Part shown: one piece after another, positions 1 to 64,000 of the stretch
How the letters are laid out: each line of letters opens with the position of its first letter
How positions within the stretch are numbered: the stretch's first letter is position 1
NCBI RefSeq assembly: GCF_022808775.1
Contig: NZ_JAKZLA010000003.1
Coordinates: 186,001 to 250,000, forward strand
Length of the DNA: 64,000 nucleotides
Source: Geothrix terrae
GTDB taxonomy: Bacteria > Acidobacteriota > Holophagae > Holophagales > Holophagaceae
Direction of reading: 5' to 3'
Translations under genes and position numbers: made by a program
The notes under the pieces: generated by a model
Told to the model about the DNA's origin: nothing
Database searches by the model: none
Seen by the model: the letters and a program-made list of their open reading frames with translations, nothing else

Positions 1-1
1 C

Positions 2-637
2 AGCCTCGACACCCTGCGCCCCGACCGCTTCCGGGCTATCAGCGACACGGACCTGCCCCTCGACCGCGTGCTGGCGGGGGTGGCCGCCGCCCGGACCGCC
101 GGCTTCGGCCCCGTCAAGCTGAACTGCGTGCTCAAGCGCGGTGTGAACGACGACGAGATCCTCGACCTGGCCGCCTTCGCCCGCGAGGAAGGCCACACCC
201 TGCGCTTCATCGAGTTCATGGACGTGGGCACCACCAACGGCTGGCGGATGGAGGAAGTGGTGCCCGCCTCCCGGGTCCGGGCCCTTCTCCATGCCCACTG
301 GCCTCTGGAGCCCGTGGAGGCCGAGGGTGGCGCCGTGGCCCGCACCTGGCGCTATGGCGACGGGAAAGGCGAGGTGGGGCTCATCGCCTCCGTCACCGCC
401 CCCTTCTGCCGCGGCTGCGACCGCGCCCGCCTCTCGGCGGAAGGCCGTCTTTATACCTGCCTCTTCGCGGGGGACGGCCTCGACCTGAAGGGGTTCCTCC
501 GGAGCGGGCACGACGATCCGGGCCTGACGGCCCTGCTGGGCTTCCACTGGAAGCGGCGGAGCGATCACTATTCAGAGATCCGTCACGCCGCCACGCCCGG
601 CCTCCCCAAGGTGGAAATGTCCCGCATGGGGGGATGA
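2..637 (+). CDS. moaA: GTP 3',8-cyclase MoaA, C-terminal part
   Basis: Radical-SAM enzyme of the first step of molybdenum cofactor synthesis (GTP to 3',8-cyclo-GTP). The gene is cut by the left edge: the frame is open from base 2 and already reads SLDTLRPDRFRAIS, a typical MoaA core segment, so the N-terminal CxxxCxxC cluster lies outside the window. The C-terminal second Fe-S site is visible as CRGCDRARLSAEGRLYTC and the protein ends KVEMSRMGG, close to the usual MoaA terminus. It fits with moeA near 60 kb and the two molybdoenzymes between. The first in-window ATG (68) is internal and is not the start. Confidence 0.95.
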   Translation, partial: SLDTLRPDRFRAISDTDLPLDRVLAGVAAARTAGFGPVKLNCVLKRGVNDDEILDLAAFAREEGHTLRFIEFMDVGTTNGWRMEEVVPASRVRALLHAHWPLEPVEAEGGAVARTWRYGDGKGEVGLIASVTAPFCRGCDRARLSAEGRLYTCLFAGDGLDLKGFLRSGHDDPGLTALLGFHWKRRSDHYSEIRHAATPGLPKVEMSRMGG

Positions 638-671
638 CGCCCGGCCTTCGAACCGATTCCCGAGGTTCCCC

Positions 672-1658
672 ATGCGCATCCGTCCCCCCTTCGCGATCCT
701 CCTCCTGGCCGCGGGCCTGCTGGCGGCGCCGCCTGCGGCCGTCGTCCACGGCGGCGCCGGCAGCCCCCGAGCTCGCATGGACGGCACGGATCCGGCCGCG
801 GCGAAGGCCCTGGCGGCCCTGAAGGCCGGCGGCAGCGCCCTGGACGGTGCCCTGGCCGGCGTGGTGGCGCTGGAGGACGATCCCCGCTTCAACGCCGGCA
901 CCGGCGCCAACATCCGCCTCGATGGCAAGACCATCCAGATGGACGCCGCGTGCATGGACGGCGCCACCGGCGGCTACGGCGCCGTGGCCGCCATCGAGCG
1001 CGTGAAGAACCCCGTGCTGGTGGCCCGCAAGGTCATGGACACGCCCCACCTCCTCATCGTGGGCGAGGGCGCCACCCGCTTCGCCCGGGCCATGGGCTTC
1101 CCCGACTACGACCCCACCTGCGCCGAGAACAAGGCCCGCTTCCAGCGCGTGCAGGCCATCCTCAAGGGCTCCGACCCCCGCCAGATCGAGGCCTGGAAGC
1201 GCTACGACTGGAAGAAGGCCTGGAACTTCCCCACGCCCCTCAAGGAGGCGCTGGGCTCGCCCGACACCGTGGGCTGCGTCACCCGCGACGCGAAGGGGAA
1301 CTTCGCCGCCGCCATCAGCACCGGCGGCACCACCATCACCTTCTACGGCCGCGTGGGCGACGTGCCCATGTTCGGCGCCGGCATCTACGCCGGACCCAAG
1401 GGCGCCGTGGCCTGCACCGGCAACGGCGAGGACATCATCAAGCATCTGGTGGCCAAGACCACGTACGACCTGCTGGCCCAGGGCCTCCCCGCCCAGGAGG
1501 CCGTGGACCGCGCCCTCAAGGCCTTCCCGCCCACCATCGACCTCGGCCTCGTCGCCGTCGGCCCCGCCACCACCGGCGGCGGCTGCAACTACAGCGCTGA
1601 GAAGAAGGCCTTCGTCACCGACTACCGGAACCAGATGGCGTGGAGCGTCCGGGAATAG
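672..1658 (+). CDS. Isoaspartyl peptidase/L-asparaginase family Ntn-hydrolase, secreted
   Basis: Type 2 asparaginase (threonine Ntn-hydrolase) of 328 aa. Residues 1-23 look like a signal peptide, followed at once by the family's VHGGAG motif. RFNAGTGAN (72-80) and DTVGCV (198-203) are family motifs; Thr199 would become the N-terminal nucleophile after autoproteolysis, and STGG (216-219) is the substrate loop. It would cleave asparagine, isoaspartyl dipeptides or glycosyl-asparagine in the periplasm; the exact substrate cannot be told. A GAGG ribosome site precedes the ATG. It converges with the DAHP synthase gene, only 2 nt apart. Confidence 0.88.
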   Translation: MRIRPPFAILLLAAGLLAAPPAAVVHGGAGSPRARMDGTDPAAAKALAALKAGGSALDGALAGVVALEDDPRFNAGTGANIRLDGKTIQMDAACMDGATGGYGAVAAIERVKNPVLVARKVMDTPHLLIVGEGATRFARAMGFPDYDPTCAENKARFQRVQAILKGSDPRQIEAWKRYDWKKAWNFPTPLKEALGSPDTVGCVTRDAKGNFAAAISTGGTTITFYGRVGDVPMFGAGIYAGPKGAVACTGNGEDIIKHLVAKTTYDLLAQGLPAQEAVDRALKAFPPTIDLGLVAVGPATTGGGCNYSAEKKAFVTDYRNQMAWSVRE

Positions 1659-1660
1659 CC

Positions 1661-2989
1661 TCAGGCCCTCCGCATCATCTGCGCGATGAGAAACGCCATC
1701 TCCAGGCTCTGGCTGCGGTTGAGGCGGGGGTCGCAGCCGCTCTTGTAGGCGCGCTCCAGGTCGGCCTCGTCGAGGCCCTCCACGCCGCCGGTGCATTCGG
1801 TGACGGGCTCGCCGGTGAGCTCGAAGTGGACGGCGCGGAGCCGCGAGCCGTGGGCGCGGTGCACGTCGGCCACCTCCTGCAGCTCCTGGAGGATGTCGCC
1901 GAAGGCCCGGGTCTTGAGCCCCCCCTTGGTCGTCCGCCCGTTGCCGTGCATGGGGTCGCAGCTCCACAGCACGGGATGGCCTTCGGCCCTCGCAGCCTCG
2001 ATGAGCGCCGGGAGGACGCGCCCGGCCTTGCCGGCGCCGAAGCGGGTGATGAGGGTGAGGCGGCCCGGCTGGCGCTCCGGATCCAGCTTGGACAGCACCT
2101 GTCGCAGCTGCTCCGGCGTCATGGAGGCGCCGACCTTCAGGCCGATGGGGTTGGCCAGGCCGCGGATGTACTCCAGGTGGGCGCCGTCCAGCTGGCGGGT
2201 GCGCTCGCCGATCCAGAGGAAGTGCGCGCCCAGGTTGTAGTGGGCCTGCTTCTCCGGGACCCAGCGGGTCAGGGCCGTCTCGAAGGGCAGGTGCAGGGCC
2301 TCGTGGCTGGTGAACAGCTCGCCGGTGCGCAGGTGCTCGGGGAGGCCGCCCAGGCACTTCACGAAGTCCAGGGAGGCCCGCACCTGCTCCAGCGTCTCCA
2401 GGTAGTGGCCCGCGTCCTCGCGGCTCCAGGGCAGGTCCCAGTGCTCGGGGTTGTGCAGGTCCGCGAAGCCGCCATCCACCAGGGCCCGCAGGTGGTTGAG
2501 GGTGGCGGCGGCGCGGTGGTAGGCCTCCAGCAGGCGCCGGGGGTCGGGCTCGCGCTGGTCCGGATCGAGCCCGTTGATGAGGTCCCCGCGGTAGACAGGC
2601 ACCCGGCGGCCGTCCACCAGCTCCGTGTCCCCGCTGCGGGGCTTGGCGTACTGGCCCGCGATGCGGCCCAGATGCACCACGCCCGTGCGGCCGCCGTGGG
2701 TGATGAGCACGGACATCTGGAGCAGCACGCGCAGCTTGTCCTGGATGAGGGGCCCGCGGCAGTCCGCGAAGGCCTCGGCGCAGTCGCCGCCCTGGAGGAG
2801 GAAGCGCTTCCCTGCGGCGGCCTCGGCGATCAGGCTCCGGAGGTGGTCCACCTCCTCGGCCACCACCAGGGGCGGCAGCTCCCGCAGTTCCGCCAGGGCG
2901 GCATCCACGGCGGCGGCATCGCGGTAGCGCGGCTGCTGGGCCGCGGGCAGGCCGCGCCAGGAATCCGGGGCCCAGGTCATTCCCGTCAT
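1661..2989 (-). CDS. Class II 3-deoxy-7-phosphoheptulonate (DAHP) synthase
   Basis: First enzyme of the shikimate pathway, condensing PEP and erythrose 4-phosphate. The 442-aa protein is of the class II (plant/mycobacterial) type, with LLQGGDCAEAF near residue 70 and the metal/PEP-site motif WSCDPMHGNG. The start chosen is the ATG overlapping the pheA stop as ATGA, giving MTGMTWAPDSW; an ATG three codons later is possible. The frame is open further upstream but that runs through pheA. Translational coupling to pheA places both under the Phe attenuator upstream, so carbon entry is controlled with phenylalanine synthesis. Confidence 0.95.
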   Translation of the reverse strand: MTGMTWAPDSWRGLPAAQQPRYRDAAAVDAALAELRELPPLVVAEEVDHLRSLIAEAAAGKRFLLQGGDCAEAFADCRGPLIQDKLRVLLQMSVLITHGGRTGVVHLGRIAGQYAKPRSGDTELVDGRRVPVYRGDLINGLDPDQREPDPRRLLEAYHRAAATLNHLRALVDGGFADLHNPEHWDLPWSREDAGHYLETLEQVRASLDFVKCLGGLPEHLRTGELFTSHEALHLPFETALTRWVPEKQAHYNLGAHFLWIGERTRQLDGAHLEYIRGLANPIGLKVGASMTPEQLRQVLSKLDPERQPGRLTLITRFGAGKAGRVLPALIEAARAEGHPVLWSCDPMHGNGRTTKGGLKTRAFGDILQELQEVADVHRAHGSRLRAVHFELTGEPVTECTGGVEGLDEADLERAYKSGCDPRLNRSQSLEMAFLIAQMMRRA

Positions 2990-4083
2990 CGCGCCACCTC
3001 CGTGGCCCGCGGGTAGCTGCCCAGCACCTTCAGGGAGGCGCAGGCGCCCCGCAGTTCGGCGAGGGCCTCGGCCATGGAGGGCTCCTCCGCGTGGCCCTCC
3101 ACATCCAGGAAGAAGGCGTACTCCCACAGCTTGCGCCGGGTGGGCCGACTCTGGATGCGGCTGAGGTTGAGGCCCCGCCGGGCCAGGGGTTCCAGCAGGC
3201 GCAGCAGGGCGCCGGGACCGTCCTGGGCCATGGCCAACAGGGTGGTGCGGTCCCGGCCCGTGGGCTCGGCGGACTTGGGCCCCAGCACGAGGAAGCGCGT
3301 GGCGTTGGCGGCCAGGTCCTGGATCTTCGTCTCGGCTACGCGGAGGCCGAAGAGGTCCGCCGCCAGCTCCGAGGCCACGGCAGCGCCCTCGGCGTCCTCC
3401 CGGGCCAGGCGGGCGGCCTCCGAGGTCGAGGGCGCCTCGATGCGGTCCGCCCTGGGCAGGTGCGCCTCCAGCCAGCGGCGGCACTGGCCCAGGGCCTGGG
3501 GGTGGGAGTAGACCCGCCGCACGCCGCCCATGTCCAGGCCGGGGCGCAGCAGCAGGGCCTGGTCCACGGGCAGGAGGATCTCCGCGCAGATGGCCAGGGG
3601 GCTGTCGAGGAAGGCATCGAGCGTGGAATCCACCGCACCCTCGGTGGCGTTCTCCACGGGCACCACGCCGTAGTCGGCCCGCTGGCGCTCCACGGCCTGG
3701 AACACCGCCTGGATGGTGCCCTGGGGCAGGGCCTGGCCGGAGCCGCCGAACTGGTGGCGCGCCGCCAGGTGGGTGAAGGTGCCCTCGGGCCCCAGGAAGG
3801 CCACCCGCAGCGGCTTCTCCAGGCTGAGGCAGGCGCTCATGATCTCCTGGAAGACCGTGCGCACGGCCGGGGCCGGGAAGGGCCCGGCGCTGGCGGCCTC
3901 CAGGCGGGCGAGCACCTCCCGCTCCCGGGCGGGGGCATGGAAGGGGGCCTCCGGCGCGGCGGCGGTCTTGAGGCGGCCCACTTCAGCCGCCAGGGCCGCC
4001 CGGCGGTTCAGCAGGGCCAGCACCTGGTCGTCCACGGCATCGATGGCCTGCCGGAGGCCGGGGAGGGACGGGATCTCGGTCAT
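2986..4083 (-). CDS. pheA: Bifunctional chorismate mutase/prephenate dehydratase (P-protein)
   Basis: Makes phenylpyruvate from chorismate. The 365-aa protein has an AroQ-type chorismate mutase domain (about 1-90; LRQAIDAVDDQVLALLNRRA), a prephenate dehydratase domain (about 92-275; FLGPEGTFTH, VPVENATEGAVDSTLD, catalytic NATRF) and a C-terminal ACT domain (about 280-360; GALLRLLEPLARRGLNLSRI then QSRP in place of the usual ESRP). The ACT domain gives allosteric Phe inhibition. A strong AGGAGG precedes the ATG. It is the first gene after the leader peptide and terminator, and its stop overlaps the DAHP synthase start. Confidence 0.96.
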   Translation of the reverse strand: MTEIPSLPGLRQAIDAVDDQVLALLNRRAALAAEVGRLKTAAAPEAPFHAPAREREVLARLEAASAGPFPAPAVRTVFQEIMSACLSLEKPLRVAFLGPEGTFTHLAARHQFGGSGQALPQGTIQAVFQAVERQRADYGVVPVENATEGAVDSTLDAFLDSPLAICAEILLPVDQALLLRPGLDMGGVRRVYSHPQALGQCRRWLEAHLPRADRIEAPSTSEAARLAREDAEGAAVASELAADLFGLRVAETKIQDLAANATRFLVLGPKSAEPTGRDRTTLLAMAQDGPGALLRLLEPLARRGLNLSRIQSRPTRRKLWEYAFFLDVEGHAEEPSMAEALAELRGACASLKVLGSYPRATEVAR

Positions 4084-4102
4084 GGGGTCCTCCTGAAATG
4101 CG

Positions 4103-4131
4103 AAAACCCCCGAGCCTTGCGGTCTCGGGGG
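4103..4131 (-). terminator. pheA attenuator terminator
   Basis: On the minus strand CCCCCGAG and CTCGGGGG form a perfect 8-bp GC-rich stem with a 9-nt loop, followed by TTTT, about 20 nt before the pheA start. An alternative pairing exists: CTCGGG inside the leader (4178-4183) can pair with CCCGAG of the terminator's 5' arm. This is the antiterminator/terminator arrangement of amino-acid attenuators. Confidence 0.85.
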
Positions 4132-4155
4132 CGATGGTTCGAAGCGGTTCCGGTT

Positions 4156-4221
4156 CTAGACGCCGCCTACCCTCGCACCCGAGGTGCGAAAGCTAAAGAA
4201 GAAGGCGCGGGAGGCGGTCAT
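4156..4221 (-). CDS. pheL: Phe-rich leader peptide of the pheA attenuator
   Basis: A 21-codon ORF starting ATG-ACC-GCC and ending TAG, 25 nt before the terminator stem. Residues 7-11 are FFFSF, encoded TTC TTC TTT AGC TTT, so four of five consecutive codons are Phe. Directly after them a hairpin CGCACC-TCG-GGTGCG (4174-4188) acts as arm 1:2. Ribosome stalling on the Phe codons would cover arm 1 and free arm 2 to pair with the terminator's 5' arm. Function is inferred from this architecture; the ribosome site before the ATG is weak. Confidence 0.82.
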   Translation of the reverse strand: MTASRAFFFSFRTSGARVGGV

Positions 4222-4274
4222 CACGGTCTAGACACCTTGCCGGAAAAGGCCTTGGCCTGCAAGGGAATTCAGGG

Positions 4275-4380
4275 GAAACGCGAAGGGCGCGAATGAAGGC
4301 GCGAAGACCGCGGACAGAAGTTCGGCCCAAGGAGGACACCTTTTCAGCCTTCGCGCTTTTCTTAGCGCCCTTCGCGTTCC
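4275..4380. repeat. Long imperfect palindrome, intergenic
   Basis: The left arm (4275-4306) and the reverse complement of the right arm (about 4347-4380) match over about 32 nt, both built from GCGCGAAGG-like units such as AACGCGAAGGGCGC. It lies between pheA's leader and the downstream end of the hypothetical gene at 4400. It resembles the dispersed REP-like palindromes of many GC-rich genomes and could fold as a large mRNA hairpin. It is a relative in style, not in sequence, of the palindrome at 37356. Confidence 0.7.
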
Positions 4381-4399
4381 GCCTTTGCTATTCCTGGCC

Positions 4400-4846
4400 T
4401 CAGGCCCCGAGGCAGGCCAGGACCTCGGCCAGGCAGGCGGTCCACACCTCGTCGGGGGTCTCGTCCAGGAAGAACTCCACGGCATGGCCGGCGGGCCGGG
4501 CCTCGGGGTGCTGCGACCAGGCTTCGAAGAGGGCGTCCAGGGGGGCGGCGTCCAGGGCGTTGCGGCGGAGCTTGTGGGATTTCCGCGTGCGGTCGGGATC
4601 GGGCCCGCGCAGGCAGACGCCCTCCCGGCGGGTCGCCACGAAGGTGAAGACCTGCACCCACTTGCCGTCCATGAGCTGGTTGAAGTGGAAGAAGGCCCCG
4701 TGGTGGCTGCGGGAATAGTCGAACACCCGGTGCTTCCCCCGCCACTTGGCCGCCCAGAGGGTGAGGATGGCGGCCAGCCGGGCCCGCTCCGAGGCATGCT
4801 TCAGGCAGCTCTGGGCGTAGGGCAGGAATTCGTCGAGCAGGTCCAC
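4400..4846 (-). CDS. Hypothetical protein, 148 aa
   Basis: I do not recognise this family. The start is a GTG with GGAGG seven nt upstream. The protein is soluble-looking and rich in aromatic and basic residues (FDYSRSHHGAFFHFNQLMDGKWVQVF, given here only in part: HHGAFFHFN), with no signal peptide or membrane segment. It ends just before the palindrome at 4275-4380. It is transcribed alone, in the same direction as pheA but separated from it by the attenuator leader. Confidence 0.65.
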   Translation of the reverse strand: MDLLDEFLPYAQSCLKHASERARLAAILTLWAAKWRGKHRVFDYSRSHHGAFFHFNQLMDGKWVQVFTFVATRREGVCLRGPDPDRTRKSHKLRRNALDAAPLDALFEAWSQHPEARPAGHAVEFFLDETPDEVWTACLAEVLACLGA

Positions 4847-5032
4847 AGGGAGGCCTCCGGGGCCTCCACCCTACCGCAGGCCCGGTCTCACCCGGGACGC
4901 CATTCCACGCAACCTGCCGCGGCTGAGGACGCCCCCTCTTGGACGAGGGCGATGTGGCGGAATCGATTCAGAGTCTCGATCCGGCCACATCACCTCCCGC
5001 CGCTCCCCCGCCGGGCCCAGAAGGAGGTCCCG

Positions 5033-5152
5033 ATGGCCCCTGCGGTCCCACTGCCTGGAGGTGTTCTCCGGAAGCCCTTCCGAAGGGGCCAGTTGGTGAC
5101 CCGGGTGCGGTGGCCCCCTGGTGGCAGGGGCCGGATATTAACAACCAAATAA
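5033..5152 (+). CDS. Possible small basic protein or leader ORF, 39 aa
   Basis: The ORF starts ATG-GCC-CCT with an excellent AAGGAGG five nt upstream and ends TAA. The product is Arg/Gly/Pro-rich (RKPFRRGQLV, RWPPGGRGR), so GC bias could explain it. Nothing homologous is recognised. It sits about 140 nt before the hemerythrin-Nfn fusion. Confidence 0.25.
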   Translation: MAPAVPLPGGVLRKPFRRGQLVTRVRWPPGGRGRILTTK

Positions 5153-5202
5153 TCCATACAGAATGATTGATACCCTAGCTAAGTCCTTATGATTCCAGGC
5201 CC

Positions 5203-5220
5203 CTGTGGCATGAGTCACAA
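5203..5220. promoter_or_regulatory. Degenerate Crp/Fnr-type box before the hemerythrin fusion
   Basis: CTGTGG-N6-TCACAA: the right half is a perfect TCACAA, the left half matches TTGTGA at four of six positions. It is centred about 83 nt before the ATG at 5295. The assignment rests on similarity to the better boxes at 14064, 17040, 20210 and 62049. Confidence 0.4.
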
Positions 5221-5294
5221 GTGTCCCCGATTAGGTTTTTAGACACAGAAATCCCCGGGCGGTCATCGCATGCTGAACGGATCTGGAGGCATCC

Positions 5295-8072
5295 ATGTCC
5301 GACCCGGCCCGCCCGCTCATCACCGCCGAGAACCTGCCCGCGCCGCACTGGCATGCCACCCACCAGGAAGCCCAGAAGCAGCTGACCGACATGGCCAAGG
5401 CCATCGGGGCCGGAGACTGGAAGCGCGTGGATCAGGGTGCACGCTGGGTCTACGAGGAGCTCAAGCCTCACAACGAGGCCGAGGAGCGGGAGCTGCTGCC
5501 CCTGCTGGAGGAGCTCGGGGCCGAGGCCCTGGTGCAGCGCATCCAGGACGAGCACCGCCAGATGTGGGACCTCACCCTCCAGTTGCTCTCCGAGATCGAC
5601 GAAGGCCAGGTCCGGGCGCCCCAGGCCCTCACGCTCCAGGGGCAGCGGCTCGTGGACCTGGTCCGCGACCACATCGAGATGGAGGAGCGGCTCATGCTGC
5701 CCCTCCTGAAGGGCAGGTCCATGTACTGGTCCGACGAGGAGACCCAGGACGGCTACCTCATCCTCGAGAAGAAGCTCATCGCCCCCGAGACCTGGTCCTT
5801 CATCGTGCAGGCGCCCCAGGTGGCCCGCGGCCGCAAGCCCGGCCAGTTCTTCATGGTGGCCCCCTTCCCCGAGAGCGAGCGCATCCCCCTCACCCTGGCG
5901 GGTGGCGACGCGAAGAAGGGCTACATCCACTTCATCATGCAGGAGGTGGGCGCCACCACGAAGGCCATGGGCAGGCTCAGCGCCGGCGACCGCCTCTTCG
6001 CCGTGGCTGGCCCCATGGGCACGCCGACGGAGCTGATGGAGGAGGGCACCATCGTGCTGATGGCGGGCGGCTACGGCTCCGCCGCCATCCTGCCCGCCGC
6101 CGAAGAACTCCACGCCCAGGGCCGCCGGGTCATCACCATCCTGGGCGGCCGCAGCAAGGAGCGCGTGCTGCTGGCCGACGAGCTGGGCGCCGCCTCCGCC
6201 GAGCTCATCGTCACCACGGACGACGGCACCCTGGGCCGCCAGGGCCTGGTGACCGACGCCCTCAAGGACATCATCGCCCGCGAGAAGGTCGCCCAGGTGG
6301 TGGCCGTGGGCCCCCTGCCCATGATGCGGGCCGTCTCGGACCTGACCAAGCCCCACGGCATCTTCACCCTGGTGAGCCTCAATGCGCTCATGGTGGACGG
6401 CACGGGCATGTGCGGCGGCTGCCGCGTCAGCGTGGGCGGCCAGACCAAGTTCGCCTGCTTCGACGGCCCCGACTTCGACGGCCACCAGGTGGACTTCAAC
6501 ATGCTCCGCATGCGCCAGGACTGGTACAAGGCGGAGGAGCACGACGCCTGCGATCCCTCCGAGTGCAAGATCGGCCGCGTGGCCGCCACGGGCCCCGTGG
6601 ACTACTCCAAGTACCTGAACGAGCCCGTCACCGAGCTGGACTGGCAGAACCTGGATCTGAACACCATCAAGCCCAGCCAGAAGATGAAGATCCCCCGCCA
6701 GGAGATGGCCTGCCAGCCGCCTGAGCTGCGCGTGTGCAACTTCGACGAGGTGAGCCTGGGGCTGTCACCCGAGCAGGCCCGGCTCGAGGCCGCCCGCTGC
6801 ATCCAGTGCAAGCACCCCGCCTGCATCGAGGGCTGCCCGGTCAACATCAACATCCCCGCCTTCCTCATGGAGATCGTCCACGAGGATCCACAGGGCGCCG
6901 CCCGCATCATCAAGGAGAGCTCCTCGCTGGGTTCCGTCTGCGGCCGCGTCTGCCCGCAGGAGAAGCAGTGCGAGATCAAGTGCGTGGTGGGCATCAAGGG
7001 CCTGCCCGTCTCCATCGGCCGCCTGGAGCGCTATGCCTCCGACTCCATGCTGGGCTCGGACGAGCTGCCCCCGGTCGAGGCCCCCACGGGCAAGAAGGTG
7101 GCCGTCATCGGCGCGGGCCCCGCGGGCCTCACGGTGGCCGGCGAGCTCATCAAGAAGGGCCACCAGGTCACGGTCTACGACGCCCTCCACAAGCCGGGCG
7201 GCGTGATGCTCTACGGCATCCCCGAATTCCGCCTGCCCAACAAGATCGTGGACCAGGAAGTGGGGACCCTCCGCCGCCTGGGCGTGAAGTTCATCATGAA
7301 CACCCTCGTGGGCCGCAGCATGACCCTCGATGACCTGCGCAAGGACCACGACGCCATCTTCATGGGCACCGGCGCCGGCCTGCCCAAGATGATGGGCATC
7401 CCGGGCGAGGAGTACAAGGGCGTCTACACCGCCAACGAGTTCCTCACCCGCATCAACCTCATGCGCGCCGACCTCTTCCCGGAGTACGGCACGCCGGTGA
7501 CCGTCGGCAAGAACGTCATCATCGTCGGCGCCGGCAACACGGCCATGGATGCCTCCCGCGCCGCCCGCCGCATGGGCGCGGAGAAGGTCACGGTGGTCTA
7601 CCGCCGCACGGTGAAGGAATCCACCGCCCGCAAGGAGGAGCTGGAGCACGCCATGGAGGAGGGGGTGGAATTCAAGTACCTCACCACACCGGTGCAGCTC
7701 CACGGCAACGACAAGGGCTGGATGACCCACGCCGAGTGCGCGGTCATGGAGCTGGGCGAGCCCGGCCCTGACGGCCGCCGCAGCCCCAAGATGACCGACG
7801 AGCGCATCATGATCCCCTGCGACACCCTGGTGGTGGCCCTGGGCTTCGATGTGAACCCCCTCATCGCCCAGACCGACAAGGGCCTCAAGACCCTCAAGGG
7901 CGGCGTTGTTGTCGTCGACAACGAAACCGGCGAGACCTCCCTCCCCGGCGTCTTCGCCGGCGGGGACGTCATCACCGGCGGCGCCACCGTGATCCTGGCC
8001 ATGGGTCAGGGCCGCCGGGCCGCCGCCGCCATCCACCGCCGCCTCGTGGGAGCACCCCAGCCTGCGGTCTGA
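5295..8072 (+). CDS. Hemerythrin domain fused to NfnA-like and NfnB-like subunits
   Basis: A 925-aa three-part fusion. Residues 1-145 are a hemerythrin-like four-helix bundle with candidate diiron ligands His20/His23, His59-Glu63, His87 and His126-Glu130. Residues about 155-430 are an NfnA/dihydroorotate-dehydrogenase-electron-transfer-like FAD/NAD module with a [2Fe-2S] site (MCGGC about 372, FACFDGPDFDGH). Residues about 445-925 are NfnB/GltD-like, with Fe-S cysteines (CIQCKHPACIEGCP about 502; CGRVCPQEKQCEIKC about 548), an FAD site GAGPAG (about 604) and a nucleotide site GAGNTA (about 745). Nfn enzymes couple ferredoxin, NADH and NADPH. The hemerythrin could bind O2 or NO. GGAGG precedes the ATG. 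Confidence 0.9.
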   Translation: MSDPARPLITAENLPAPHWHATHQEAQKQLTDMAKAIGAGDWKRVDQGARWVYEELKPHNEAEERELLPLLEELGAEALVQRIQDEHRQMWDLTLQLLSEIDEGQVRAPQALTLQGQRLVDLVRDHIEMEERLMLPLLKGRSMYWSDEETQDGYLILEKKLIAPETWSFIVQAPQVARGRKPGQFFMVAPFPESERIPLTLAGGDAKKGYIHFIMQEVGATTKAMGRLSAGDRLFAVAGPMGTPTELMEEGTIVLMAGGYGSAAILPAAEELHAQGRRVITILGGRSKERVLLADELGAASAELIVTTDDGTLGRQGLVTDALKDIIAREKVAQVVAVGPLPMMRAVSDLTKPHGIFTLVSLNALMVDGTGMCGGCRVSVGGQTKFACFDGPDFDGHQVDFNMLRMRQDWYKAEEHDACDPSECKIGRVAATGPVDYSKYLNEPVTELDWQNLDLNTIKPSQKMKIPRQEMACQPPELRVCNFDEVSLGLSPEQARLEAARCIQCKHPACIEGCPVNINIPAFLMEIVHEDPQGAARIIKESSSLGSVCGRVCPQEKQCEIKCVVGIKGLPVSIGRLERYASDSMLGSDELPPVEAPTGKKVAVIGAGPAGLTVAGELIKKGHQVTVYDALHKPGGVMLYGIPEFRLPNKIVDQEVGTLRRLGVKFIMNTLVGRSMTLDDLRKDHDAIFMGTGAGLPKMMGIPGEEYKGVYTANEFLTRINLMRADLFPEYGTPVTVGKNVIIVGAGNTAMDASRAARRMGAEKVTVVYRRTVKESTARKEELEHAMEEGVEFKYLTTPVQLHGNDKGWMTHAECAVMELGEPGPDGRRSPKMTDERIMIPCDTLVVALGFDVNPLIAQTDKGLKTLKGGVVVVDNETGETSLPGVFAGGDVITGGATVILAMGQGRRAAAAIHRRLVGAPQPAV

Positions 8073-8222
8073 CCACCGGACCAACTGTGATGAAATTGAC
8101 CCAGCCATCAGATATGATGAGCCTGCCGTGTCGTCTGTACCGGCCCCCTTCTCCACTGCATTACCTGTCGTGAGATCTGTTCTCGAATACGCCCCGCGTA
8201 CCACCCCGGAAGGAGCGAAACC

Positions 8223-11200
8223 ATGAGCCAGCGAGTCATGAAGACCCTGGATGGGAACGAGGCCACCGCCTCGGTCGCCCATCGCCTCAGCGAAGTCATC
8301 GCCATCTATCCCATCACGCCCTCCTCGAACATGGGCGAGTGGGCGGACGAGTGGAGCTCCCAGGGGAAGACCAACGTCTGGAAGACCATTCCCTCGGTCA
8401 TCGAGATGCAGTCCGAAGGCGGCGCCGCCGGCGCCGTCCACGGCGCCCTCCAGGCCGGCAGCCTCACGACGACCTTCACGGCGTCCCAGGGCCTGCTCCT
8501 GATGATCCCGAACATGTACAAGATCGCCGGCGAGCTGACGCCCTTCTGCATGCACGTCACCGCCCGCACCCTGGCCGCCCATGCCCTCAGCATCTTCGGC
8601 GACCACTCGGACGTGATGGCCTGCCGCCAGACCGGTTTCGCCATGCTGAGCTCCGAGAGCGTCCAGCAGGCCCACGACTTCGCGGCCATCTGCCACGCCG
8701 CCACGCTGCGCAGCCGGGTGCCCATCCTCCACTTCTTCGACGGCTTCCGCACCAGCCACGAGGTCGCCAAGATCGAGATCCTCAATGACGAGGACCTGCG
8801 CCACATGGTGCCCGACGAGCTGGTGGCCGAGTTCCGCAAGATGGCCCTGACGCCCGATCACCCGATGATCCGCGGCACCGCCCAGAACCCCGACACCTTC
8901 TTCCAGGCCCGCGAGGCCTGCACGCCCTACTACGCGGCCTTCCCGGCCATCGTGCAGCAGGAGATGGACCGCTTCGCCGCCCTCACCGGCCGCCAGTACC
9001 GCCTCTACGACTACTTCGGCCATCCCGAGGCTGAGCGCGTGATCGTGACCATGGGCTCGAGCTGCGACGTCACCCACGAGTACGTCGAGTGGGCCATGAA
9101 GCAGGGCGAGAAGGTCGGCGTGCTCAAGGTCCGCCTCTTCAGGCCCTTCGCCATCCCCGAGTTCGTCCGCGCCCTGCCCGCCTCCGTGAAGAAGATCGCC
9201 GTCCTGGACCGCTGCAAGGAGCCCGGCGCCCCCGCCGATCCCCTGCACCTGGACGTGATCGCCGCCCTCCGCGAGGGCCGGGAGCTGGGCCACACCAAGC
9301 TGGATCCCATGGTGATCGGCGGCCGCTACGGCCTCTCCTCCAAGGAGTTCACCCCGGCCATGGTCAAGGGCATCTACGAGAACCTGGCCAAGGATGCGCC
9401 GAAGAACCACTTCACCGTCGGCATCATGGACGACATCAGCCACAGCTCACTCACCTACGACGCCAGCTTCGACGTGGAACCCGCCGACGTGACCCGCGCC
9501 CTCTTCTACGGCCTGGGCGCTGACGGCACGGTGGGCGCCAACAAGAACTCCATCAAGATCATCGCCGAGGAGACCCCGAACTTCGGCCAGGGCTACTTCG
9601 TCTACGACTCCAAGAAGTCCGGCGCCATCACCATCAGCCACCTGCGCTTCGGGCCCCGCCCCATCAAGAGCGCCTACCTGGTGACCAAGGCCAACTTCAT
9701 CGCCTGCCACCAGACCAGCTTCCTCGACAAGTACGAGATGCTCGAGACCGCCGTCGAGGGCGCCACCTTCCTCCTGAACACGCCCCACAGCGCCGAGACG
9801 GTCTGGGACACCCTGCCCGTGGAAGTGCAGTCGGCCATCGTCGAGAAGAACCTCAAGCTCTACGTGATCGACGCCTATGAAGTGGCCAAGAACACCGGCA
9901 TGGGCGTGCGCATCAACACCATCATGCAGACCTGCTTCTTCGCCATCTCCGGCGTGCTGCCCCGCGAGGAGGCCATCGAGCAGATCAAGAAGGCCATCAA
10001 GAAGACCTACGGCAAGAAGGGCGACGCCATCGTCCAGAAGAACTTCGTGGCCGTGGACGAGACCCTGGCCCACCTGCACCAGGTGACGGTGCCCGGCAAG
10101 GTGACCGCCACCCGCAAGCGGCCGCCCATGGTGGCCGACGAGGCCCCGGACTTCGTCAAGCGCGTTACCGCCGTGATGATGGAGGGCAAGGGCGACCTGC
10201 TGCCCGTCAGCGCCTTCCCCGTGGACGGCACCTGGCCCGTGGGCACCACCAAGTGGGAGAAGCGCAACATCGCGCTGGAGATCCCCGAGTGGGACGCCTC
10301 CATCTGCATCCAGTGCAACAAGTGCGCGATGGCCTGCCCCCACGCCGCCATCCGCGCCAAGGTCTACGATCCCTCCGAGCTGGAGGGCGCGCCGGCCACC
10401 TTCAAGGGTGTGGATTACAAGGGTCCCGAGTACAAGGGCCAGAAGTACACCATCCAGGTGGCCCCTGAGGACTGCACGGGCTGTACCCTCTGCGTGGAGG
10501 TCTGCCCCGCGAAGGACAAGAGCAACCCCAAGCACAAGGCCATCGACATGGTGCCCCAGGCCCCGCTGCGCGAACCCGAGGCGGCGAACTTCAAGTTCTT
10601 CCTCGACCTGCCCGAGGCTGACCGCACCACGGTCAAGCTGGACGTGAAGGGCACCCAGTTCCTGGAGCCGCTCTTCGAGTTCTCCGGCGCCTGCTCCGGC
10701 TGCGGCGAGACGCCCTACATCAAGCTGCTCACCCAGCTCTTCGGCGACCGCACGCTCATCGCCAACGCCACGGGCTGCTCCAGCATCTACGGCGGCAACC
10801 TGCCCACCACGCCTTACACCGTGAACAAGGACGGCCGCGGCCCCGCCTGGGCCAACAGCCTCTTCGAGGACAACGCGGAATTCGGCCTGGGCCTGCGCCT
10901 CTCCGTAGACAAGCACCAGGAGTTCGCCCTGGAGCTGATGCACCGCCTGGCGGCGAAGCTCGGCGACGAGCTCATCACGGGCATCGCCACCGCCGACCAG
11001 ACCACCGAGGCCGGCATCAAGGCCCAGCGCGGGCGGGTGGAAGCCCTCAAGCAGAAGCTGGCGGGCCTCAAGGAGCCCGAGGCCAAGATGCTCTACGACC
11101 TGGCCGACTACCTGGTCAACAAGAGCGTCTGGATCGTGGGCGGCGACGGCTGGGCCTATGACATCGGCTACGGCGGCCTCGACCACGTCCTCGCCTCCGG

Positions 11201-11783
11201 CCGCAACGTGAACGTCCTGGTGCTCGACACCGAGGTCTACTCCAACACGGGCGGCCAGGCCTCCAAGTCCACGCCCATGGGCGCCGGCGCCAAGTTCGCC
11301 ATGGCCGGCAAGGCCATGCCCAAGAAGGACCTGGGCATGATCGCCATGACCTACGGCGGCATCTACGTGGCCAAGGTGGCCTTCGGCTCCCGCGACATGC
11401 AGACCGTGAAGGCCTTCCAGGAGGCCGAGTCCTACAACGGCCCCAGCCTCATCCTCGCCTACAGCCACTGCATCGCCCACGGCTACGACCTGGCCCACGG
11501 CGCCGACCAGCAGAAGCTGGCGGTGGACTCCGGCCACTGGCCGCTGTTCCGCTTCGACCCCCGTCGCATGGACAAGGGCGAGACCCCGCTCCAGATGGAC
11601 TCGGGCGCGCCCAAGATCGAGCTCGGCCAGTACGTGCGCAACGAGACCCGCTACCGCATGATTGAGCAGCAGAACCCCGAACACTTCAAGAAGCTGCTCG
11701 CCCAGTCGCAGCACGACACCAGCAACCGCTTCTCGGTCTATGAACAGCTCGCGAAGCTCTCCATCAAGGGCAAGGAAAGCTGA
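8223..11783 (+). CDS. nifJ: Pyruvate:ferredoxin (flavodoxin) oxidoreductase, single-chain
   Basis: Oxidative decarboxylation of pyruvate to acetyl-CoA with reduction of ferredoxin. The 1186-aa length is that of homodimeric POR. It starts with the pyrimidine-binding domain (TLDGNEATASVAHRLSEV), has a two-cluster ferredoxin domain (CIQCNKCAMACP about 696; CTGCTLCVEVCP about 753), the third-cluster cysteines (CSGCGETP about 824) and the TPP domain (GDGWAYDIGYGGLDHV about 973, EVYSNTGGQASKSTP). GGAAGGAG lies before the ATG. It follows the Nfn-like fusion by 150 nt and is 11 nt before the flavoprotein gene, so electron flow between POR ferredoxin and the fusion is likely. Confidence 0.97.
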   Translation: MSQRVMKTLDGNEATASVAHRLSEVIAIYPITPSSNMGEWADEWSSQGKTNVWKTIPSVIEMQSEGGAAGAVHGALQAGSLTTTFTASQGLLLMIPNMYKIAGELTPFCMHVTARTLAAHALSIFGDHSDVMACRQTGFAMLSSESVQQAHDFAAICHAATLRSRVPILHFFDGFRTSHEVAKIEILNDEDLRHMVPDELVAEFRKMALTPDHPMIRGTAQNPDTFFQAREACTPYYAAFPAIVQQEMDRFAALTGRQYRLYDYFGHPEAERVIVTMGSSCDVTHEYVEWAMKQGEKVGVLKVRLFRPFAIPEFVRALPASVKKIAVLDRCKEPGAPADPLHLDVIAALREGRELGHTKLDPMVIGGRYGLSSKEFTPAMVKGIYENLAKDAPKNHFTVGIMDDISHSSLTYDASFDVEPADVTRALFYGLGADGTVGANKNSIKIIAEETPNFGQGYFVYDSKKSGAITISHLRFGPRPIKSAYLVTKANFIACHQTSFLDKYEMLETAVEGATFLLNTPHSAETVWDTLPVEVQSAIVEKNLKLYVIDAYEVAKNTGMGVRINTIMQTCFFAISGVLPREEAIEQIKKAIKKTYGKKGDAIVQKNFVAVDETLAHLHQVTVPGKVTATRKRPPMVADEAPDFVKRVTAVMMEGKGDLLPVSAFPVDGTWPVGTTKWEKRNIALEIPEWDASICIQCNKCAMACPHAAIRAKVYDPSELEGAPATFKGVDYKGPEYKGQKYTIQVAPEDCTGCTLCVEVCPAKDKSNPKHKAIDMVPQAPLREPEAANFKFFLDLPEADRTTVKLDVKGTQFLEPLFEFSGACSGCGETPYIKLLTQLFGDRTLIANATGCSSIYGGNLPTTPYTVNKDGRGPAWANSLFEDNAEFGLGLRLSVDKHQEFALELMHRLAAKLGDELITGIATADQTTEAGIKAQRGRVEALKQKLAGLKEPEAKMLYDLADYLVNKSVWIVGGDGWAYDIGYGGLDHVLASGRNVNVLVLDTEVYSNTGGQASKSTPMGAGAKFAMAGKAMPKKDLGMIAMTYGGIYVAKVAFGSRDMQTVKAFQEAESYNGPSLILAYSHCIAHGYDLAHGADQQKLAVDSGHWPLFRFDPRRMDKGETPLQMDSGAPKIELGQYVRNETRYRMIEQQNPEHFKKLLAQSQHDTSNRFSVYEQLAKLSIKGKES

Positions 11784-11794
11784 AGGGGGAATCC

Positions 11795-12787
11795 ATGAAC
11801 CTCTCCACCACCTACCTCGGCCTCAAGCTGGCCCATCCGTTGATGGCGGGCGCCTCGCCCATGGTCGACGACATGGGCATGGTCAAGCGCCTCGAAGATG
11901 CCGGTGCCTCCGCCATCGTGATGCACTCGCTCTTCGAGGAGCAGATCACCCGCGAGGAAGAGGGCACCATCATGGACATGCAGCTCAGCTCGCATTCCAG
12001 CGCTGAGGCCCTGTCCTACTTCCCGCAGCCCGACGACTTCCGCCTGGGGCCTGAGAAGTACCTTGAGCAGATCCACCGCATCAAGGCGGCAGTCTCGGTC
12101 CCGGTCATCGCATCCTTGAACGGCACCACCCCCGCGGGCTGGCTGCACTACAGCCGGCTCATGGAACAGGCCGGCGCGGACGCCCTGGAGCTGAACGTCT
12201 ACTACCTGGCCACGGATCCCAGGGAATCCGCCGCCGAGGTGGAGAAGCGCACCCTCGACGTGATCCGGGTCGTGAAGTCCCAGGTGAAGATCCCCGTCGC
12301 CGTGAAGCTCTCGCCCTTCTTCTCCTCCCTGGCCCACTTCGCCGGCGAGCTGGAGGCCGCGGGCGCCGACGGACTGGTGCTCTTCAACCGCTTCTTCCAG
12401 CCCGACATCAATGTGGAGGAGCTGACCGCCGAGCCGAACCTCCAGCTGTCCAGTCCCGAGGAGCTGCTGTTGCGGCTTCGCTGGCTGGCCGTGCTGCGCA
12501 GCCACGTGAAGGGCAGCCTCGCGGTCACCGGCGGCGTCCACGATGGCATCGGCGCCCTCAAGGCCGTCATGGCGGGCGCGGATGCCGTCCAGATGGTCTC
12601 CGCCCTCCTCATCCATGGCCCCGAGCGGCTGGCCCAGTCCCGCGCCGCCCTGGAGGAGTGGCTGGACGAACACGAATACGAGTCCCTGGCCCAGGCCCGC
12701 GGCAGCATGAGCCTCCAGAAGTGCCCCAGCACCCAGGCCTTCACCCGCGCGAACTACATGCGAATTCTCAATGGCTGGAAGGCTTAA
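11795..12787 (+). CDS. Dihydroorotate dehydrogenase-like FMN protein
   Basis: 330-aa TIM-barrel flavoprotein of the dihydroorotate dehydrogenase superfamily (LSTTYLGLKLAHPLMAGASP at the N-terminus; VPVIASLNG, ALELNVYYL, KIPVAVKLSPFF, VTGGVHDG). The TP(A)GW stretch and general lack of a pyrimidine operon argue against a biosynthetic PyrD; relatives often sit beside POR genes in anaerobes and their substrate is not established. Eleven nt separate it from POR and an AGGGGG ribosome site is present, so it is the last gene of that operon, ending at the terminator at 12805. Confidence 0.85.
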   Translation: MNLSTTYLGLKLAHPLMAGASPMVDDMGMVKRLEDAGASAIVMHSLFEEQITREEEGTIMDMQLSSHSSAEALSYFPQPDDFRLGPEKYLEQIHRIKAAVSVPVIASLNGTTPAGWLHYSRLMEQAGADALELNVYYLATDPRESAAEVEKRTLDVIRVVKSQVKIPVAVKLSPFFSSLAHFAGELEAAGADGLVLFNRFFQPDINVEELTAEPNLQLSSPEELLLRLRWLAVLRSHVKGSLAVTGGVHDGIGALKAVMAGADAVQMVSALLIHGPERLAQSRAALEEWLDEHEYESLAQARGSMSLQKCPSTQAFTRANYMRILNGWKA

Positions 12788-12804
12788 TGCCTTCTTTTAC
12801 CCAC

Positions 12805-12830
12805 AAGGCCCCCGGAGAACCGGGGGCCTT
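12805..12830 (+). terminator. Rho-independent terminator of the POR operon
   Basis: AAGGCCCCCGG and CCGGGGGCCTT form a perfect 11-bp stem around an AGAA tetraloop, 17 nt after the flavoprotein stop. The T-tract afterwards is weak. Confidence 0.8.
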
Positions 12831-12921
12831 GTCCATTGTGAAAGAAATCACACTCTTTGGATGTGATTGACCTGAAGATCGTCTATCATTCTTGATCGAA
12901 TCATCTTCCATTTCCGTGTAG

Positions 12922-13473
12922 GTGACCATGCTCCCACTGTCCCAGTCCTCCGGTTACGCAGTCCTGGCCATGAGCTGCCTCGAGGATCCCGGTGGCAAGC
13001 CCACGCTGGTGGTGGACGTGGCGGCCCGCACGGGCTTCCCCCGGCCCTACCTCTCCAAGATGATCCACAAGCTCGCCAAGGTGGGCCTGGTGCTGGCCAA
13101 GCGCGGAAACAAGGGCGGCGTGGTGCTGGCCCTGCCCGCCAAGGAGATCACCCTGGACCTTATCGCCGAGGCCGTGGATGGCTCCGAGTGGCGGAACCAG
13201 TGCCTGCTGGGCTTCAAAGAGTGCAGCGACGAGCGGGCCTGCCCCGCCCACACCTTCTGGAAGTCCGAGCGCGACCACATCCATCGCTGCCTGAAGGACA
13301 TCTCCCTGGAGGAGATCCGCGCCTTCGAGCAGCAGAGCCGCACCTGGCGTCTGGCGGATGCGCTCCCGGAGAAGAAGCTCAAGCCCAAGCCCAAGAAGGC
13401 CGCCAAGCCGGCCGGGGCGAAGGCGCCTGCCCGCAAGCCCGCGGCCGCGAAGGCCACCGCGAAGAAGGCCTGA
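12922..13473 (+). CDS. Rrf2-family Fe-S regulator with a histone-H1-like tail
   Basis: 183-aa Rrf2 protein. The winged helix is at about 1-75 (MLPLSQSSGYAVLAMSC; PRPYLSKMIHKLAKVGLV). Cys92, Cys99 and Cys105 form the three-cysteine cluster site typical of IscR/NsrR-type sensors, so an Fe-S cluster sensing redox, NO or iron supply is likely. From about residue 146 there is an unusual Lys/Ala/Pro-rich tail (KPKPKKAAKPAGAKAP and more) like bacterial histone-H1-type proteins. It follows the POR operon terminator and converges with a second Rrf2 gene, suggesting control of the POR/Nfn unit or of the cytochrome island. Confidence 0.9.
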   Translation: MTMLPLSQSSGYAVLAMSCLEDPGGKPTLVVDVAARTGFPRPYLSKMIHKLAKVGLVLAKRGNKGGVVLALPAKEITLDLIAEAVDGSEWRNQCLLGFKECSDERACPAHTFWKSERDHIHRCLKDISLEEIRAFEQQSRTWRLADALPEKKLKPKPKKAAKPAGAKAPARKPAAAKATAKKA

Positions 13474-13504
13474 TCACTCGATCCTGATCGTCCGCCCCTG
13501 ATCT

Positions 13505-13999
13505 TCAGGCGTGAGCGTGATCCCGCTCCGCCTCGACCGTGGTCAGGAAGCCATGGTCGGCGCGGAAGCGCTCCACGCCCGGATCCTGATGACGGGCCAT
13601 GTCCGCCAGGGTGACGGAGCGCAGCCGCACCAGGATCTCCTGCAAGGTCTGCTTCCAGTAATCGTGGAGCACGCAGGGCGTCTCCTCCGTGCATCCGGCC
13701 AGCCCCATCAGGCAGCGCTTGCGCCAGGCCACGCCGTCGATGGCCTCGGAGAGGTCCTCCAGCGTGATCTCGGCCGAGGGCTTGGCCAGGACGACGCCGC
13801 CGTGATGGCCGCGGCGGGCGGTCACCAGCCCCTTCTTGGCGAGCTTGTGGACAAGCTTCGAGAGGTAGGATCTCGGGATGCCGGTGTAGTCCGCCACGGA
13901 TTCCACCAGGACCGGTTGCCCACCGGGCTCCTGGAGGCATCGCATGGCGCGCAGCGCGTAACCGGTGGTCTGTGACAAGGGGAGCACACGCACCTCCAT
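13505..13999 (-). CDS. Rrf2-family Fe-S regulator
   Basis: 164-aa Rrf2 transcription factor with helix-turn-helix IPRSYLSKLVHKLAKKGLV and Cys96, Cys103, Cys109 as the presumed cluster ligands. The start is ATG giving MEVRVLPLSQTTGYAL, with the Crp/Fnr box and a TTGACT element 50-80 nt upstream. This promoter and the first codons are the parent-like form of two decayed copies found in the leaders of the decaheme genes at 16799 and 19993. The N-terminus and cluster motif are close to those of the neighbour at 12922, so the two are likely ancient duplicates. Confidence 0.92.
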   Translation of the reverse strand: MEVRVLPLSQTTGYALRAMRCLQEPGGQPVLVESVADYTGIPRSYLSKLVHKLAKKGLVTARRGHHGGVVLAKPSAEITLEDLSEAIDGVAWRKRCLMGLAGCTEETPCVLHDYWKQTLQEILVRLRSVTLADMARHQDPGVERFRADHGFLTTVEAERDHAHA

Positions 14000-14081
14000 A
14001 GAGAGGGTTGTCTTGAGGCCTCATCAATGAGGATCCGTCGGTAATCTAACGAGTCAACCACCCTTGTGATCTTCGTCACCA
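13958..14081 (-). promoter_or_regulatory. Promoter module A: Crp/Fnr box plus TTGACT element of the rrf2 gene
   Basis: The box TTGTGA-N6-TCACCA lies at 14064-14081. On the minus strand TTGACT (14057-14052) follows it after 6 nt, then a TAGATT/ATTACC stretch and GGATCCTCATTGA. The same order and spacing recur at 17040-16941 and 20227-20108. The ATG at 13999 lies within the module. Whether TTGACT is the -35 and TAGATT part of a -10 cannot be settled from sequence. Confidence 0.7.
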
Positions 14082-14135
14082 TCTGGATGGAGATTGTAAA
14101 AAAACACAGACCCATCTCACCCCCCTTCGTAAGAA

Positions 14136-14206
14136 TTCGACCCGGATCCTTGGCGGATTCCGGGTCGAAGGAGGTGGTGGAAGGGACGGGGAGTCCCGCC
14201 CCTTCC
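14136..14206 (-). terminator. Paired hairpins downstream of decaheme gene 1
   Basis: Two hairpins follow the stop: GGAAGGG/CCCTTCC (14179-14206), then TTCGACCCGGA with TTCCGGGTCGAA (14136-14169). The second resembles the GGACCCGGA hairpins after the other two decaheme genes. No strong T-tract, so termination is inferred. Confidence 0.5.
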
Positions 14207-14222
14207 AGGCTGTGGTGGCTGG

Positions 14223-16799
14223 CTAGTGCACCTTGGCGGGGTCGAAGGTGGCGCCGGCCCCGTGGCAGGTGCCGCAGGACTCCCCGGCCAGGTTGAGGCC
14301 GCTGCGGAGCACCAGGACCTGCCCGCCCTGCTGGTTCATATGGGCCTTGGCGATGGCGCTGTCGTGGCAGCTGACGCAGGCGGCCGTGAAGGGCGTGGTC
14401 ACCAGGTCATTGGCGTTGTTGGTGGCCAGCGCGGCCTTGGCGTCCGCCGGGGTCCGGTTGGTGCCGTTGAGGAACACGCCGTTGTCCGCTTCCTGGCGGG
14501 AGGCCAGGGCGTTGGCGGGCACGCCGCTGTAGCCGGTGGGGGTATGGCAGCTCTGGCAGTTGTTCAGGATGCCAGGGAAGCCGATGTTCGCCCCGTCGAT
14601 GAGGTTGATCGCGGACGGCGTCCGATCGCGGGCGATCTTGATGGAGTCGTTGCGATCCTTCCCGGCGTGCAGGCCGTGGATCATGTCCTTGAAGTTGTTG
14701 GTGACCTGCGGAAGCGCCAGGGCGGCGTTCGGCAGGGTCTTGTCGAACTGCCAGGCGGTGAGGATGGCCTGGTCCGCGGCCGTGAAGGCATAAGCCTGGA
14801 TGGCAGTGTCCGAGATGCCGCGGCCGCTGGTGGTCAGGCCGGGCACGTGGCACTGGACGCAGACCTGGACTTCGTAGACGCGGTTGCCGCCGTGGCCTTC
14901 GAACCACTCGTGGCACTTGGCGCACTTGGCGGAATCGATGACGGTGCGACGGGCGGTGTCGCCGGTCACGGTCTTGATGACCGAGATGGCGTGGCGGGCG
15001 ACGTTACCCGTGGAGATGATCTGGGTGAAGTAGCCCTGCAGGGACACGGACCGCATCTTCGCCCCGACGGGGAAGATCTTCGTGCCCACCAGGTTGGCGG
15101 TGTAGTAGCCGCTGGCATCGGGGCCGGAGAGGGTCCCGCGGGTGGCGGCGTAGTTGGGATCCAGCAGGTTGGCGATGGAGACGCTGATGGGCTGGAAGTT
15201 GGAGGAGCCGCTGCCGAGGTTGTTGTAGTCGGCGGGGGCGGCCACGCCGTCCTGGGGCTGGGCGTAGGCCAGCAGGAAGCTGGGGGAGCCCGTGAAGCCG
15301 TCCAGGGGGTTGGCCATGCCGGCCGCGGGGGCCAGGAAGGTCGCGTCGGCGCCGTCCACCTTGACCTTGAAGACCACGGTCGCGGTCGTGTCGGTGGCCG
15401 CGGCGGACTTGATCTCGTAGGTGACGTTCTTGAGCCCGGCGGGGATCGACGGATTGTTGGGCGTCACGTTGTTGGCCATGTGATAGGTCGTGATCGCGTC
15501 CGACGTGTGGCAGATGGTGCAGGCCTGGTCGTCGGTCACGGGGACGTTGGTCCCGGGCATGTGGTTCACGCCGGTGGCGAAGTCCACCTGATCGTGACAG
15601 GAGCCGCAGGCCAGCCGGGTCGGCTTGGTGTTCCAGTTGGTGGACTGCGGAACATTCGAGTGGCACTTCAGGCACATCTTCTGGCCGCCATCGAGGATGG
15701 AGTAGCCGATGTTGTTGTAGAGCACGTTCGCGTAGTTGTAGCCGGTCTTGGTCAGCTCCTTGCCCATGTGGATCTGGTGCACCATCGTGGGGAAGTCGCC
15801 AGCGGCGGCGCCGTTGACCTTGTAGGTGCTGCCGGTGTACCCGGTGGCCGTGGTGGTGGCTTCGGCGCGGCCGAACTTGCGCTGGTCCGTGTGGCAGACC
15901 ACGCAGTAGCGGGCTTCGACGCGGCCGCCGCCATGGAAGGCCAGCTTGCCGTGGCACTCGTTGCAGCGGTTGATGGAGACGACATCGCGGATGTCCGTGC
16001 CGGCCGCCACAGCGGCGCCGGTGGAAGGCACGAAGTCATAGATCACGTTGATGGGGTTCTCCAACGCGACACCCGGGGTGAGCGTCACGCCGTCGGCCGT
16101 GTTGCTGCCGGTGCCGCGCGCGTTGCCGGAGAACTGCAGGGCGATGCGGTGGACGAGGGTGGGCGCGTAGGTCACATCACCAAGGTCGGCCTTGGCGCTG
16201 GGAGCCGTATAGGTCGCCGCGTCCAGGGCCGCCTGGACCTTGGTGATGTCACGGTAGAAGGTGTACTGATAGGTGCCGTCGCCGTTGTCCACCAGGGTGC
16301 CGGTGTTGTCGGTGGTGGGCCGTGTGGGAGCGGCCGCGGCGGTCGTGGTCGGAGTGCTGGTCACGATGTAGCTGACCCACTTGCTGGGGGCCTTGGTGGT
16401 GGCATCCTCGGGCACCAGCTTCGCGATGGCGAAGGCCAGGTTGGGATAGCTGGCCGCCACGGCGGTGGAGCTCTTCGAAGTGGCCGCGCCGAGGCCCACG
16501 ATGGGCGTGCCGGCGGCGTCCGTGAGCTTGAAGCTCACCACCGGGGCGGCGCCCATGGTGACACCGGTGATCTGGCCCACCGGCTTGAGGGCGGCCCACT
16601 GCTCCGGCGCCAGCTTGGCGATGTCGACAAGCGGAACGGCATTGGTGCCGTTCGTGCCGTTCGTGCCGTTCGTGCCGTTCGTGCCGTTGAGGCCGTTCGC
16701 GCCGGCAGGACCTGTCTTGCCGTCGCAGGCGATGAGCGCCAGAAGCGCCGCGGCCGTGACGAGAGCTCCGCAGAGCTGTTTCAGAGGTCTCTGTTGCAT
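14223..16799 (-). CDS. OmcA/MtrC-family decaheme c-type cytochrome lipoprotein (1)
   Basis: 858-aa outer-membrane lipoprotein. The signal peptide ends in the lipobox LIAC (Cys25), followed by a collagen-like stalk GKTGPAGANG plus repeated GTN. Ten CxxCH haem sites are seen: CNECH, CVVCH, CLKCH, CGSCH, CTICH in the first half (about 278-430) and CAKCH, CVQCH, CQSCH, CVSCH, CGTCH in the second (about 630-840), separated by about 200 haem-free residues. This five-plus-five layout is that of extracellular metal-reducing cytochromes. It is the most divergent of three tandem paralogues and has its own promoter module about 240 nt upstream. Confidence 0.93.
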   Translation of the reverse strand: MQQRPLKQLCGALVTAAALLALIACDGKTGPAGANGLNGTNGTNGTNGTNGTNAVPLVDIAKLAPEQWAALKPVGQITGVTMGAAPVVSFKLTDAAGTPIVGLGAATSKSSTAVAASYPNLAFAIAKLVPEDATTKAPSKWVSYIVTSTPTTTAAAAPTRPTTDNTGTLVDNGDGTYQYTFYRDITKVQAALDAATYTAPSAKADLGDVTYAPTLVHRIALQFSGNARGTGSNTADGVTLTPGVALENPINVIYDFVPSTGAAVAAGTDIRDVVSINRCNECHGKLAFHGGGRVEARYCVVCHTDQRKFGRAEATTTATGYTGSTYKVNGAAAGDFPTMVHQIHMGKELTKTGYNYANVLYNNIGYSILDGGQKMCLKCHSNVPQSTNWNTKPTRLACGSCHDQVDFATGVNHMPGTNVPVTDDQACTICHTSDAITTYHMANNVTPNNPSIPAGLKNVTYEIKSAAATDTTATVVFKVKVDGADATFLAPAAGMANPLDGFTGSPSFLLAYAQPQDGVAAPADYNNLGSGSSNFQPISVSIANLLDPNYAATRGTLSGPDASGYYTANLVGTKIFPVGAKMRSVSLQGYFTQIISTGNVARHAISVIKTVTGDTARRTVIDSAKCAKCHEWFEGHGGNRVYEVQVCVQCHVPGLTTSGRGISDTAIQAYAFTAADQAILTAWQFDKTLPNAALALPQVTNNFKDMIHGLHAGKDRNDSIKIARDRTPSAINLIDGANIGFPGILNNCQSCHTPTGYSGVPANALASRQEADNGVFLNGTNRTPADAKAALATNNANDLVTTPFTAACVSCHDSAIAKAHMNQQGGQVLVLRSGLNLAGESCGTCHGAGATFDPAKVH
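16630..16690 (-). repeat. 9-bp tandem repeats encoding the lipoprotein stalk
   Basis: Near-perfect repeats of the unit gtgccgttc, each encoding G-T-N, directly after the lipobox. Similar arrays lie at about 19836-19895 and 23405-23465 in the other two paralogues with different interruptions. Slippage by one unit would keep frame and change stalk length by three residues. Confidence 0.75.
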
Positions 16800-16940
16800 G
16801 CTTCATGCTCCTTTCAGGGAGTCGAGCTGCGTTGTGGGGTAGGGGTTGGAGAGGGATTCCGTCGTATCAGCGCAGTCGTCGCCTCCTGCGAGCACGAACA
16901 CTGGAGAACGCCTCCCGGGAAGGGCGTGCCCCGCACGGGC

Positions 16941-17057
16941 GATGGCCTGTGACACGGACACCACACACCTCCCGGTAGGAATGTTCCGTCAGGGATTCGT
17001 CAATGATGATCTAACGGTAATTTAATGAGTCAACCACCCTTGTGACTCGAGTCACCG
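16941..17057 (-). promoter_or_regulatory. Promoter module B of decaheme gene 1
   Basis: The box TTGTGA-N6-TCACCG is at 17040-17057, and TTGACT on the minus strand at 17033-17028 with the same 6-nt spacing as module A, then TAAATTACCG and an ATTGAC stretch. Further down, GGAGGTGTGTGG and TGTCACAGGCCA align with the start of the rrf2 gene at 13999 but no functional Rrf2 start remains. Confidence 0.68.
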
Positions 17058-17211
17058 CCTGATTCCTGTTTGGAAAATTAAATGGAGCTCACCGAAACCA
17101 TAGATCTCTTCCCATGTAGCAATAAGCTGCATAGTGGACCTCCACGGCAGCAGATTTTCCAACCTTCCGCTGAGACTCAAACGCGCCCTTTCCCGGCCGG
17201 CCATCGGAAAA

Positions 17212-17284
17212 CCGGGACCCGGAGCCTGAAGGCGCCGGGTCCCGGAAGGGGTGGGACGGCGGACCAGGACCGAGGCCCTGGTCC
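17212..17284 (-). terminator. Paired hairpins downstream of decaheme gene 2
   Basis: GGACCAGG/CCTGGTCC (17261-17284), then CCGGGACCCGG with CCGGGTCCCGG (17212-17245), a perfect 11-bp stem. No clear T-tract. Confidence 0.55.
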
Positions 17285-17290
17285 CTCGCG

Positions 17291-19993
17291 TCACTTGAAC
17301 GTCATGTGGACAGCCTTGATGTCGGCCGTACGGCCGGGGCCGTGACAGACCATGCACTGCTCCACCTTGAGGAGCGCCGTGGCGCGGGGTTCATAGAAGG
17401 CCCCGCCGTTGCCCCGGAAGTGGGCGATCTCCGCCGTTGAGTCGTGGCAGCTGGAGCAGGCCGCGGTGATCGGCGAGCTCACCAGGGTGGTCGGGGCCGC
17501 GTCCGTATAAGGCGTGGCGCTACCGGTCGCGAAGTTGGTCGCGAAGCCCGAGCCATAGGCGGTGCCGGCCGTCACGAACGGCGAGTAGTAGGTGCCCGGA
17601 AGGACATCCGTGCCATCGCCCTTCACGTAGTTGATCGTCGCAGGCATGGTGCCGGTGGCGACGGTCGTCCACAGCAGGTTGGGCAGGGCCGCCTGGCTGG
17701 CGCTGTTCCTGAAATCGTAGGAGCCGGGCACGTGGCAGGCCTCGCAGTTGTTCAGGATGGCCGGGTAGGTGACCTCCCAGTAGTAGTCGCCCGCGGAGAC
17801 TTCCCACGAGTACTTGTTGGCCCGCTTGTCGGCGGCGTGGATGGCATGGACCGCATCCTTGATGTTCACGCCCCACCCGCTGTTCACGCGGTTCACGTTG
17901 TGGCAGAAGGTGCAGGTCGGCGCGTCGTTGCGCTGGCCCGCGTGGTACACCTTCTCGGTGAAGATGCCCAGCGTGGCGTGGCAGTCGTTGCACTTCTGGT
18001 TGCTGACGATGGCGCGACGGGCCGCACTTCCGCTCACCTGCTTGATGACGTTGGGCGCCGGGACGCTCACACCGCCCTGGCCGGTGCCCAGGACCTGGAC
18101 CCACTTGCTGGTGGTCGTGTTGAAGGTCACCTGCAGGGGCATGTAGGCGTAGCCCGCCACGTTGGTCTGGGTCAGGGGCTGGGTGGAGCTCAGGCCGTAG
18201 GTGTAGCCGATGCCGCCGGTGAGGTTGATGGCCGTGGCGGGGATGGCCACACCCGTCATGGTCAAGGTGTAGTAGCCATCGGTGTCAGGTCCGGCAAGAG
18301 TCCCGGCCTGGGTGGCCGCGAGGGCGTTCCCGTACTGGTCCTTGCCGTCCCCCCGCCAGATGTTCTTGACATAGGTGCTGACCGTGGCGTTCCAGTCGGC
18401 CGGAGTCGCGATGCCGTCCTGGGGCACGGAGAAGGCCAGGTAGACGCTCGGCCCACCCGCGTAGTTGTCCCAGAATTCCGGCGTGGTGGTGGTGTCCACG
18501 AAGGTCTTGAAGTCCTTCCGGAGGCCGTCCTCCAGGAACCGGAAGACGAAGACCGGCTGCCTGCTGGCATTCAGGCTGACGGACTTGAAATCCCAGGTCA
18601 CGATGTGGGCGCCGCTGGGCAGGATGCCCGTGTAGCCGGCCACGTAGGACGCGTTGGTGTTGTTGTTGCCCCCGGAGACGAGCCAGCCGTTGTTGGCATT
18701 GGGCACCACCACCGGCGTATGGATCACCTGCATCTGAGAGGCGCCGTGGCAGCTGACGCACTTCTGGTCGTTCGTCTGTGCGCCCCCTGCATGGTTGACA
18801 CCGCTGACCCAGATGATGGAATCATGGCACCCGCCGCAAGCCAGGCGGCTGGGTACAGCGGTCCAGTTGTCGCCCTGGGGCGTGGTGGTGGTCTGCGTGT
18901 GGCACTTCGTGCAGTTCCGCAGGTCCTGCGGGTAGGTGACCTCGTTGTAGGGCAGGAACTGGTTGTAGCCCTGGTAGTAGAGGAGGTCGCCCGTGTGGAT
19001 GTGATGGACCATGTTGGGGAAGTTGGCCAGGGCCATGCCCTGCAGCTTCTGGGTGCTGCCGTAGACGCCATTGGCCAGCAGGACGTTGCCGGAGGACGGC
19101 AGGGAATCGCCGCTGGCGTACTTCAGCTGATCCGTGTGGCACACCACGCAAAGGTGGGTGTCGGTGATGGCCGGGAAGAAGTTGGCGTGCATGGACAGCT
19201 TGGTGTGGCAGGCATTGCAGGAGGCCGTATCCACGATCACCCGCTCCGTATCGGTGGCCGCGACCGGCTTCCCGGTGGAGGGGATGAAGTCGTAGTAGAG
19301 GTTCGCCGAGCTGAGCACCTGAGTGGTGGTACCTGGCTGGGCCCCGCCCGCGGTCACCATCATGCGGTGGGTCAGGGTCGGATCGTAGGTCAGGTCGTCG
19401 AGATCGGACTTGAGGTGGCTGGCGTCATAGACGGCCCCGTCCACGTAGTCCTTGGCCTTCGTGAGGTCCAGGGCGAAGGTATAGGTATAGGTGCCGTCCA
19501 GGTTGTCCTTCAGGGTCCCGTTGTTCTCAGGCTCAGTGAAACCAGGTACGGCCGCCTGGCCCTCGGCCGGGGTGGTCACCACGTTGTAGCAGACCCAGCG
19601 GCTGGGACTGCCGTTGGTCCCCGGCACCAGCTTGGAGATGGCGAAGGCGAAGTTGGTGTAGTTCCCGCTCGCCGCCTTGGCGGCGAGGCCACTCACGGGA
19701 GTGCCCACACCGTCCGTGATGGTGAAGTTCACCACGGGCGCACTGCCCATGGTGACGCTGTTGACCGTGCCTTTGAGGGTCAGCTGGGCCCACTGGTCGC
19801 TGGTCAGCTGGGCGGCATTCACGGTGATGACGGCGTTGGTGCCGTTCGTACCGTTGGTACCGTTCGCGCCGTTGGTGCCGTTGGTGCCGTTGGCACCGGC
19901 CGGACCCGTCTTGCCGTCACAGGCGATCAGCGCCAGGAGCAGGGTGGTGGCCGCGATGGCGCCACAGAGGTGTTTCAGGGGCCGGTGTTGCAT
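17291..19993 (-). CDS. OmcA/MtrC-family decaheme c-type cytochrome lipoprotein (2)
   Basis: 900-aa lipoprotein, lipobox LIAC (Cys25), stalk of GTN/GAN repeats, then ten CxxCH sites: CNACH, CVVCH, CTKCH, CGGCH, CVSCH (about 257-420) and CNDCH, CTFCH, CEACH, CSSCH, CMVCH (about 670-885). Predicted outer-surface terminal reductase. It is closer to the third paralogue than to the first: its C-terminus (KVEQCMVCHGPGRTADIKAVHM) is almost the same as that of the third. It is preceded by module C and an approximately 215-nt leader carrying the clearest relic of the rrf2 coding start. Confidence 0.93.
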   Translation of the reverse strand: MQHRPLKHLCGAIAATTLLLALIACDGKTGPAGANGTNGTNGANGTNGTNGTNAVITVNAAQLTSDQWAQLTLKGTVNSVTMGSAPVVNFTITDGVGTPVSGLAAKAASGNYTNFAFAISKLVPGTNGSPSRWVCYNVVTTPAEGQAAVPGFTEPENNGTLKDNLDGTYTYTFALDLTKAKDYVDGAVYDASHLKSDLDDLTYDPTLTHRMMVTAGGAQPGTTTQVLSSANLYYDFIPSTGKPVAATDTERVIVDTASCNACHTKLSMHANFFPAITDTHLCVVCHTDQLKYASGDSLPSSGNVLLANGVYGSTQKLQGMALANFPNMVHHIHTGDLLYYQGYNQFLPYNEVTYPQDLRNCTKCHTQTTTTPQGDNWTAVPSRLACGGCHDSIIWVSGVNHAGGAQTNDQKCVSCHGASQMQVIHTPVVVPNANNGWLVSGGNNNTNASYVAGYTGILPSGAHIVTWDFKSVSLNASRQPVFVFRFLEDGLRKDFKTFVDTTTTPEFWDNYAGGPSVYLAFSVPQDGIATPADWNATVSTYVKNIWRGDGKDQYGNALAATQAGTLAGPDTDGYYTLTMTGVAIPATAINLTGGIGYTYGLSSTQPLTQTNVAGYAYMPLQVTFNTTTSKWVQVLGTGQGGVSVPAPNVIKQVSGSAARRAIVSNQKCNDCHATLGIFTEKVYHAGQRNDAPTCTFCHNVNRVNSGWGVNIKDAVHAIHAADKRANKYSWEVSAGDYYWEVTYPAILNNCEACHVPGSYDFRNSASQAALPNLLWTTVATGTMPATINYVKGDGTDVLPGTYYSPFVTAGTAYGSGFATNFATGSATPYTDAAPTTLVSSPITAACSSCHDSTAEIAHFRGNGGAFYEPRATALLKVEQCMVCHGPGRTADIKAVHMTFK

Positions 19994-20041
19994 GGTTCAT
20001 CCTCCTTGAGGGAATCGGATGTGTGAATGGATGAGCTGCCG

Positions 20042-20140
20042 GGAGGGTTCAGCCGGGCATGTACTGACCGCCATCCTCCGGATAGGGGAGGGTCGCGGTC
20101 AGTGCATGGCCGGTGGTCTGTGGCATGGGGAGCACACACC
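20042..20140 (-). pseudogene. Decayed copy of the rrf2 5' end in a cytochrome leader
   Basis: Minus-strand translation gives VLPMPQTTGHALTA, against VLPLSQTTGYALRA at the start of the Rrf2 protein encoded at 13505-13999; nucleotide identity continues upstream through GGAGGTG and the promoter. The frame then ends at a TGA after PEDGGQYMPG, so only about 25 codons remain and no ATG matching the rrf2 start survives. Confidence 0.65.
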
Positions 20141-20227
20141 TCCTGAGCAGCAACTCCATCAGGATTTCGTCAATGAGGATCCACCGGTAATTTATGAAGT
20201 CAACCGACCTTGTGACCTCTGTCACAC
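20108..20227 (-). promoter_or_regulatory. Promoter module C of decaheme gene 2
   Basis: TTGTGA-N6-TCACAC (20210-20227), TTGACT on the minus strand at 20203-20198 (6-nt spacing), TAAATTACCG, GGATCCTCATTGAC, and then GGAGGTGTGTGCTCCCC shared with the rrf2 start. It is the best match to module A of the two copies. Confidence 0.7.
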
Positions 20228-20267
20228 GATCCGTGACAATGGACCGACTTCGGAAAGTCCCCGCATG

Positions 20268-20295
20268 AAAAAGCCCCCGGGACGATCCCGGGGGC
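20268..20295 (-). terminator. Rho-independent terminator of the HhH protein gene
   Basis: Minus strand: GCCCCCGGGA and TCCCGGGGGC pair around a short loop and are followed by TTTTTC. It lies 24 nt after the stop at 20319. Confidence 0.85.
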
Positions 20296-20318
20296 CTGGC
20301 TGGGGGTGGTGCCTGAGC

Positions 20319-20732
20319 CTAACGCGTCTGGGGTTTCACCCCGGGCTGCCGGGCCACGATGCGCTTCCGGAGGGTCTGGAAGAGGTCGTTCGGCAGGACG
20401 TTCTTCGTCACCAGGAAGGCCTTGGAGAGGTAGGGACGGCCCGCGATGATCTTGTCGGCATAGGCGTCCGTGATGCCCGGAAGGGCCTTCAGCTGGTCCT
20501 TGGTGGCGCTGTTGATGTCGATGGCCTTCGCCTCCGCTTCGGCCTTGGCCTTGGTCCGGGCCTTGACCTTGGCCGCATTGGTCTTGGCTTTGGCTTCCCT
20601 GGCGGCCTTGGCGCTCTTGGATTCAGCCTTTCGCGGCGGCTCGGTCTCCTGGGCCCGCAGGGGGGTGGCGGGAGCCAGCAGGACCAGAGTGGCTAGGGTG
20701 GCCAGGGCCATCTTCAGGAGGGGAGTCTTCAT
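20319..20732 (-). CDS. Secreted helix-hairpin-helix (ComEA-like) protein
   Basis: 137 aa. The start chosen is the ATG giving MKTPLLKMALATLATLVLLA, a clear signal peptide ending near LRAQ; the longer frame upstream has no merit. Residues about 30-75 are a charged Lys/Ala/Glu linker, and about 76-135 a helix-hairpin-helix domain (IDINSATKDQLKALPGI, YADKIIAGRPY) as in ComEA DNA-uptake proteins. It would act outside the inner membrane, possibly binding DNA. Its place between two decaheme genes has no obvious reason; it has its own terminator. Confidence 0.8.
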   Translation of the reverse strand: MKTPLLKMALATLATLVLLAPATPLRAQETEPPRKAESKSAKAAREAKAKTNAAKVKARTKAKAEAEAKAIDINSATKDQLKALPGITDAYADKIIAGRPYLSKAFLVTKNVLPNDLFQTLRKRIVARQPGVKPQTR

Positions 20733-20810
20733 GGGAACCTCATGGGCCGGGGCCGGGATCCGGCCTGCGCGGCAGTATAGTCCATCGGCCGGATCGGCCG
20801 GATTGATCAG

Positions 20811-20891
20811 AACGAGGACCCGGAGCTGGAAGGCATCCGGGTCCTCGTTCTTCGCAGGTGCTGGTCGCCGGGGCGCGGAACCGCGCCCCGG
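20811..20891 (-). terminator. Paired hairpins downstream of decaheme gene 3
   Basis: CCGGGGCGCGG-AA-CCGCGCCCCGG (20868-20891), 9 nt after the stop, then a 14-bp perfect stem AACGAGGACCCGGA/TCCGGGTCCTCGTT (20811-20849) ending in TTCT. Confidence 0.65.
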
Positions 20892-20899
20892 CAGGGACA

Positions 20900-23566
20900 T
20901 TACTTGAAGTTCATGTGGACGGCCTTGATGTCAGCCGTGCGGCCGGAGCCGTGGCAGACCATGCACTGCTCGACCTTGAGGAGCGCGGTGGCGCGAGCCT
21001 CATAGAACGCACCGCCGTTGCCCTTGAAGTGGGCGATGGCAGCCGGCGTGTCGTGGCAGTTGGAGCAGGCCGAGGTGATCGGGCTGTTCACCAGCGTGGT
21101 GGGTGCCGCGTTGGTGATCGCCTGGGTGCTGGCGGCGTAGGAGAAGCCGCTGCCGAAGACATAACCGGAGCCGTAGGCGGCCGCGAAGGGCGACCAGTAG
21201 ACGCCGGGAACGGTCTCGTTGCCCGTCACGATGGCGTTGACGGGGGTCGGAGTCGTGCCGGTGGCGACGGTGGTCCACAGCAGGTTGGGAATGGCGGCCG
21301 CGTTGGTGCTGTTGCTGAAGTCGTACGAGCCGGGCACGTGGCAGGCTTCGCAGTTGTTCAGGATGGCCGGGTAGGTGACGTTCCAGTACGTGTCGCCCGC
21401 GGAGACTTCCCACGAGAACTTGTTCACCCGCTTGTCGGCGGCGTGGATGGAGTGGATCGCATCCTTGATGTTCACGCCCCAGCCGCTGTTCACGCGGTTG
21501 ACGTTGTGGCAGAAGGTGCAAGTGGGGGCGTCGTTGCGCTCACCGGCGTGGTAGGTCTTGTCGGTGAACACGCCCAGGACGGCGTGGCAGTCGTTGCACT
21601 TCTGGTTGCTGACGATGGCGCGGCGGGCGCTCTGGGCGGTGAAGCCGGCAGGCAGAGTGCCGCTGACGAGCTTGGCCACGTTGGGCGCGGGCACACTCAG
21701 ACCGCCGGTGCCGGTGGTGCCTCCGGAGTACGGGAAGGCGGGCAGGTCGATCTGGGTGAGCGGCGGGTTGCCGTAGCTGTAGTTGTAGCCGATGCCGGCG
21801 GTGATCTGGGTGGCGGTCGCAGGAACCGACGCCGCGAAGGTCAGGGTGTAGTAGCCGTTCGAGTCGGGGCCGACCATGGTCGCGGCCGTGGCGGTCTTGT
21901 TCCAGACGTTCCGGATGGTGGCGCTGAGCGTCGCGTTCCAGTCGGCCGGAGTGTTGATGCCGTCCTGGGCCACGCCAAAGGCCACATAGGCGTTCGGGCT
22001 GCCGATGTAGCCAGTCATCAGCTCGGCGGTGGCGTCGGCCGCAGCAGGCGCGGGGTTGAAGGCCACCGCGGTGCCGTCCTTCATGAAGCGGAAGGTGAGG
22101 ACCGGCTGTCCGGTGGCGGTCAGGGTGACGCTCTTCAGATCGTAGGTGATCTTGTGGGCACCATCAGGCAGGATGTTCTTGTAGTCGGCGATGTAGGAAC
22201 CGTTGGTGTGGCTGCCGGCGACATAGCCCGGGTTGGGCACGACCATCGGGGTGTGGATGACCTGCATCACGTCGGCGCCGTGGCAGCTCGTGCACTTCAG
22301 GTCGCTGGTCTGAGGGCCACCGGCGTGGTTGGTGCCGGCCACCCAGTCGATGCCGTCGTGGCAGGCGCCACAGGCCATGCGGCTGGGATTGGTCTTCCAG
22401 GCGTCACCCTGGGGGGTGGCAGCGATGGAAGCGGTGTGGCACTTGCTGCAGTTCCGGAGGTCCTGCGGGTAGGTGGTCTCGTTGAAGGGGATCCCGGCGT
22501 AGAGGTAGCCGGTCTTCTGGAGGAACTCACCCGCGTGGAGGCGGTGGATGAAGGCGGGGAAGTCCGCCACGCCCAGGCCGTTGATCTTGTAGGTGTTGCC
22601 GGTGTAGCCCGTGGCCGTCGTGGTGGCCTCGGGGTTGCCGTACTTGCGCTGGTCGGTGTGGCAGACCACGCAGTAGCGGGGATCGACACGGTTGCCGCCG
22701 TGGACTTCGAGGCGGGTGTGGCAAGAGTTGCAGGAGGACATGTCCACGATGTTGCGCTGCACGTCCGTGGCCGCGGGAGCGGCGCCGGTGGCGGGCACGA
22801 AATCGTAGGTGATGTTCGCCGGATTCAGGATGGGCACGCCGGTGATGCCGGTGTTGGAGCCATCGGGCGTGTTGGTGCTGGTGCCGCGGGCGTTGCCGCC
22901 GATCTGGATGCTGACGCGATGGACCAGATTCGGCTGGTAGGTCACGTCGCCGAGATCATCACGGACCTGGTTCTTCGTGGCGTCGTAGGTGTAGTTGTTC
23001 AGGAACGCCTGGGCCGCGGTGATGTCGCGGTAGAAGGTGTACTTGTAGGAACCGTCGCCGTTGTCGACCAGGGTGCCCGTGTTGTCGGTGCTGGGCTTGG
23101 AAGGAGCCGCGGCGGTCGTCGTGGTGGGCATCGTGGTGACGATGTAGTTCACCCACTTGCTGGGGCTGCCGTCGGTGCCGGGCACAAGCTTCGCGATGCT
23201 GAAGGCGAAGTTGGCATAGCTGGGGACCAGGGCCGTGGAGGTCTTGGTGGTGAAACCGAGACCACTGACGGGGGTGCCCTTGCTGTCGGTGACCGTGAAG
23301 TTCACGACGGGCGTGGTGCCCATGGTCACGCTGGTGACGGTGCCGTTGAGGGACAGCTGACCCCACTGATCGGGGGTGAGCTGGGCGGCGTTCACGGTAA
23401 TGACGGCGTTGGTGCCATTGGTACCGTTGGTGCCATTGGTGCCGTTGGTGCCGTTGGTGCCGTTCGCACCGGCGGGGCCCGTCTTGCCGTTACAGCCGAT
23501 CAGCACCAGGGCGACGGCTGCGGTGGCGATGAGGCCGCAGAGCTGTTTCAAAGGTCGGTGTTGCAT
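20900..23566 (-). CDS. OmcA/MtrC-family decaheme c-type cytochrome lipoprotein (3)
   Basis: 888-aa lipoprotein with lipobox LIGC (Cys25) and an uninterrupted GTN stalk. Ten CxxCH: CNSCH, CVVCH, CSKCH, CGACH, CTSCH (from about 277) and CNDCH, CTFCH, CEACH, CSNCH, CMVCH (about 657-870). Unlike the other two it lacks its own promoter module; it lies 86 nt after the small multiheme gene and is read with the porin operon, so it is the likely surface partner of that conduit. Confidence 0.94.
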   Translation of the reverse strand: MQHRPLKQLCGLIATAAVALVLIGCNGKTGPAGANGTNGTNGTNGTNGTNGTNAVITVNAAQLTPDQWGQLSLNGTVTSVTMGTTPVVNFTVTDSKGTPVSGLGFTTKTSTALVPSYANFAFSIAKLVPGTDGSPSKWVNYIVTTMPTTTTAAAPSKPSTDNTGTLVDNGDGSYKYTFYRDITAAQAFLNNYTYDATKNQVRDDLGDVTYQPNLVHRVSIQIGGNARGTSTNTPDGSNTGITGVPILNPANITYDFVPATGAAPAATDVQRNIVDMSSCNSCHTRLEVHGGNRVDPRYCVVCHTDQRKYGNPEATTTATGYTGNTYKINGLGVADFPAFIHRLHAGEFLQKTGYLYAGIPFNETTYPQDLRNCSKCHTASIAATPQGDAWKTNPSRMACGACHDGIDWVAGTNHAGGPQTSDLKCTSCHGADVMQVIHTPMVVPNPGYVAGSHTNGSYIADYKNILPDGAHKITYDLKSVTLTATGQPVLTFRFMKDGTAVAFNPAPAAADATAELMTGYIGSPNAYVAFGVAQDGINTPADWNATLSATIRNVWNKTATAATMVGPDSNGYYTLTFAASVPATATQITAGIGYNYSYGNPPLTQIDLPAFPYSGGTTGTGGLSVPAPNVAKLVSGTLPAGFTAQSARRAIVSNQKCNDCHAVLGVFTDKTYHAGERNDAPTCTFCHNVNRVNSGWGVNIKDAIHSIHAADKRVNKFSWEVSAGDTYWNVTYPAILNNCEACHVPGSYDFSNSTNAAAIPNLLWTTVATGTTPTPVNAIVTGNETVPGVYWSPFAAAYGSGYVFGSGFSYAASTQAITNAAPTTLVNSPITSACSNCHDTPAAIAHFKGNGGAFYEARATALLKVEQCMVCHGSGRTADIKAVHMNFK

Positions 23567-23652
23567 GCTGCATTCTCCTTATGGGGAGTCAAACTGCGGT
23601 TGGGTGGACGGTGGATGAAGGTGTCTGTCGGCTTGGCTGGATAGGCACCTCC

Positions 23653-24306
23653 TTACTGAAAGCTCGTGCCGTGGCACAGGGTGTTGTTGAAGCAGCCGGG
23701 CGCGGTGCCGGCAGGGGCCGGGGTCACGGGCTTCAGCGAGGAGTTGGCGCCATTGGCATGGCACTGGGCACACGCCGGGGCATTCCGATCGTCGGTGTTC
23801 ACGTGGCTGGGCGACGTGAACGTGGGGCCGCGCCAGGGGGCGTCGGGATGCGGCGCCTTGGTGTGGCAGGACTTGCAGGAGATGGCGAGGCCGTCGGTGT
23901 AGTTGGGGCCGTGGCACTTGGTGCAGTAGGCGAAGCCGGAGCCGTTGACCACGGTCCCGCCGATCACCTGGGTCACGGCCGGAACGGCCTGGGCTCCGAG
24001 GCGGCCGTGCTGACTGGCGTCAGCCCAGCCGGCGGGGTGGTTCACGCCGCTGGTGTGGCAGCTGAAGCAGCTCACCTTGGAGATGCCGCCAGCCTGGGCC
24101 GGATCCGAGGTGGAGCCGTGGCAGCTCCGGCACTGGTCAGGCGCCTTGACGTACTCGGACCAGTGGATCTGCAGCCAGTTGGCGGGGTGCTGCCCCGTGG
24201 TGGCGTTGAACGGAGCGGCCTTCCCGGCGGTCCCGGCGCATCCCCAGGCGAGGAGCGCGAGGGCCATCGCGAAGCAGCTTCCGACCATCAGTTTCATTCG
24301 GCTCAT
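23653..24306 (-). CDS. Multiheme c-type cytochrome, probable lipoprotein (5 CxxCH plus a CX5CH)
   Basis: 217 aa from the ATG giving MSRMKLMVGSC; the open frame upstream overlaps the next gene and is not used. The signal sequence ends near Cys23 (LLAWGCAG, a loose lipobox). Haem sites: CRSCH, CFSCH, CTKCH, CKSCH, CAQCH, and near the C-terminus CFNNTLCH, with five residues between the cysteines. It sits between the porin/pentaheme pair and decaheme 3, 29 nt from the pentaheme gene, as a periplasmic or barrel-associated electron carrier. Confidence 0.87.
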   Translation of the reverse strand: MSRMKLMVGSCFAMALALLAWGCAGTAGKAAPFNATTGQHPANWLQIHWSEYVKAPDQCRSCHGSTSDPAQAGGISKVSCFSCHTSGVNHPAGWADASQHGRLGAQAVPAVTQVIGGTVVNGSGFAYCTKCHGPNYTDGLAISCKSCHTKAPHPDAPWRGPTFTSPSHVNTDDRNAPACAQCHANGANSSLKPVTPAPAGTAPGCFNNTLCHGTSFQ

Positions 24307-24335
24307 GGTGTTCCCCTTGGACGCGATGCGGATCT

Positions 24336-24809
24336 CTACCGGTGGCAGGCTGCGCACTTGTCGTTGTTGGCTCGGCCGTGGCAGGCGTAGCAGCTGGACG
24401 GATCCATCTTCCCTTCGATGCGGTGCTGGGTCATGAAGTCGCCCCGGTGCGGCGATTCCCGGTCGGGCCGGTCGCTGAAGCGGGTGGCGGGCTTCATGGG
24501 GACCTTGCCGCCGTGGCAGTCCGCGCAGAAGGACTGGGCATGGCAGGCGGCGCAGGTGTTGGAATCCTGGTTCGCCTGGAAGCGGTGGTCCTTCACGAAG
24601 GTGGGCGTGTGGTCGAAGGCGGCGAAGGGCTTTTGCGCGCCCTTGGCCAGGTCGTTGCTGTGGCATTCGGAGCAGATGGGACGGCCCGCGCCCAGTTCCT
24701 GGGGGTGGGTCGCCGCGAAGCTCGCCTCAGGCGAGATGAGGCTGCACGCCATCAGGACGCCGAGCCCCAGGGCGATGCCGATGATCTGGAATACGGTCTT
24801 CCGGGCCAT
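24336..24809 (-). CDS. Pentaheme c-type cytochrome lipoprotein
   Basis: 157 aa with signal peptide and lipobox LMAC (Cys22), and five CxxCH sites: CSECH, CAACH, CADCH, CYACH, CAACH, the last at the C-terminus. Several HxxxH/His residues between them could be distal haem ligands. The ATG overlaps the porin stop as TAATG, so the two are translationally coupled, which is how periplasmic haem partners of porin-cytochrome conduits are usually organised. Role in trans-outer-membrane electron flow is inferred. Confidence 0.88.
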   Translation of the reverse strand: MARKTVFQIIGIALGLGVLMACSLISPEASFAATHPQELGAGRPICSECHSNDLAKGAQKPFAAFDHTPTFVKDHRFQANQDSNTCAACHAQSFCADCHGGKVPMKPATRFSDRPDRESPHRGDFMTQHRIEGKMDPSSCYACHGRANNDKCAACHR

Positions 24810-26191
24810 TAGCGGCCTCCCTTCTTGGCAAAGCCGAACCGGTACTCGGCCCGCAGCAGACCGCGGGTCTCGTGCTTGGCGACGGCGGTGCTTCCGTAGC
24901 TGACGTCGCCGGACACCTTCACGTTCGAGGTGGCCTGGTACCCGAGCGAGCCCACCACTTCATAGAGGTTCCGGATTCCGACGAGGTAGGGGTTGTCGTT
25001 CTCGTAGCGCTGGAGAATGCCGTCCAGGCTGGCGGAGAGCTTGCCCCGGTTGACCATGCCCCAGATGCGGGCCTCCTTGTGGCTGAGGCTCCGGTAGGGG
25101 GTGGCGGGATCCACGAACTTGGTGTTGGCGGCGTTCACCCAGTGGGCGCCGATGCCGCCGAGGAAGGTCCGCTCGCTGGTGGACCACCGGATCTCACCGC
25201 CGGCGCGGTTCACGTCGCCGAAGGTCTCGCGGTGCATGTGGCGGTAGTCGGCCACCAGCTGGACGCCCGTGGGGGCGTTCCAGGTGATGCTGCCCCCGAA
25301 GCCGCGGAACATGTCGTTGTCGTCCTGGCGGAAGAGGGAGGGGAGGTTGGTCCCGGCGAAGTAGGCGAAGAAGTTCCGCTCCGCGTAGTTCCCGGTCACG
25401 GTGACCTGCCCGCCGAGCTTCACGGTGGCGGTGTAGTCGTGCTCGGCGATGCGGGACCGTTCGCGGGTGCCCGGAAGCTGATCCGGATGGCTGGCCACGT
25501 CGAAGATGGTCCGGCCGCGGAGGTCGAAGACGGAGGCCGGGGTGATCCGGACATCCACGCCCAGCTGCTTCCGCGTGTAATCGATGGGGGACGGGATGTC
25601 GAGATCCTTGGCCGCCTTCGTCCCATCCTGCAGGTAGGACACGCCGATCTCGCCGACCTTCGGCATGCGCCAGGCGAACCGGGTCCCGAAGATGAAATCG
25701 CCCTGGAATTCGTAGTCCGACTGGTTCCGGGGATCCACCGTCTTGTAGTAGACAGGCTTCCCTCCGAAGGCCGACACAGAGAAGCCGCCCCGCAGATCAG
25801 TCCGGACGCTGACGCCGTCCACCTGCTCGAAGCCGGTGGCCTGGTTGGCGGTGAAGCGCCCGGCCTTGACCTCGGCGTTGGCCTGGTCGAAGCGGTACTG
25901 GAGGTAGCCGTAGTTCAGATAGCCGCCGGACTTCGAACCATCGAAGTTGCTCGCGTCGCTGAGATCCGTCCGGCCCCAGCCGAAGAGGTGCAGGGAGAGG
26001 TTGTCGGTGCCCAGCTTGGTGGCATCGATGCCCAGGTACTGGGTGGCCGGGGTGAAGGTGGCCTTGTCAAAGCCCGGCGTCTCCTGCTTCCACATCTGGG
26101 CCATGGTGGTGCCGTAGAGGCTCACCTCCTGGCCCCAGGCCGTGGCAGACATCAGTGTGGCAAGCAGGACCACTTGGGTTCGTGGCTTCAT
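24809..26191 (-). CDS. Outer-membrane beta-barrel of a porin-cytochrome conduit
   Basis: 460 aa from the ATG giving MKPRTQVVLLATLMSATAWG, a signal peptide; an in-frame ATG four codons upstream is possible. The rest alternates polar and hydrophobic residues in beta-strand fashion (YGYLQYRFDQANAEVKAGRF) and ends in YRFGFAKKGGR, with an aromatic residue near the terminus as in barrels. Length and context match porins of extracellular electron-transfer conduits; it shows no strong MtrB signature, so it may be one of the shorter alternatives. First gene of the operon running to 20900. Confidence 0.82.
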   Translation of the reverse strand: MKPRTQVVLLATLMSATAWGQEVSLYGTTMAQMWKQETPGFDKATFTPATQYLGIDATKLGTDNLSLHLFGWGRTDLSDASNFDGSKSGGYLNYGYLQYRFDQANAEVKAGRFTANQATGFEQVDGVSVRTDLRGGFSVSAFGGKPVYYKTVDPRNQSDYEFQGDFIFGTRFAWRMPKVGEIGVSYLQDGTKAAKDLDIPSPIDYTRKQLGVDVRITPASVFDLRGRTIFDVASHPDQLPGTRERSRIAEHDYTATVKLGGQVTVTGNYAERNFFAYFAGTNLPSLFRQDDNDMFRGFGGSITWNAPTGVQLVADYRHMHRETFGDVNRAGGEIRWSTSERTFLGGIGAHWVNAANTKFVDPATPYRSLSHKEARIWGMVNRGKLSASLDGILQRYENDNPYLVGIRNLYEVVGSLGYQATSNVKVSGDVSYGSTAVAKHETRGLLRAEYRFGFAKKGGR

Positions 26192-26721
26192 GATTCGCCT
26201 CATGCGGTGGCGTGAATGGACCGGGGTGGAATGGCAGAAGAAACAGGAGCGGAATCTTGGGAAAAGCCTGCCAGCGCGAGCTGGGACGCAGGTGAAAGCT
26301 GATCCTGGCGTCAGAAACAAAACTATAGTCCCCACTCTGGCTACCTCAAGGGTGAAAATGCTCGATTCATTTATGAATGTATGGTTAATTATGACATTTA
26401 TTGGCAATTTTCGCATCTCAATAAGCAATCTAAAATTAATTATTTACGTCATAAATGATCTCCAAAAAGGAGACTTTGAAAGGATTTCGGTTTCAACAGA
26501 TTTACCCTCAGCAGACAAAGTTGTGACCTTTGCCACTGGAGGAAGGTTCCCGCCTTCGAGGCCTGATTTCTGGCATGGGAACCCCTGGTTCGCGGAAAAC
26601 GAGGGCCGGGCATTTGTTCCCGGGAACCCGGTCTGCGGTTCTGGTCGGACCACGCTCCCTGTGACCCTGGGCACTGGCGCGATTCTGCATACTTCCGGCT
26701 TGGAAAAGGTTGGAGGTTTTC
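26192..26721. other. 530-nt divergent intergenic region, AT-rich core
   Basis: Separates the porin operon (minus) from iorAB (plus). The core 26330-26530 is far more AT-rich than its surroundings. It contains an inverted repeat ATTCAT-TT-ATGAAT (26368-26381), a TCTCC-AAAAA-GGAGA hairpin (about 26460-26474) and a half-conserved Crp/Fnr box TTGTGA-N6-CCACTG (26521-26538). Both operon promoters must be here, but I cannot assign -35/-10 elements. Confidence 0.5.
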
Positions 26722-28383
26722 ATGATCCAGAGCACCCTCGCGCTGGGGGTGGAGGCGGTGGGATGCGCCGCCTTCGATGCCGGCATCAAGGGCGCGTTCG
26801 GTTACCCGGGCACGCCATCCACAGAGGGGTTCGAAGCCGTCGAGCTGCTCATCCATGGCGCCCGGGACGGCCGGGTGGCCCAGTGGGCGGCCAATGAGAA
26901 GGTGGCCTACGACCTGGCCCTGGGCCTGAGCTACACCGGGCACCGCGCCCTGGTGACCATGAAGCACGTGGGTCTGAACGTGGCCATGGACGCTTTCGCC
27001 AACTCGGCTCTGACGGGCGTCCGGGGCGGCCTGGTCCTCCTGGTGGCGGACGACCCGGGCATGCACAGCAGCCAGAACGAGCAGGACAGCCGCCGCCTCG
27101 CGGAGTTCGCCTGGCTGCCCTGCCTGGAACCTTCCACGGTCCAGGAATGTTATGACTTCACCTTCCGGGCCTTCGAGCTGTCCGAGGCCCTCCAGGTGCC
27201 CGTGATGCTCCGCATCGTCACGCGTCTGGCCCACTGCCGGGCCGCCCTGACCCGCCGGGCCACGCAAACTCCCACCAGCCTCGGCCTGGCGCCCGAAGCC
27301 ACCATCCAGGACTGGGTGCTCATCCCCTCCAATGCCCGCCGCCGCTATGTGGACCTGCTCGACAAGCAGCCCCGCCTCATGGCCGAGACCACCCCCCTCA
27401 ACCGTCTGGTCCCCGGCACCGTCCGCCGTGGCGTGGCCCTGGCCGGCATGGGGCGGGCCTACTTCGGCCAGCTGCTGCACGAGAACCCCGGGCTCTCCGC
27501 CCTGCCCCGCCTGGAGATCGCCGCCTATCCCGTGGACCCCGCCTTGGAGCAGGCCTTCCTCGGCCAGGTGGATGAGGTGCTGGTCTTCGAGGAGGACTAC
27601 CCGGTGCTGGAGGACCGCCTGGGCCTCCGCGGCACGGCCGCCGTCCGCGGCCGTCTGGACGGGACCCTGCCCCGGACCGGGGAGCTGTCCCCCCGTCTCT
27701 TGAAGAAGGCCCTGGGCCTGGAGCCCCCCACGGGGAAGGCGGCCATCAGCCTGGAGCTGCCCGTGCGCGCCCCCCGCTTCTGCGACGGGTGCGGCCACGT
27801 GGACGCCTACGGGGCCGTGCAGCAGGCCCTGGCCAACGTGGGCGCCGGGGATGCCCGCGTGTTCGGGGACATCGGCTGCTACACCCTGGCCGCCCAAGAG
27901 CCCATGGCCGCCATCCACGCGGTGGTGGAGATGGGCGCCAGCATCAGCATGGCCGTGGGCGCCGCCCTGGCGGGGCAGACTCCCGCGGTGGCGGTCATCG
28001 GCGATTCCACCTTCGGCCACAGCGGCCTGCCCGCCCTGCTCACCGCGGCGGACGCCGGCGTGAACGTCACGGTGGTCATCCTCGACAACCGCGTGGTGGG
28101 CATGACGGGCCAGCAGCCCAGTCAGGCCCTCGACCAGGTGGAGCGCATGGTGCGCGGCATGGGCATCGCGGAGGACCAGCTCCAGGTGCTGCTGCCCGTC
28201 CCGAAGCAGCATGAGGCCAACGTGGCCGCCATGGAGGCGGCCCTGCGACACCCCGGCCCTTCGGTGGTGGTGTTCCGTCGCGAGTGCATCCAGTCCATCC
28301 GCCGGGGCGTGCTGAAGGAGCACGACCGGGAGGAGAAGGCCCGGCAGGAGATGGCCTGCTGCGGCACGGAGGTCCGTCCATGA
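26722..28383 (+). CDS. iorA: Indolepyruvate ferredoxin oxidoreductase, alpha subunit, without ferredoxin domain
   Basis: Oxidatively decarboxylates aryl-pyruvates to aryl-acetyl-CoA. The start is the ATG with GGAGG five nt upstream (MIQSTLALGVEAVG); a TTG four codons earlier is inside the ribosome site. N-terminal pyrimidine domain FGYPGTPSTEG, C-terminal TPP domain CDGCGHVDAYGAVQQAL and GDSTFGHSGLPAL. The 553-aa protein ends at MACCGTEVRP shortly after the TPP domain, whereas typical IorA has a further two-cluster ferredoxin domain of about 60 residues, which is missing. Its stop overlaps iorB as ATGA. Confidence 0.92.
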   Translation: MIQSTLALGVEAVGCAAFDAGIKGAFGYPGTPSTEGFEAVELLIHGARDGRVAQWAANEKVAYDLALGLSYTGHRALVTMKHVGLNVAMDAFANSALTGVRGGLVLLVADDPGMHSSQNEQDSRRLAEFAWLPCLEPSTVQECYDFTFRAFELSEALQVPVMLRIVTRLAHCRAALTRRATQTPTSLGLAPEATIQDWVLIPSNARRRYVDLLDKQPRLMAETTPLNRLVPGTVRRGVALAGMGRAYFGQLLHENPGLSALPRLEIAAYPVDPALEQAFLGQVDEVLVFEEDYPVLEDRLGLRGTAAVRGRLDGTLPRTGELSPRLLKKALGLEPPTGKAAISLELPVRAPRFCDGCGHVDAYGAVQQALANVGAGDARVFGDIGCYTLAAQEPMAAIHAVVEMGASISMAVGAALAGQTPAVAVIGDSTFGHSGLPALLTAADAGVNVTVVILDNRVVGMTGQQPSQALDQVERMVRGMGIAEDQLQVLLPVPKQHEANVAAMEAALRHPGPSVVVFRRECIQSIRRGVLKEHDREEKARQEMACCGTEVRP

Positions 28384-28979
28384 GCGAGTCCCGCATCCAC
28401 GGCATCGTCCTGTCCGGCGTCGGCGGCCAGGGCGTGCTCTCCCTCGCGCAGATCCTGCTGGAGGCCCTGCGCCGCAGCGGCCTCCACGCCCTGCAGTCCG
28501 AGATCCACGGCATGAGCCAGCGGGGCGGCAGCGTCCACGCCCAGGTCTGCTACTCGAAGGTACCCCTCACCTCGCCCATCCTCGATGAGGGCGGCGCCGA
28601 CCTGCTCATCGCCCTCGAGCCCCTGGAGGCCCTGCGCTACGTGTCGATGCTGCGCATGGACGGGCACCTGGCCGTCTCCGAGGAGCCTCAGATGGACATG
28701 GCGGGCTACCCGCCCCTGGACGATGTCTATGCGGCCCTCAAGGCCGTGCGCGGCGCCCACCTCGTGGACACCGAGGACCTGGCCCGGCGCCTCAACCACC
28801 GCCAGGCCGCCGGCATGGCCCTGCTGGGCATGGCCTCCCGGTTCCTGCCCATCGAGGACGGCGTCTGGCGCGAGGTCATCGCCCAGCGCTTCGAAGCCAA
28901 GGGCGCGCGCGTCACCGAGAAGAACCTCGAGGCCTTCGAGGCCGGCCGCGGCCTGATCCACGACCCAGTGGGAGCCTGA
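28380..28979 (+). CDS. iorB: Indolepyruvate oxidoreductase, beta subunit
   Basis: 199-aa gamma-type domain of 2-oxoacid oxidoreductases (IVLSGVGGQGVLSLAQILLEAL; SEIHGMSQRGGSVHAQV). The ATG overlaps the iorA stop (ATGA), so the open frame further upstream is not used. It pairs with IorA and is followed one nt later by the acyl-CoA synthetase, together forming a pathway from amino-acid-derived aryl-pyruvates to aryl-acetates with ATP formation. Confidence 0.93.
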   Translation: MSESRIHGIVLSGVGGQGVLSLAQILLEALRRSGLHALQSEIHGMSQRGGSVHAQVCYSKVPLTSPILDEGGADLLIALEPLEALRYVSMLRMDGHLAVSEEPQMDMAGYPPLDDVYAALKAVRGAHLVDTEDLARRLNHRQAAGMALLGMASRFLPIEDGVWREVIAQRFEAKGARVTEKNLEAFEAGRGLIHDPVGA

Positions 28980-28980
28980 C

Positions 28981-31119
28981 ATGCACACGACCACGGGATT
29001 CCTCCACGAGGGGCGGGCCTATGGCCTGCTCGCCGCCGCGGGCCTGCGGGTCCCCCGCCACGGCTTCCTGGAGGCCGGGCCCCTGCCCTTCGCCCCCGGC
29101 GAGCCCATCGTCCTCAAGGGCATCGCGGACCAGCTCTGGCACAAGTCCGACCAGGGCGCCGTCCACTTCGGGCCCTTCGAGCTGGAGGACCTGAAGGCCG
29201 AAGCGGCCGCCATGAAACAGCGCGTCTCCGGCCATCCCTGGATCGGCGGGCTGGTGTGCGAGAAGGTCGCCTTCAAGCGTCTGGCCGGCCTGCCCACGGA
29301 GGCCCTGGTCTCCCTGAAGCGGGATCCCGAGGCGGGCTGGCTGGTGGTTTGCGGCATCGGCGGCCTCCAGGCCGACGCCTGGGCCGCCCTGGCCCCGCCC
29401 ATGATCTGGCCCCTGGGCCTCTGCACGCCGGAGCAGGCTCTGGCGGACCTGCGCGAGCACTGGCTGGGCCGCACCTGGCTGGGCCGCCAGCGGGGCGCCG
29501 AGGCCCTCACGGACGAAGCGAAGCTCCTGGCCTTCCTCCAGGGGCTGTGGAAAGCGGCCGAGGGCCTGGCCCGCGAAGGCGTCACCCTGCTGGAGCTCAA
29601 CCCCGTGGTGCTGGACAGTGAAGGCCTGCCCACGGCCCTGGACGGCGTGGGCACCCTCGAGGCGGGCCCGGCCGAACCGCCCGCCACGCCGGATCCGGCC
29701 TGGTACCGGGCCCTGGTGGCGCCCCGGGACCTGGTCATCGCCGGCGTGTCCAGCCGGGAGGGCACCGTGGGCCGGATCATCCTGGAGAACGTCCAGCGCT
29801 CGAGCCTCCCGGCCGGAGCCATCCGCCTCATCAAGCCCGGCGCCACTGAATTCCTGGGCCTGCCCTGCCTCGGCTCGGTCGCCGACCTGGCTGCGGCCCC
29901 CACGGACCAGCTCATCCTCTCCCTGCCCGCGCCCCTGACCCTGGAGGTGGTGGAGCAGCTCTGCCGGCAGGGAGGCGGCGCCACCGTCGTCTACGTGGTG
30001 GCCGGCGGCCTGGGCGACGGCGCCGACTGCGAGGGCCTCGGCAAGCGGCTGGTGGCCTGTCTCGACGAGCACCGCCGCGCCGGGAAGTGGACCCCCGCCC
30101 TGGTGGGGCCCAACGGCCTCGGGCTCTACAGTCCGGACCTGGACCTGAACACCCTGTTCATCCCCGACGAGAAGCTGCCCCTGCGGCCCCACTCCGGCCA
30201 CGCGGCCCTGGTGAGCCAGAGCGGCGCCTTCCTCATCACCCGCCTGAGCCGCCGCCCCGAGCTGGGCCTCCGCGCCGCCGTGGCCATCGGCAACCAGATG
30301 GACCTGCGCTGCTCCGACTTCCTGGCGGGCTTCGGCTCGGACCCGGCGGTGAAGGTGGTGGGCGCCTACCTGGAGGGCTTCGCCCCCGGTGACCTCCAGG
30401 CCACGGCCGAAGCCGCCAAGCAGCTTCGCGCCGCGGGCCGCCGCGTCCTGCTCTACAAGGGCGGGCGCAGCCAGGAGGGCATGGCCGCCGCCAGCAGCCA
30501 CACCGGAGCCCTGGCGGGCGACCACGCCCTGCAGGCCAGCGTGCTGCGCCAGGCGGGCGCCATGCTGGCCGAGCGCATCGAGGCCTTCGACGCCGCCCTC
30601 TCCTGGCTGGCCGCCTACGCCGAGGGGACGCCCCGCCGCGTGGCCATCGTGACCAATGCGGGCTTCGAGTCCGTGGCCTCCGCCGACCTGCTGACTGGCC
30701 CCTTTCGGGGGGCGAAGCTCACCGAGGCCGAGACAGCGGCCCTCACGGCCGCCATCGAGGCCCACGGCCTCACGGGCCTCGTGAGCGCCCGCCTGCCCCT
30801 GGACCTCACGCCCATGGCCGACGAGGCCGCCTACCTGGCCGGCGCGCGCCTGCTCCTGGCCTCCGAGGCCGATGCCGTGGTGGTGGGCCTGGTGCCCCTC
30901 ACCCGCCGCCTGGGCACCGCCGATCCGGCGGACTTCGGCCCCTTCGCGAAGGCCCTGGCCGACCTGGCCCGCGAAAGCGGCAAGTGGGTGGGCGTGGCGG
31001 TGGAGGGCGGCGCCATCTACGACGCCTACCGCCAGGGCCTGCGCGAGGCCGGCCTGCCCGTCTTCCTCACCATGGAGGAGGCCCTGGAGGGACTGCGGCT
31101 GATCGCGTCAGAGCTGTGA
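28981..31119 (+). CDS. ADP-forming acyl-CoA synthetase, permuted domain order
   Basis: 712-aa single-chain NDP-forming acyl-CoA synthetase. The ATP-grasp part comes first (about 1-230: YGLLAAAGLRVPRHGF, IVLKGIADQLWHKSDQGAV), then the CoA-binding Rossmann domain (about 245-340: DLVIAGVSSREGTVGRII), the ligase domains (GPNGLGLYSP, LVSQSGAFL) and the SSHTGALAGDH segment, whose His aligns with the phospho-His loop. Most fused homologues have the CoA-binding domain first. Directly behind iorAB, it would harvest ATP from aryl- or branched acyl-CoA. Confidence 0.88.
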   Translation: MHTTTGFLHEGRAYGLLAAAGLRVPRHGFLEAGPLPFAPGEPIVLKGIADQLWHKSDQGAVHFGPFELEDLKAEAAAMKQRVSGHPWIGGLVCEKVAFKRLAGLPTEALVSLKRDPEAGWLVVCGIGGLQADAWAALAPPMIWPLGLCTPEQALADLREHWLGRTWLGRQRGAEALTDEAKLLAFLQGLWKAAEGLAREGVTLLELNPVVLDSEGLPTALDGVGTLEAGPAEPPATPDPAWYRALVAPRDLVIAGVSSREGTVGRIILENVQRSSLPAGAIRLIKPGATEFLGLPCLGSVADLAAAPTDQLILSLPAPLTLEVVEQLCRQGGGATVVYVVAGGLGDGADCEGLGKRLVACLDEHRRAGKWTPALVGPNGLGLYSPDLDLNTLFIPDEKLPLRPHSGHAALVSQSGAFLITRLSRRPELGLRAAVAIGNQMDLRCSDFLAGFGSDPAVKVVGAYLEGFAPGDLQATAEAAKQLRAAGRRVLLYKGGRSQEGMAAASSHTGALAGDHALQASVLRQAGAMLAERIEAFDAALSWLAAYAEGTPRRVAIVTNAGFESVASADLLTGPFRGAKLTEAETAALTAAIEAHGLTGLVSARLPLDLTPMADEAAYLAGARLLLASEADAVVVGLVPLTRRLGTADPADFGPFAKALADLARESGKWVGVAVEGGAIYDAYRQGLREAGLPVFLTMEEALEGLRLIASEL

Positions 31120-31150
31120 CCTTCGGCATGGCCAGAAGGGGCATCTGGGG

Positions 31151-31184
31151 TCAGACTCTATTTCGGACCTGAAAGGGCCGAAAT
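31151..31184. repeat. Possible solo REP-like element before ywiC
   Basis: TCAGACTCTATTTCGG followed by ACCTGAAAGGG and CCGAAAT: ATTTCGG (31160-31166) and CCGAAAT (31178-31184) are inverted repeats. The GGGGTCAGACTCTATTT string resembles ends of REP elements associated with Y1-type transposases. The right arm overlaps the ATG of the next gene. Confidence 0.35.
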
Positions 31185-31950
31185 GTCCCGAATCCTCCCC
31201 CCCTTGCGCACCCTCCTACCCGCCGAGCACGGGAGCTGGTTCATGCTCGGGTTCCCACTGGTGCTGGGACTTCTGGTCCGGCCCAGCCTGGCCGGGCTCT
31301 GCCTGGGCTTGGCAGCCCTGGCCTTCTTCCTGGCCCGGCCGCCCCTCCGGCGGGTGCTCAACGGCCAGCGGGATATCCTTCAAATCCGCGCCCTTCTGAT
31401 GTTTGGAGGCTTCGCAGCGGCCTTCGGAGGGCTCGCGCTCTGGCTTTCGGGCCCACGAATCCTGATCCCCCTCGCCCTCGCGGCCCCCTTGGTCTTCCTC
31501 GCCCTCCGAGCCGACCTCCAGCGGGCCGTCCGTTCCCTGGCCGTGGAGCTGGCGGCCCAGGGCGCCTTCGCGGGTCTGGCTGCCGCCATCCTCACGGCCG
31601 GCGGGAGTTCCCTCCCCGAGGCCGGCCGGGCCTGGCTGCTGGTCACGCTGGTGGGCGGCGCCAACCTGGCCCACGTGCGGCGGCTTCTGGGCCATGCCCA
31701 CCACCTGGCCCAGGGGGAGTTGGACCGGCGCCGGGTCCCCGTCCATGTCCTCCACCTGCTGCTGATCGGGGTCTCCGCCCTCCTGCTGGCCCCCCGTGGC
31801 GTCGCCGGGCTGGTCTGGACCGGCTGGGCGGGCCTGCTCTACCTGCGCGCCTTGGTCCCCTATCGGCCCACCCCGGCCCGCACCCTGGGGTGGCGGGAGG
31901 GCGGCTTGAGCGTGCTGGGCCTGCTGCTCCTCTGGCGGGCCCTGCTCTGA
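31183..31950 (+). CDS. YwiC-like integral membrane protein
   Basis: 255 aa, with about six to eight hydrophobic segments. The N-terminal LLPAEHGSWFMLGFPLVLGLL matches the PxEHGxW motif of YwiC-like proteins, found near anaerobic nitrate-respiration genes in other bacteria; the molecular function is unknown. The start ATG lies in the inverted repeat CCGAAATG, with GAAAGGG as ribosome site. It is followed by an Rrf2 regulator and the NarB-like operon, which supports a link to nitrate respiration. Confidence 0.78.
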   Translation: MSRILPPLRTLLPAEHGSWFMLGFPLVLGLLVRPSLAGLCLGLAALAFFLARPPLRRVLNGQRDILQIRALLMFGGFAAAFGGLALWLSGPRILIPLALAAPLVFLALRADLQRAVRSLAVELAAQGAFAGLAAAILTAGGSSLPEAGRAWLLVTLVGGANLAHVRRLLGHAHHLAQGELDRRRVPVHVLHLLLIGVSALLLAPRGVAGLVWTGWAGLLYLRALVPYRPTPARTLGWREGGLSVLGLLLLWRALL

Positions 31951-31962
31951 TCTCGGTCACAA
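31945..31962. promoter_or_regulatory. Candidate Crp/Fnr box before the rrf2 gene at 32022
   Basis: CTCTGA-N6-TCACAA, right half perfect, left half four of six. It overlaps the ywiC stop and is centred 68 nt before the ATG at 32022. Confidence 0.4.
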
Positions 31963-32021
31963 CTAGGGCCGGACTCCCGAATCCCCTGCCACACCCATCA
32001 AATCGGAAGTAATATTCCGGA

Positions 32022-32468
32022 ATGATTTTCTCGACCGCCACGGGCTACGCCCTCCGGGCCCTCGCCGCACTCCCCGAAGACGGGAGCTTCTGCCTGGCCA
32101 AGGACCTGTCGGCGCGCCTCGAGCTCCCCGGCCCCTACCTGGCGAAGATCCTCCAGGGCCTGGTGCAGGCGGAGATCCTCGAATCCGTGCGGGGTCCCAA
32201 GGGCGGCTTCCGCCTGCTGCGGCCTTCCCATCGCATCACCGTGGGCGAGGTGGTCGTGGCCCTGGAGGGCCCGAACTCCATGGACGGCTGCATCATGGGC
32301 TTCCCCACCTGCGGCGGCGACCACCCCTGCCCTCTGCACGAGGCCTGGGGGGCCGTGAAGGCCCAGGTGGCCGCCTCCATGACCGAGGCCACCATCCGCG
32401 ACCTGCAGCTCATGGACCTCCGCCACCAGAAGGAAGCGAAGGACCGCCCTCCCTGCGAAAGACCCTGA
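32022..32468 (+). CDS. Rrf2-family Fe-S regulator
   Basis: 148 aa, winged helix (MIFSTATGYALRALAAL; PGPYLAKILQGLVQAEIL; GPKGGFRLLRP) and Cys90, Cys97, Cys103 as cluster ligands. It is closer to the Rrf2 protein at 52388 than to the pair near 13 kb (both share GPxLAKILQ and a RGPxGGFRL wing). Located 104 nt before the NarB-like operon, in the same direction; probable NO- or redox-sensing control of nitrate genes, by analogy with NsrR. Confidence 0.9.
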   Translation: MIFSTATGYALRALAALPEDGSFCLAKDLSARLELPGPYLAKILQGLVQAEILESVRGPKGGFRLLRPSHRITVGEVVVALEGPNSMDGCIMGFPTCGGDHPCPLHEAWGAVKAQVAASMTEATIRDLQLMDLRHQKEAKDRPPCERP

Positions 32469-32572
32469 GCCCCGCCCCGGATCTCAAGCCTTGAACCGCT
32501 ATTGTTTTGCCCTAAATTAGGACTCTCCGGTCCTTTTCCATGCGATCCGCCTGACGCCTCGGAGTCCCCGCC

Positions 32573-33697
32573 ATGAGTGTCTTCGCCGAACTCGACCTTG
32601 AGCCCCGTCCCCTGCTGGGAGCCGCCCTCGCCACCCTGGCCCTCGGCGTGGCCGTGGCCCTGGGCAGCCGGGGCGGGCGCTGGCTGGATCCGGCCCTCCT
32701 GGGCTACCTGCTGGCCACCCTCTTCGCCTGCTTCGGCGTGGCCTACCGCTACGTCTCCTGGATCGAGCGGCCCGCCACGCGGATGTACTTCCGGCACACG
32801 CTCCGGACCCTGCTCTCGCCCCGGGTCTTCAAGGCCCTGCCGAAGATGGTCCTGCTGGCCCTGGACCAGATCCTCCTCCAGCGCTTCATCGAGAAGCGCT
32901 CCATCAAGCGCTGGGGCGCCCACGCCCTCCTGGCCTGGGGCTGCCTGCTGGGCTTCGCCGTGACCATCCCCCTGGTCTTCGGCTGGGTGCGCTTCACCAG
33001 CGAGGGCCTGGACGCCACCCGCTACCAGGCCTGGGTGCTGGGCTTCCCCGCGGGCTCCTTCCCCCTCGACAGCTTCATCGCCTTCTGCAGCTTCCACATC
33101 CTGGATCTGGCGGCGGTCATGGTCATCGCCGGCTGCGTGCTGAGCCTCATCCGCCGCAAGCAGGACGAAGGGGACACCGCCACCCAGCGCTTCGACCTGG
33201 ATCTGCTGCCCCTGGTGCTCCTCATCGCCGTGAGCATGACGGGCCTGATGCTCACCGCCTCGGAGAAGTGGCTCCAGGGCCGCAACTTCGCCACCCTGGC
33301 CTTCCTCCACGAGCTGACGGTCATCCTCCTGCTGCTGGGCCTGCCCTTCGGCAAGCTCTTCCACGTGGTGCAGCGGCCCGCCCAGCTGGGTGTGACGATC
33401 TACAAGGCCGAAGGCGAGGCCGAGGGTCGCCTGGCCTGCAAGGGCTGCGGCACGCCCTTCATCCGGGCCAACCAGCGCCGCGATCTCGGCGAGCTGTGGA
33501 AGGTGCTCGAGCTGGATGGCGCCCGACACAGCGTCCAAGGCGAAGGTGGGGTCCACCACCTGGACCTGTGCCCCAGGTGCAAGCGGCGCCTGGTGGCCAA
33601 GGCCCAGGGCGAGCGCCTGCACGGAGCCTTCGATCCCTTCGCCACCATCCCGGTCCACGCCGAACCCATTCCTGACGCCACCTCGCTGAAGGCTTGA
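32573..33697 (+). CDS. NarI-like membrane subunit with a C-terminal four-Cys domain
   Basis: 374 aa with about five transmembrane helices (15-50, about 122-145, about 165-195, about 210-230, about 245-268) and His residues at helix ends ([29 protein letters not shown]), as in cytochrome b quinol dehydrogenase subunits. The cytosolic tail has CKGC and CPRC pairs about 45 residues apart, a zinc-ribbon or rubredoxin-like site. It is the first gene of the NarB-like/Fe-S/Rieske operon and ends 2 nt before the molybdoenzyme, so it probably anchors it and supplies quinol electrons. Confidence 0.72.
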
Positions 33698-33699
33698 TC

Positions 33700-35960
<2,261 letters not shown>

Positions 35961-35961
<1 letters not shown>

Positions 35962-36542
35962 TGGTGCCCCAGGACTACGGCTTCTTCATCGATCCGCAGC
36001 GCTGCATCGGCTGCCGCTCCTGCGTGGGCGCCTGCGCCGAGTGCGGCACCCACCGCGGCCGCTCCATGATCCACCTGGACGAGATGGACCGCTTCGACAG
36101 CCCCCAGACCGTGCCCACGGTCTGCATGCACTGCGAGGATCCCATCTGCGCCCAGGTGTGCCCCTCGGACGCCATCAAGCGCAGCGAGGACGGCGTGGTG
36201 CACGCGGCGCAGAAGCCCCGCTGCATCGGCTGCCAGAACTGCGAGCTGAGCTGCCCCTTCGGCGTGCCCATCGTCTTCTCAGGCCTGGAGCAGATGCTCA
36301 AGTGCGACCTCTGCTACGACCGCACCTCTGTGGGCCACAAGCCCATGTGCGCCACCGTCTGCCCCAGCCAGGCCCTGCTCTTCGTCCGCAAGGACGAGGT
36401 GGCCAACATGCGCCACAACAAGCCCCTGCGCGACTTCCTCATCGGCAGCGTGCGGGTGAAGACGAAGAACGCCATCATGGTGCCCGATCCGGACACGCCA
36501 CTGCACCTGGACGCGGCTTTGCTCATTGACGGAGGCCTCTGA
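35961..36542 (+). CDS. Four-cluster ferredoxin-like electron transfer subunit
   Basis: 193-aa NrfC/HybA-type protein with four cysteine groups: CIGCRSCVGAC (15-25), CMHCEDPICAQVCP, CIGCQNCELSCP and CDLCYDRTSVGHKPMCATVCP. It would carry electrons from the membrane/Rieske part to the molybdoenzyme. It overlaps both neighbours by one nt (TGATG). No signal peptide, so it works on the cytoplasmic side with the NarB-like subunit. Confidence 0.9.
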
Positions 36543-37102
36543 TGACCTGGTGGCGCCGCGCCTTCCCCCTCGAACTGGCCGAAGAGGGCCACTTCTCCCG
36601 CCGCGAGTTTGCCCGCTTCCTGGCCGTGGTGAGCGCCGGGTTCACCGCCGGCATCGGCTACCTGTGGTGGCGGAAGAAGCCCCTGGAGGGTGCCTCCGAT
36701 CCCGAGACCAAGCAGGCGGAACTGCCCGTGGCCCTGGGCCTAGCCGTGGATCTGCTGCCCGGCCAGAGCCGCCTCTTCAAGTTCCGCGATGCCCACGACG
36801 CCTGCATCCTGCTGCGCACCCCCAAGGGCGAGCTGCGGGCCTACCGGCAGACCTGCACCCACCTGGGCTGCGCCGTCCGCTACGCTGGCGAGCGCCTGGA
36901 GTGCCCCTGCCATCGCGGCTTCTTCGAGCCGGACCGCGGCTTCCCCGTGCAGGGCCCCCCCAGCCGGCCCCTCGCCGCCATCGCCCTGGAAGTCCGCCCT
37001 GACGGCACCCTCTGGGCCGTGGGCGAGCTGCCCAAGCCCACCCTGGAGACTCTGGACCACCGCGCCGCATGCCCCCGCGAGACCTCGGAGGTGACCGCAT
37101 GA
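36542..37102 (+). CDS. Rieske [2Fe-2S] protein, membrane-anchored
   Basis: 186 aa. SRREFARFLAVVSAGFTAGI (19-38) is a twin-arginine-like signal anchor. The Rieske site is CTHLGC (105-110) and CPCHRG (121-126): Cys105, His107, Cys121 and His124 bind the cluster, Cys110 and Cys123 form the disulfide. Such proteins oxidise quinols in bc complexes, so here it suggests a high-potential step between quinol and the molybdoenzyme. TGATG coupling to the Fe-S gene; the membrane peptide gene overlaps its stop. Confidence 0.92.
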   Translation: MTWWRRAFPLELAEEGHFSRREFARFLAVVSAGFTAGIGYLWWRKKPLEGASDPETKQAELPVALGLAVDLLPGQSRLFKFRDAHDACILLRTPKGELRAYRQTCTHLGCAVRYAGERLECPCHRGFFEPDRGFPVQGPPSRPLAAIALEVRPDGTLWAVGELPKPTLETLDHRAACPRETSEVTA

Positions 37103-37314
37103 ACACGCCCCGCGTCCGCATCTCCCCTGCCGCCCTGGGCGTCATCCTCGTGCTGCTGGTGATCCAGCTCTACCTCTTCGAGACCGTGCTGGGCGCCGTC
37201 CTCGACGGCCAGCGCAGCGTCCTCCCCGGTGCCTTCTTCGTCTCCCTGGCCCTCAGCGCCATCAGCCTCTTCCTGGCCTTCCGCAGCACCGTGGAGTACG
37301 GGCCCAAGGAGTAG
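37099..37314 (+). CDS. Small membrane subunit, 71 aa
   Basis: Two hydrophobic helices (LGVILVLLVIQLYLF and AFFVSLALSAISLFLAF) and little else. The ATG overlaps the Rieske stop as ATGA, so it belongs to the complex. I know no named family for it. Confidence 0.75.
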   Translation: MNTPRVRISPAALGVILVLLVIQLYLFETVLGAVLDGQRSVLPGAFFVSLALSAISLFLAFRSTVEYGPKE

Positions 37315-37355
37315 ATACCGGCCAAGGCTCAACAGGCGGGAAGGCAGACAAAAAA

Positions 37356-37460
37356 ACTCCCGCGGAGGGGCGCAGGGAAACCGGAGGATGCCAAGAAGAA
37401 CCCCTTGAATGGGGCGCTTTCTCCGCATCCTCTGTTCCCTCTGCGACCCTCCGCGTGAGT
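37356..37460. repeat. REP-like long palindrome between convergent operons
   Basis: The left arm 37356-37398 and the reverse complement of 37418-37460 share about 40 aligned nt (ACTCCCGCGGAGGGGCGCA against ACTCACGCGGAGGGTCGCA at their starts). It separates the convergent NarB-like and ACIII/nar operons and may act as a bidirectional terminator. A 22-nt part recurs inside narG with 19 matches. Confidence 0.75.
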
Positions 37461-37500
37461 GGTGTCTTCAATCCGGTTCCATCGGATGAACGATGCGGCC

Positions 37501-38643
37501 TTACCCACCCTGGGGCAGCTCCTGGGCCGGGTTGGCGTCCTCCATGAAGACGGGCCAGCAGGCCAGGTGGCCGAGGCCCAGCTGGAGGAGGATGCCGCCC
37601 AGCTCGGCGGGGCCGAAGGCCGGGGGCAGGCCGTGGAGCACCGGCGGCATGATCTGGAGGTAGAGGTCGAGCCAGCGGCCCGTCAGGAGAATGGCGCAGG
37701 TGGCCAGCAACACCGTCTCGCTGGTCTTGGCCTTCCGCCCGAGCAGCAGCACGAAGGGCAGGCCGAAGTTCAGGATCAGGTTCAGGTAGAAGAGGGGTAT
37801 CCAGCGGCCCTGCAGCAGCAGCCGCATGGGGCCCGTCTCCTCGGGCAGGTTGGCGTACCAGATGAGCAGGAACTGGCTGAGGAAGATGTAGGCCCAGAAG
37901 CAGCTGAAGGCGAAGAGCAGCTTGCCCAGGTCGTGGTTCTGGGCCTTCGACACCGCCGGGAGCAGCCCCACGCGCCTCAGCACGATGGCGCTGAAGGTGA
38001 CGATGGCGATGCCCTGGAGGAACATCCCAGAGAAGCCGTAGATGGCCAGGATGGTGCTGGACCACACGGGCTCCAGCGACATCAGCCAGTCGAAGTTGGC
38101 CAGGGAGAAGGTGAGCCCGAAGACGAGGATGAAGGGGGCTGCACCCTTCCCCTGGCGGGTGAGCCGGCGCCCCGTCCAGATCCAGGCCGCGAAGAAGAGC
38201 GCCACCCGGCCGAAGAAGAAGGGCGGGTTCAACCATCCCAGGCGGCCGTGCAGCGCCTCGTGGGAGGCCGCGTCCGGCCGGGCCCAGGGGTAGAGGGTGG
38301 TGGCCCCGAAGGCGAGCAGGAGCATGAGGACCCCCGCCACGGGCAGGAGGGCCGGCATGGCCCGGTGGGCCTTGAGGATGGGATCGCTCCAGCGGGCCCC
38401 GGTGATGGACTGGATGGCCAGCAGGAAGAGCCCTCCCAGGCCCACGCAGGCCAGGTTGAAGGCCGTGAGCAGCAGGTTGCCCCAGCCCCGCTCCGCCTGG
38501 AGCGCGAGGCCCAGGCCCAGCAGCCCGGCGCCGAGCAGCACGAAGGCCCAGGCGCCGCCCCGCAGGCGCTCGCCGATGTCGGCCAGAGTGGGGATGCCGG
38601 ACTTGGTGAGGTCCCGGGCGGGAACGGTGAAGGTCTCGCTCAT
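37501..38643 (-). CDS. actF: Alternative complex III, quinone-binding membrane subunit ActF
   Basis: 380-aa NrfD-like membrane protein with about ten helices, the smaller of the two quinone-binding integral subunits of alternative complex III (menaquinol:cytochrome c/HiPIP oxidoreductase). Typical segments: LQAERGWGNLLLTAFNLACVGLGG and WSSTILAIYGFSGMFLQGIAI (partial). Last gene of the nar-act unit; its ATG overlaps the actDE stop (ATGA). Confidence 0.87.
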   Translation of the reverse strand: MSETFTVPARDLTKSGIPTLADIGERLRGGAWAFVLLGAGLLGLGLALQAERGWGNLLLTAFNLACVGLGGLFLLAIQSITGARWSDPILKAHRAMPALLPVAGVLMLLLAFGATTLYPWARPDAASHEALHGRLGWLNPPFFFGRVALFFAAWIWTGRRLTRQGKGAAPFILVFGLTFSLANFDWLMSLEPVWSSTILAIYGFSGMFLQGIAIVTFSAIVLRRVGLLPAVSKAQNHDLGKLLFAFSCFWAYIFLSQFLLIWYANLPEETGPMRLLLQGRWIPLFYLNLILNFGLPFVLLLGRKAKTSETVLLATCAILLTGRWLDLYLQIMPPVLHGLPPAFGPAELGGILLQLGLGHLACWPVFMEDANPAQELPQGG

Positions 38644-39824
38644 GGCTGGGCTCCCGTGGCTTGGGCGGGCACAGCGGCCGGCTTCGCGGCCTTCTGCAGC
38701 TCCCGGATGTAGAGCACCACCTGCCAGCGGTCCTCGCGGCTGAGGAGGTCGCCGTAGCCCTTCATCTTCATGGGGCCGCCGAAGGTGGCAACGTGGAAGA
38801 TGCGTCCGTCCGGCATGTCCCGCACCACGGGAGAGACGAGCACCGTGGGCGCGAAAGCCCCCCGCGCGACGATCACGCTGCCGTTGTTGTCGCCTTCCCG
38901 GCCGTGGCAGGTGGCACAGACCCGCTCGAAGACGAGCTTGCCGCGGTTGAAGCGGGCCTGGGTGGGCTGGTAGGGGTTCTGCAGTTCGCGGCCGGCGCGC
39001 TCCGCCTCGGCCTTGCCCGGCCCGAAGGCCAGGGGCGGCTCGCCGCGGCGCGACAGGGTGTCCGGGGGCGGCGCCTGCAGCACCTTCCTGCCGGGCAGCA
39101 CGCCGCTGGCGTCGAAGGCCTGGGCCGAGAAGGGCGCGCCCATCCCGCCGTCCCAGGCCAGGTTCCGGCGCTGGAAGTCCCGGTTGAGCAGGGGCACCAG
39201 GAGCAGGAGGAGGAGGGCCGGGAGGCAGGCCACCAGCAGGGCGCCGACGCCTGCGGGGCGATCCCAGAAGGAGCCGCTGTGCTGGAAGCGATCCTCCACC
39301 AGCAGGCCGGATTCAACGGCGCCCAGGCCCGCCAGCTCGCGGGCCACGACGGGGAACTGGATATCGGCGGCCAGCTCCGCCGCGAGGATGAAGCGGTTGT
39401 CGTTGGCGCCGGGATGGAGGTCGGGGATGCGGAGGCGGGGGCGCATGCGCGCGACGAGGAAGAAGCTGGCCACCACGCCCAGACCCGCCAACAGCACCGT
39501 CAGCTCGAAGGCCACGGGGATGAAGGCGGGGATGGCCAGGAGGGGCTTGCCGCCCATGATCAGGGGATAGTCGACGGCGGAGGTCCAGATCTGGAGGCCC
39601 GCGGCGAGGGCGAGGCCCAGGGCGGCGAAGGCCAGGCAGGCGCGGGGCAGCCGCGAGGGGCGCAGGCCCATGGCCTCGTCCATGCCATGCACCGGGAAGG
39701 GCGTGTAGGTGTCCAGCACGCGATGTCCGGCGGATCGCAGATGGTTCACCGCGCGGAGGAGCTGCTCCGGGTCCGCGAAGGAGGCCCGGAAGCGGCTGCG
39801 ATGGAGATGCTCAGTGCTCGACAT
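38640..39824 (-). CDS. actDE: Fused ActD-ActE: DUF3341 membrane domain plus monoheme cytochrome c
   Basis: 394 aa. Residues 1-175 are the ActD (DUF3341) domain with two helices ([39 protein letters not shown]). A further helix about 213-237 leads to an ActE-like cytochrome c domain with [11 protein letters not shown] (haem, about 306) and the axial Met in [11 protein letters not shown]. In well-studied alternative complex III these are two proteins; here one chain keeps both in fixed ratio. It overlaps actC by 14 nt and actF by 4 nt. Confidence 0.85.
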
Positions 39825-41211
39825 TCTTCAGCACTCCTTTCACTTCGCTCGCCGCGATCATGGGCAGCACCCGGGTGAACACCAGGAACAGCGTGAAGAA
39901 GAGGCCGAAGCTGCCGATGAGGATGGCCACCTCGATGAAGGTGGGCCGGTACGTGGCCCAGCTGGAGGGCAGGTAGTCGCGGTGGAGGCTCGTCACGATG
40001 ATGACGAAACGCTCGAACCACATGCCGATGTTCACGAAGATGGTGAGGATGAAGATCATCCAGGGGGTGGTTCGCACCTTCTTGAACCAGAAGAACTGGG
40101 GCGAGAGCACGTTGCAGCCCACCATGGTCCAGTAGGCCCACTGGTAGGGGCCCAGGGCGCGGTTGAGGAAGACGTAGCGCTCGTAGGGGTTCCCGCTGTA
40201 CCAGGCCGTGAAGAACTCCGTGGCGTAGGCCATGCCCACGATCATCCCCGTGGCCAGCACCACCTTGGTCATGGCCTCCAGGTGGCGGGTGGTGATGTAC
40301 TCCTCCAGGCCCATCACCGAGCGGGCGATGATCATGAGGGTGAGCACCATGGCGAAGCCGCTGAACACGGCGCCCGCCACAAAGTAGGGCGGGAAGATCG
40401 TCGCGTGCCAGCCGGGAATCACGGAGGTGGCGAAGTCCATGGACACGATGGTGTGCACGGAGACCACCAGGGGCGTGCTGAGGCCCGCCAGCAGCATGTA
40501 GACCGTCTCGTAGCGGCTCCAGGTGCGGTTCGAGCCGTTCCAGCCCAGTGAGAAGATGTTGAGGATCGTGCGCTTCAGCTTCGTCTTCGCGCGGTCCCGC
40601 TGGGTGGCCAGGTCTGGGATGAGGCCGATGTACCAGAAGGTGAGCGAGATGATGAAGTAGGTGGAGATGGCGACGACGTCCCAGAGCAGCGGGCTCTTGA
40701 AGTTCACCCAGAGGGAGCCGCGGGTGTTGGGGTAGGGCGTGGCCCAGAAGGCCAGCCAGGGCCGGCCCATGTGGATGATGGGAAAGGTGCCCGCGCACAT
40801 GACGGCGAAGAGGGTCATGGCCTCGGCGGCCCGGTTGATGGAGGTGCGCCAGCGCTGGCGGAAGAGGAAGAGAATGGCCGAGATCAGTGTCCCCGCGTGG
40901 CCGATGCCCACCCAGAACACGAAGTTCGTGATGTCGAAGGCCCAGCCCACCGTGCGGTTGAGGCCCCAGGTGCCGATGCCCCGGGTGAGGGTCTGGAAGA
41001 CCGCCCAGGCGCCCAGGGAGAGCATCGAGAGGGTGACGGCCAGGACCAGCCACCAGCGCAGGGGCGGGCGACGCTCCGTGGGCGCGAAGACCTCCTCCGT
41101 GACCTGACGGTAGGTCTTGTTCCCGTCGATGAGGGGCAGGTTGTGGCCATAACGCTCGGCCTCGGCGGCCGGGATCCCGTTGGCGGTCAGCACGTCGGCA
41201 TCATGCGCCAT
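39811..41211 (-). CDS. actC: Alternative complex III, NrfD-like membrane subunit ActC
   Basis: 466-aa polytopic protein of the NrfD/PsrC superfamily with about ten helices ([52 protein letters not shown]). It is the main quinone-binding subunit and docks ActB. Overlaps actB by 11 nt and actDE by 14 nt, so tightly coupled translation. Confidence 0.92.
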
Positions 41212-44113
41212 GGTGGCCTCCCTGGTTCGTCTCTGGCGTGATGTTTCGTATCTTGGTCAGGTAGCTCACGGCGGGGCCGATGCCCAGCTCGCCCAGCACC
41301 AGGAAGCGCTTGGGATCGCGGAGAACCTGGCTGATGCGGCTGTCCGGATCCTGCATGTCGCCAAAGACGATGGCCTGGGCGGGGCAGCTCTGCATGCAGG
41401 CAGGCAGCGCTTCGCCGTCCTTCAGCTCGCGGCCCTCGTTCTTCGCCGTGATCTTGGCTTCCATGAGGCGCTGCACGCAGAAGGAGCACTTCTCCATGAC
41501 GCCCCGGCTGCGCACGGTGACATCCGGGTTGAAGCCCAGGCGCTCCAGCTCGCTGGCGTGGGGATACTCCCACCAGTTGAAGCGGCGCACCTTGTAGGGG
41601 CAGTTGTTGGCGCAGTAGCGGGTGCCCACGCAGCGGTTGTAGACCTGCTGGTTGAGGCCCTCCTCGCTGTGCACCGTGGCCAGCACGGGGCACACGTTCT
41701 CGCAGGGGGCCTGGTCGCACTGCTGGCACAGCATGGGCTGGTGCACGACGCCGGGCTCGGCCTCGGAGCCGGTGTAGTAGCGGTCGATGCGCAGCCAGTG
41801 CATCTCGCGCTTGCGCCGCACCTCGTCCCGTCCCACCACGGGGATGTTGTTCTCCACCTGGCAGCCCACCACGCAGCCGGAGCAGCCCGTGCAGGCGCTG
41901 AGGTCGATGACCATGGCCCAGCGGTGCGCGCCATGGGGATGCTCGCCGTAGACGGAAGGCCCCGGCTGCTCGTGGGGGCGGGCCGACGCGGGGTCGCGCA
42001 GGTAGGGCGCCAGGGCCATCTCCCGCACCAGCTCGCGGCCCTCCAGGCTGTGGTGGTCCTGAGTGCAGGCCAGGTCCACGCGACCCTGGCCCCGCCGCAC
42101 CTGGAGGGGTACGGCCTCGGCGGCCAGGAAGCCTGACGCGAAGGTTCGCCAGGGATAGGCGTTCTTTCCCACACCCAGGCCCGACTTGCCGCCCGCCGTG
42201 CGGCCATAGCCCAGGGCCACGGCCATGGTGCGGTCGTCCTGGCCCGGCTGCACGACGACGGGCAGCTCCAGCTCCAGGGCATGGCCCTCGGGCCGCAGGC
42301 GCAGCAGGTCGCCCTGCTCCAGGCCAAGCTTTGCCGCCGCAGCGGGCGATACCTGGGCGTAGTTGTCCCAGGTGGCCTTGGTGATGGGATCCGGCAGCTC
42401 CTGCAGGAAGGGGAGGTGGGCGTGGCGCCCGTCCCCCAGGCCCACCTTGGCGTAGAGCAGCAGCTCGTAGCCCTCCTTGCGCGCGGCCCGCGGCGCGCCT
42501 TCCACGCGGCCCTCGCGGTACCGGGGCGCGGGCCCGGATTCCACCTGCGCGGCGCCCTTCTGCAGCGCCTCGTTCCAGAACGTCTCGAAGTCCCCCACCG
42601 CCTTCTGACGGGAGAACACGGCCGCCTTCCAGTGCTCGCGCAGGGCCTGGAGCGCCGGCACCGGCCGTCCGGCCCAGGCACCGAAGCTCTCCACGGCATC
42701 ACGCGTGGCGAAGAGGGGCTGGAGGAGCGGCTGGGCCAGGGAGACGGCGCCCGCCACGGGCTCCGCGTCCCGCCAGGCCTCCAGCCAGTGGTGGTCCGGG
42801 GCCAGGTGGGTGCAGGCGGCGGCGCTCTCGTCCTCGGTCAGGGCCAGGGACACCCGCAGAGGCACCTTGGCGAAGGCGCTGGTGAAGGCCGCGGGCTGCT
42901 CGTAGACGGGGTTGCAGCCCAGCAGCACCAGGGCGGCGACCTTGCCTCCGGCCATCTCGCGGACCAGGGCCTCCAGGGTGCGGTCATCCCCCCGCTTCTG
43001 GAGGCTGGGGCGGGCCAGATCCACGGTGGTGCCTTCGTGGCCGAGGGCATGGTTGATCCGGGCGACGAGCTCCTGGGCCCGCGGATCATTTAGGCCGCAG
43101 AGCAGGAGGCCGTGGCCCCGGTGCGCCTCCAGCTCGTGGGCGATGCCCCGCGCCTTCGCCGCCAGGGCCGTCGGGAGGGCTCCTCCCTCCACGGCAAGGC
43201 CCAGGTGCCGGGCCAGGGCCTCCAGGAAAGGCACGGCCTCGGACGGCGCGAGGCGCACCCGCTCGTCGGCGTTGCTGCCTGTGAGCGAGAGGCCGCTCTC
43301 CACCTGAATGTGCTTCGACATGGGCCGGGGCTTGTCGGGCCCGCGGCGCTCGGCATAGGCGCGGGTGAAGCCCACGGGATCGATCCAAGTGCCGAGGAAG
43401 TCCGCCTCCAGGCCCACGAGGAGGTCCGCCTCCTCCAGGCGGTAGTGCGGGATCATCCGCTGACCGTGGGTGCGCTCGTAGGCGGCGGCCAGGGCCGCAG
43501 CGCTGAGGGTGTCCGCCTCCACCAGGCGGCCGTCCTTGAAGGTTCCGAGGAAGCCCTGCGCGGCGGCGCGCAGGGTGGGACTGAGGATCGTGCCCGCCAG
43601 CACCCGGACGGCACCACCGGAGGCCCTCAGATCGGCGAAGCGCCGCTGGAGATCCGCGTCCAGCACGGTCCAGTCCACGGCCTTCCCGGCCAGCTTCGGG
43701 CCGCGCAGGCGGTCCTCATCGTAGAGGCCCCGGGTCTGGGCCTGGCCGATGGCGCAGAGGCCGCCGCGGCTCACGGGATGATCGGGATTCCCCTCCAGCT
43801 TCACGGGGCGGCCGTCGCGGCTGCGGGCCAGCACGCCGCAGCCCGCGGCGCAGCCGCCGCAGGTGGTGGCGTACCACTGGGCCACGCCGGGAGTCAGCCC
43901 CTCCCGGGCGTTGAGGTAGGGCATGGCCTTCTCGACCACCTTGCTCTTGCAGCCCAGGGCCAGGCCCGCCGCGAAGCCCAGGCCGGAGAAGCGGAAGAAG
44001 TCGCGCCGGCTGATCTGCCGGACGCTCTCGCCCACGGGCAGCTCCTCCTCGAACTCCGCTTTCCGCGACCGGACCATCCCGCGCCGTTCCCCGAGGCTCT
44101 TCCAGGTCTTCAT
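41201..44113 (-). CDS. actB: Alternative complex III, ActB (molybdopterin-like plus Fe-S domains)
   Basis: 970 aa. N-terminal twin-arginine signal [21 protein letters not shown] (listed only to Gly54) with a possible lipid-anchor Cys55. The ActB1 part (about 80-700) is a molybdopterin-oxidoreductase fold with one cluster motif (CGGCAAGC); known ActB has no molybdenum. The ActB2 part (about 720-950) is NrfC-like with [37 protein letters not shown] and CSFC motifs. Periplasmic electron relay from quinol to ActA/E haems. Confidence 0.93.
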
Positions 44114-44122
44114 GGGATCTCC

Positions 44123-44701
44123 TCAGTGATGGCAGGCCGAGCAGTCCGTCGGCGCCTGGGCGGGCTTTCCGGCAAGCTGCTGCTTCTGGTTCTCAAGGCG
44201 GTGGCAGGCGAGGCACTCGCCCATGGTCAGGGCCATGGCCTGCTCCACGCGCTCCATGCCCTGCACCTCGCCGTGGCAGGACTGGCAGGCCACACCGGCG
44301 CGGACATGGCGGCTGTGGGGGAAGGTGACGTGGGCGGGCAGGCGGTGGATGCGGATCCACGCGAAGCCCCGGCCGCTGGCGTAGGCGTCCCGCAGCTTCT
44401 GGATCTCCGGGCTGGGGTCCGACTTGCCCATGGGCGTGCCGGCCCGGTCCAGCACGGTCTCGTGGCACTTCATGCAGGTGCTGAGGGGCGGGATGCCCGC
44501 GTGGCGGCTGTTCTCCGCCGAGGTGTGGCAGAAGAGGCAGTCCATCTTCAGCTCACCGGCGTGGAGGGCATGCGAATAGGGGATGGGCTGGGCGGGCTTG
44601 TAGCCGCTCTGGTCCCCGAGCAGGCGCGTGTCCAGGCTCAGGGCGAAGATCATGAGCGAGGCGCCGAAGGCCACCGCGCCCGTGATGGCGACGGTCCGCA
44701 T
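44123..44701 (-). CDS. actA: Alternative complex III, pentaheme cytochrome ActA
   Basis: 192 aa from the ATG giving MRTVAITGAVAFG, two nt after the narI stop; a GTG two codons earlier would overlap narI. One N-terminal signal anchor, then CLFCH, CMKCH, CQSCH, CLACH and a C-terminal CSACHH, five haems as in ActA. It stands first in the act genes but without its own promoter space: narI runs straight into it. Confidence 0.9.
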   Translation of the reverse strand: MRTVAITGAVAFGASLMIFALSLDTRLLGDQSGYKPAQPIPYSHALHAGELKMDCLFCHTSAENSRHAGIPPLSTCMKCHETVLDRAGTPMGKSDPSPEIQKLRDAYASGRGFAWIRIHRLPAHVTFPHSRHVRAGVACQSCHGEVQGMERVEQAMALTMGECLACHRLENQKQQLAGKPAQAPTDCSACHH

Positions 44702-44703
44702 CC

Positions 44704-45378
44704 TCACCGGAGCCCCTTCCGGTTCCAGATCACCACCTGAGGCCTGCGCCAGTAGTAGAAGATGGGCACCACCAGGAAGTGGACGAGCCGCGTGAAGGGC
44801 AGCAGGAGGATGACCAGGAAGCCGCTCAGGAAGTGGAGCTTCACCATCCAGGGCAGGGGCGCGATGAGCTCGGGCCGGGGCGCGAGCTTGAGGAGGCTCC
44901 AGAGGTAGGGCGCTGCGTTGGTGGAGAACCAGGCGCTGCCCCAGCGGTAGCGGATGGCCACGTCGATGCCGCTGGCCACCTGGTAGAGCAGCACGGCCAG
45001 CAGCACGACATCCAGGGGGCTGGTCACCACCTTCACCCGCCGGTCCGTGAAGCGGCGGACGATGAGGGCCACCACGCCCACCAGGGCCAGCAGCGCCATG
45101 GAGAGCCCGGTGATCTCCAGCAGGTAGAGCCGAAGGGGGCGGGCGTTCCAAGCCAGGATGGCCTCGGGCAGGAAGAAGGCGAAGAGGTGCCCTGACAGCA
45201 CCCAGAGGATGCCCCAGTGCCAGAGGCTGGAACCCCAGAAGAGGGACTCGGTCTCCAGGAACTGGCTGGAGAGGCTGGAATAGCTGAAGGGCCGCCAGGT
45301 GAAGCGCAGGATGCTCACCACGATGGCCAGCACCAGGGCCACGTAGGGGAAGCCCACGAAGAGGAAGTTAGTCAGCAC
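44704..45378 (-). CDS. narI: Respiratory nitrate reductase gamma subunit (cytochrome b)
   Basis: 224 aa, five helices. His54, His64, His182 and His200 correspond in spacing to the four haem b ligands of E. coli NarI (56, 66, 187, 205). It oxidises menaquinol and passes electrons to NarH. The start is GTG, inside the narJ 3' end (11-nt overlap), so translation is coupled. Confidence 0.95.
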   Translation of the reverse strand: MLTNFLFVGFPYVALVLAIVVSILRFTWRPFSYSSLSSQFLETESLFWGSSLWHWGILWVLSGHLFAFFLPEAILAWNARPLRLYLLEITGLSMALLALVGVVALIVRRFTDRRVKVVTSPLDVVLLAVLLYQVASGIDVAIRYRWGSAWFSTNAAPYLWSLLKLAPRPELIAPLPWMVKLHFLSGFLVILLLPFTRLVHFLVVPIFYYWRRPQVVIWNRKGLR

Positions 45379-45901
45379 AGGACGCCTCCGCCGGTTTGCG
45401 ATTGACCGTGAAGATGAGGAAGAGGGCCTGGAGCACGTGGTGGTAGGGGCTCTCCCTGAGGGCCGGAATCACCTTCTCCAGGGCCGGCAGGAGGCAGTCG
45501 TCCACCAGGTCCATGGCGTCCTGGCGCTCCAGCCGCATGCCCAGATCCAGCAGGTTCGGCAGGTGGTCCGGCAGGTTCCCCCCCTCCTCGAGGCCGTGGG
45601 CCTGCAGGTGGTAGCGAATCATGGCCATGAACTGGCCCCGCTGGTAGGTCTCGCCGAAGAGGTGCCAGCCGATGTCCAGCGTGCACTCCGGGGTGAGGTC
45701 GAAAGCCCGGGTGTAGAGCTCCTGGAGCTCGCGCAGATCCAGGCCCCGCGCCACCAGGGCGAAGGCCTCCAGGTGCTCCTGGCAGGGGTGGCCCGTGGCC
45801 ATGGCCGCGTCCGCCAGGGAGCCCGCGAGGGTTTGGGTGCGTTCGTCGGGATAGCGCAGCAGCGCGGCGATGCCGGGAATGATGTGAGTCGGAATGCGCA
45901 T
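45368..45901 (-). CDS. narJ: Nitrate reductase assembly chaperone NarJ
   Basis: 177-aa TorD/DmsD-family chaperone for cofactor insertion into NarG (LLRYPDERTQTLAGSL, LYTRAFDLTPECTLDIGWHLFGE). The start ATG is 2 nt after the narH stop. Overlaps narI by 11 nt. Confidence 0.93.
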   Translation of the reverse strand: MRIPTHIIPGIAALLRYPDERTQTLAGSLADAAMATGHPCQEHLEAFALVARGLDLRELQELYTRAFDLTPECTLDIGWHLFGETYQRGQFMAMIRYHLQAHGLEEGGNLPDHLPNLLDLGMRLERQDAMDLVDDCLLPALEKVIPALRESPYHHVLQALFLIFTVNRKPAEASCAD

Positions 45902-45903
45902 GA

Positions 45904-47400
<1,497 letters not shown>

Positions 47401-47410
47401 GACGGTCCTC

Positions 47411-50400
47411 CTACCAGACCAGCTGGCCGAGCTTGCGGACGTAGACCACCGTTTCGCGGTTCACGCCGGTGGGTCCCCAGTAGTTGAAGTGGTAGGTGAA
47501 CTGCCCGTAGCCGCCCACCATGAGGTTCGGCTTGAGGCGCGCGCGGGTGAGGCTGTTGTTCATGCCGGCCCGCTTCATGCCCCGCAGGGGGGACTTGGGC
47601 ACGCTGTAGGTGCGCTCCGTGGCGTGGTACTGGATGCAGGCGCCGCGCGGGATGCGGGCGCTGACGCAGCAGCGCACCACCACCACGCCGTTGTCGTTGT
47701 GGATCTCCACCCAGTCGTTGTCCTTGAGGCCGATGGAGGCCGCATCCTCCTCGCTGAGCCAGAGGGGATCCTGGCCCCGCGACAGGGTGGTCATGCGCTC
47801 GGTGTCGCCGTAGGTGGAGTGGATGTGCCACTTCCCATGGGGCGTGAGGAAGTTCAGGGCCAGGGTGTTCCCCTCGCGCTTGGAACAGCGCAGGTCGCCG
47901 AGCACCTGGGCCGGCGGCGTGGGCTTGTAGGTGGGCAGGTGCTCGCCGAAGGCCAGGTAGCCCTCGTGGTCCAGGTAGCAGTGCTGGCGGCCCGTGAGCG
48001 TGCGCCAGGGCACCATGCGCTCCACGTTGTAGGTGAAGGCGGAGTAGGGGCGCTTGTCATCCACCAGGCCGGACCAGCAGGGGCTGTTGATGACGCGGCG
48101 GGGCTGGGACAGCAGGTCCTTGAAGGTGCGCCGAACGCCCCGGTAGGGCTCGGCCAGGTCCTTCAGGGGCAGGCCGGTGCGGCCCTCCATGAACTGGTAG
48201 GCGCGGTAGGCCAGCTCGCCATTGGTCTCCGGTGCCAGATGCAGCAGCGCATTGGCCGCGTGGAGGTCCTCCTCCAGGCTAGGCCGCTTCTGGCCGCCGA
48301 CCTCCACGGTGGGGTGGGTCTCCAGCATGCGGTCGTAGATGTCTTCGATGGGGTACTTCACGCCGTGGGCGCCCAGGCCCTGCTCGCGCACCAGGGGGCC
48401 CAGCGAGATGAACTTCTCGTGGACCGTCTTGTAGTCCCGCGTGACCACCTTCAGGCCGGGCATGGTCTTGCCGGGGATGGCCTCGCACTCGCCGGCCATC
48501 CAGTCGCGGATGTGGGGTTGGGCGATCTCCGCGGGGCTGTCGTGGGTGAGGGGCGAGGAGACGAGGTCCTCGATGGGATCCGGAAGGTGCTTGGCGGCCA
48601 GCTCGCTCACCCGCTTGGCCATGTCCTTGAAGATGTCCCAGTCGCTCTTGGATTCCCAGCAGGGCGGCACGGCCGCGGACAGCGGGTTGATGAAGCTGTG
48701 CATGTCCGTGGAGTTGAGGTCGGTCTTCTCGTACCAGGTGGCCGTGGGCAGCACGAGGTCGCTGTAGAGGGCCGAGGTGTCCATGCGGAAGTTGATGTCG
48801 ATGACCAGGTCCATCTTCCCGGTCACGGTGGGCCGCCAGGTCACGTCCTTGAGGGTGCCTTCCGCCACTTCCTCGGCGATGGCATTGCTGTGGGTGCCGA
48901 GGTAGTGCTTGAGGAAGAACTCGTGGCCCTTGGCGCTGGTGCCAATGGCATTGCCGCGCCAGATGAACCACACGCGGGGCCAGTTCTCCTGGGCATCGGG
49001 GTCCTCCACGGAGAATCGGAGATCCTTCTTCTTGAGGCGCTCCACGGTGCTGGCGATGATGGCGGCCTCGTCCCGGGCGCCGGCCTTGCGCGCGTCGGCC
49101 ACCACGGCCATGGGATTCTCGTTGTACTGCGGGTAGAAGGGCAGCCAGCCGCTGCGCACGGCGCGGGTCTGCATGTTCATGCAGTGGCCTTCCACCAATG
49201 AACTGCCGTCGGGCACGGTGTTGTAGGCCTTGAACTCCCGCTCGTAGCGCCACTGGTCCGAGTTGACGTAGTGCCAGCTGGGTCCGTTCTGCAGGCGGTT
49301 CACGGGCACCCAGTCCCGGGCCATGGCGATGGCGGACCAGGAGGCCACGGGCGCCAGCTTCTCCTGGCCCACGTAGTGGGCGAGACCGCCGCCGTTGGTG
49401 CCGATGCAGCCGCAGAAGACCAGGGCATGCTGGGCGGCGCGGTAGATGAGGTTGTTGTGGTACCAGTGGTTGATGCCCGCGCCGATGATGACCGTGCACT
49501 TGCCCCGGGTGAGCTCCGCGGTGCGGGCCCACTCGCGGGCGAAGCGCAGCACGTTCTCCCGCGACAGGCCCGTGATGCGCTCCTGCCAAGCGGGCGTATA
49601 GACGGCGGCCTCGTCGTTGTAATCCTTGGGATAGGCCCCGCCCAGGCCGCGCTCCACGCCGAACTGGGCCATGAGCAGATCGTAGACCGTGGTGACGGTG
49701 GCCTCGGTGCCGTCCGCCAGCTTCACGCGCCGCACGGGCACGCCGCGCAGGCAGATGCTCCCGCCCGCGAAGTCATCGAATTCGACCAATGCCACTGCGG
49801 TGGGACCGCCCGGTCGCTGCGCTCCCTCTGCGTCCCCCCGCGCCCCCGCGCCTTGGTCGGCGGAGCCGCCCGCAGCACCAAGAAACGTCAACGCCGGCGT
49901 GATGGGGCTGTCGTCCTGGCCGTCCTGCAGCAGCAAGTTCCACTGGCCCTGCTTGGTGCCCCAGCGGTGGCCCACGGAGCCCTTGGGCATCTTCGGCGCG
50001 CCGCTGCCCTCGTCCCACATGAGGAACTTCCACTCGCCGTGCTCTTCCTCCGCGTACTTCGAGAGGCGTCCCGCGCGCAGCAGCTGGCCGGGTCGGAACC
50101 CACCCTCGGCTTCCACCAGCTCGACCAGGAACGGCCCGTCCGTGTAGGTCTTCTGGTAGTCCAGGAAGAAGGGCACCTGCTTCTGATGGTGGAACTCCGT
50201 GAGGATCACATGGTTCACCGCCATCCAGAAGGCGCCGTCCTGGCCCTGGTGGACGGGCATCCACTCGTCCGCGTACTTGGCCACCTGGTTGAAGTCGGGG
50301 CTGAAAACCACCATCTTCGTGCCGTTGTGGCGGCTCTCGGCGGCGAAGTGGCAGTCGGGCGTGCGGGTCATGTTCAGGTTCGAGCCCATGACCGCCAGGA

Positions 50401-51112
50401 ACTTGGCGTTGTACCAGTCCGCGCTCTCCTGCACGTCCGTCTGCTCGCCCCACATCTCGGGGCTGCTGGGCGGCAGGTCGCAGTACCAGTCGTAGAAGCT
50501 GAGGTTGGTGCCGCCCATGAGCTGGATGAACCGCGAGCCCGCGGCGTAGCTCAACATGGACATGGCGGGGATGGGGCTGAAGCCCGCGATGCGGTCGGGC
50601 CCGTGGGTCTTGATGGTGTGGATGTTGGCGGCGGCGATGAGCTCGCCCACCTGGTCCCAGGAGGCCCGGCGGAAGCCGCCCTTGCCCCGGGCGCGCTGGT
50701 AGCGCGAGCGCTTGTCGGGGTCGTTCTGGATGCTGGCCCAGGCTGCCACGGGATCCTGGTGCCTGCCCTTGGCCTCCTCCCAGAGGTCCATGAGGGCGCC
50801 CCTCATGTAGGGGAACTTCACCCGCAGGGGACTGTAGAGGTACCAGCTGAAGCTGATGCCGCGCTGACAGCCGCGCGGTTCGTAGGGCGGCACCTTCTCG
50901 TCGAGCAGGGGATAGTCGACGACCTGCATCTCCCAGGTGACGATGCCCTCCTTCACGTAGATGTTCCAGCCGCAGCTCCCCGTGCAGTTCACGCCGTGGG
51001 TGCTGCGCACGACCTTGTCGTGGGCCCAGCGGTTCCGGTAGAACTCCTCCCAGGAGCGGGTCTCGGGATCGACGATGTCGGTGATCCAGTGGCTCTGCTT
51101 GCGCTCGGTCAT
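47411..51112 (-). CDS. narG: Respiratory nitrate reductase alpha subunit, with an in-frame repeat insertion
   Basis: 1233 aa from the ATG giving [15 protein letters not shown], with AAGGA before it; the frame is open further upstream through the intercistronic hairpins, which is not credible coding. FS0 cluster site [11 protein letters not shown]; Mo-ligand Asp in [10 protein letters not shown] (about 207). No Tat signal, so the active site faces the cytoplasm. At about residues 400-437 a low-complexity Gly/Ala-rich stretch ([19 protein letters not shown]) is encoded by a sequence related to the palindrome at 37356. Confidence 0.96.
49821..49842 (-). repeat. REP-like fragment inside narG
   Basis: This 22-nt plus-strand stretch (TCCCTCTGCG, then CCCCCCGCG) matches the right arm of the palindrome at 37434-37455 at 19 of 22 positions. 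It lies in the middle of the Gly/Ala-rich insert of NarG, whose borders are roughly 49790-49915. The insert keeps frame. Confidence 0.6.
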
Positions 51113-51227
51113 GTTTCGTCCTTCTGGCATCGGGGGCGCAGAAGCCAGGCTGTGCCTGGGTTCTGCGCGGGGGGTTCCGGGGGGGACATCGCGAGCGGAG
51201 CGAGCAGGCGGTCCCCCCCGGATCATG
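51113..51227 (-). promoter_or_regulatory. Two intercistronic hairpins between the diheme cytochrome and narG
   Basis: GCGCAGAA-GCCAGGC/GCCTGGG-TTCTGCGC (51136-51168) and an 11-bp stem CCGGGGGGGAC/GTCCCCCCCGG (51177-51221) fill the only sizeable gap of the unit. They lack T-tracts and may be a processing or partial-termination site setting the ratio of cytochrome to NarG. Confidence 0.6.
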
Positions 51228-52049
51228 TCAACAGCGGGGTTTCAGGTTTTTGCGAAGGCCCCGGAAGCGCCGGCGGCCCAACCGGCCGGCCAGCAGCATG
51301 CCGGAGACGAGGCCCACGACGCCCAGGACAGGGAAGGCCATGTCCGTGGGGGCCGGGGGCTGGGCGGCCAGGCTCTTGATGAAGCTGCCCACCTGGAAGG
51401 CCTCCTCCGCCGTGAGGGGCGTCTTCTGGAACACGCCCTGCATGGTGGGGAAGGCGGGGTTCTCGATGGCCGACACCAAGCCGACGCCCAGCTTCCCGGA
51501 GGCCCCCGTGAGGTCGGGGCCCAGGCGCCCGCCCCCGAAGCCGCCCAGGCCCTGGGCGCTGTGGCAGGACATGCAGGCGGGCGCCCCGGAGGCGAATCGG
51601 GTGAAGCCCATGAAGAGCTGCTGGCCCCGGCGGATGTCCGCAGGGGTGGCGGCCCGGGCGATGGCCGCGGTGCCGAGGGTCTTCCCCGCCGCGGTGTAGT
51701 CGTCGATGAGCTTGACGAGGGCCTGGGCCTCGGCGGCGGTGACACCCAGGTCCGGCATGCGGGTGCCGTTGAACTCCCGGAGGAGCGCGGCGGCCGTGGG
51801 GTCGCCCCCATCCAGCTGAGCGGAGGGCATCTGGATGAACTTGGTGGACCACTCATGGGGCCGGCGCTGGCCCAGTCCCTTGAGGTCGGGGCCCACCTTC
51901 CGGCCCGCGCCGATGGTGTGGCAGCTCATGCAGCTCTTGCGGAACTGGGCCTCGGCGTCCTGAGCGGCCAGGGCTGGAGCCAACATCGGGGCCAGGGCCG
52001 CGAGGACGGCCCAGGCGAGCACCTGTCGTGGCGTGATCCTGGGGAACAC
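51228..52049 (-). CDS. narC: Membrane-anchored diheme cytochrome c heading the nar operon
   Basis: 273 aa from a GTG with GGAGG just upstream. Signal peptide ([21 protein letters not shown]), two cytochrome c domains with CMSCHTIG (about 40) and CMSCHSAQ (about 160), and a C-terminal helix [19 protein letters not shown] with basic tail. In Thermus the nar operon also begins with a c-type cytochrome gene (narC), hence the tentative symbol; sequence kinship to it is not shown. It faces the periplasm, so it can take electrons from alternative complex III or from NarI's outer haem. Confidence 0.8.
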
Positions 52050-52387
52050 AACACCTCCTCGGGGGAGCGGCCGGCAAGGGCACGGCACTTTTAGGAATGA
52101 TTGTTCTGAAATTCGGCCAAGTATGACTCCGCCTTCCCGGCCCGCGCAAGGGGGGTCACATCAGAAATAGGTGAATTTTTTGTTTTTATTAATTTATTTA
52201 TTATCAATATTTAATAATACATATCCACATCTGTCGCTATCTTGAGACTCCATCTTCCCCAAGAACGCGGACCAGGGGCATCCTCGGTCGGGGCGATCTC
52301 AAAATCGCAAAATTCAGGCATGGCGCCTTTTCACAGGCGTTTTATATTCAGACTACTAATTCCTTTTAACTCTCCCCCGGAAGGTCC
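52050..52387. other. 338-nt divergent promoter region between the nar-act unit and rrf2
   Basis: Contains a strongly AT-rich segment (about 52165-52225, with TTTTTTGTTTTTATTAATTT), unlike anything nearby. TTTTAGGAATGATT at 52089-52102 lies near the nar-act start, and CTAATTCC at about 52365 near the rrf2 start, possible Rrf2 operators. No perfect Crp/Fnr palindrome is seen; GGGGTCACATCAG (about 52152) is a half site. Confidence 0.5.
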
Positions 52388-52873
52388 ATGAACCATCCCC
52401 AGCCCGGCTGTCCCCACCCGCGCAGCCTCTTCCACGCCCCCACGCGCTACGCGCTGCAGGCCCTCGTGCGGATGCCCGGGGATGGGACCTACCGGCTGGC
52501 CCGGAATCTGGCCACGGAGCTGGGCCTGCCCGGCCCCTTCCTGGCCAAGATCCTCCAGGCCCTCTGCCACGCGGGCCTCCTCGAATCCCTCCGGGGTCCC
52601 ACGGGGGGCTTCCGCCTGACCCGCGCCCCAGAGCACATCACCCTGCGGGAGGTGGTGCTGGCCATGGAGGGGCCGGAGCCCTTCGAGGACTGCCTGCTGG
52701 GCCACGCGGCGGTGGGCGAGGACTGCCACTGCCCCATCCGCCCCGCCTGGGACGTCCTCCAGACGCTTCTCACCCGGGTTCTGGCCCAGACCTCCCTCCG
52801 CGATCTCCAGGCGGCCCGGTCCGCGCCGGTCCAGCCGGAGGATCCGGATCTCTCGGTGGCCGCCCCCGTATAG
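52388..52873 (+). CDS. Rrf2-family regulator with rearranged cysteine motif
   Basis: 161 aa, Rrf2 winged helix (HAPTRYALQALVRM; PGPFLAKILQALCHAGLL; RGPTGGFRL). The cluster loop has Cys102, then Cys113 and Cys115; compared with the three paralogues in this window (spacing C-x6-C-x5-C) the middle Cys is Val and an extra Cys appears two residues before the last. Divergent from the nar-act unit and upstream of narK genes, so it is the obvious local regulator. Confidence 0.88.
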   Translation: MNHPQPGCPHPRSLFHAPTRYALQALVRMPGDGTYRLARNLATELGLPGPFLAKILQALCHAGLLESLRGPTGGFRLTRAPEHITLREVVLAMEGPEPFEDCLLGHAAVGEDCHCPIRPAWDVLQTLLTRVLAQTSLRDLQAARSAPVQPEDPDLSVAAPV

Positions 52874-52885
52874 ATATTCAAGAGC

Positions 52886-52903
52886 ACGTGATCCCCATCA
52901 CGA
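52886..52903. promoter_or_regulatory. Crp/Fnr box before narK1
   Basis: ACGTGA-N6-TCACGA, a symmetric variant of TTGTGA-N6-TCACAA, centred 80 nt before the narK1 ATG. TTTTAGGATATTTAAA at about 52927-52942 lies between box and gene. Confidence 0.55.
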
Positions 52904-52974
52904 TCTCCGGTCCGTCTCTCGATCTATTTTAGGATATTTAAATCTGTTTTATATCCCTCCCCCCGGAGCCCCCC

Positions 52975-54525
52975 ATGTCGGATCGTTCCCGAGCCGCCAC
53001 CGCCCTGGCCATGAGCACCCTGGCCTTCACCCTCTGCTTCGCCGTGTGGACGCTGAACGGCGTCCTCGTCACCTTCCTGGTGGAGAACGGGCTCTTCCGC
53101 TGGGACACGGCCCAGATCGGCTGGCTCATCGGCATCCCCGTGCTCACGGGCTCGGTCATGCGCCTGCCCGTGGGCCTGCTCACGGACCGCTTCGGGGGGC
53201 GGAAGGTCTACACCATCCTGCTCCTGCTGGCCGCGCTGCCCACCTGGCTGCTGGGCAGCGTCCAGAGCTACCGGGGATTCCTGCTCGCCTCGCTCGGCTT
53301 CGGCCTGTCGGGCGCGGCCTTCGCCGTGGGCATCGCCTACTCCAGCGTGTGGTTCAGCAAGGCGCGCCAGGGCACGGCGCTCGGCATCTTTGGCGCGGGC
53401 AACGCGGGCTCGGCCCTCACCAGCATGGGCGCGCCCTTCCTCCTGAAGAAGCTCACGGCGGGCGGCGCGAACCTGGAGGCGTGGCGCATGCTGCCGAAGC
53501 TCTATGCGGTCATCCTGCTGGTCATGGCCGTGGCCTTCTTCCTGCTCACCCACGAAAAGAAGGCGGAGGGCGCGCAGGGCAAGACCTTCGTCCAGATGCT
53601 GGCCCCCCTCCGCCACGTGCGGGTGTGGCGCTTCGGCCTCTACTACTTCCTAGTCTTCGGCTGCTTCGTGGCCCTGGCCCAGTGGCTGATCCCCTACTAT
53701 GTGGGCGTCTACGGCATGAGCCTCGCCATGGCCGGCCTCCTGGCCTCCCTCTTCAGCCTGCCTTCGGGCCTCATCCGCGCCGCGGGGGGCTGGATGTCGG
53801 ACCGCTTCGGCGCCCGGGCCGTGATGTACTGGACCTTCGGCCTCAGCATCTTCGCCTGCGCGGCGCTCATGGTGCCGCGCATGTCCATCGAGAGCCCGGG
53901 GCCTTCGGTGCTGGCCCAGGTGGGCGGTGTCGTGACCGAGGTGGCCCCCGGCCGCATCGTGGTGGGGGACACGGCCTATGCCTTCCGGACGAAGGGGGCG
54001 GAACCGGAGGCGCAGAACGAGCGCCTCCTGGTCCTCCCCCAGAGCCGCTTCTGGCAGACGCCCGCGGTGAAGCTGGGCGACCGTGTGAAGAAGAAGCAGC
54101 TGCTGGCCTCGGGCACCACCCATGTGTTCTTCCAGGCCAACGTGTGGATCTTCACCTTCCTGGTCTTCGTGGTGGGCATCGTGTGGGGCCTCGGCAAAGC
54201 CGCCGTCTACCGCTACATCCCCGACTACTTCCCGGACGAGGTGGGCGTGGTGGGCGGCATCGTGGGCGTCATCGGCGGTCTGGGCGGCTTCGTGGGCCCC
54301 ATCCTCTTCGGCTACCTGCTCAAGGCCACGGGCCTGTGGACCACCATGTGGCTGTTCCTCGCGGCCCTGTCCGTCATCTGCCTGGTCTGGCTGCACACGG
54401 TGGTGCGGCGCCTGACCCGCGAGCAGAATGAGACCCTCTTCACCCGCTTCGAACGCCCCGCGTCCGCTCACGCCCCGGCCCCTGCCCCCGCTTTTGCCGG
54501 CGCCGACGCCGCCGAACCCGCCTGA
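52975..54525 (+). CDS. narK1: NarK-family nitrate/nitrite transporter with an inserted soluble domain
   Basis: 516-aa major-facilitator protein. The nitrate-signature glycines are in GFGLSGAAFAVGIAYSSVW and GIFGAGNAGSA. Between two helices, at about residues 310-385, there is a non-hydrophobic insert (VVTEVAPGRIVVGDTAYAF ... VKLGDRVKKKQLLASG) that looks like a small beta-rich, barrel-sandwich-like fold; classical NarK lacks it. Pro/Ala-rich C-terminus. The second narK starts 21 nt later. Confidence 0.9.
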   Translation: MSDRSRAATALAMSTLAFTLCFAVWTLNGVLVTFLVENGLFRWDTAQIGWLIGIPVLTGSVMRLPVGLLTDRFGGRKVYTILLLLAALPTWLLGSVQSYRGFLLASLGFGLSGAAFAVGIAYSSVWFSKARQGTALGIFGAGNAGSALTSMGAPFLLKKLTAGGANLEAWRMLPKLYAVILLVMAVAFFLLTHEKKAEGAQGKTFVQMLAPLRHVRVWRFGLYYFLVFGCFVALAQWLIPYYVGVYGMSLAMAGLLASLFSLPSGLIRAAGGWMSDRFGARAVMYWTFGLSIFACAALMVPRMSIESPGPSVLAQVGGVVTEVAPGRIVVGDTAYAFRTKGAEPEAQNERLLVLPQSRFWQTPAVKLGDRVKKKQLLASGTTHVFFQANVWIFTFLVFVVGIVWGLGKAAVYRYIPDYFPDEVGVVGGIVGVIGGLGGFVGPILFGYLLKATGLWTTMWLFLAALSVICLVWLHTVVRRLTREQNETLFTRFERPASAHAPAPAPAFAGADAAEPA

Positions 54526-54546
54526 TTCGTTCACTGGAGAGACCCC

Positions 54547-56052
54547 ATGGCCAAGCTCACCGAATGGAAACCTGAGGACGCCCAGACCTGGCGCGCCGGC
54601 GGGAGCCGGGTCGCCTGGCGGAACCTGACCTGCTCCGTGCCCAGCCTGCTCTGCGCGTTCAGCGTCTGGATGTTCTGGAGCATCCTCACCGCCAAGATGA
54701 AGGACGCGGGCTTCCCCTTCACCGATGCCCAGCTCTTCACCATCGTGGGCATCGCAGGGCTGGCGGGGGCGACCCTCCGCATCCCCAGCAGCTTCCTCGT
54801 GGCCCTGGCGGGCGGGCGCAACGTGGTGGGCATCACCACAGCCCTCCTCATCGCGCCGGCCCTGGGCGCCGGCGTCGCCCTGCAGGACCGGAGCACGCCC
54901 TTCGCCACCTTCGCGGCCCTGGCCGTGCTGTCGGGCGTGGGCGGCGGCAACTTCTCGTCCTCCATGTCCAACATCACCGGGTTCTTCCCCAAGCGCCTCG
55001 CGGGCCTGGCCCTGGGCCTCAATGCGGGCATCGGCAACCTGGGGGTGTCCGTGATGCAGTTCCTCGTGCCCGTGGTGATGGCCGGCGCGCTCTTCGGCGG
55101 CCTCGCGGGCGCGCCGCACCTCACCGCCGCCGGGAAGGCCCTCTACATCCAGAACGGCGCCCTGGTCTGGGTGCCCCTGCTGGTGATCTTCACCGCGGCC
55201 TCGTGGTTCGGCATGAACAACCTGCCGGCCCACGACAGCGAACCCACCGGCGCCGCCGTCGGCCGCATCCTGGCCCTCCAGGGCGTGGGCCTCGCCGTCA
55301 GCGGCGTCGGGGCCTGGATCCTCGTGAAGAACCCCGCCCTCCCCCTGGGCCTCCAGCTGGGCCTCGTGCTGCTGGTGGTGGCGCTGTGCCTCGGGGCCAT
55401 GAAGCTCTTCCCCGGCAAGGTGAAGGCCAGCCTCGACCGCCAGTTCGCCATCTTCCGCATGAAGCACAACTGGGTCATGACCGTGCTCTACATCATGACC
55501 TTCGGCAGCTTCATCGGGTACAGCGCCTCCTTCCCCCTGCTCATCAAGATCGTGTTCAAGAAGGACCCCTCGGCCTACGCCTTCCTGGGCCCCCTGCTCG
55601 GCAGCCTCATCCGTCCCGTGGGCGGCTGGCTCTCGGACAAGCTGCGGGGCAGCGTGGTCACCCAGTGGTCCACCGCGATCCAGATCGCCGGCGCCCTCCT
55701 GGTGGCCCACTACGTGAAGGCCGCGGTGGCCGCGCCCGATCCCTCCGTCCACTTCGCGGCCTTCATGGCGAGCTTCATGCTGCTGTTCCTCGGCAGCGGC
55801 ATCGGCAACGGCAGCACCTTCCAGATGGTCCCTTTCATCTTCGAACCCCAGTTCGCCGGGCCCGTTCTGGGCTGGACCGGCGCCGCCGCGGCCTACGGCA
55901 GCTTCATCATCCCCACGGTCTTCAAGAGCCAGATCAAGCCCGGGGCCGTCACCGTGGAGAACGCCCTCTACGGCTTCGCCGCCTTCTACGTGCTGTGCCT
56001 CGCCCTCAACTGGTGGTACTACGTGCGGAAGGATGCCGAGGTGCGCTGCTGA
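54547..56052 (+). CDS. narK2: NarK2-like nitrate/nitrite transporter
   Basis: 501-aa major-facilitator transporter of the NarK/NarU type: TLRIPSSFLVALAGGRNV, the signature GVGGGNFSSSMSNITGFFP and LNAGIGNLGVS, second signature GSGIGNGSTFQMVPFIF. Twelve helices, no inserted domain. Paired NarK1/NarK2 proteins often act as nitrate importer and nitrate/nitrite antiporter; which is which is not decided here. GGAGA ribosome site. Confidence 0.93.
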   Translation: MAKLTEWKPEDAQTWRAGGSRVAWRNLTCSVPSLLCAFSVWMFWSILTAKMKDAGFPFTDAQLFTIVGIAGLAGATLRIPSSFLVALAGGRNVVGITTALLIAPALGAGVALQDRSTPFATFAALAVLSGVGGGNFSSSMSNITGFFPKRLAGLALGLNAGIGNLGVSVMQFLVPVVMAGALFGGLAGAPHLTAAGKALYIQNGALVWVPLLVIFTAASWFGMNNLPAHDSEPTGAAVGRILALQGVGLAVSGVGAWILVKNPALPLGLQLGLVLLVVALCLGAMKLFPGKVKASLDRQFAIFRMKHNWVMTVLYIMTFGSFIGYSASFPLLIKIVFKKDPSAYAFLGPLLGSLIRPVGGWLSDKLRGSVVTQWSTAIQIAGALLVAHYVKAAVAAPDPSVHFAAFMASFMLLFLGSGIGNGSTFQMVPFIFEPQFAGPVLGWTGAAAAYGSFIIPTVFKSQIKPGAVTVENALYGFAAFYVLCLALNWWYYVRKDAEVRC

Positions 56053-56067
56053 GGCCTGCGGCCGCGC

Positions 56068-56421
56068 CTAGAGGGTCCCGTGGTCCCGGGGTTTCCCGTC
56101 GGGGCCCATCTCCTGTGAATCCAGCGCGTCCTTCAAGTAGACGAGGTTCCCCGACAGCCAGAACACCACGCCGATGGCGATGAGGAGCAGGGCCGCCCAG
56201 CCCGAGACGCCCGTGTGGCTCAGCAGGGTGGCCAGGTCCCCGTCCGCCTCCGCGGCGAAGAGGGCCCGGCAGTAGAGGAAGACGCCCACCAGGCTGATGG
56301 CCCAGCCGGAGAGGATCCAGCGGCGGCCGCGCTCGCGGACGCGGGCCACGGCCCGCTGGGATTCCCGGGCGAGGGCCAGGGCATCCGAGGGCTTCAGGGC
56401 ATGGGTGTGTCGGCTGGGCAT
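56068..56421 (-). CDS. Hypothetical two-helix membrane protein, 117 aa
   Basis: N-terminal soluble helix rich in Arg (ARESQRAVARVRERGRRW), two transmembrane segments (ILSGWAISLVGVFLYCRALF; GWAALLLIAIGVVFWLSGNLVYL) and a short tail. Nine nt after the TDT-family gene in the same direction, so co-transcribed with it. No recognised family. Confidence 0.65.
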   Translation of the reverse strand: MPSRHTHALKPSDALALARESQRAVARVRERGRRWILSGWAISLVGVFLYCRALFAAEADGDLATLLSHTGVSGWAALLLIAIGVVFWLSGNLVYLKDALDSQEMGPDGKPRDHGTL

Positions 56422-56430
56422 GGGGGCCTC

Positions 56431-57576
<1,146 letters not shown>

Positions 57577-57699
57577 GGGATTCCTCCGCTCCCCAGCATC
57601 CGGCTCCGAGCAGGGGCGCGGTAGCGGGCCGGGCGGAAGGGCCGTGTCGGTGTCTGTCCTACAACCGCCACGTGCCTGCCTTGCCCGGCGAGGGCGCGC

Positions 57700-58332
57700 C
57701 TACGCCATCAGGCCGTGCCGCAGGGCGTACTGCATGAGTTCGGCGTTGGTGGAGAGCCGCATCTTCTCTAGGATGCGCGCCCGGTAGGTGCTCACGGTCT
57801 TGACGCTCAGGCCCAGCTCCTCCGCGATCTCGCTGGCCGTCTTCGCTGCCGCGATGAGCCGCAGCACCTCGAACTCGCGGGGACTGAGCCGCTCGTGGGG
57901 CGCGCCCTCCCGGTCCATTGAGACATGGGCCGCCAGGGCCTCCGCCAGGGAGGTGCCGATGTACCGCCGGCCGCCGAGCACCGTGCGGACCGCCTGGATC
58001 AGTTCCTCCGGGGCCCGCTCCTTGGTGAGGTAGGCCGAGGCACCTGCCTTCAGGGCGCGGATGGCGAACTGCTGCTCCCCGAACATGGAGAGCACCACGA
58101 TCGGGAGGGAGGGCTGCAGGGCCTTGAGGTCCGGGAGGATGTCCAGGCCGCTCCGCCCGGGCATGGAGATGTCCAGGATCAGCAGATCCCAGGCCCCGTC
58201 CGGCAGGGCGGCCAGCGCCTCCTCCGCGGTGCCCGCCTCGCCCACGTGCACGCCGGGGAGGGCCTCCTCCAGGATGCGCCGCAGGCCCGACCGCAGCAGG
58301 GCATGATCATCCGCCAGCAGGATGCGCCACAT
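57700..58332 (-). CDS. NarL/FixJ-type response regulator
   Basis: 210 aa from the ATG giving MWRILLADDHALLRSGL. Receiver domain with Asp8-Asp9, phospho-acceptor Asp54 (LLILDISMPG) and a conserved Lys in SAYLTKERAP; LuxR-type helix-turn-helix at about 145-205 (LSPREFEVLRLIAAAKTASEIAEEL, shown in part: SVKTVSTYRARI). It overlaps its kinase gene by 26 nt. Probable nitrate/nitrite response, by position next to narK and the nar-act unit. Confidence 0.92.
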   Translation of the reverse strand: MWRILLADDHALLRSGLRRILEEALPGVHVGEAGTAEEALAALPDGAWDLLILDISMPGRSGLDILPDLKALQPSLPIVVLSMFGEQQFAIRALKAGASAYLTKERAPEELIQAVRTVLGGRRYIGTSLAEALAAHVSMDREGAPHERLSPREFEVLRLIAAAKTASEIAEELGLSVKTVSTYRARILEKMRLSTNAELMQYALRHGLMA

Positions 58333-60091
58333 GGCCTCCGTCCTCCCCTGGCAGGATGCCACGGGGGAGGATCGCGCACAGTTCGACGCCCCCCTGCGGC
58401 GCCCGCCCCAGCTGCAGGCGCCCCCCGAGAAGGCCGATCCGCTCCTCCATGCCGAGGATGCCCAGGTGGCCGCCTGGACCGGCCTCCCCGAACCCCCGGC
58501 CGTCGTCTCGGATGCAGAGCTCGGCCTGGGCCTCGTCCACCGTGAGTGTGATCTCCACGGCCTCCGCCCCGGCGTGGCGGGCCACATTGGTGAGGGCCTC
58601 CTGGGTGATGCGGAAGAAGGCCGTGGCCTGCTCTGGGCTCAGGGCGCCCTCCAGCCCCTCCGCCCGCACCCGGCAGGCGACGCCGCTGCGCCGCTGGAAC
58701 TCCCCGGCGAGCCACTCCAGGGCCGGCAGCAGGCCCAGGCGGTCCAGGACGCTGGGCCGCAATTCGCCCGCGATCCGGCGGACGGAATCGATGGCGGCGT
58801 CGATCTGGGCGCCCGCCTCGTCACACCATCGCGACAGGTCCCGGGCCTGAGGTCCGGCCTCCGGCGCCTGGGCCTTGAGCCTCAAGGCCCCCACGGCGAG
58901 CTTCAGGGCGGTGAGATCCTGGCCCAGCTGGTCGTGGAGCTCCCGGGAGATCCGGGCCCCCTCTTCCTCCCGCGCGGCCTGCAGGCGGCGCGAGAGGGCC
59001 CGGAGCTGCGCCTGGGCGTCCTGGGCCTCGTCATGCTTGCGCGCCAGGGTCTCGGCCATGGCGTTGAAGGCGGCGGCCAGGTCCTGGATCTCCCCGCGCG
59101 TGGTGGGCTGCGGGGCCCGGGCCTGGAGGTCCCCGGCCCCGAAGCGGCGGGTGGCGCCTGCCAGGAGGCGGAGGTCCCGCAGCACGGAGATTTCCGCCGC
59201 CACCAGGGAGCCCAGCACCGTGAGGAGCAGGAGCAGCGCCAGCACCACCAGGGTGCGCTGGAAGGCGAGGTTGGCCTCCCGGAGCACGGCGGCCTCCGGC
59301 AGGCCCACCGCCACGAAGAGGTCGGGCACCTCGGGCAGGGAGGCGGCGACGAACAGGCGCTTCCGCCCATCGGGCATGACCGCTTCCGTCATGCCCTGCC
59401 CGCGCCCGGCCATGCGCTCCCAGGCGGGCAGCCGCTGGCCCACCGCCGGCCCTCCGGCCGCCTCGCCGCCCCGGGCCAGCACCCCGCCGGCGCGGTCGGT
59501 GATGAAGAGGGCCGTCCCGGCGGGGAGCTGGGCCTGGGGCCCCAGGTTCTCGAGCCAGGCCAGATCCAGGGCGGCGTAGAGCACCTCCGAGGGGTTTCCC
59601 ACCAGGGACGTGGCCAGGATGAGGATGGGGCGGTGGACGATCTCGCCGATGCGGTAGCGGCCTACGGCCACACTGGGGGCCACGCCGGGCCGGGCCCTGG
59701 CGCCCAGGAAGGCCGGTTCGTCCTTCATGTCCACCCGGCCCTCCGGAGGGACCACGCTGTAGACCAGCCGCCCCTCGGAGTCCAGCAGGCCGAGGTTGGC
59801 GAGGGCGGGATTGGCCTTCAGCAGGCCGGGGAGGAGCGGCCGGATGTCCTCGTGGACCTCGCCGCGGCCGAGCTGGAGCAGCAGCCGCTGGGCGCCGAGC
59901 ACCTGATGGGCGTGCTCCCGGGTGGCGATCCCCGCCATCATGCGGGCCTCGGCTTCGGCGTGTCGCAGGGCCCCGCTCCGCTCCCGGCTGGCGAGCAGCA
60001 GCACGAGCAGGAAGGTGGGCAGGGTCGCCGCCAGGGCCAGCAGGGGCAGGTGGAGCCGAAGCGTCCGAAGAGAGGCCGGGAACCAGGTCAT
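58307..60091 (-). CDS. NarX-like sensor histidine kinase
   Basis: 594 aa. Transmembrane helix at about 14-33, a periplasmic sensor region (about 34-275, double-Cache-like), a second helix at about 279-298, HAMP (about 300-350), HisKA_3 dimerisation domain with phospho-His386 (ISRELHDQLGQ) and HATPase (ITQEALTNVARHA; DDGRGFG). The nitrate-binding P-box of NarX is not evident, so the ligand is unknown. Divergent from moeA with 63 nt between. Confidence 0.9.
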   Translation of the reverse strand: MTWFPASLRTLRLHLPLLALAATLPTFLLVLLLASRERSGALRHAEAEARMMAGIATREHAHQVLGAQRLLLQLGRGEVHEDIRPLLPGLLKANPALANLGLLDSEGRLVYSVVPPEGRVDMKDEPAFLGARARPGVAPSVAVGRYRIGEIVHRPILILATSLVGNPSEVLYAALDLAWLENLGPQAQLPAGTALFITDRAGGVLARGGEAAGGPAVGQRLPAWERMAGRGQGMTEAVMPDGRKRLFVAASLPEVPDLFVAVGLPEAAVLREANLAFQRTLVVLALLLLLTVLGSLVAAEISVLRDLRLLAGATRRFGAGDLQARAPQPTTRGEIQDLAAAFNAMAETLARKHDEAQDAQAQLRALSRRLQAAREEEGARISRELHDQLGQDLTALKLAVGALRLKAQAPEAGPQARDLSRWCDEAGAQIDAAIDSVRRIAGELRPSVLDRLGLLPALEWLAGEFQRRSGVACRVRAEGLEGALSPEQATAFFRITQEALTNVARHAGAEAVEITLTVDEAQAELCIRDDGRGFGEAGPGGHLGILGMEERIGLLGGRLQLGRAPQGGVELCAILPRGILPGEDGGHVAHPAGG

Positions 60092-60154
60092 GAAACGGGG
60101 GGATCCTTTCGCCTATCGTAGGCCGGGCTCCGGAACCTATGACAGGATTTCAGG

Positions 60155-61279
60155 ATGGCCGACCTCCTGCTGCCCCTCGATGAAGCCCTCGCCCGTCTCG
60201 TGGCGGCCCTGCCCTCGCCCTCCTTCCCCGAAGTCCGAGCGGACCGGGACGATCCCGCCGCGGACCTGGCGGCCATGGATGGCGTCGCGCTGCGCTCGGA
60301 GGAAGGCCGCGGCCCGCGCCGCCTCCTGGGCACCCTCTACGCCGGCGATGACCCCGGGGCCTTCACCGTCATGCCCGGCACCGCCGTGCGCATCATGACC
60401 GGCGCCGCCCTGCCCGCGGGGGCCGATGCCATCGTGCCGGTCGAGGAGCTGCGCGAAGCGGAGGGCCTCATCCACCCCCTGTCGGATCCCGAGCCCGGCG
60501 GCCACGTGCGCCGGAAGGGGGGCCAGGCCCACGCCGGGGACCTCCTGCTGCCCGCGGACCAGCCCCTCAACGTGGCCCGCCGGGCCCTGCGGGCCTGGGT
60601 GGGCCAGCCCGTCCCGCTCCCGGCCCGCATCCGCGTGGCCGTGGCGTCCACCGGCGACGAGCTGGTGGCCGATCCCCGGCCCCACCAGATCCGGGATTCC
60701 AACGGCCCCATGCTGGCCGCTCTGGCTCACGCCCTGGGGGCCGACGTCGAGCGGCGCCCCGCCCTGCCCGACGATCCCGGGGCCCTGGCCGCGGCCCTGC
60801 GGAGCCCCGGCGACGCCCGCATCCTGCTGACTTCCGGCGGCGTGAGCATGGGCGAGCACGATCACCTGCCCTCCGTGCTGAAGGACCTGGGCGCGACGAT
60901 CCTCTTCCACAAGATCCGCCTCAAGCCCGGCAAGCCCATGCTGGCGGCCCAGCTCGGCGACCTGCTGGTGCTCGGCCTGCCGGGCAATCCCGTGTCCGCC
61001 TACCTCAACGCCCTGCTGTTCCTGCCCGTGGCACTGGCGAGGCTGGAGGGCCGCGCCCTGCCCGATCCCTGGCGCCGCGCCCGGCTGGCCGCCGCGGTGC
61101 GCCACAAGGGGGACCGCCCCCTGCTGCACCCCTGCCGCCTCGCGGAGGGCCAGCTCCACCCCCTGCCCGGCAAGGGCTCCGCCGACCTCGTCACCCTCGC
61201 CCGGGCCGACGCCTTCGCGTGGATCGAGGCCCCCGGCGAGGAGCCGGGAGCCAAGGTCCGCTACCTGACGGTTCTATAG
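60155..61279 (+). CDS. moeA: Molybdopterin molybdenumtransferase
   Basis: Inserts molybdate into adenylylated molybdopterin. 374 aa, with AMDGVALRS, MTGAALPAGADAIVPVEE, VASTGDELV, TSGGVSMGEHDH and GLPGNPVSAYL, the standard MoeA motifs. It is on the short side of the family (usually about 400 aa), mainly in the N-terminus. It serves the two molybdoenzymes in the window. Confidence 0.93.
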   Translation: MADLLLPLDEALARLVAALPSPSFPEVRADRDDPAADLAAMDGVALRSEEGRGPRRLLGTLYAGDDPGAFTVMPGTAVRIMTGAALPAGADAIVPVEELREAEGLIHPLSDPEPGGHVRRKGGQAHAGDLLLPADQPLNVARRALRAWVGQPVPLPARIRVAVASTGDELVADPRPHQIRDSNGPMLAALAHALGADVERRPALPDDPGALAAALRSPGDARILLTSGGVSMGEHDHLPSVLKDLGATILFHKIRLKPGKPMLAAQLGDLLVLGLPGNPVSAYLNALLFLPVALARLEGRALPDPWRRARLAAAVRHKGDRPLLHPCRLAEGQLHPLPGKGSADLVTLARADAFAWIEAPGEEPGAKVRYLTVL

Positions 61280-61326
61280 TCCCGCTGCCAGATGAGAGCT
61301 GAGAACCGGCAGCTGATAGCTGCCCC

Positions 61327-62001
61327 TCAGCCCTTCGCGTACCGCTGCAGCTTCCCCAGGTCCAGGATCCGCACCACGGGGAAGGTGCTCTGGATGAGGC
61401 CCAGGTCGGTCAGCAGACGCAGGGCTCGGCTGAAGGCCTCGCGGCTCGCGCCGATGCACTGGGCCAGGTCCTCCTGGGTCTCCTGGAACTCCACGAGGGA
61501 GCGCATGGGATGGGACTCGTGGGCCTCCAGCAGCAGCTGGGCCACGCGCTCGGGCACGCTGTGCAGGCTGAGGGTCTCCACCAGGGTCACCAGGTGGCGC
61601 ACCTTGGCGGCGAAGTGGTGGATGAGCATCTCCGCCACTTCGGGATGGCGGTGGACGATCTGGCGCAGCGGTGCGGAGGGGATCAGCCAGCACTCGGTCT
61701 CGCCGTGGGACTCGGCGCTGGAGGCGATGGAGGCGCCGTCGAACACGGCCACCTCACCCACGCAGTCCCCGACCTTGAGGAACTGGAGCACCTGGACCCG
61801 GCCGCGCCCGTCCGTGCGGAAGACCTTGAGGCCGCCCTTCACCACCACATAGACGCCCGGAACCTGGTCGCCCTGGGTGTAGACCCGGGCGCCGTCGGGG
61901 AACCGCCGCATCTCCGCGATGCTGGCCAGTTCCTCGGCAGCATTCATGGGCAGCCCCGCCAGGAACTCGATCCTTCTCAGGTTGAGGACTGCTTGAGGCA
62001 T
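61327..62001 (-). CDS. Crp/Fnr-family transcriptional regulator
   Basis: 224 aa from the ATG giving MPQAVLNLRRIEFLAGL; the longer frame upstream would run through its own operator. Cyclic-nucleotide-binding-like domain (about 15-125) and helix-turn-helix (TQEDLAQCIGASREAFSRALRLL). It lacks the N-terminal cysteines of FNR, so no [4Fe-4S] sensing; CRP- or DNR-type sensing is more likely. Recognition-helix Arg187, Glu188 and Arg192 match the CRP residues that read TGTGA, agreeing with the TTGTGA-N6-TCAC boxes of the window. Confidence 0.9.
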   Translation of the reverse strand: MPQAVLNLRRIEFLAGLPMNAAEELASIAEMRRFPDGARVYTQGDQVPGVYVVVKGGLKVFRTDGRGRVQVLQFLKVGDCVGEVAVFDGASIASSAESHGETECWLIPSAPLRQIVHRHPEVAEMLIHHFAAKVRHLVTLVETLSLHSVPERVAQLLLEAHESHPMRSLVEFQETQEDLAQCIGASREAFSRALRLLTDLGLIQSTFPVVRILDLGKLQRYAKG

Positions 62002-62048
62002 GGGGCTCCACCAAGGCGCTAGGTCAGTTATCGCACATTTCCATCGGA

Positions 62049-62066
62049 TTGTGATCCTGGTCACGT
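62049..62066. promoter_or_regulatory. Crp/Fnr box before the Crp/Fnr gene (autoregulation)
   Basis: TTGTGA-N6-TCACGT, centred 56 nt before the ATG at 62001 of the minus-strand gene. Confidence 0.65.
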
Positions 62067-62134
62067 AGACGGGAACCGAACGACCAGTACTTTACCGCGA
62101 GGTTGGAATTTCGTCTGGCCAAATTCACATAGAA

Positions 62135-62169
62135 CAAGGCCCCGGCGGCATCTGCCTACCGGGGCCTTG
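62135..62169 (-). terminator. Terminator downstream of efp
   Basis: CAAGGCCCCGG and CCGGGGCCTTG form an 11-bp stem, 36 nt after the efp stop; on the minus strand it is followed by TTCTATGT. Confidence 0.7.
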
Positions 62170-62204
62170 GGTGTGCCGAACAAACCCAGTCGATGAGAAT
62201 GCGT

Positions 62205-62771
62205 CTACTTCACCCGCTCCATGAAGGTGCGGTCCACCGTGTTCACGCGGATCTTTTGGCCGGCTTCCATGTAGGGCGGCACGCCCACGGTGATGCCGTT
62301 GTTCAGCTTGGCGGGCTTGTAGGAGCCGGTGGCATTGGCGTTCTTCATGACGGGATCGGTCTCGACGATCTCCAGCACCACGCTGGCCGGCAGGGTGGCG
62401 CCCATGGGCTGGCCTTCGTAGAACTCGATCTCCACCTGCATGTTGGGCTCGAGGAAGACCAGGTCGTCGCCCAGGAGCTCCTTGCTCACGTCCATCTGCT
62501 CGTAGGTCTCGTTGTTCATGAAGACGAGGTGGTCGCCGTCCTCGTAGAGGTACTCGAGCATGTGCTGCTCGAGGCTGGCCTTGTCCACCTTGTCGGCGCT
62601 GCCGAAGCGGTTCTCGCGGTTGATGCCGTCCTTCAGGCGCTTCATCTTCACCACCACGCGGGCCGGCAGGTTGCCGGGCGTCTGGTGCTCGACGCTGATG
62701 ACGCGGCAGAGCTCGTTCTCGAAGTTGACGATCATCCCGGCGCGGACCTGGGTGGCGTTGATGAAGGGCAT
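62205..62771 (-). CDS. efp: Elongation factor P with Asn at the tip position
   Basis: 188-aa EF-P, which relieves ribosome stalling at polyproline. Three domains; C-terminus GVPPYMEAGQKIRVNTVDRTFMERVK is typical (shown in part: KIRVNTVDRTFMERV). The domain I loop reads TPGNLPAR, so residue 34 is Asn, where Lys (beta-lysylated) is usual and where some groups use Arg32. The known modifying enzymes would have no target here. Monocistronic, between two hairpin terminators. Confidence 0.95.
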   Translation of the reverse strand: MPFINATQVRAGMIVNFENELCRVISVEHQTPGNLPARVVVKMKRLKDGINRENRFGSADKVDKASLEQHMLEYLYEDGDHLVFMNNETYEQMDVSKELLGDDLVFLEPNMQVEIEFYEGQPMGATLPASVVLEIVETDPVMKNANATGSYKPAKLNNGITVGVPPYMEAGQKIRVNTVDRTFMERVK

Positions 62772-62815
62772 GGGGGACTCCGTGAGGGAGGAAAGACGGG
62801 TTCGGACTTCCGCTC

Positions 62816-62850
62816 AAAAACCCCTCGCCGGGACCCCGGCGAGGGGTTTT
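62816..62850. terminator. Bidirectional terminator between tRNA-Val and efp
   Basis: AAAAACCCCTCGCCGGG and CCCGGCGAGGGGTTTTT: a long perfect stem flanked by A and T runs, so active in both directions; on the minus strand it ends the tRNA transcript. Confidence 0.9.
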
Positions 62851-62925
62851 TGGTGGGCGTACCAGGATTCGAACCTGGGACTTCTACCGTGTGAAGGTAG
62901 CACTCTACCGCTGAGTTATACGCCC
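62851..62925 (-). tRNA. tRNA-Val(CAC)
   Basis: Minus strand starts GGGCGTA and ends TACGCCC-A-CCA with encoded CCA. Anticodon stem CTACC/GGTAG around TTCACAC gives anticodon CAC (GUG codons, very frequent here). T-arm CCAGG-TTCGAATC-CTGG; D-loop with AGCGGTAGA. Confidence 0.95.
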
Positions 62926-63007
62926 GCGGTCGACCAGGATAACCCAGGATCCGTCCGTTTCCAAGCCCGACGTCGGATCCCAGGCCACGTCTGCGTGGCC
63001 GGGGAGA

Positions 63008-64000
63008 TCAGCGGACAGCCACCTTCCGCAGCGCGCGGGCGAGCCGGGAGGCCTCGTCCCTCCGCATGGAGCACAGGCCCACGCGCAGTCCTTCCGGCAG
63101 CGGAACCGTGAACACGCCCTCGGCCTTCAGGGCCCCACAAGCCGCCTCCGGATCCGCCGCGGGGGCCGTGACGAAGAACCCTCCGCTCCAGCGGAAGGCC
63201 GCCATGCCTTCGGCCTCCAGAGCCTCATCCAAAGCCAGGGCCCGGGCGGCCAACACCTCGGACCAGTGGCGGTGCTCCGCCGCCAGCCGCGCCTGGGCCT
63301 TGCCGTCCCGCGCGAGGCGCAGGAGCAGGGCCTGAGGGGCGCGGGCGCAGTTGGACCAGGTGCCCCGGCAGGCCTGGGTGAGGGCCGCCTGAAGGGCGGG
63401 ATCGTCACACCAGGGGAAGGCCAGGGCCCCGCCGCGGCCCCCATAGAGCGTCATGGCTTTGGAGAGGGACATGGCGGCCCCCACCAGCACCCGGCCTCCG
63501 GCCCCCAGGGCCGCATAGTCCCTCAGGGCCGCGGTCACGGCCTCGGGCTCGCAGGTGTAGTCCAGATAAGCCAGATCCAGGATCAGGGTGACGGGCCCCA
63601 GGACCGACGCGTCCCGCAGCAGGCCCGCGAGCGTCGCGCGATCCGCCGCGGAGAGGCTGCGACCCGAGGGGTTGTGGCAGGGATCGTTGAGCCAGACCAT
63701 GACCCGGCCCTGCGCCTTCATCTGGGCCCTCAGCGCCCGGTCCCAGGCCGCCGCGTCCAGCGCCTGTCCCGCCGCCGGCCAGGGGGCCGTCTCCACCCGC
63801 ATGCCGTTCTCGCCCGCCATGGTGGCGTAGGGGCCCCAGTAGGGCGCCGTGGTGAGGAGCGCCTGGCCTGGCTCGAGGAAGTTCCGCAGGGAGAGGGAAA
63901 GGGCCCCGCTGCCGCCGGGTGTGGCACAGGCCGCGCCCGCGCCATCCAGGGCGGGCCAGTGGCGCTGCACCAGGGCCTTCAGGAAGGCCGGATCCCCGGC
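63008..64000 (-). CDS. Class I/II PLP-dependent aminotransferase, N-terminus outside the window
   Basis: The frame stays open to the right edge (…GDPAFLKALVQRHW), so the start is beyond 64000; the GTG at 63970 is internal. At least 330 aa seen. Motifs: NDPCHNPSGRSLS (PLP-site Asn), ILDLAYLDY (Asp-x-x-Tyr), and the Schiff-base Lys in SLSKAMTLYGGRGGAL. The C-terminal Arg (RVGLCSM) that binds substrate carboxylate is present. It may be an aromatic aminotransferase, fitting with pheA and ior genes, but specificity cannot be read. Confidence 0.88.
   Translation of the reverse strand, partial: AGDPAFLKALVQRHWPALDGAGAACATPGGSGALSLSLRNFLEPGQALLTTAPYWGPYATMAGENGMRVETAPWPAAGQALDAAAWDRALRAQMKAQGRVMVWLNDPCHNPSGRSLSAADRATLAGLLRDASVLGPVTLILDLAYLDYTCEPEAVTAALRDYAALGAGGRVLVGAAMSLSKAMTLYGGRGGALAFPWCDDPALQAALTQACRGTWSNCARAPQALLLRLARDGKAQARLAAEHRHWSEVLAARALALDEALEAEGMAAFRWSGGFFVTAPAADPEAACGALKAEGVFTVPLPEGLRVGLCSMRRDEASRLARALRKVAVR

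Follow-up and report, generated by a model that had tools for sequence, protein, structure and literature searches.

A probable phenylalanine attenuator before pheA and a class II DAHP synthase gene in Geothrix, and sister leaders in the same genome

In Escherichia coli, attenuators at pheA (pheL) and pheST sense Phe-tRNA (PMC11802643). A precedent for Phe/Tyr attenuation of a DAHP synthase is aroR-aroF of Corynebacterium glutamicum, where, in the account of Neshat et al. 2014 given by PMC11802643, a leader with Phe-Tyr-Phe codons precedes the DAHP synthase gene and acts through ribosome stalling. Classical attenuators predicted for Actinobacteria from comparative genomics (PMC1262725) and those in the survey by Naville and Gautheret (PMC2965389) have the same architecture as the locus described here and were inferred by the same method. 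Attenuators were also predicted in Acidobacteria in that survey, almost none of them with an associated function (PMC2965389), and amino-acid leader switches have hardly been described before in Acidobacteriota. Since Lopatovskaya et al. 2010 (cited in PMC4833913) may mention Acidobacteria, no claim to a first case in this phylum is made.

The present locus is located on the minus strand at 4103–4221 of a 64 kb window, i.e., the whole stretch of DNA analysed, within the 3.4-Mb genome of a Geothrix species of the Holophagaceae; Geothrix fermentans (DSM 14018, L061) belongs to the same genus. A preliminary description had considered an acidobacterial host only conditionally, and the host is indeed an acidobacterium. 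Like E. coli pheA and pheST, the locus consists of a Phe-rich leader peptide, a 1:2 hairpin, an antiterminator, and a putative GC-rich terminator. However, it belongs to a different phylum and has no Rfam-detectable sequence similarity to the E. coli leaders; its operon includes a class II DAHP synthase, pheS in this genome has no leader, the leader stop codon lies in the inner hairpin of its antiterminator, and the predicted 5′ UTR is very short. Unlike the actinobacterium C. glutamicum, as far as its system is summarized in the above account, Geothrix has a DAHP synthase gene in an operon with pheA and a separate I-alpha enzyme that carries a Phe/Tyr/Trp leader; in other genera, DAHP synthase is fused to PheA. 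From sequence and from analogy with the E. coli systems, we consider the locus, with a probability of about 0.92, to be a classical ribosome-mediated transcription attenuator that would sense charged Phe-tRNA and control both pheA and the DAHP synthase gene that overlaps it.

Leader peptide and alternative RNA folds

The 21-codon ORF with four Phe codons in five that had been noticed before pheA is present (Table 1), with Phe at codons 7, 8, 9, and 11; as in classical attenuators, it is a short leader ORF with a codon cluster for the operon's own amino acid. Among the 1406 short ORFs of the window (11–42 aa, either strand, all common start codons, each nested start taken as a separate ORF), it is the single place with such a run. 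Across the 37 Geothrix loci, Phe is retained at codon 11 in 37, at codons 9 and 7 in 36 each, and at codon 8 in 12. Counted from the stop, Phe11, Phe9, and Phe7 stand at positions −11, −13, and −15, and the variable positions are −14 (Phe in 12 of 37) and −16 (23 of 37). The most conserved Phe codons are thus those nearest the hairpin, and TTT and TTC replace each other at several of them. This pattern is what selection on an aminoacyl-tRNA sensor beside the hairpin would be expected to give.

No clear Shine–Dalgarno site was found at the leader ORF. Most of the 37 Geothrix loci have a promoter pattern, TTG(C/A)nn-17-(C/T)AnnGT, at 12 nt (13 nt in five) before the leader ATG, a position that predicts a 5′ UTR of just ~5 nt for the leader. 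A transcription start downstream of 4221, which would have spoken against the preliminary description, is not indicated, the predicted conserved promoter being upstream of that position. Neither the promoter-like element nor the terminator at 4103–4132 was listed by a strict promoter and terminator consensus scan. Further upstream, an ORF of 148 aa (4400–4846, minus strand) without a Pfam or NCBIfam match precedes the leader in many relatives too. Between this ORF and the leader promoter lies an imperfect palindrome of ~115 nt (4270–4385), which occurs as a single copy in the genome and has a similar stretch at the same place in one relative (L005).

The structural elements that had been reported are likewise present. 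The 1:2 hairpin (4193–4169), reported as standing directly after the Phe codons, in fact has a stem that begins within the Phe cluster, the last Phe codon being inside the 5′ arm. This is the placement needed for a ribosome on the control codons to mask that arm, and such masking is inferred from the size of the ribosome footprint. In addition, CUCGGGUGCGAGGGU (4183–4169) can pair with ACCAUCGCCCCCGAG (4138–4124), which includes the terminator's 5′ arm, at 13 of 15 positions, so that the antiterminator (2:3) and the terminator (3:4) are mutually exclusive. The terminator before pheA reads CCCCCGAGACCGCAAGGCTCGGGGG-TTTT and ends at 4103. Its U-run is short (UUUUCGCAUUU), with four U followed by CGCAUUU, and its stem is strong and conserved. 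The 96-nt stretch with both 1:2 and 3:4 formed has a folding energy of −47.1 kcal/mol (z = −3.05 against dinucleotide shuffles), and the antiterminator fold, calculated on 70 nt after removal of the 5′ arm of hairpin 1:2, has one of −30.9 kcal/mol. In Rfam searches of 3 kb (E ≤ 5) and of 201 nt (E ≤ 10), no leader family matched and the only matches were chance ones; the T-box covariance model gave no match in either stretch.

Table 1. Features of the pheA locus (window positions), Phe leaders of other families, and predicted sister attenuators of the same genome
Feature	Position	Strand	Evidence or remark
Promoter-like element TTGCAG (4262–4257), 17-nt spacer, CAAGGT (4239–4234)	4234..4262	-	12 nt before leader ATG
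Leader peptide ORF, MTASRAFFFSFRTSGARVGGV and stop	4156..4221	-	kept in 37 Geothrix loci, synonymous Phe-codon changes, stop conserved
Control codons Phe7, Phe8, Phe9, Ser10, Phe11 (TTC TTC TTT AGC TTT)	4189..4203	-	conservation count, 37 loci
1:2 hairpin, GCUUUCGCACC-UCG-GGUGCGAGGGU, 11-bp stem	4169..4193	-	-16.6 kcal/mol
Antiterminator 5′ strand (region 2)	4169..4183	-	pairs with 4138–4124; duplex -22.6 kcal/mol
Inner hairpin of antiterminator (AGGCGG...CCGCUU), leader stop UAG in loop	4142..4168	-	folding, pairing counts
Antiterminator 3′ strand (region 3), includes terminator's 5′ arm	4124..4138	-	folding, pairing counts
Predicted intrinsic terminator hairpin (3:4) and TTTT	4103..4132	-	-22.3 kcal/mol, z -4.03 vs dinucleotide shuffles
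Shine–Dalgarno AGGAGG of pheA, outside terminator hairpin	4089..4094	-	sequence
pheA, chorismate mutase - prephenate dehydratase - ACT	2986..4083	-	Pfam CM_2, PDT, ACT; NCBIfam
aroG-type class II DAHP synthase, ATGA overlap with pheA	1661..2989	-	PF01474 E 2e-177; TIGR01358
Phe leader, other family, ...RYFYFSFFSIARG...	L376		
Phe leader, other family, MQHNRSAFRFFSRMSAACLIV	L371		
Phe leader, other family, MTDRFAFPTFAFTADSGSPIDV	L375		
asnB (asparagine synthase B), Asn leader MTFSSLRTNRNFNNPLPRANRAWAGEGLT	C1:473956-474071 (L175:557-672)		control Asn-Arg-Asn-Phe-Asn-Asn (NRNFNN)
aroF-type class I-alpha DAHP synthase, leader MTSRFHRYYWFPRTDRAWHGEGPA	C7:385541-385669 (L195:444-570)		Phe-His-Arg-Tyr-Tyr-Trp-Phe
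trpE, Trp leader ...GAWWWRAGSDGSLCEA (AWWW) and terminator	C1:400672-400820 (L305)		kept in genus members read
thrA-type aspartate kinase/homoserine dehydrogenase, Thr/Ile leader MTTTNGTITHPDPRGA and terminator	C8:283580-283700, minus strand (L198)		

Conservation and gene arrangements

In the family, 77 genomes were searched for pheA, and its upstream region was taken wherever the gene was located. The resulting alignment (A1) comprises 40 loci, 37 from Geothrix and three from genera g5 and g10, and all 40 have a Phe-rich leader, the hairpin, and the terminator. Each comparative check proposed in the preliminary description favours it: the Phe codons are retained in the homologous leaders, and the alternative pairing is too, an antiterminator being predicted in every Geothrix leader folded. 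The simple cut used for this folding does not work in L038 and L043, where the stop codon comes further downstream. Over the 40 sequences, 96.8% of cells are paired in the terminator state and 92.0% in the antiterminator state, compared with at most 58% and 52%, respectively, when the partners were slid. Taken singly, the terminator hairpin has 99% of cells paired and the 1:2 hairpin 94.5%, the latter with three two-sided changes. What is observed directly is the elements and how they are conserved, together with the alternative pairings and the operon.

Compensatory changes in the stems, proposed earlier as a check, do occur: some cells are changed on both sides (3 in the terminator state and 5 in the antiterminator state). 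They are rare, since the stems scarcely vary, and the shuffle control was indecisive for them. In the homologue from genus g10 (L038), antiterminator columns 79/149 are changed on both sides, from C-G to U-A, and the pair in columns 80/148 is broken in 15 of the 40 sequences.

The ATGA coupling of the pheA stop to the DAHP synthase start is real, and adjacency of the two genes is common in the genus. A class II DAHP synthase gene directly follows pheA in 29 of the 37 leader-bearing Geothrix genomes and also in G072 of another genus; in a few others (G020, G046), the contig stops too soon after pheA to judge its presence. In G011 and others, this gene is gone from its place after pheA and the leader is retained; thus, pheA is the constant partner of the leader within the genus. 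Two further DAHP synthases are encoded in the host genome; a Phe/Tyr/Trp leader precedes one of them, and the other, of class II, has no leader before it. Entry into the shikimate pathway therefore does not depend on the predicted Phe switch alone.

Other genera of the family have different arrangements. In g3, g7, and g9, a single protein combines chorismate mutase, prephenate dehydratase, ACT, and class I-beta DAHP synthase domains; it has about 675 residues (L052–L056), and an aminotransferase-like gene follows it. The leaders of these fusion genes have Phe codons followed by Tyr codons in most species, e.g., MTAHSATFTFTPAARRYYYGGGG..., with the Tyr codons within the loop of hairpin 1:2 in several species, and have a different terminator with a complementary region 2. 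In genus g6, pheA has no leader, and a stand-alone class II DAHP synthase gene has one with FFYYFGF or FYYFGF (L176, L180). An architecture rebuilt from unrelated sequence in other genera is stronger evidence than covariation within the genus. Beyond the family, Phe-rich leaders were found at 3 of 24 pheA or prephenate dehydratase loci of other Acidobacteriota, in three families (Table 1), and each of them also has a terminator, to whose 5′ arm a stretch further upstream is complementary. Rejected R1 matches were that in G180, from another family of the phylum, which lacks a codon run of the leader type and resembles an ordinary terminator, and G024:C8, which looks like a tRNA gene and then a hairpin.

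Predicted mechanism and alternative readings

Stalling, termination, and the response to phenylalanine are inferred from the known trp, pheA, and pheST mechanism of E. coli. RNA polymerase would start just upstream of the leader ORF with a ribosome behind it. When Phe-tRNA is ample, the ribosome would pass the Phe codons and reach the stop, hairpin 1:2 would form, and region 3 would be left free for the 3:4 terminator, which would end transcription before pheA. When Phe-tRNA is scarce, the ribosome would stall at Phe9 or Phe11, cover the 5′ arm of hairpin 1:2, and free region 2. Regions 2 and 3 would then pair around the inner hairpin, the terminator would be blocked, and pheA-aroG would be transcribed.

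Among the other readings, the one that survives best is that the leader senses tyrosine besides phenylalanine, or the general aromatic supply, in this species too. Tyr replaces one Phe in some Geothrix leaders, the leaders of other genera contain both Phe and Tyr codons, and Phe, Tyr, and Trp codons occur together in the aroF leader of this genome. However, only Phe codons stand before the hairpin in this leader and in most of the genus, and a broader specificity here is unlikely. A still smaller chance is given to an action on pheA translation, by re-initiation or by masking of the ribosome site, instead of on transcription termination. About 70 nt separate the leader stop from pheA, and a leader ORF near a structural gene has been proposed to favour re-initiation (PMC4833913), but this distance exceeds the 10–16 nt peaks of that study, the pheA Shine–Dalgarno sequence is not part of the hairpin, and all 40 loci have a GC stem with a U-run behind it. 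Least probable of all is an ordinary terminator of the upstream gene (4846–4400) preceded by a Phe-rich ORF by chance: that gene is on the same strand and similar hairpins stand at the ends of many genes, but leader and both alternative structures recur in all 40 loci, even where the upstream sequence differs (L010, L017, L020, L023, L024), a conserved predicted promoter separates gene and leader, and the short ORFs of the window contain no second such Phe run.

Sister attenuators of the genome

Beside the probable Phe attenuator, at least four other predicted attenuators of this genome came to light (Table 1) through a covariance model built on the Phe leader, a search for the terminator pattern, and the reading of 1.18 Mb of its sequence. 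The Asn leader of asnB is also found in many relatives (as NNLNNN or NRNNN), and our literature search found no description of an asparagine leader attenuator. A similar Asn leader precedes an asparagine-synthetase-A-like gene in G053 (L186). The leader of the aroF-type gene, whose pattern F..Y(Y)W recurs in some 14 to 16 Geothrix loci, is a candidate for a three-amino-acid aromatic attenuator. Short ORFs with few Pro codons and then a terminator stand before proB (L185, L187, L188) and proC (L196, L189); as Pro attenuators, they are weak candidates.

Outside the control codons, an alignment of the asnB and aroF attenuators scores 18 SD above shuffles; any similarity of the Phe attenuator to either is weak at most. 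Judged by this alignment, the predicted asnB and aroF attenuators are clearly homologous, with hairpin, antiterminator, and terminator sequence in common and different control codons. The simplest reading that this suggests is duplication of an attenuator followed by exchange of the control codons. We regard it as probable that one attenuator chassis was duplicated in the Holophagaceae and re-specified by control-codon swaps (asnB, aroF), with the Phe, Trp, and Thr leaders forming the rest of a genome-wide set.

The Phe locus places the best-known amino-acid RNA switch, with functions attached, in Acidobacteriota, where it accompanies DAHP synthase in three gene arrangements, namely an overlapping operon, a stand-alone gene, and a fusion. 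The set of sister attenuators is more interesting and more surprising than the Phe attenuator alone. If the one-chassis reading is true, the set would include a leader attenuator specific for Asn and, on the first shikimate enzyme, an aromatic one for three amino acids, and a single chassis with differing control codons would allow the origin of new amino-acid specificities by codon swaps to be tested.

What the first reader, a model, noticed from the sequence alone, without database searches (positions are those of the whole stretch)
37501..52049. Nitrate reductase and complete alternative complex III in a single 14.5-kb transcription unit
Seen: diheme cytochrome, narG, narH, narJ, narI, actA, actB, actC, actDE, actF follow on one strand with gaps of 2-10 nt or overlaps, except 115 nt before narG. 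Known: act genes usually sit with aerobic oxidase genes; NarGHI normally takes electrons from quinol alone. Inferred: menaquinol oxidised by ACIII feeds the membrane diheme cytochrome (and perhaps NarI or later denitrification enzymes), so nitrate respiration would gain a bc1-like step.
Basis: partly seen in the sequence, partly recalled or inferred. Interest (0 to 1): 0.78.

Follow-up and report, generated by a model that had tools for sequence, protein, structure and literature searches.

The report
Nitrate reductase with dedicated complex III
A Geothrix soil bacterium encodes its nitrate-breathing enzyme together with a second, distinct copy of a respiratory complex (alternative complex III) as one ten-gene unit, and the same unit recurs across its phylum and in a few others, which suggests that this complex, usually tied to oxygen breathing, was recruited for nitrate.

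Summary
Ten genes on the minus strand, 52049 to 37501, encode diheme NarC, NarGHJI and a complete alternative complex III (ACIII), with the stated spacing. It is not an accident of one genome. In the order, 15 of 77 genomes hold NarG and in all 15 nar and act are contiguous; elsewhere in the phylum 20 of 31 NarG-bearing genomes have them together (2 not, 9 undecided). The genome's other ACIII sits beside a cytochrome oxidase, the usual place.

Two features mark the nitrate-linked version. Its ActB keeps a four-cysteine Fe-S motif (40 of 41 loci) that oxidase-linked Acidobacteriota ActBs lack (0 of 20), though 16 of 64 other ActBs have it. Its NarC has a first heme domain that resembles ACIII electron-shuttle domains; Thermus NarC and two act-less Acidobacteriota NarCs have another, while the second, NarI-side domain is common to all. 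NO-forming nitrite reductases are rare (NirS 1 of 46, NirK 2 of 46).

I infer that ACIII passes menaquinol electrons to NarC and so to NarI/NarG, beside direct quinol oxidation by NarI. The route is not shown. Nar-act adjacency is in print for Planctomycetota/KSB1 MAGs (PMC10732223), read there as a possible nitrite reductase.

The parts
52120..52149 (-). promoter-like site TTGCGC-18 nt-CATACT upstream of narC
   Evidence: conserved in 9 of 9 aligned cytC-rrf2 intergenic regions; likeness to a sigma-70 promoter is by eye, the consensus scan did not list it
51228..52049 (-). narC: periplasmic diheme cytochrome c, signal peptide, C-terminal membrane helix
   Evidence: two CxxCH; Pfam Cytochrom_C; hydropathy; AlphaFold pLDDT 86, pTM 0.67; 31% identity to the cytochrome before narG in Thermus thermophilus JL-18
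51113..51227 (-). 115-nt palindromic insert between narC and narG
   Evidence: here and in L017, 84 nt in L014, 10-26 nt in 10 of 12 other loci
47411..51112 (-). narG, catalytic subunit, no Tat signal (cytoplasmic side)
   Evidence: TIGR01580 1493.7 bits; N-terminus
49787..49876 (-). about 25 extra in-frame codons in narG, only in this genome among 15 compared (limits approximate)
   Evidence: alignment
45904..47400 (-). narH, Fe-S subunit
   Evidence: TIGR01660 643.5 bits
45368..45901 (-). narJ, chaperone
   Evidence: Pfam PF02613; below the TIGR00684 cut-off
44704..45378 (-). narI, diheme b membrane subunit
   Evidence: TIGR00351 120.7 bits; four heme His, Arg at the E. coli K86 position
44123..44701 (-). 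actA, pentaheme cytochrome c
   Evidence: 5 CxxCH; 6f0k_A E 5.9e-35
41201..44113 (-). actB, fused molybdopterin-like and Fe-S subunit
   Evidence: 6lod_B E 9.5e-199
43754..43861 (-). CxxCxxxC-x27-C (FS0-type) motif in ActB domain B1
   Evidence: 40 of 41 nar-linked loci (44 of 45 rows, 4 loci held twice), 0 of 20 oxidase-linked Acidobacteriota, 16 of 64 others; cysteines absent in the solved ACIII chains aligned
39811..41211 (-). actC, NrfD-type quinol-binding membrane subunit
   Evidence: 6btm_C E 2.3e-191; residues equivalent to R. marinus His139, Asp169, Ser245 conserved in the printed alignment
38640..39824 (-). actDE, fused membrane subunit and monoheme cytochrome c
   Evidence: PF11821 plus cytochrome c; 6f0k_D and 6f0k_E, Glu122 of ActD conserved
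37501..38643 (-). actF, second NrfD-like membrane subunit
   Evidence: 6f0k_F E 3.4e-39, Tyr284 conserved
37347..37464 (-). terminator-like hairpin with T-run after actF
   Evidence: z -7.9; limits approximate
52388..52873 (+). divergent Rrf2-family regulator
   Evidence: TIGR00738 88.4 bits; a homologue near 21 of 41 nar-act loci, some cut by contig ends
52975..56052 (+). two NarK-like transporters
   Evidence: TIGR00886 181 and 289 bits, both under the 311.7 cut-off

Best explanation
This is a nitrate-respiration module: a Thermus-type four-subunit nitrate reductase (NarC-GHI) encoded and inherited together with its own ACIII. Proposed working: ACIII oxidises menaquinol at ActC on the periplasmic side; electrons run through FeS1 and the ActA/ActE hemes to NarC heme domain 1, cross to NarC heme domain 2, then to the NarI b hemes, NarH and NarG, which reduces nitrate in the cytoplasm. 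NarI can also oxidise menaquinol directly, so ACIII adds a second, possibly proton-pumping entry. Shown here by sequence: identity of all parts, one gene unit, joint inheritance, a NarC domain that goes with ACIII. Inferred: co-transcription, NarC as adaptor, direction of electron flow. Unproven: proton pumping by ACIII.
For: Nar and act contiguous in 15 of 15 NarG-bearing genomes of the order and on one contig and strand in 20 of 31 elsewhere in the phylum, 2 not, 9 undecided. NarGH and ActB trees share 15 of 28 splits (at most 2 in 200 label shuffles); distance correlation 0.855 (at most 0.238 in 999 permutations), 31 loci; one shared split holds Bacteroidota, Ignavibacteriota and Planctomycetota loci with Acidobacteriota. 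Nar-linked ActBs held as one clade are not rejected (p-AU 0.663). FS0 cysteines in 40 of 41 nar-linked loci against 0 of 20 oxidase-linked Acidobacteriota ActBs. NarC domain 2 is common to the Nar types tested (Thermus 103 bits, act-less L121/L123 74 and 73), but domain 1 of the nar-act type is found in held-out act-linked loci (96-98 bits) and L131 (107), against 8 in Thermus and about 30, heme motif only, in L121/L123. Domain 1 matches the extra c domain of F. johnsoniae ActA (6btm_A) and R. marinus cytochrome c (3cp5): window NarC alone E 3e-6 and 2.3e-4, family profile 7.5e-18 and 3.2e-13, 3cp5 first by Foldseek, E 3.1e-4. The F. johnsoniae domain is described as a mobile shuttle to the oxidase (PMC8552683, passages). 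NirS 1 of 46, NirK 2 of 46. Precedents: Thermus NarC binds NarI in two-hybrid tests (PMC7694296, passages); S. coelicolor Nar1 needs and co-purifies with complex III (PMC7931247, abstract and introduction).
Against: No expression or biochemical data. NarI retains heme ligands and a basic residue at the quinol site, so it may not need NarC as donor. The best PDB match of NarC domain 1 is a SCO1/SenC-fused cytochrome (2l4d), not an ACIII part. The free ActB trees did not recover the nar-linked rows as one clade (5 label changes, at least 3 forced by well-supported branches), and tree congruence would also follow from separate vertical descent. FS0 cysteines occur in 16 of 64 other ActBs, so they do not mark nitrate by themselves. 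L131 keeps the domain-1 type after losing adjacent act. The NirS search had silent controls, though it did ring in one searched genome. Cytochrome c to NarI is probably uphill in midpoint potential (recalled values), downhill only overall.
Confidence: 0.55

Rival explanations
1. Parallel branches: NarGHI takes menaquinol directly; the ACIII is co-expressed only because both serve oxygen-limited growth, and it feeds other periplasmic acceptors (cbb3 or caa3 oxidases at low oxygen, NrfA-type nitrite reduction, other cytochromes).
For: NarI quinol site apparently intact. Three genomes with only the nar-linked ActD still have COX1-family genes: G057 one of the ~500-aa kind I take to be cbb3, G055 such a one plus a 783-aa one I take to be qNor, G053 three, one of them at 409 bits. 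NrfA in 53 of 77 genomes of the order and in 13 of the 15 with nar. ActE may serve several acceptors (PMC8552683 passages).
Against: In the order ActD is either beside narG (15) or, where it could be seen, near COX1 (46 of 53, 7 unresolved). NrfA and cbb3-like genes also occur in genomes without nar-act, and NrfA is missing in 2 of the 15 with it. It does not explain NarC domain 1.
Confidence: 0.3
2. Reverse mode: NarGHI-NarC works as a nitrite oxidoreductase and ACIII, run backwards, reduces quinone with cytochrome c electrons.
For: Nitrobacter has a similar nar-type cluster used as NXR with a periplasmic NarC homologue (PMC7694296 passages); a Nitrobacter hamburgensis plasmid carries an ActB homologue, 37% identity.
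Against: NarK-like transporters next door; the 15 MAGs with narGHI in PMC8100337 are read there as nitrate reducers (passages); Geothrix is known as an anaerobe using nitrate and Fe(III) (recalled).
Confidence: 0.07
3. The act-like genes are a novel NrfAH-like nitrite reductase, as proposed for the same arrangement in Planctomycetota/KSB1 MAGs.
For: Position downstream of nar (PMC10732223, section 10 read).
Against: Every subunit matches solved ACIII chains, ActC at E 2.3e-191; an NrfA match lies elsewhere in this genome.
Confidence: 0.03
4. Chance or assembly neighbourhood without functional meaning.
For: None beyond lack of experiments.
Against: Conservation over the order and phylum and in three other phyla.
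Confidence: 0.01

Closest known systems
Thermus thermophilus narCGHJIKT operon (NarC-containing nitrate reductase)
   Same: Gene order narC-G-H-J-I, NarG 62%, NarH 60%, NarI 48%, NarJ 37%, NarC 31% identity; NarC domain 2 shared
   Different: No act genes among the 32 annotated features of the 27.6 kb fetched; NarC domain 1 of another cytochrome c type
[quoted passage not shown]
   Same: All six subunits; domain-B2 Fe-S cysteines, 5-heme ActA, and the ActC, ActD and ActF residues named in PMC5928083 (His139, Asp169, Ser245; Glu122; Tyr284) conserved in the printed alignments
   Different: Nitrate reductase instead of oxidase as genetic partner; FS0 cysteine motif in ActB domain B1, where the R. 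marinus structure has no cofactor
Nar upstream of an NrfD-type complex in Planctomycetota and KSB1 MAGs (PMC10732223, 2023)
   Same: Apparently the same arrangement: nar, 5-heme cytochrome, Fe-S/Mo protein, NrfD, ActD, cytochrome, ActF-like; L042 is a Planctomycetota example found here
   Different: Read there as a possible NrfAH-like nitrite reductase or chain component; not identified as ACIII as a whole; Acidobacteriota not mentioned in the passages and section read
Streptomyces coelicolor Nar1 with the bcc-aa3 supercomplex (PMC7931247)
   Same: Membrane NarGHI depending on complex III; QcrC, like NarC, is a membrane-anchored diheme cytochrome (profile match E 2.9e-9)
   Different: bcc complex with Q cycle, not ACIII

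Membership tests
NarGHI respiratory nitrate reductase | NarG, NarH, NarI over curated model cut-offs | tested here: met
NarGHI respiratory nitrate reductase | NarI with four b-heme histidines | tested here: met
   31 of 31 sequences compared with E. coli, act-less ones and L092 included
NarGHI respiratory nitrate reductase | catalytic side in the cytoplasm (no Tat signal on NarG) | tested here: met
   N-terminus read by eye, no twin-arginine signal
Thermus-type NarC nitrate reductase | diheme membrane cytochrome c gene directly before narG, homologous to NarC | tested here: met
   31% identity, E 8e-19; domain 2 103 bits
Thermus-type NarC nitrate reductase | same first heme domain | tested here: not met
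   Thermus 7.7 bits against the act-linked domain-1 profile
Alternative complex III | complete ActA-F set homologous to solved subunits | tested here: met
Alternative complex III | ActA pentaheme and ActB Fe-S cysteines of domain B2 | tested here: met
   5 CxxCH; domain-B2 cysteines conserved
Alternative complex III | menaquinol oxidation and cytochrome c reduction | not testable with these tools
   needs enzyme assay
Oxidase-linked (canonical) ACIII cluster | adjacent cytochrome oxidase genes | tested here: not met
   the genome's three COX1-family hits lie on C7, C11 and C1, none on C8; the other act copy has COX1 3.4 kb on
NrfAH-like nitrite reductase | NrfA homology | tested here: not met
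   act proteins hit ACIII, not NrfA; the genome's NrfA-family match lies at C7:412582

The most novel reading that the evidence does not exclude
Nitrate-linked ACIII is a functionally distinct, branched quinol oxidase: its Fe-S wire (FeS1-4), which ends inside ActB in the solved enzymes, continues to a fifth cluster (FS0) in domain B1 and gives a second electron exit, while the heme wire hands electrons to the adaptor NarC and on to NarI. The two exits would split menaquinol electrons between two acceptors during nitrate respiration.
Probability: 0.12. Interest if true: 0.87.

Novelty: new variant of a known kind. Interest (0 to 1): 0.68.

Why it matters
ActB has been stated to serve aerobic respiration exclusively (PMC10100899, passages), and NarGHI is normally taken to draw on quinol only. 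A nitrate-linked ACIII lineage spread over a large soil phylum would change the energy budget assigned to nitrate respiration there, give ACIII an anaerobic role in cultivated Geothrix species, and make the open question of the second ACIII electron wire testable. It also offers another reading of a gene cluster that was published as a possible nitrite reductase.

Tried and rejected
Rejected: the unit as a NrfAH-like enzyme (ACIII homology complete); denitrification enzymes as main ACIII acceptor (NirS/NirK rare); loss of the NarI quinol site as a sign of dependence on ACIII. Arg at the K86 position is found in 27 of 27 nar-act NarIs sampled, in act-less L131, in L092 and in Thermus; the two other act-less NarIs have Ile and Val, the opposite of what that idea predicts.

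Led nowhere: NosZ search (PF18764) found nothing in 77 genomes but all controls were silent, so it says nothing. NarC on plasmids matched SCO-family or unnamed proteins over about 30% of its length. The repeat search in the window gave only imperfect, chance-like families. The predicted NarC structure shows two helical domains and a C-terminal helix but no good whole-chain match.

The 20 phylum loci were chosen: 17 because they looked adjacent, 3 as act-less copies; they show gene order, not frequency. G116 and G277 carry a second narG copy not followed by ActD within 20 kb; only the G277 one (L123) was fetched. Trees dropped near-duplicates and truncated rows. Of the 20 second-copy act loci fetched (20 of 47), L137, L141 and L148 (cox1 39-41% identical) gave no ActB match and are missing from the ActB comparison; L147 and L153 had no cox1 match. 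Oxidase linkage was not checked for the 64 'other' ActBs. The profile includes three act-less NarCs. The COX1 list is capped.
Full report
What is there. The window is 64 kb of a 3.43-Mb genome (G000:C8). Its genus is Geothrix: G012, listed as same genus, has the contig of G. oryzisoli SG189, and named relatives with 85-94% identical ActB are G. oryzisoli SG189, G. campi SG10 and G. limicola Red804. On the minus strand, 52049 down to 37501, lie narC (diheme cytochrome c), narG, narH, narJ, narI, actA, actB, actC, a fused actDE and actF, with gaps 115, 10, 2, -11, 2, 9, -11, -14, -4 nt. ActA-F all match solved ACIII chains. The 115-nt gap before narG is a palindromic insert; 10 of 12 other measurable loci of the order have 10-26 nt there. 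A promoter-like pair before narC is conserved in 9 of 9 aligned regions; the consensus scan found no terminator-like site on the coding strand within the unit, and its one promoter-like hit, at chance level, also lies before narC; a strong hairpin with a T-run follows actF. An Rrf2-family regulator is divergent from narC; a homologue lies near 21 of 41 nar-act loci.

It is a conserved unit. In the order, 15 of 77 genomes hold NarG (14 over the cut-off; G029 and G072 cut by contig ends); in 15 of 15 nar and act are contiguous in the same order (in G029 the narG-narH junction falls between contigs, but narJ-narI-actABC(DE)F are contiguous). Of 396 genomes drawn from the phylum, 42 have a NarG match at E <= 1e-120, 31 of them outside the order. 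In 20 of the 31 ActD follows NarG on the same strand at 7.6-11.3 kb; in 2 (G320, G236) it does not although there is room; 9 are undecided (7 with narG under 9.5 kb from the contig end, 2 whose contig length I did not look up; one of the 9, G141, shows no ActD at all). Seventeen of the adjacent loci were fetched and all 17 carry narC-narGHJI-(narK)-act; three act-less copies fetched for contrast (L121, L123, L131) carry narC-narGHJI alone. A named-genome scan also found the unit in records titled Bacteroidota (L038, L046), Ignavibacteriae (L039) and Planctomycetota (L042). NarGH and ActB trees share 15 of 28 splits and their distances correlate at 0.855, far above shuffles. Separate vertical descent would also give agreement, but one shared split groups the loci from the three other phyla with Acidobacteriota, so the two complexes have apparently moved together as well. 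L131 lies inside the nar-act clade and has lost the adjacent act genes.

The ACIII is a second, distinct copy. The genome has another complete act set with ActD at C7:593934, 3.4 kb before a COX1 gene at C7:597860. In the order, 15 of 68 ActD matches are nar-linked; 46 of the other 53 lie within 8 kb of a COX1 hit and 7 are unresolved. Of 47 second-copy ActDs in the other NarG-bearing genomes I fetched 20; 18 have cox1 nearby. Nar-linked ActBs lie apart from the oxidase-linked Acidobacteriota copies. The free quick trees did not join all nar-linked rows (5 label changes), but holding them, with three rows from short contigs, as one clade raised the likelihood and is not rejected (p-AU 0.663). 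Their ActB keeps CxxCxxxC-x-C in domain B1 in 40 of 41 loci (44 of 45 rows; L119 has three of the four cysteines), against 0 of 20 oxidase-linked Acidobacteriota and 16 of 64 other ActBs. The solved ACIIIs aligned here lack these cysteines, and the R. marinus paper reports no prosthetic group in B1 and says that FeS2-4 may serve further electron transfer (PMC5928083, passages). That the motif binds a cluster is inference.

NarC looks like an adaptor. The nitrate reductase is of the Thermus type: T. thermophilus JL-18 has narC-G-H-J-I with 31, 62, 60, 37 and 48% identity, and no act genes among the 32 features annotated in the 27.6 kb read. NarC domain 2 is common to all tested (Thermus 103 bits; act-less L121 and L123 74 and 73). 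Domain 1 differs: a profile from 23 act-linked NarCs gives 96-98 bits to held-out act-linked L125, L130, L132 and 107 to L131, but 7.7 to Thermus and about 30, heme motif only, to L121 and L123. In PDB searches window NarC matches, by domain 1, 2l4d (a SCO1/SenC-fused cytochrome, E 9e-13), the extra c domain of F. johnsoniae ActA (3e-6) and R. marinus cytochrome c (2e-4). A family profile, which includes the three act-less NarCs, gives 6e-21, 7.5e-18 and 3e-13, and by domain 2 and helix actinobacterial QcrC at about 3e-9. Foldseek ranks R. marinus cytochrome c first (E 3.1e-4; only two matches at E <= 0.001). Thermus NarC instead matches nitrite-reductase-fused and Thermus cytochromes c (E 3e-14, 4e-13), with R. 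marinus cytochrome c at 0.019 and the F. johnsoniae chain not among the 60 of 89 rows shown. The F. johnsoniae domain is described as a mobile shuttle from ACIII to the oxidase (PMC8552683, passages).

Acceptors. NirS is found in 1 of 46 NarG-bearing genomes (controls silent) and NirK over cut-off in 2 of 46, under it in 3 more. Published Acidobacteriota MAGs likewise had narGHI in 15 and nrfAH in 23, but no nirK, nirS or norBC, and nosZ in 4 (PMC8100337, passages). NrfA is in 53 of 77 genomes of the order and 13 of the 15 with nar. The NosZ search was uninformative. So the usual cytochrome-c-fed nitrite reductases of denitrification are mostly missing, and Nar itself, oxidases or NrfA remain as likely acceptors.

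Mechanism. Best reading: menaquinol, ACIII, NarC domain 1, NarC domain 2, NarI hemes, NarH, NarG, nitrate. NarI keeps its four heme ligands and Arg at the E. coli Lys86 position in 27 of 27 nar-act NarIs sampled, so direct quinol oxidation probably persists. ACIII has no Q cycle (recalled), so rerouting pays only if ACIII pumps protons, which its structure suggests but which lacked experimental support in 2018 (PMC6303296, passages). Precedent for complex III supporting a membrane Nar: S. coelicolor Nar1 (PMC7931247, abstract and introduction). An oddity in line with a NarI-ACIII partnership: L092 has narI 110 nt before act with no narGHJ match within the 22.9 kb held.

Print. Nar upstream of this six-gene cluster was reported in 13 instances in Planctomycetota/KSB1 MAGs and read as a possible NrfAH-like nitrite reductase or respiratory chain part (PMC10732223, section 10 read). 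ActB has been stated to serve aerobic respiration exclusively (PMC10100899, passages), while act clusters away from oxidases have been noted in MBNT15 (PMC9386147, passages). My searches (open-access library only, up to 25 listed each) showed, among titles, abstract starts and the papers opened, none describing the unit in Acidobacteriota; subscription reviews on ACIII were not available.

Noticed in passing
window 32573-37314 (+): A second molybdoenzyme cluster, convergent with act: weakly QmoC-like protein, NasC/Fdh-like MopB protein, Fe-S protein, Rieske protein, DUF6755. It lies beside nar-act in seven other Geothrix loci; function unknown.
   Followed up: partly
L092 (CP070717.1) 8508-9194 and onward: narI directly upstream of an act cluster of the nar-linked type, with no narGHJ match in the 22.9 kb held: a possible NarI-ACIII complex without nitrate reductase.
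   Followed up: partly
window about 49787-49876: About 25 extra in-frame codons in narG, found in this genome only among 15 compared.
   Followed up: partly
window 51113-51227; L014, L017, L020, L022, L024 intergenic regions: Inserts of roughly 70-280 nt, many able to form long hairpins and of several kinds, sit at different gene junctions of the nar-act unit in different genomes of the order.
   Followed up: partly
window 14223-16799 and 17291-19993 (-): Two MtrC/MtrF-like outer-membrane multiheme cytochromes.
   Followed up: no
window 56431-57576 (-): SLAC1-type anion channel next to the NarK-like genes; might move nitrate or nitrite.
   Followed up: no
window 57700-60091 (-) and 60155-61279 (+): LuxR-type response regulator with HAMP/HisKA_3 kinase, and moeA, beyond the NarK-like genes.
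   Followed up: no
L016 about 1611-2960 (G055:C113:11111-12460): A COX1-family gene of 783 aa, qNor-like by size, about 1 kb downstream of actF on the same strand in one genome of the family.
   Followed up: no
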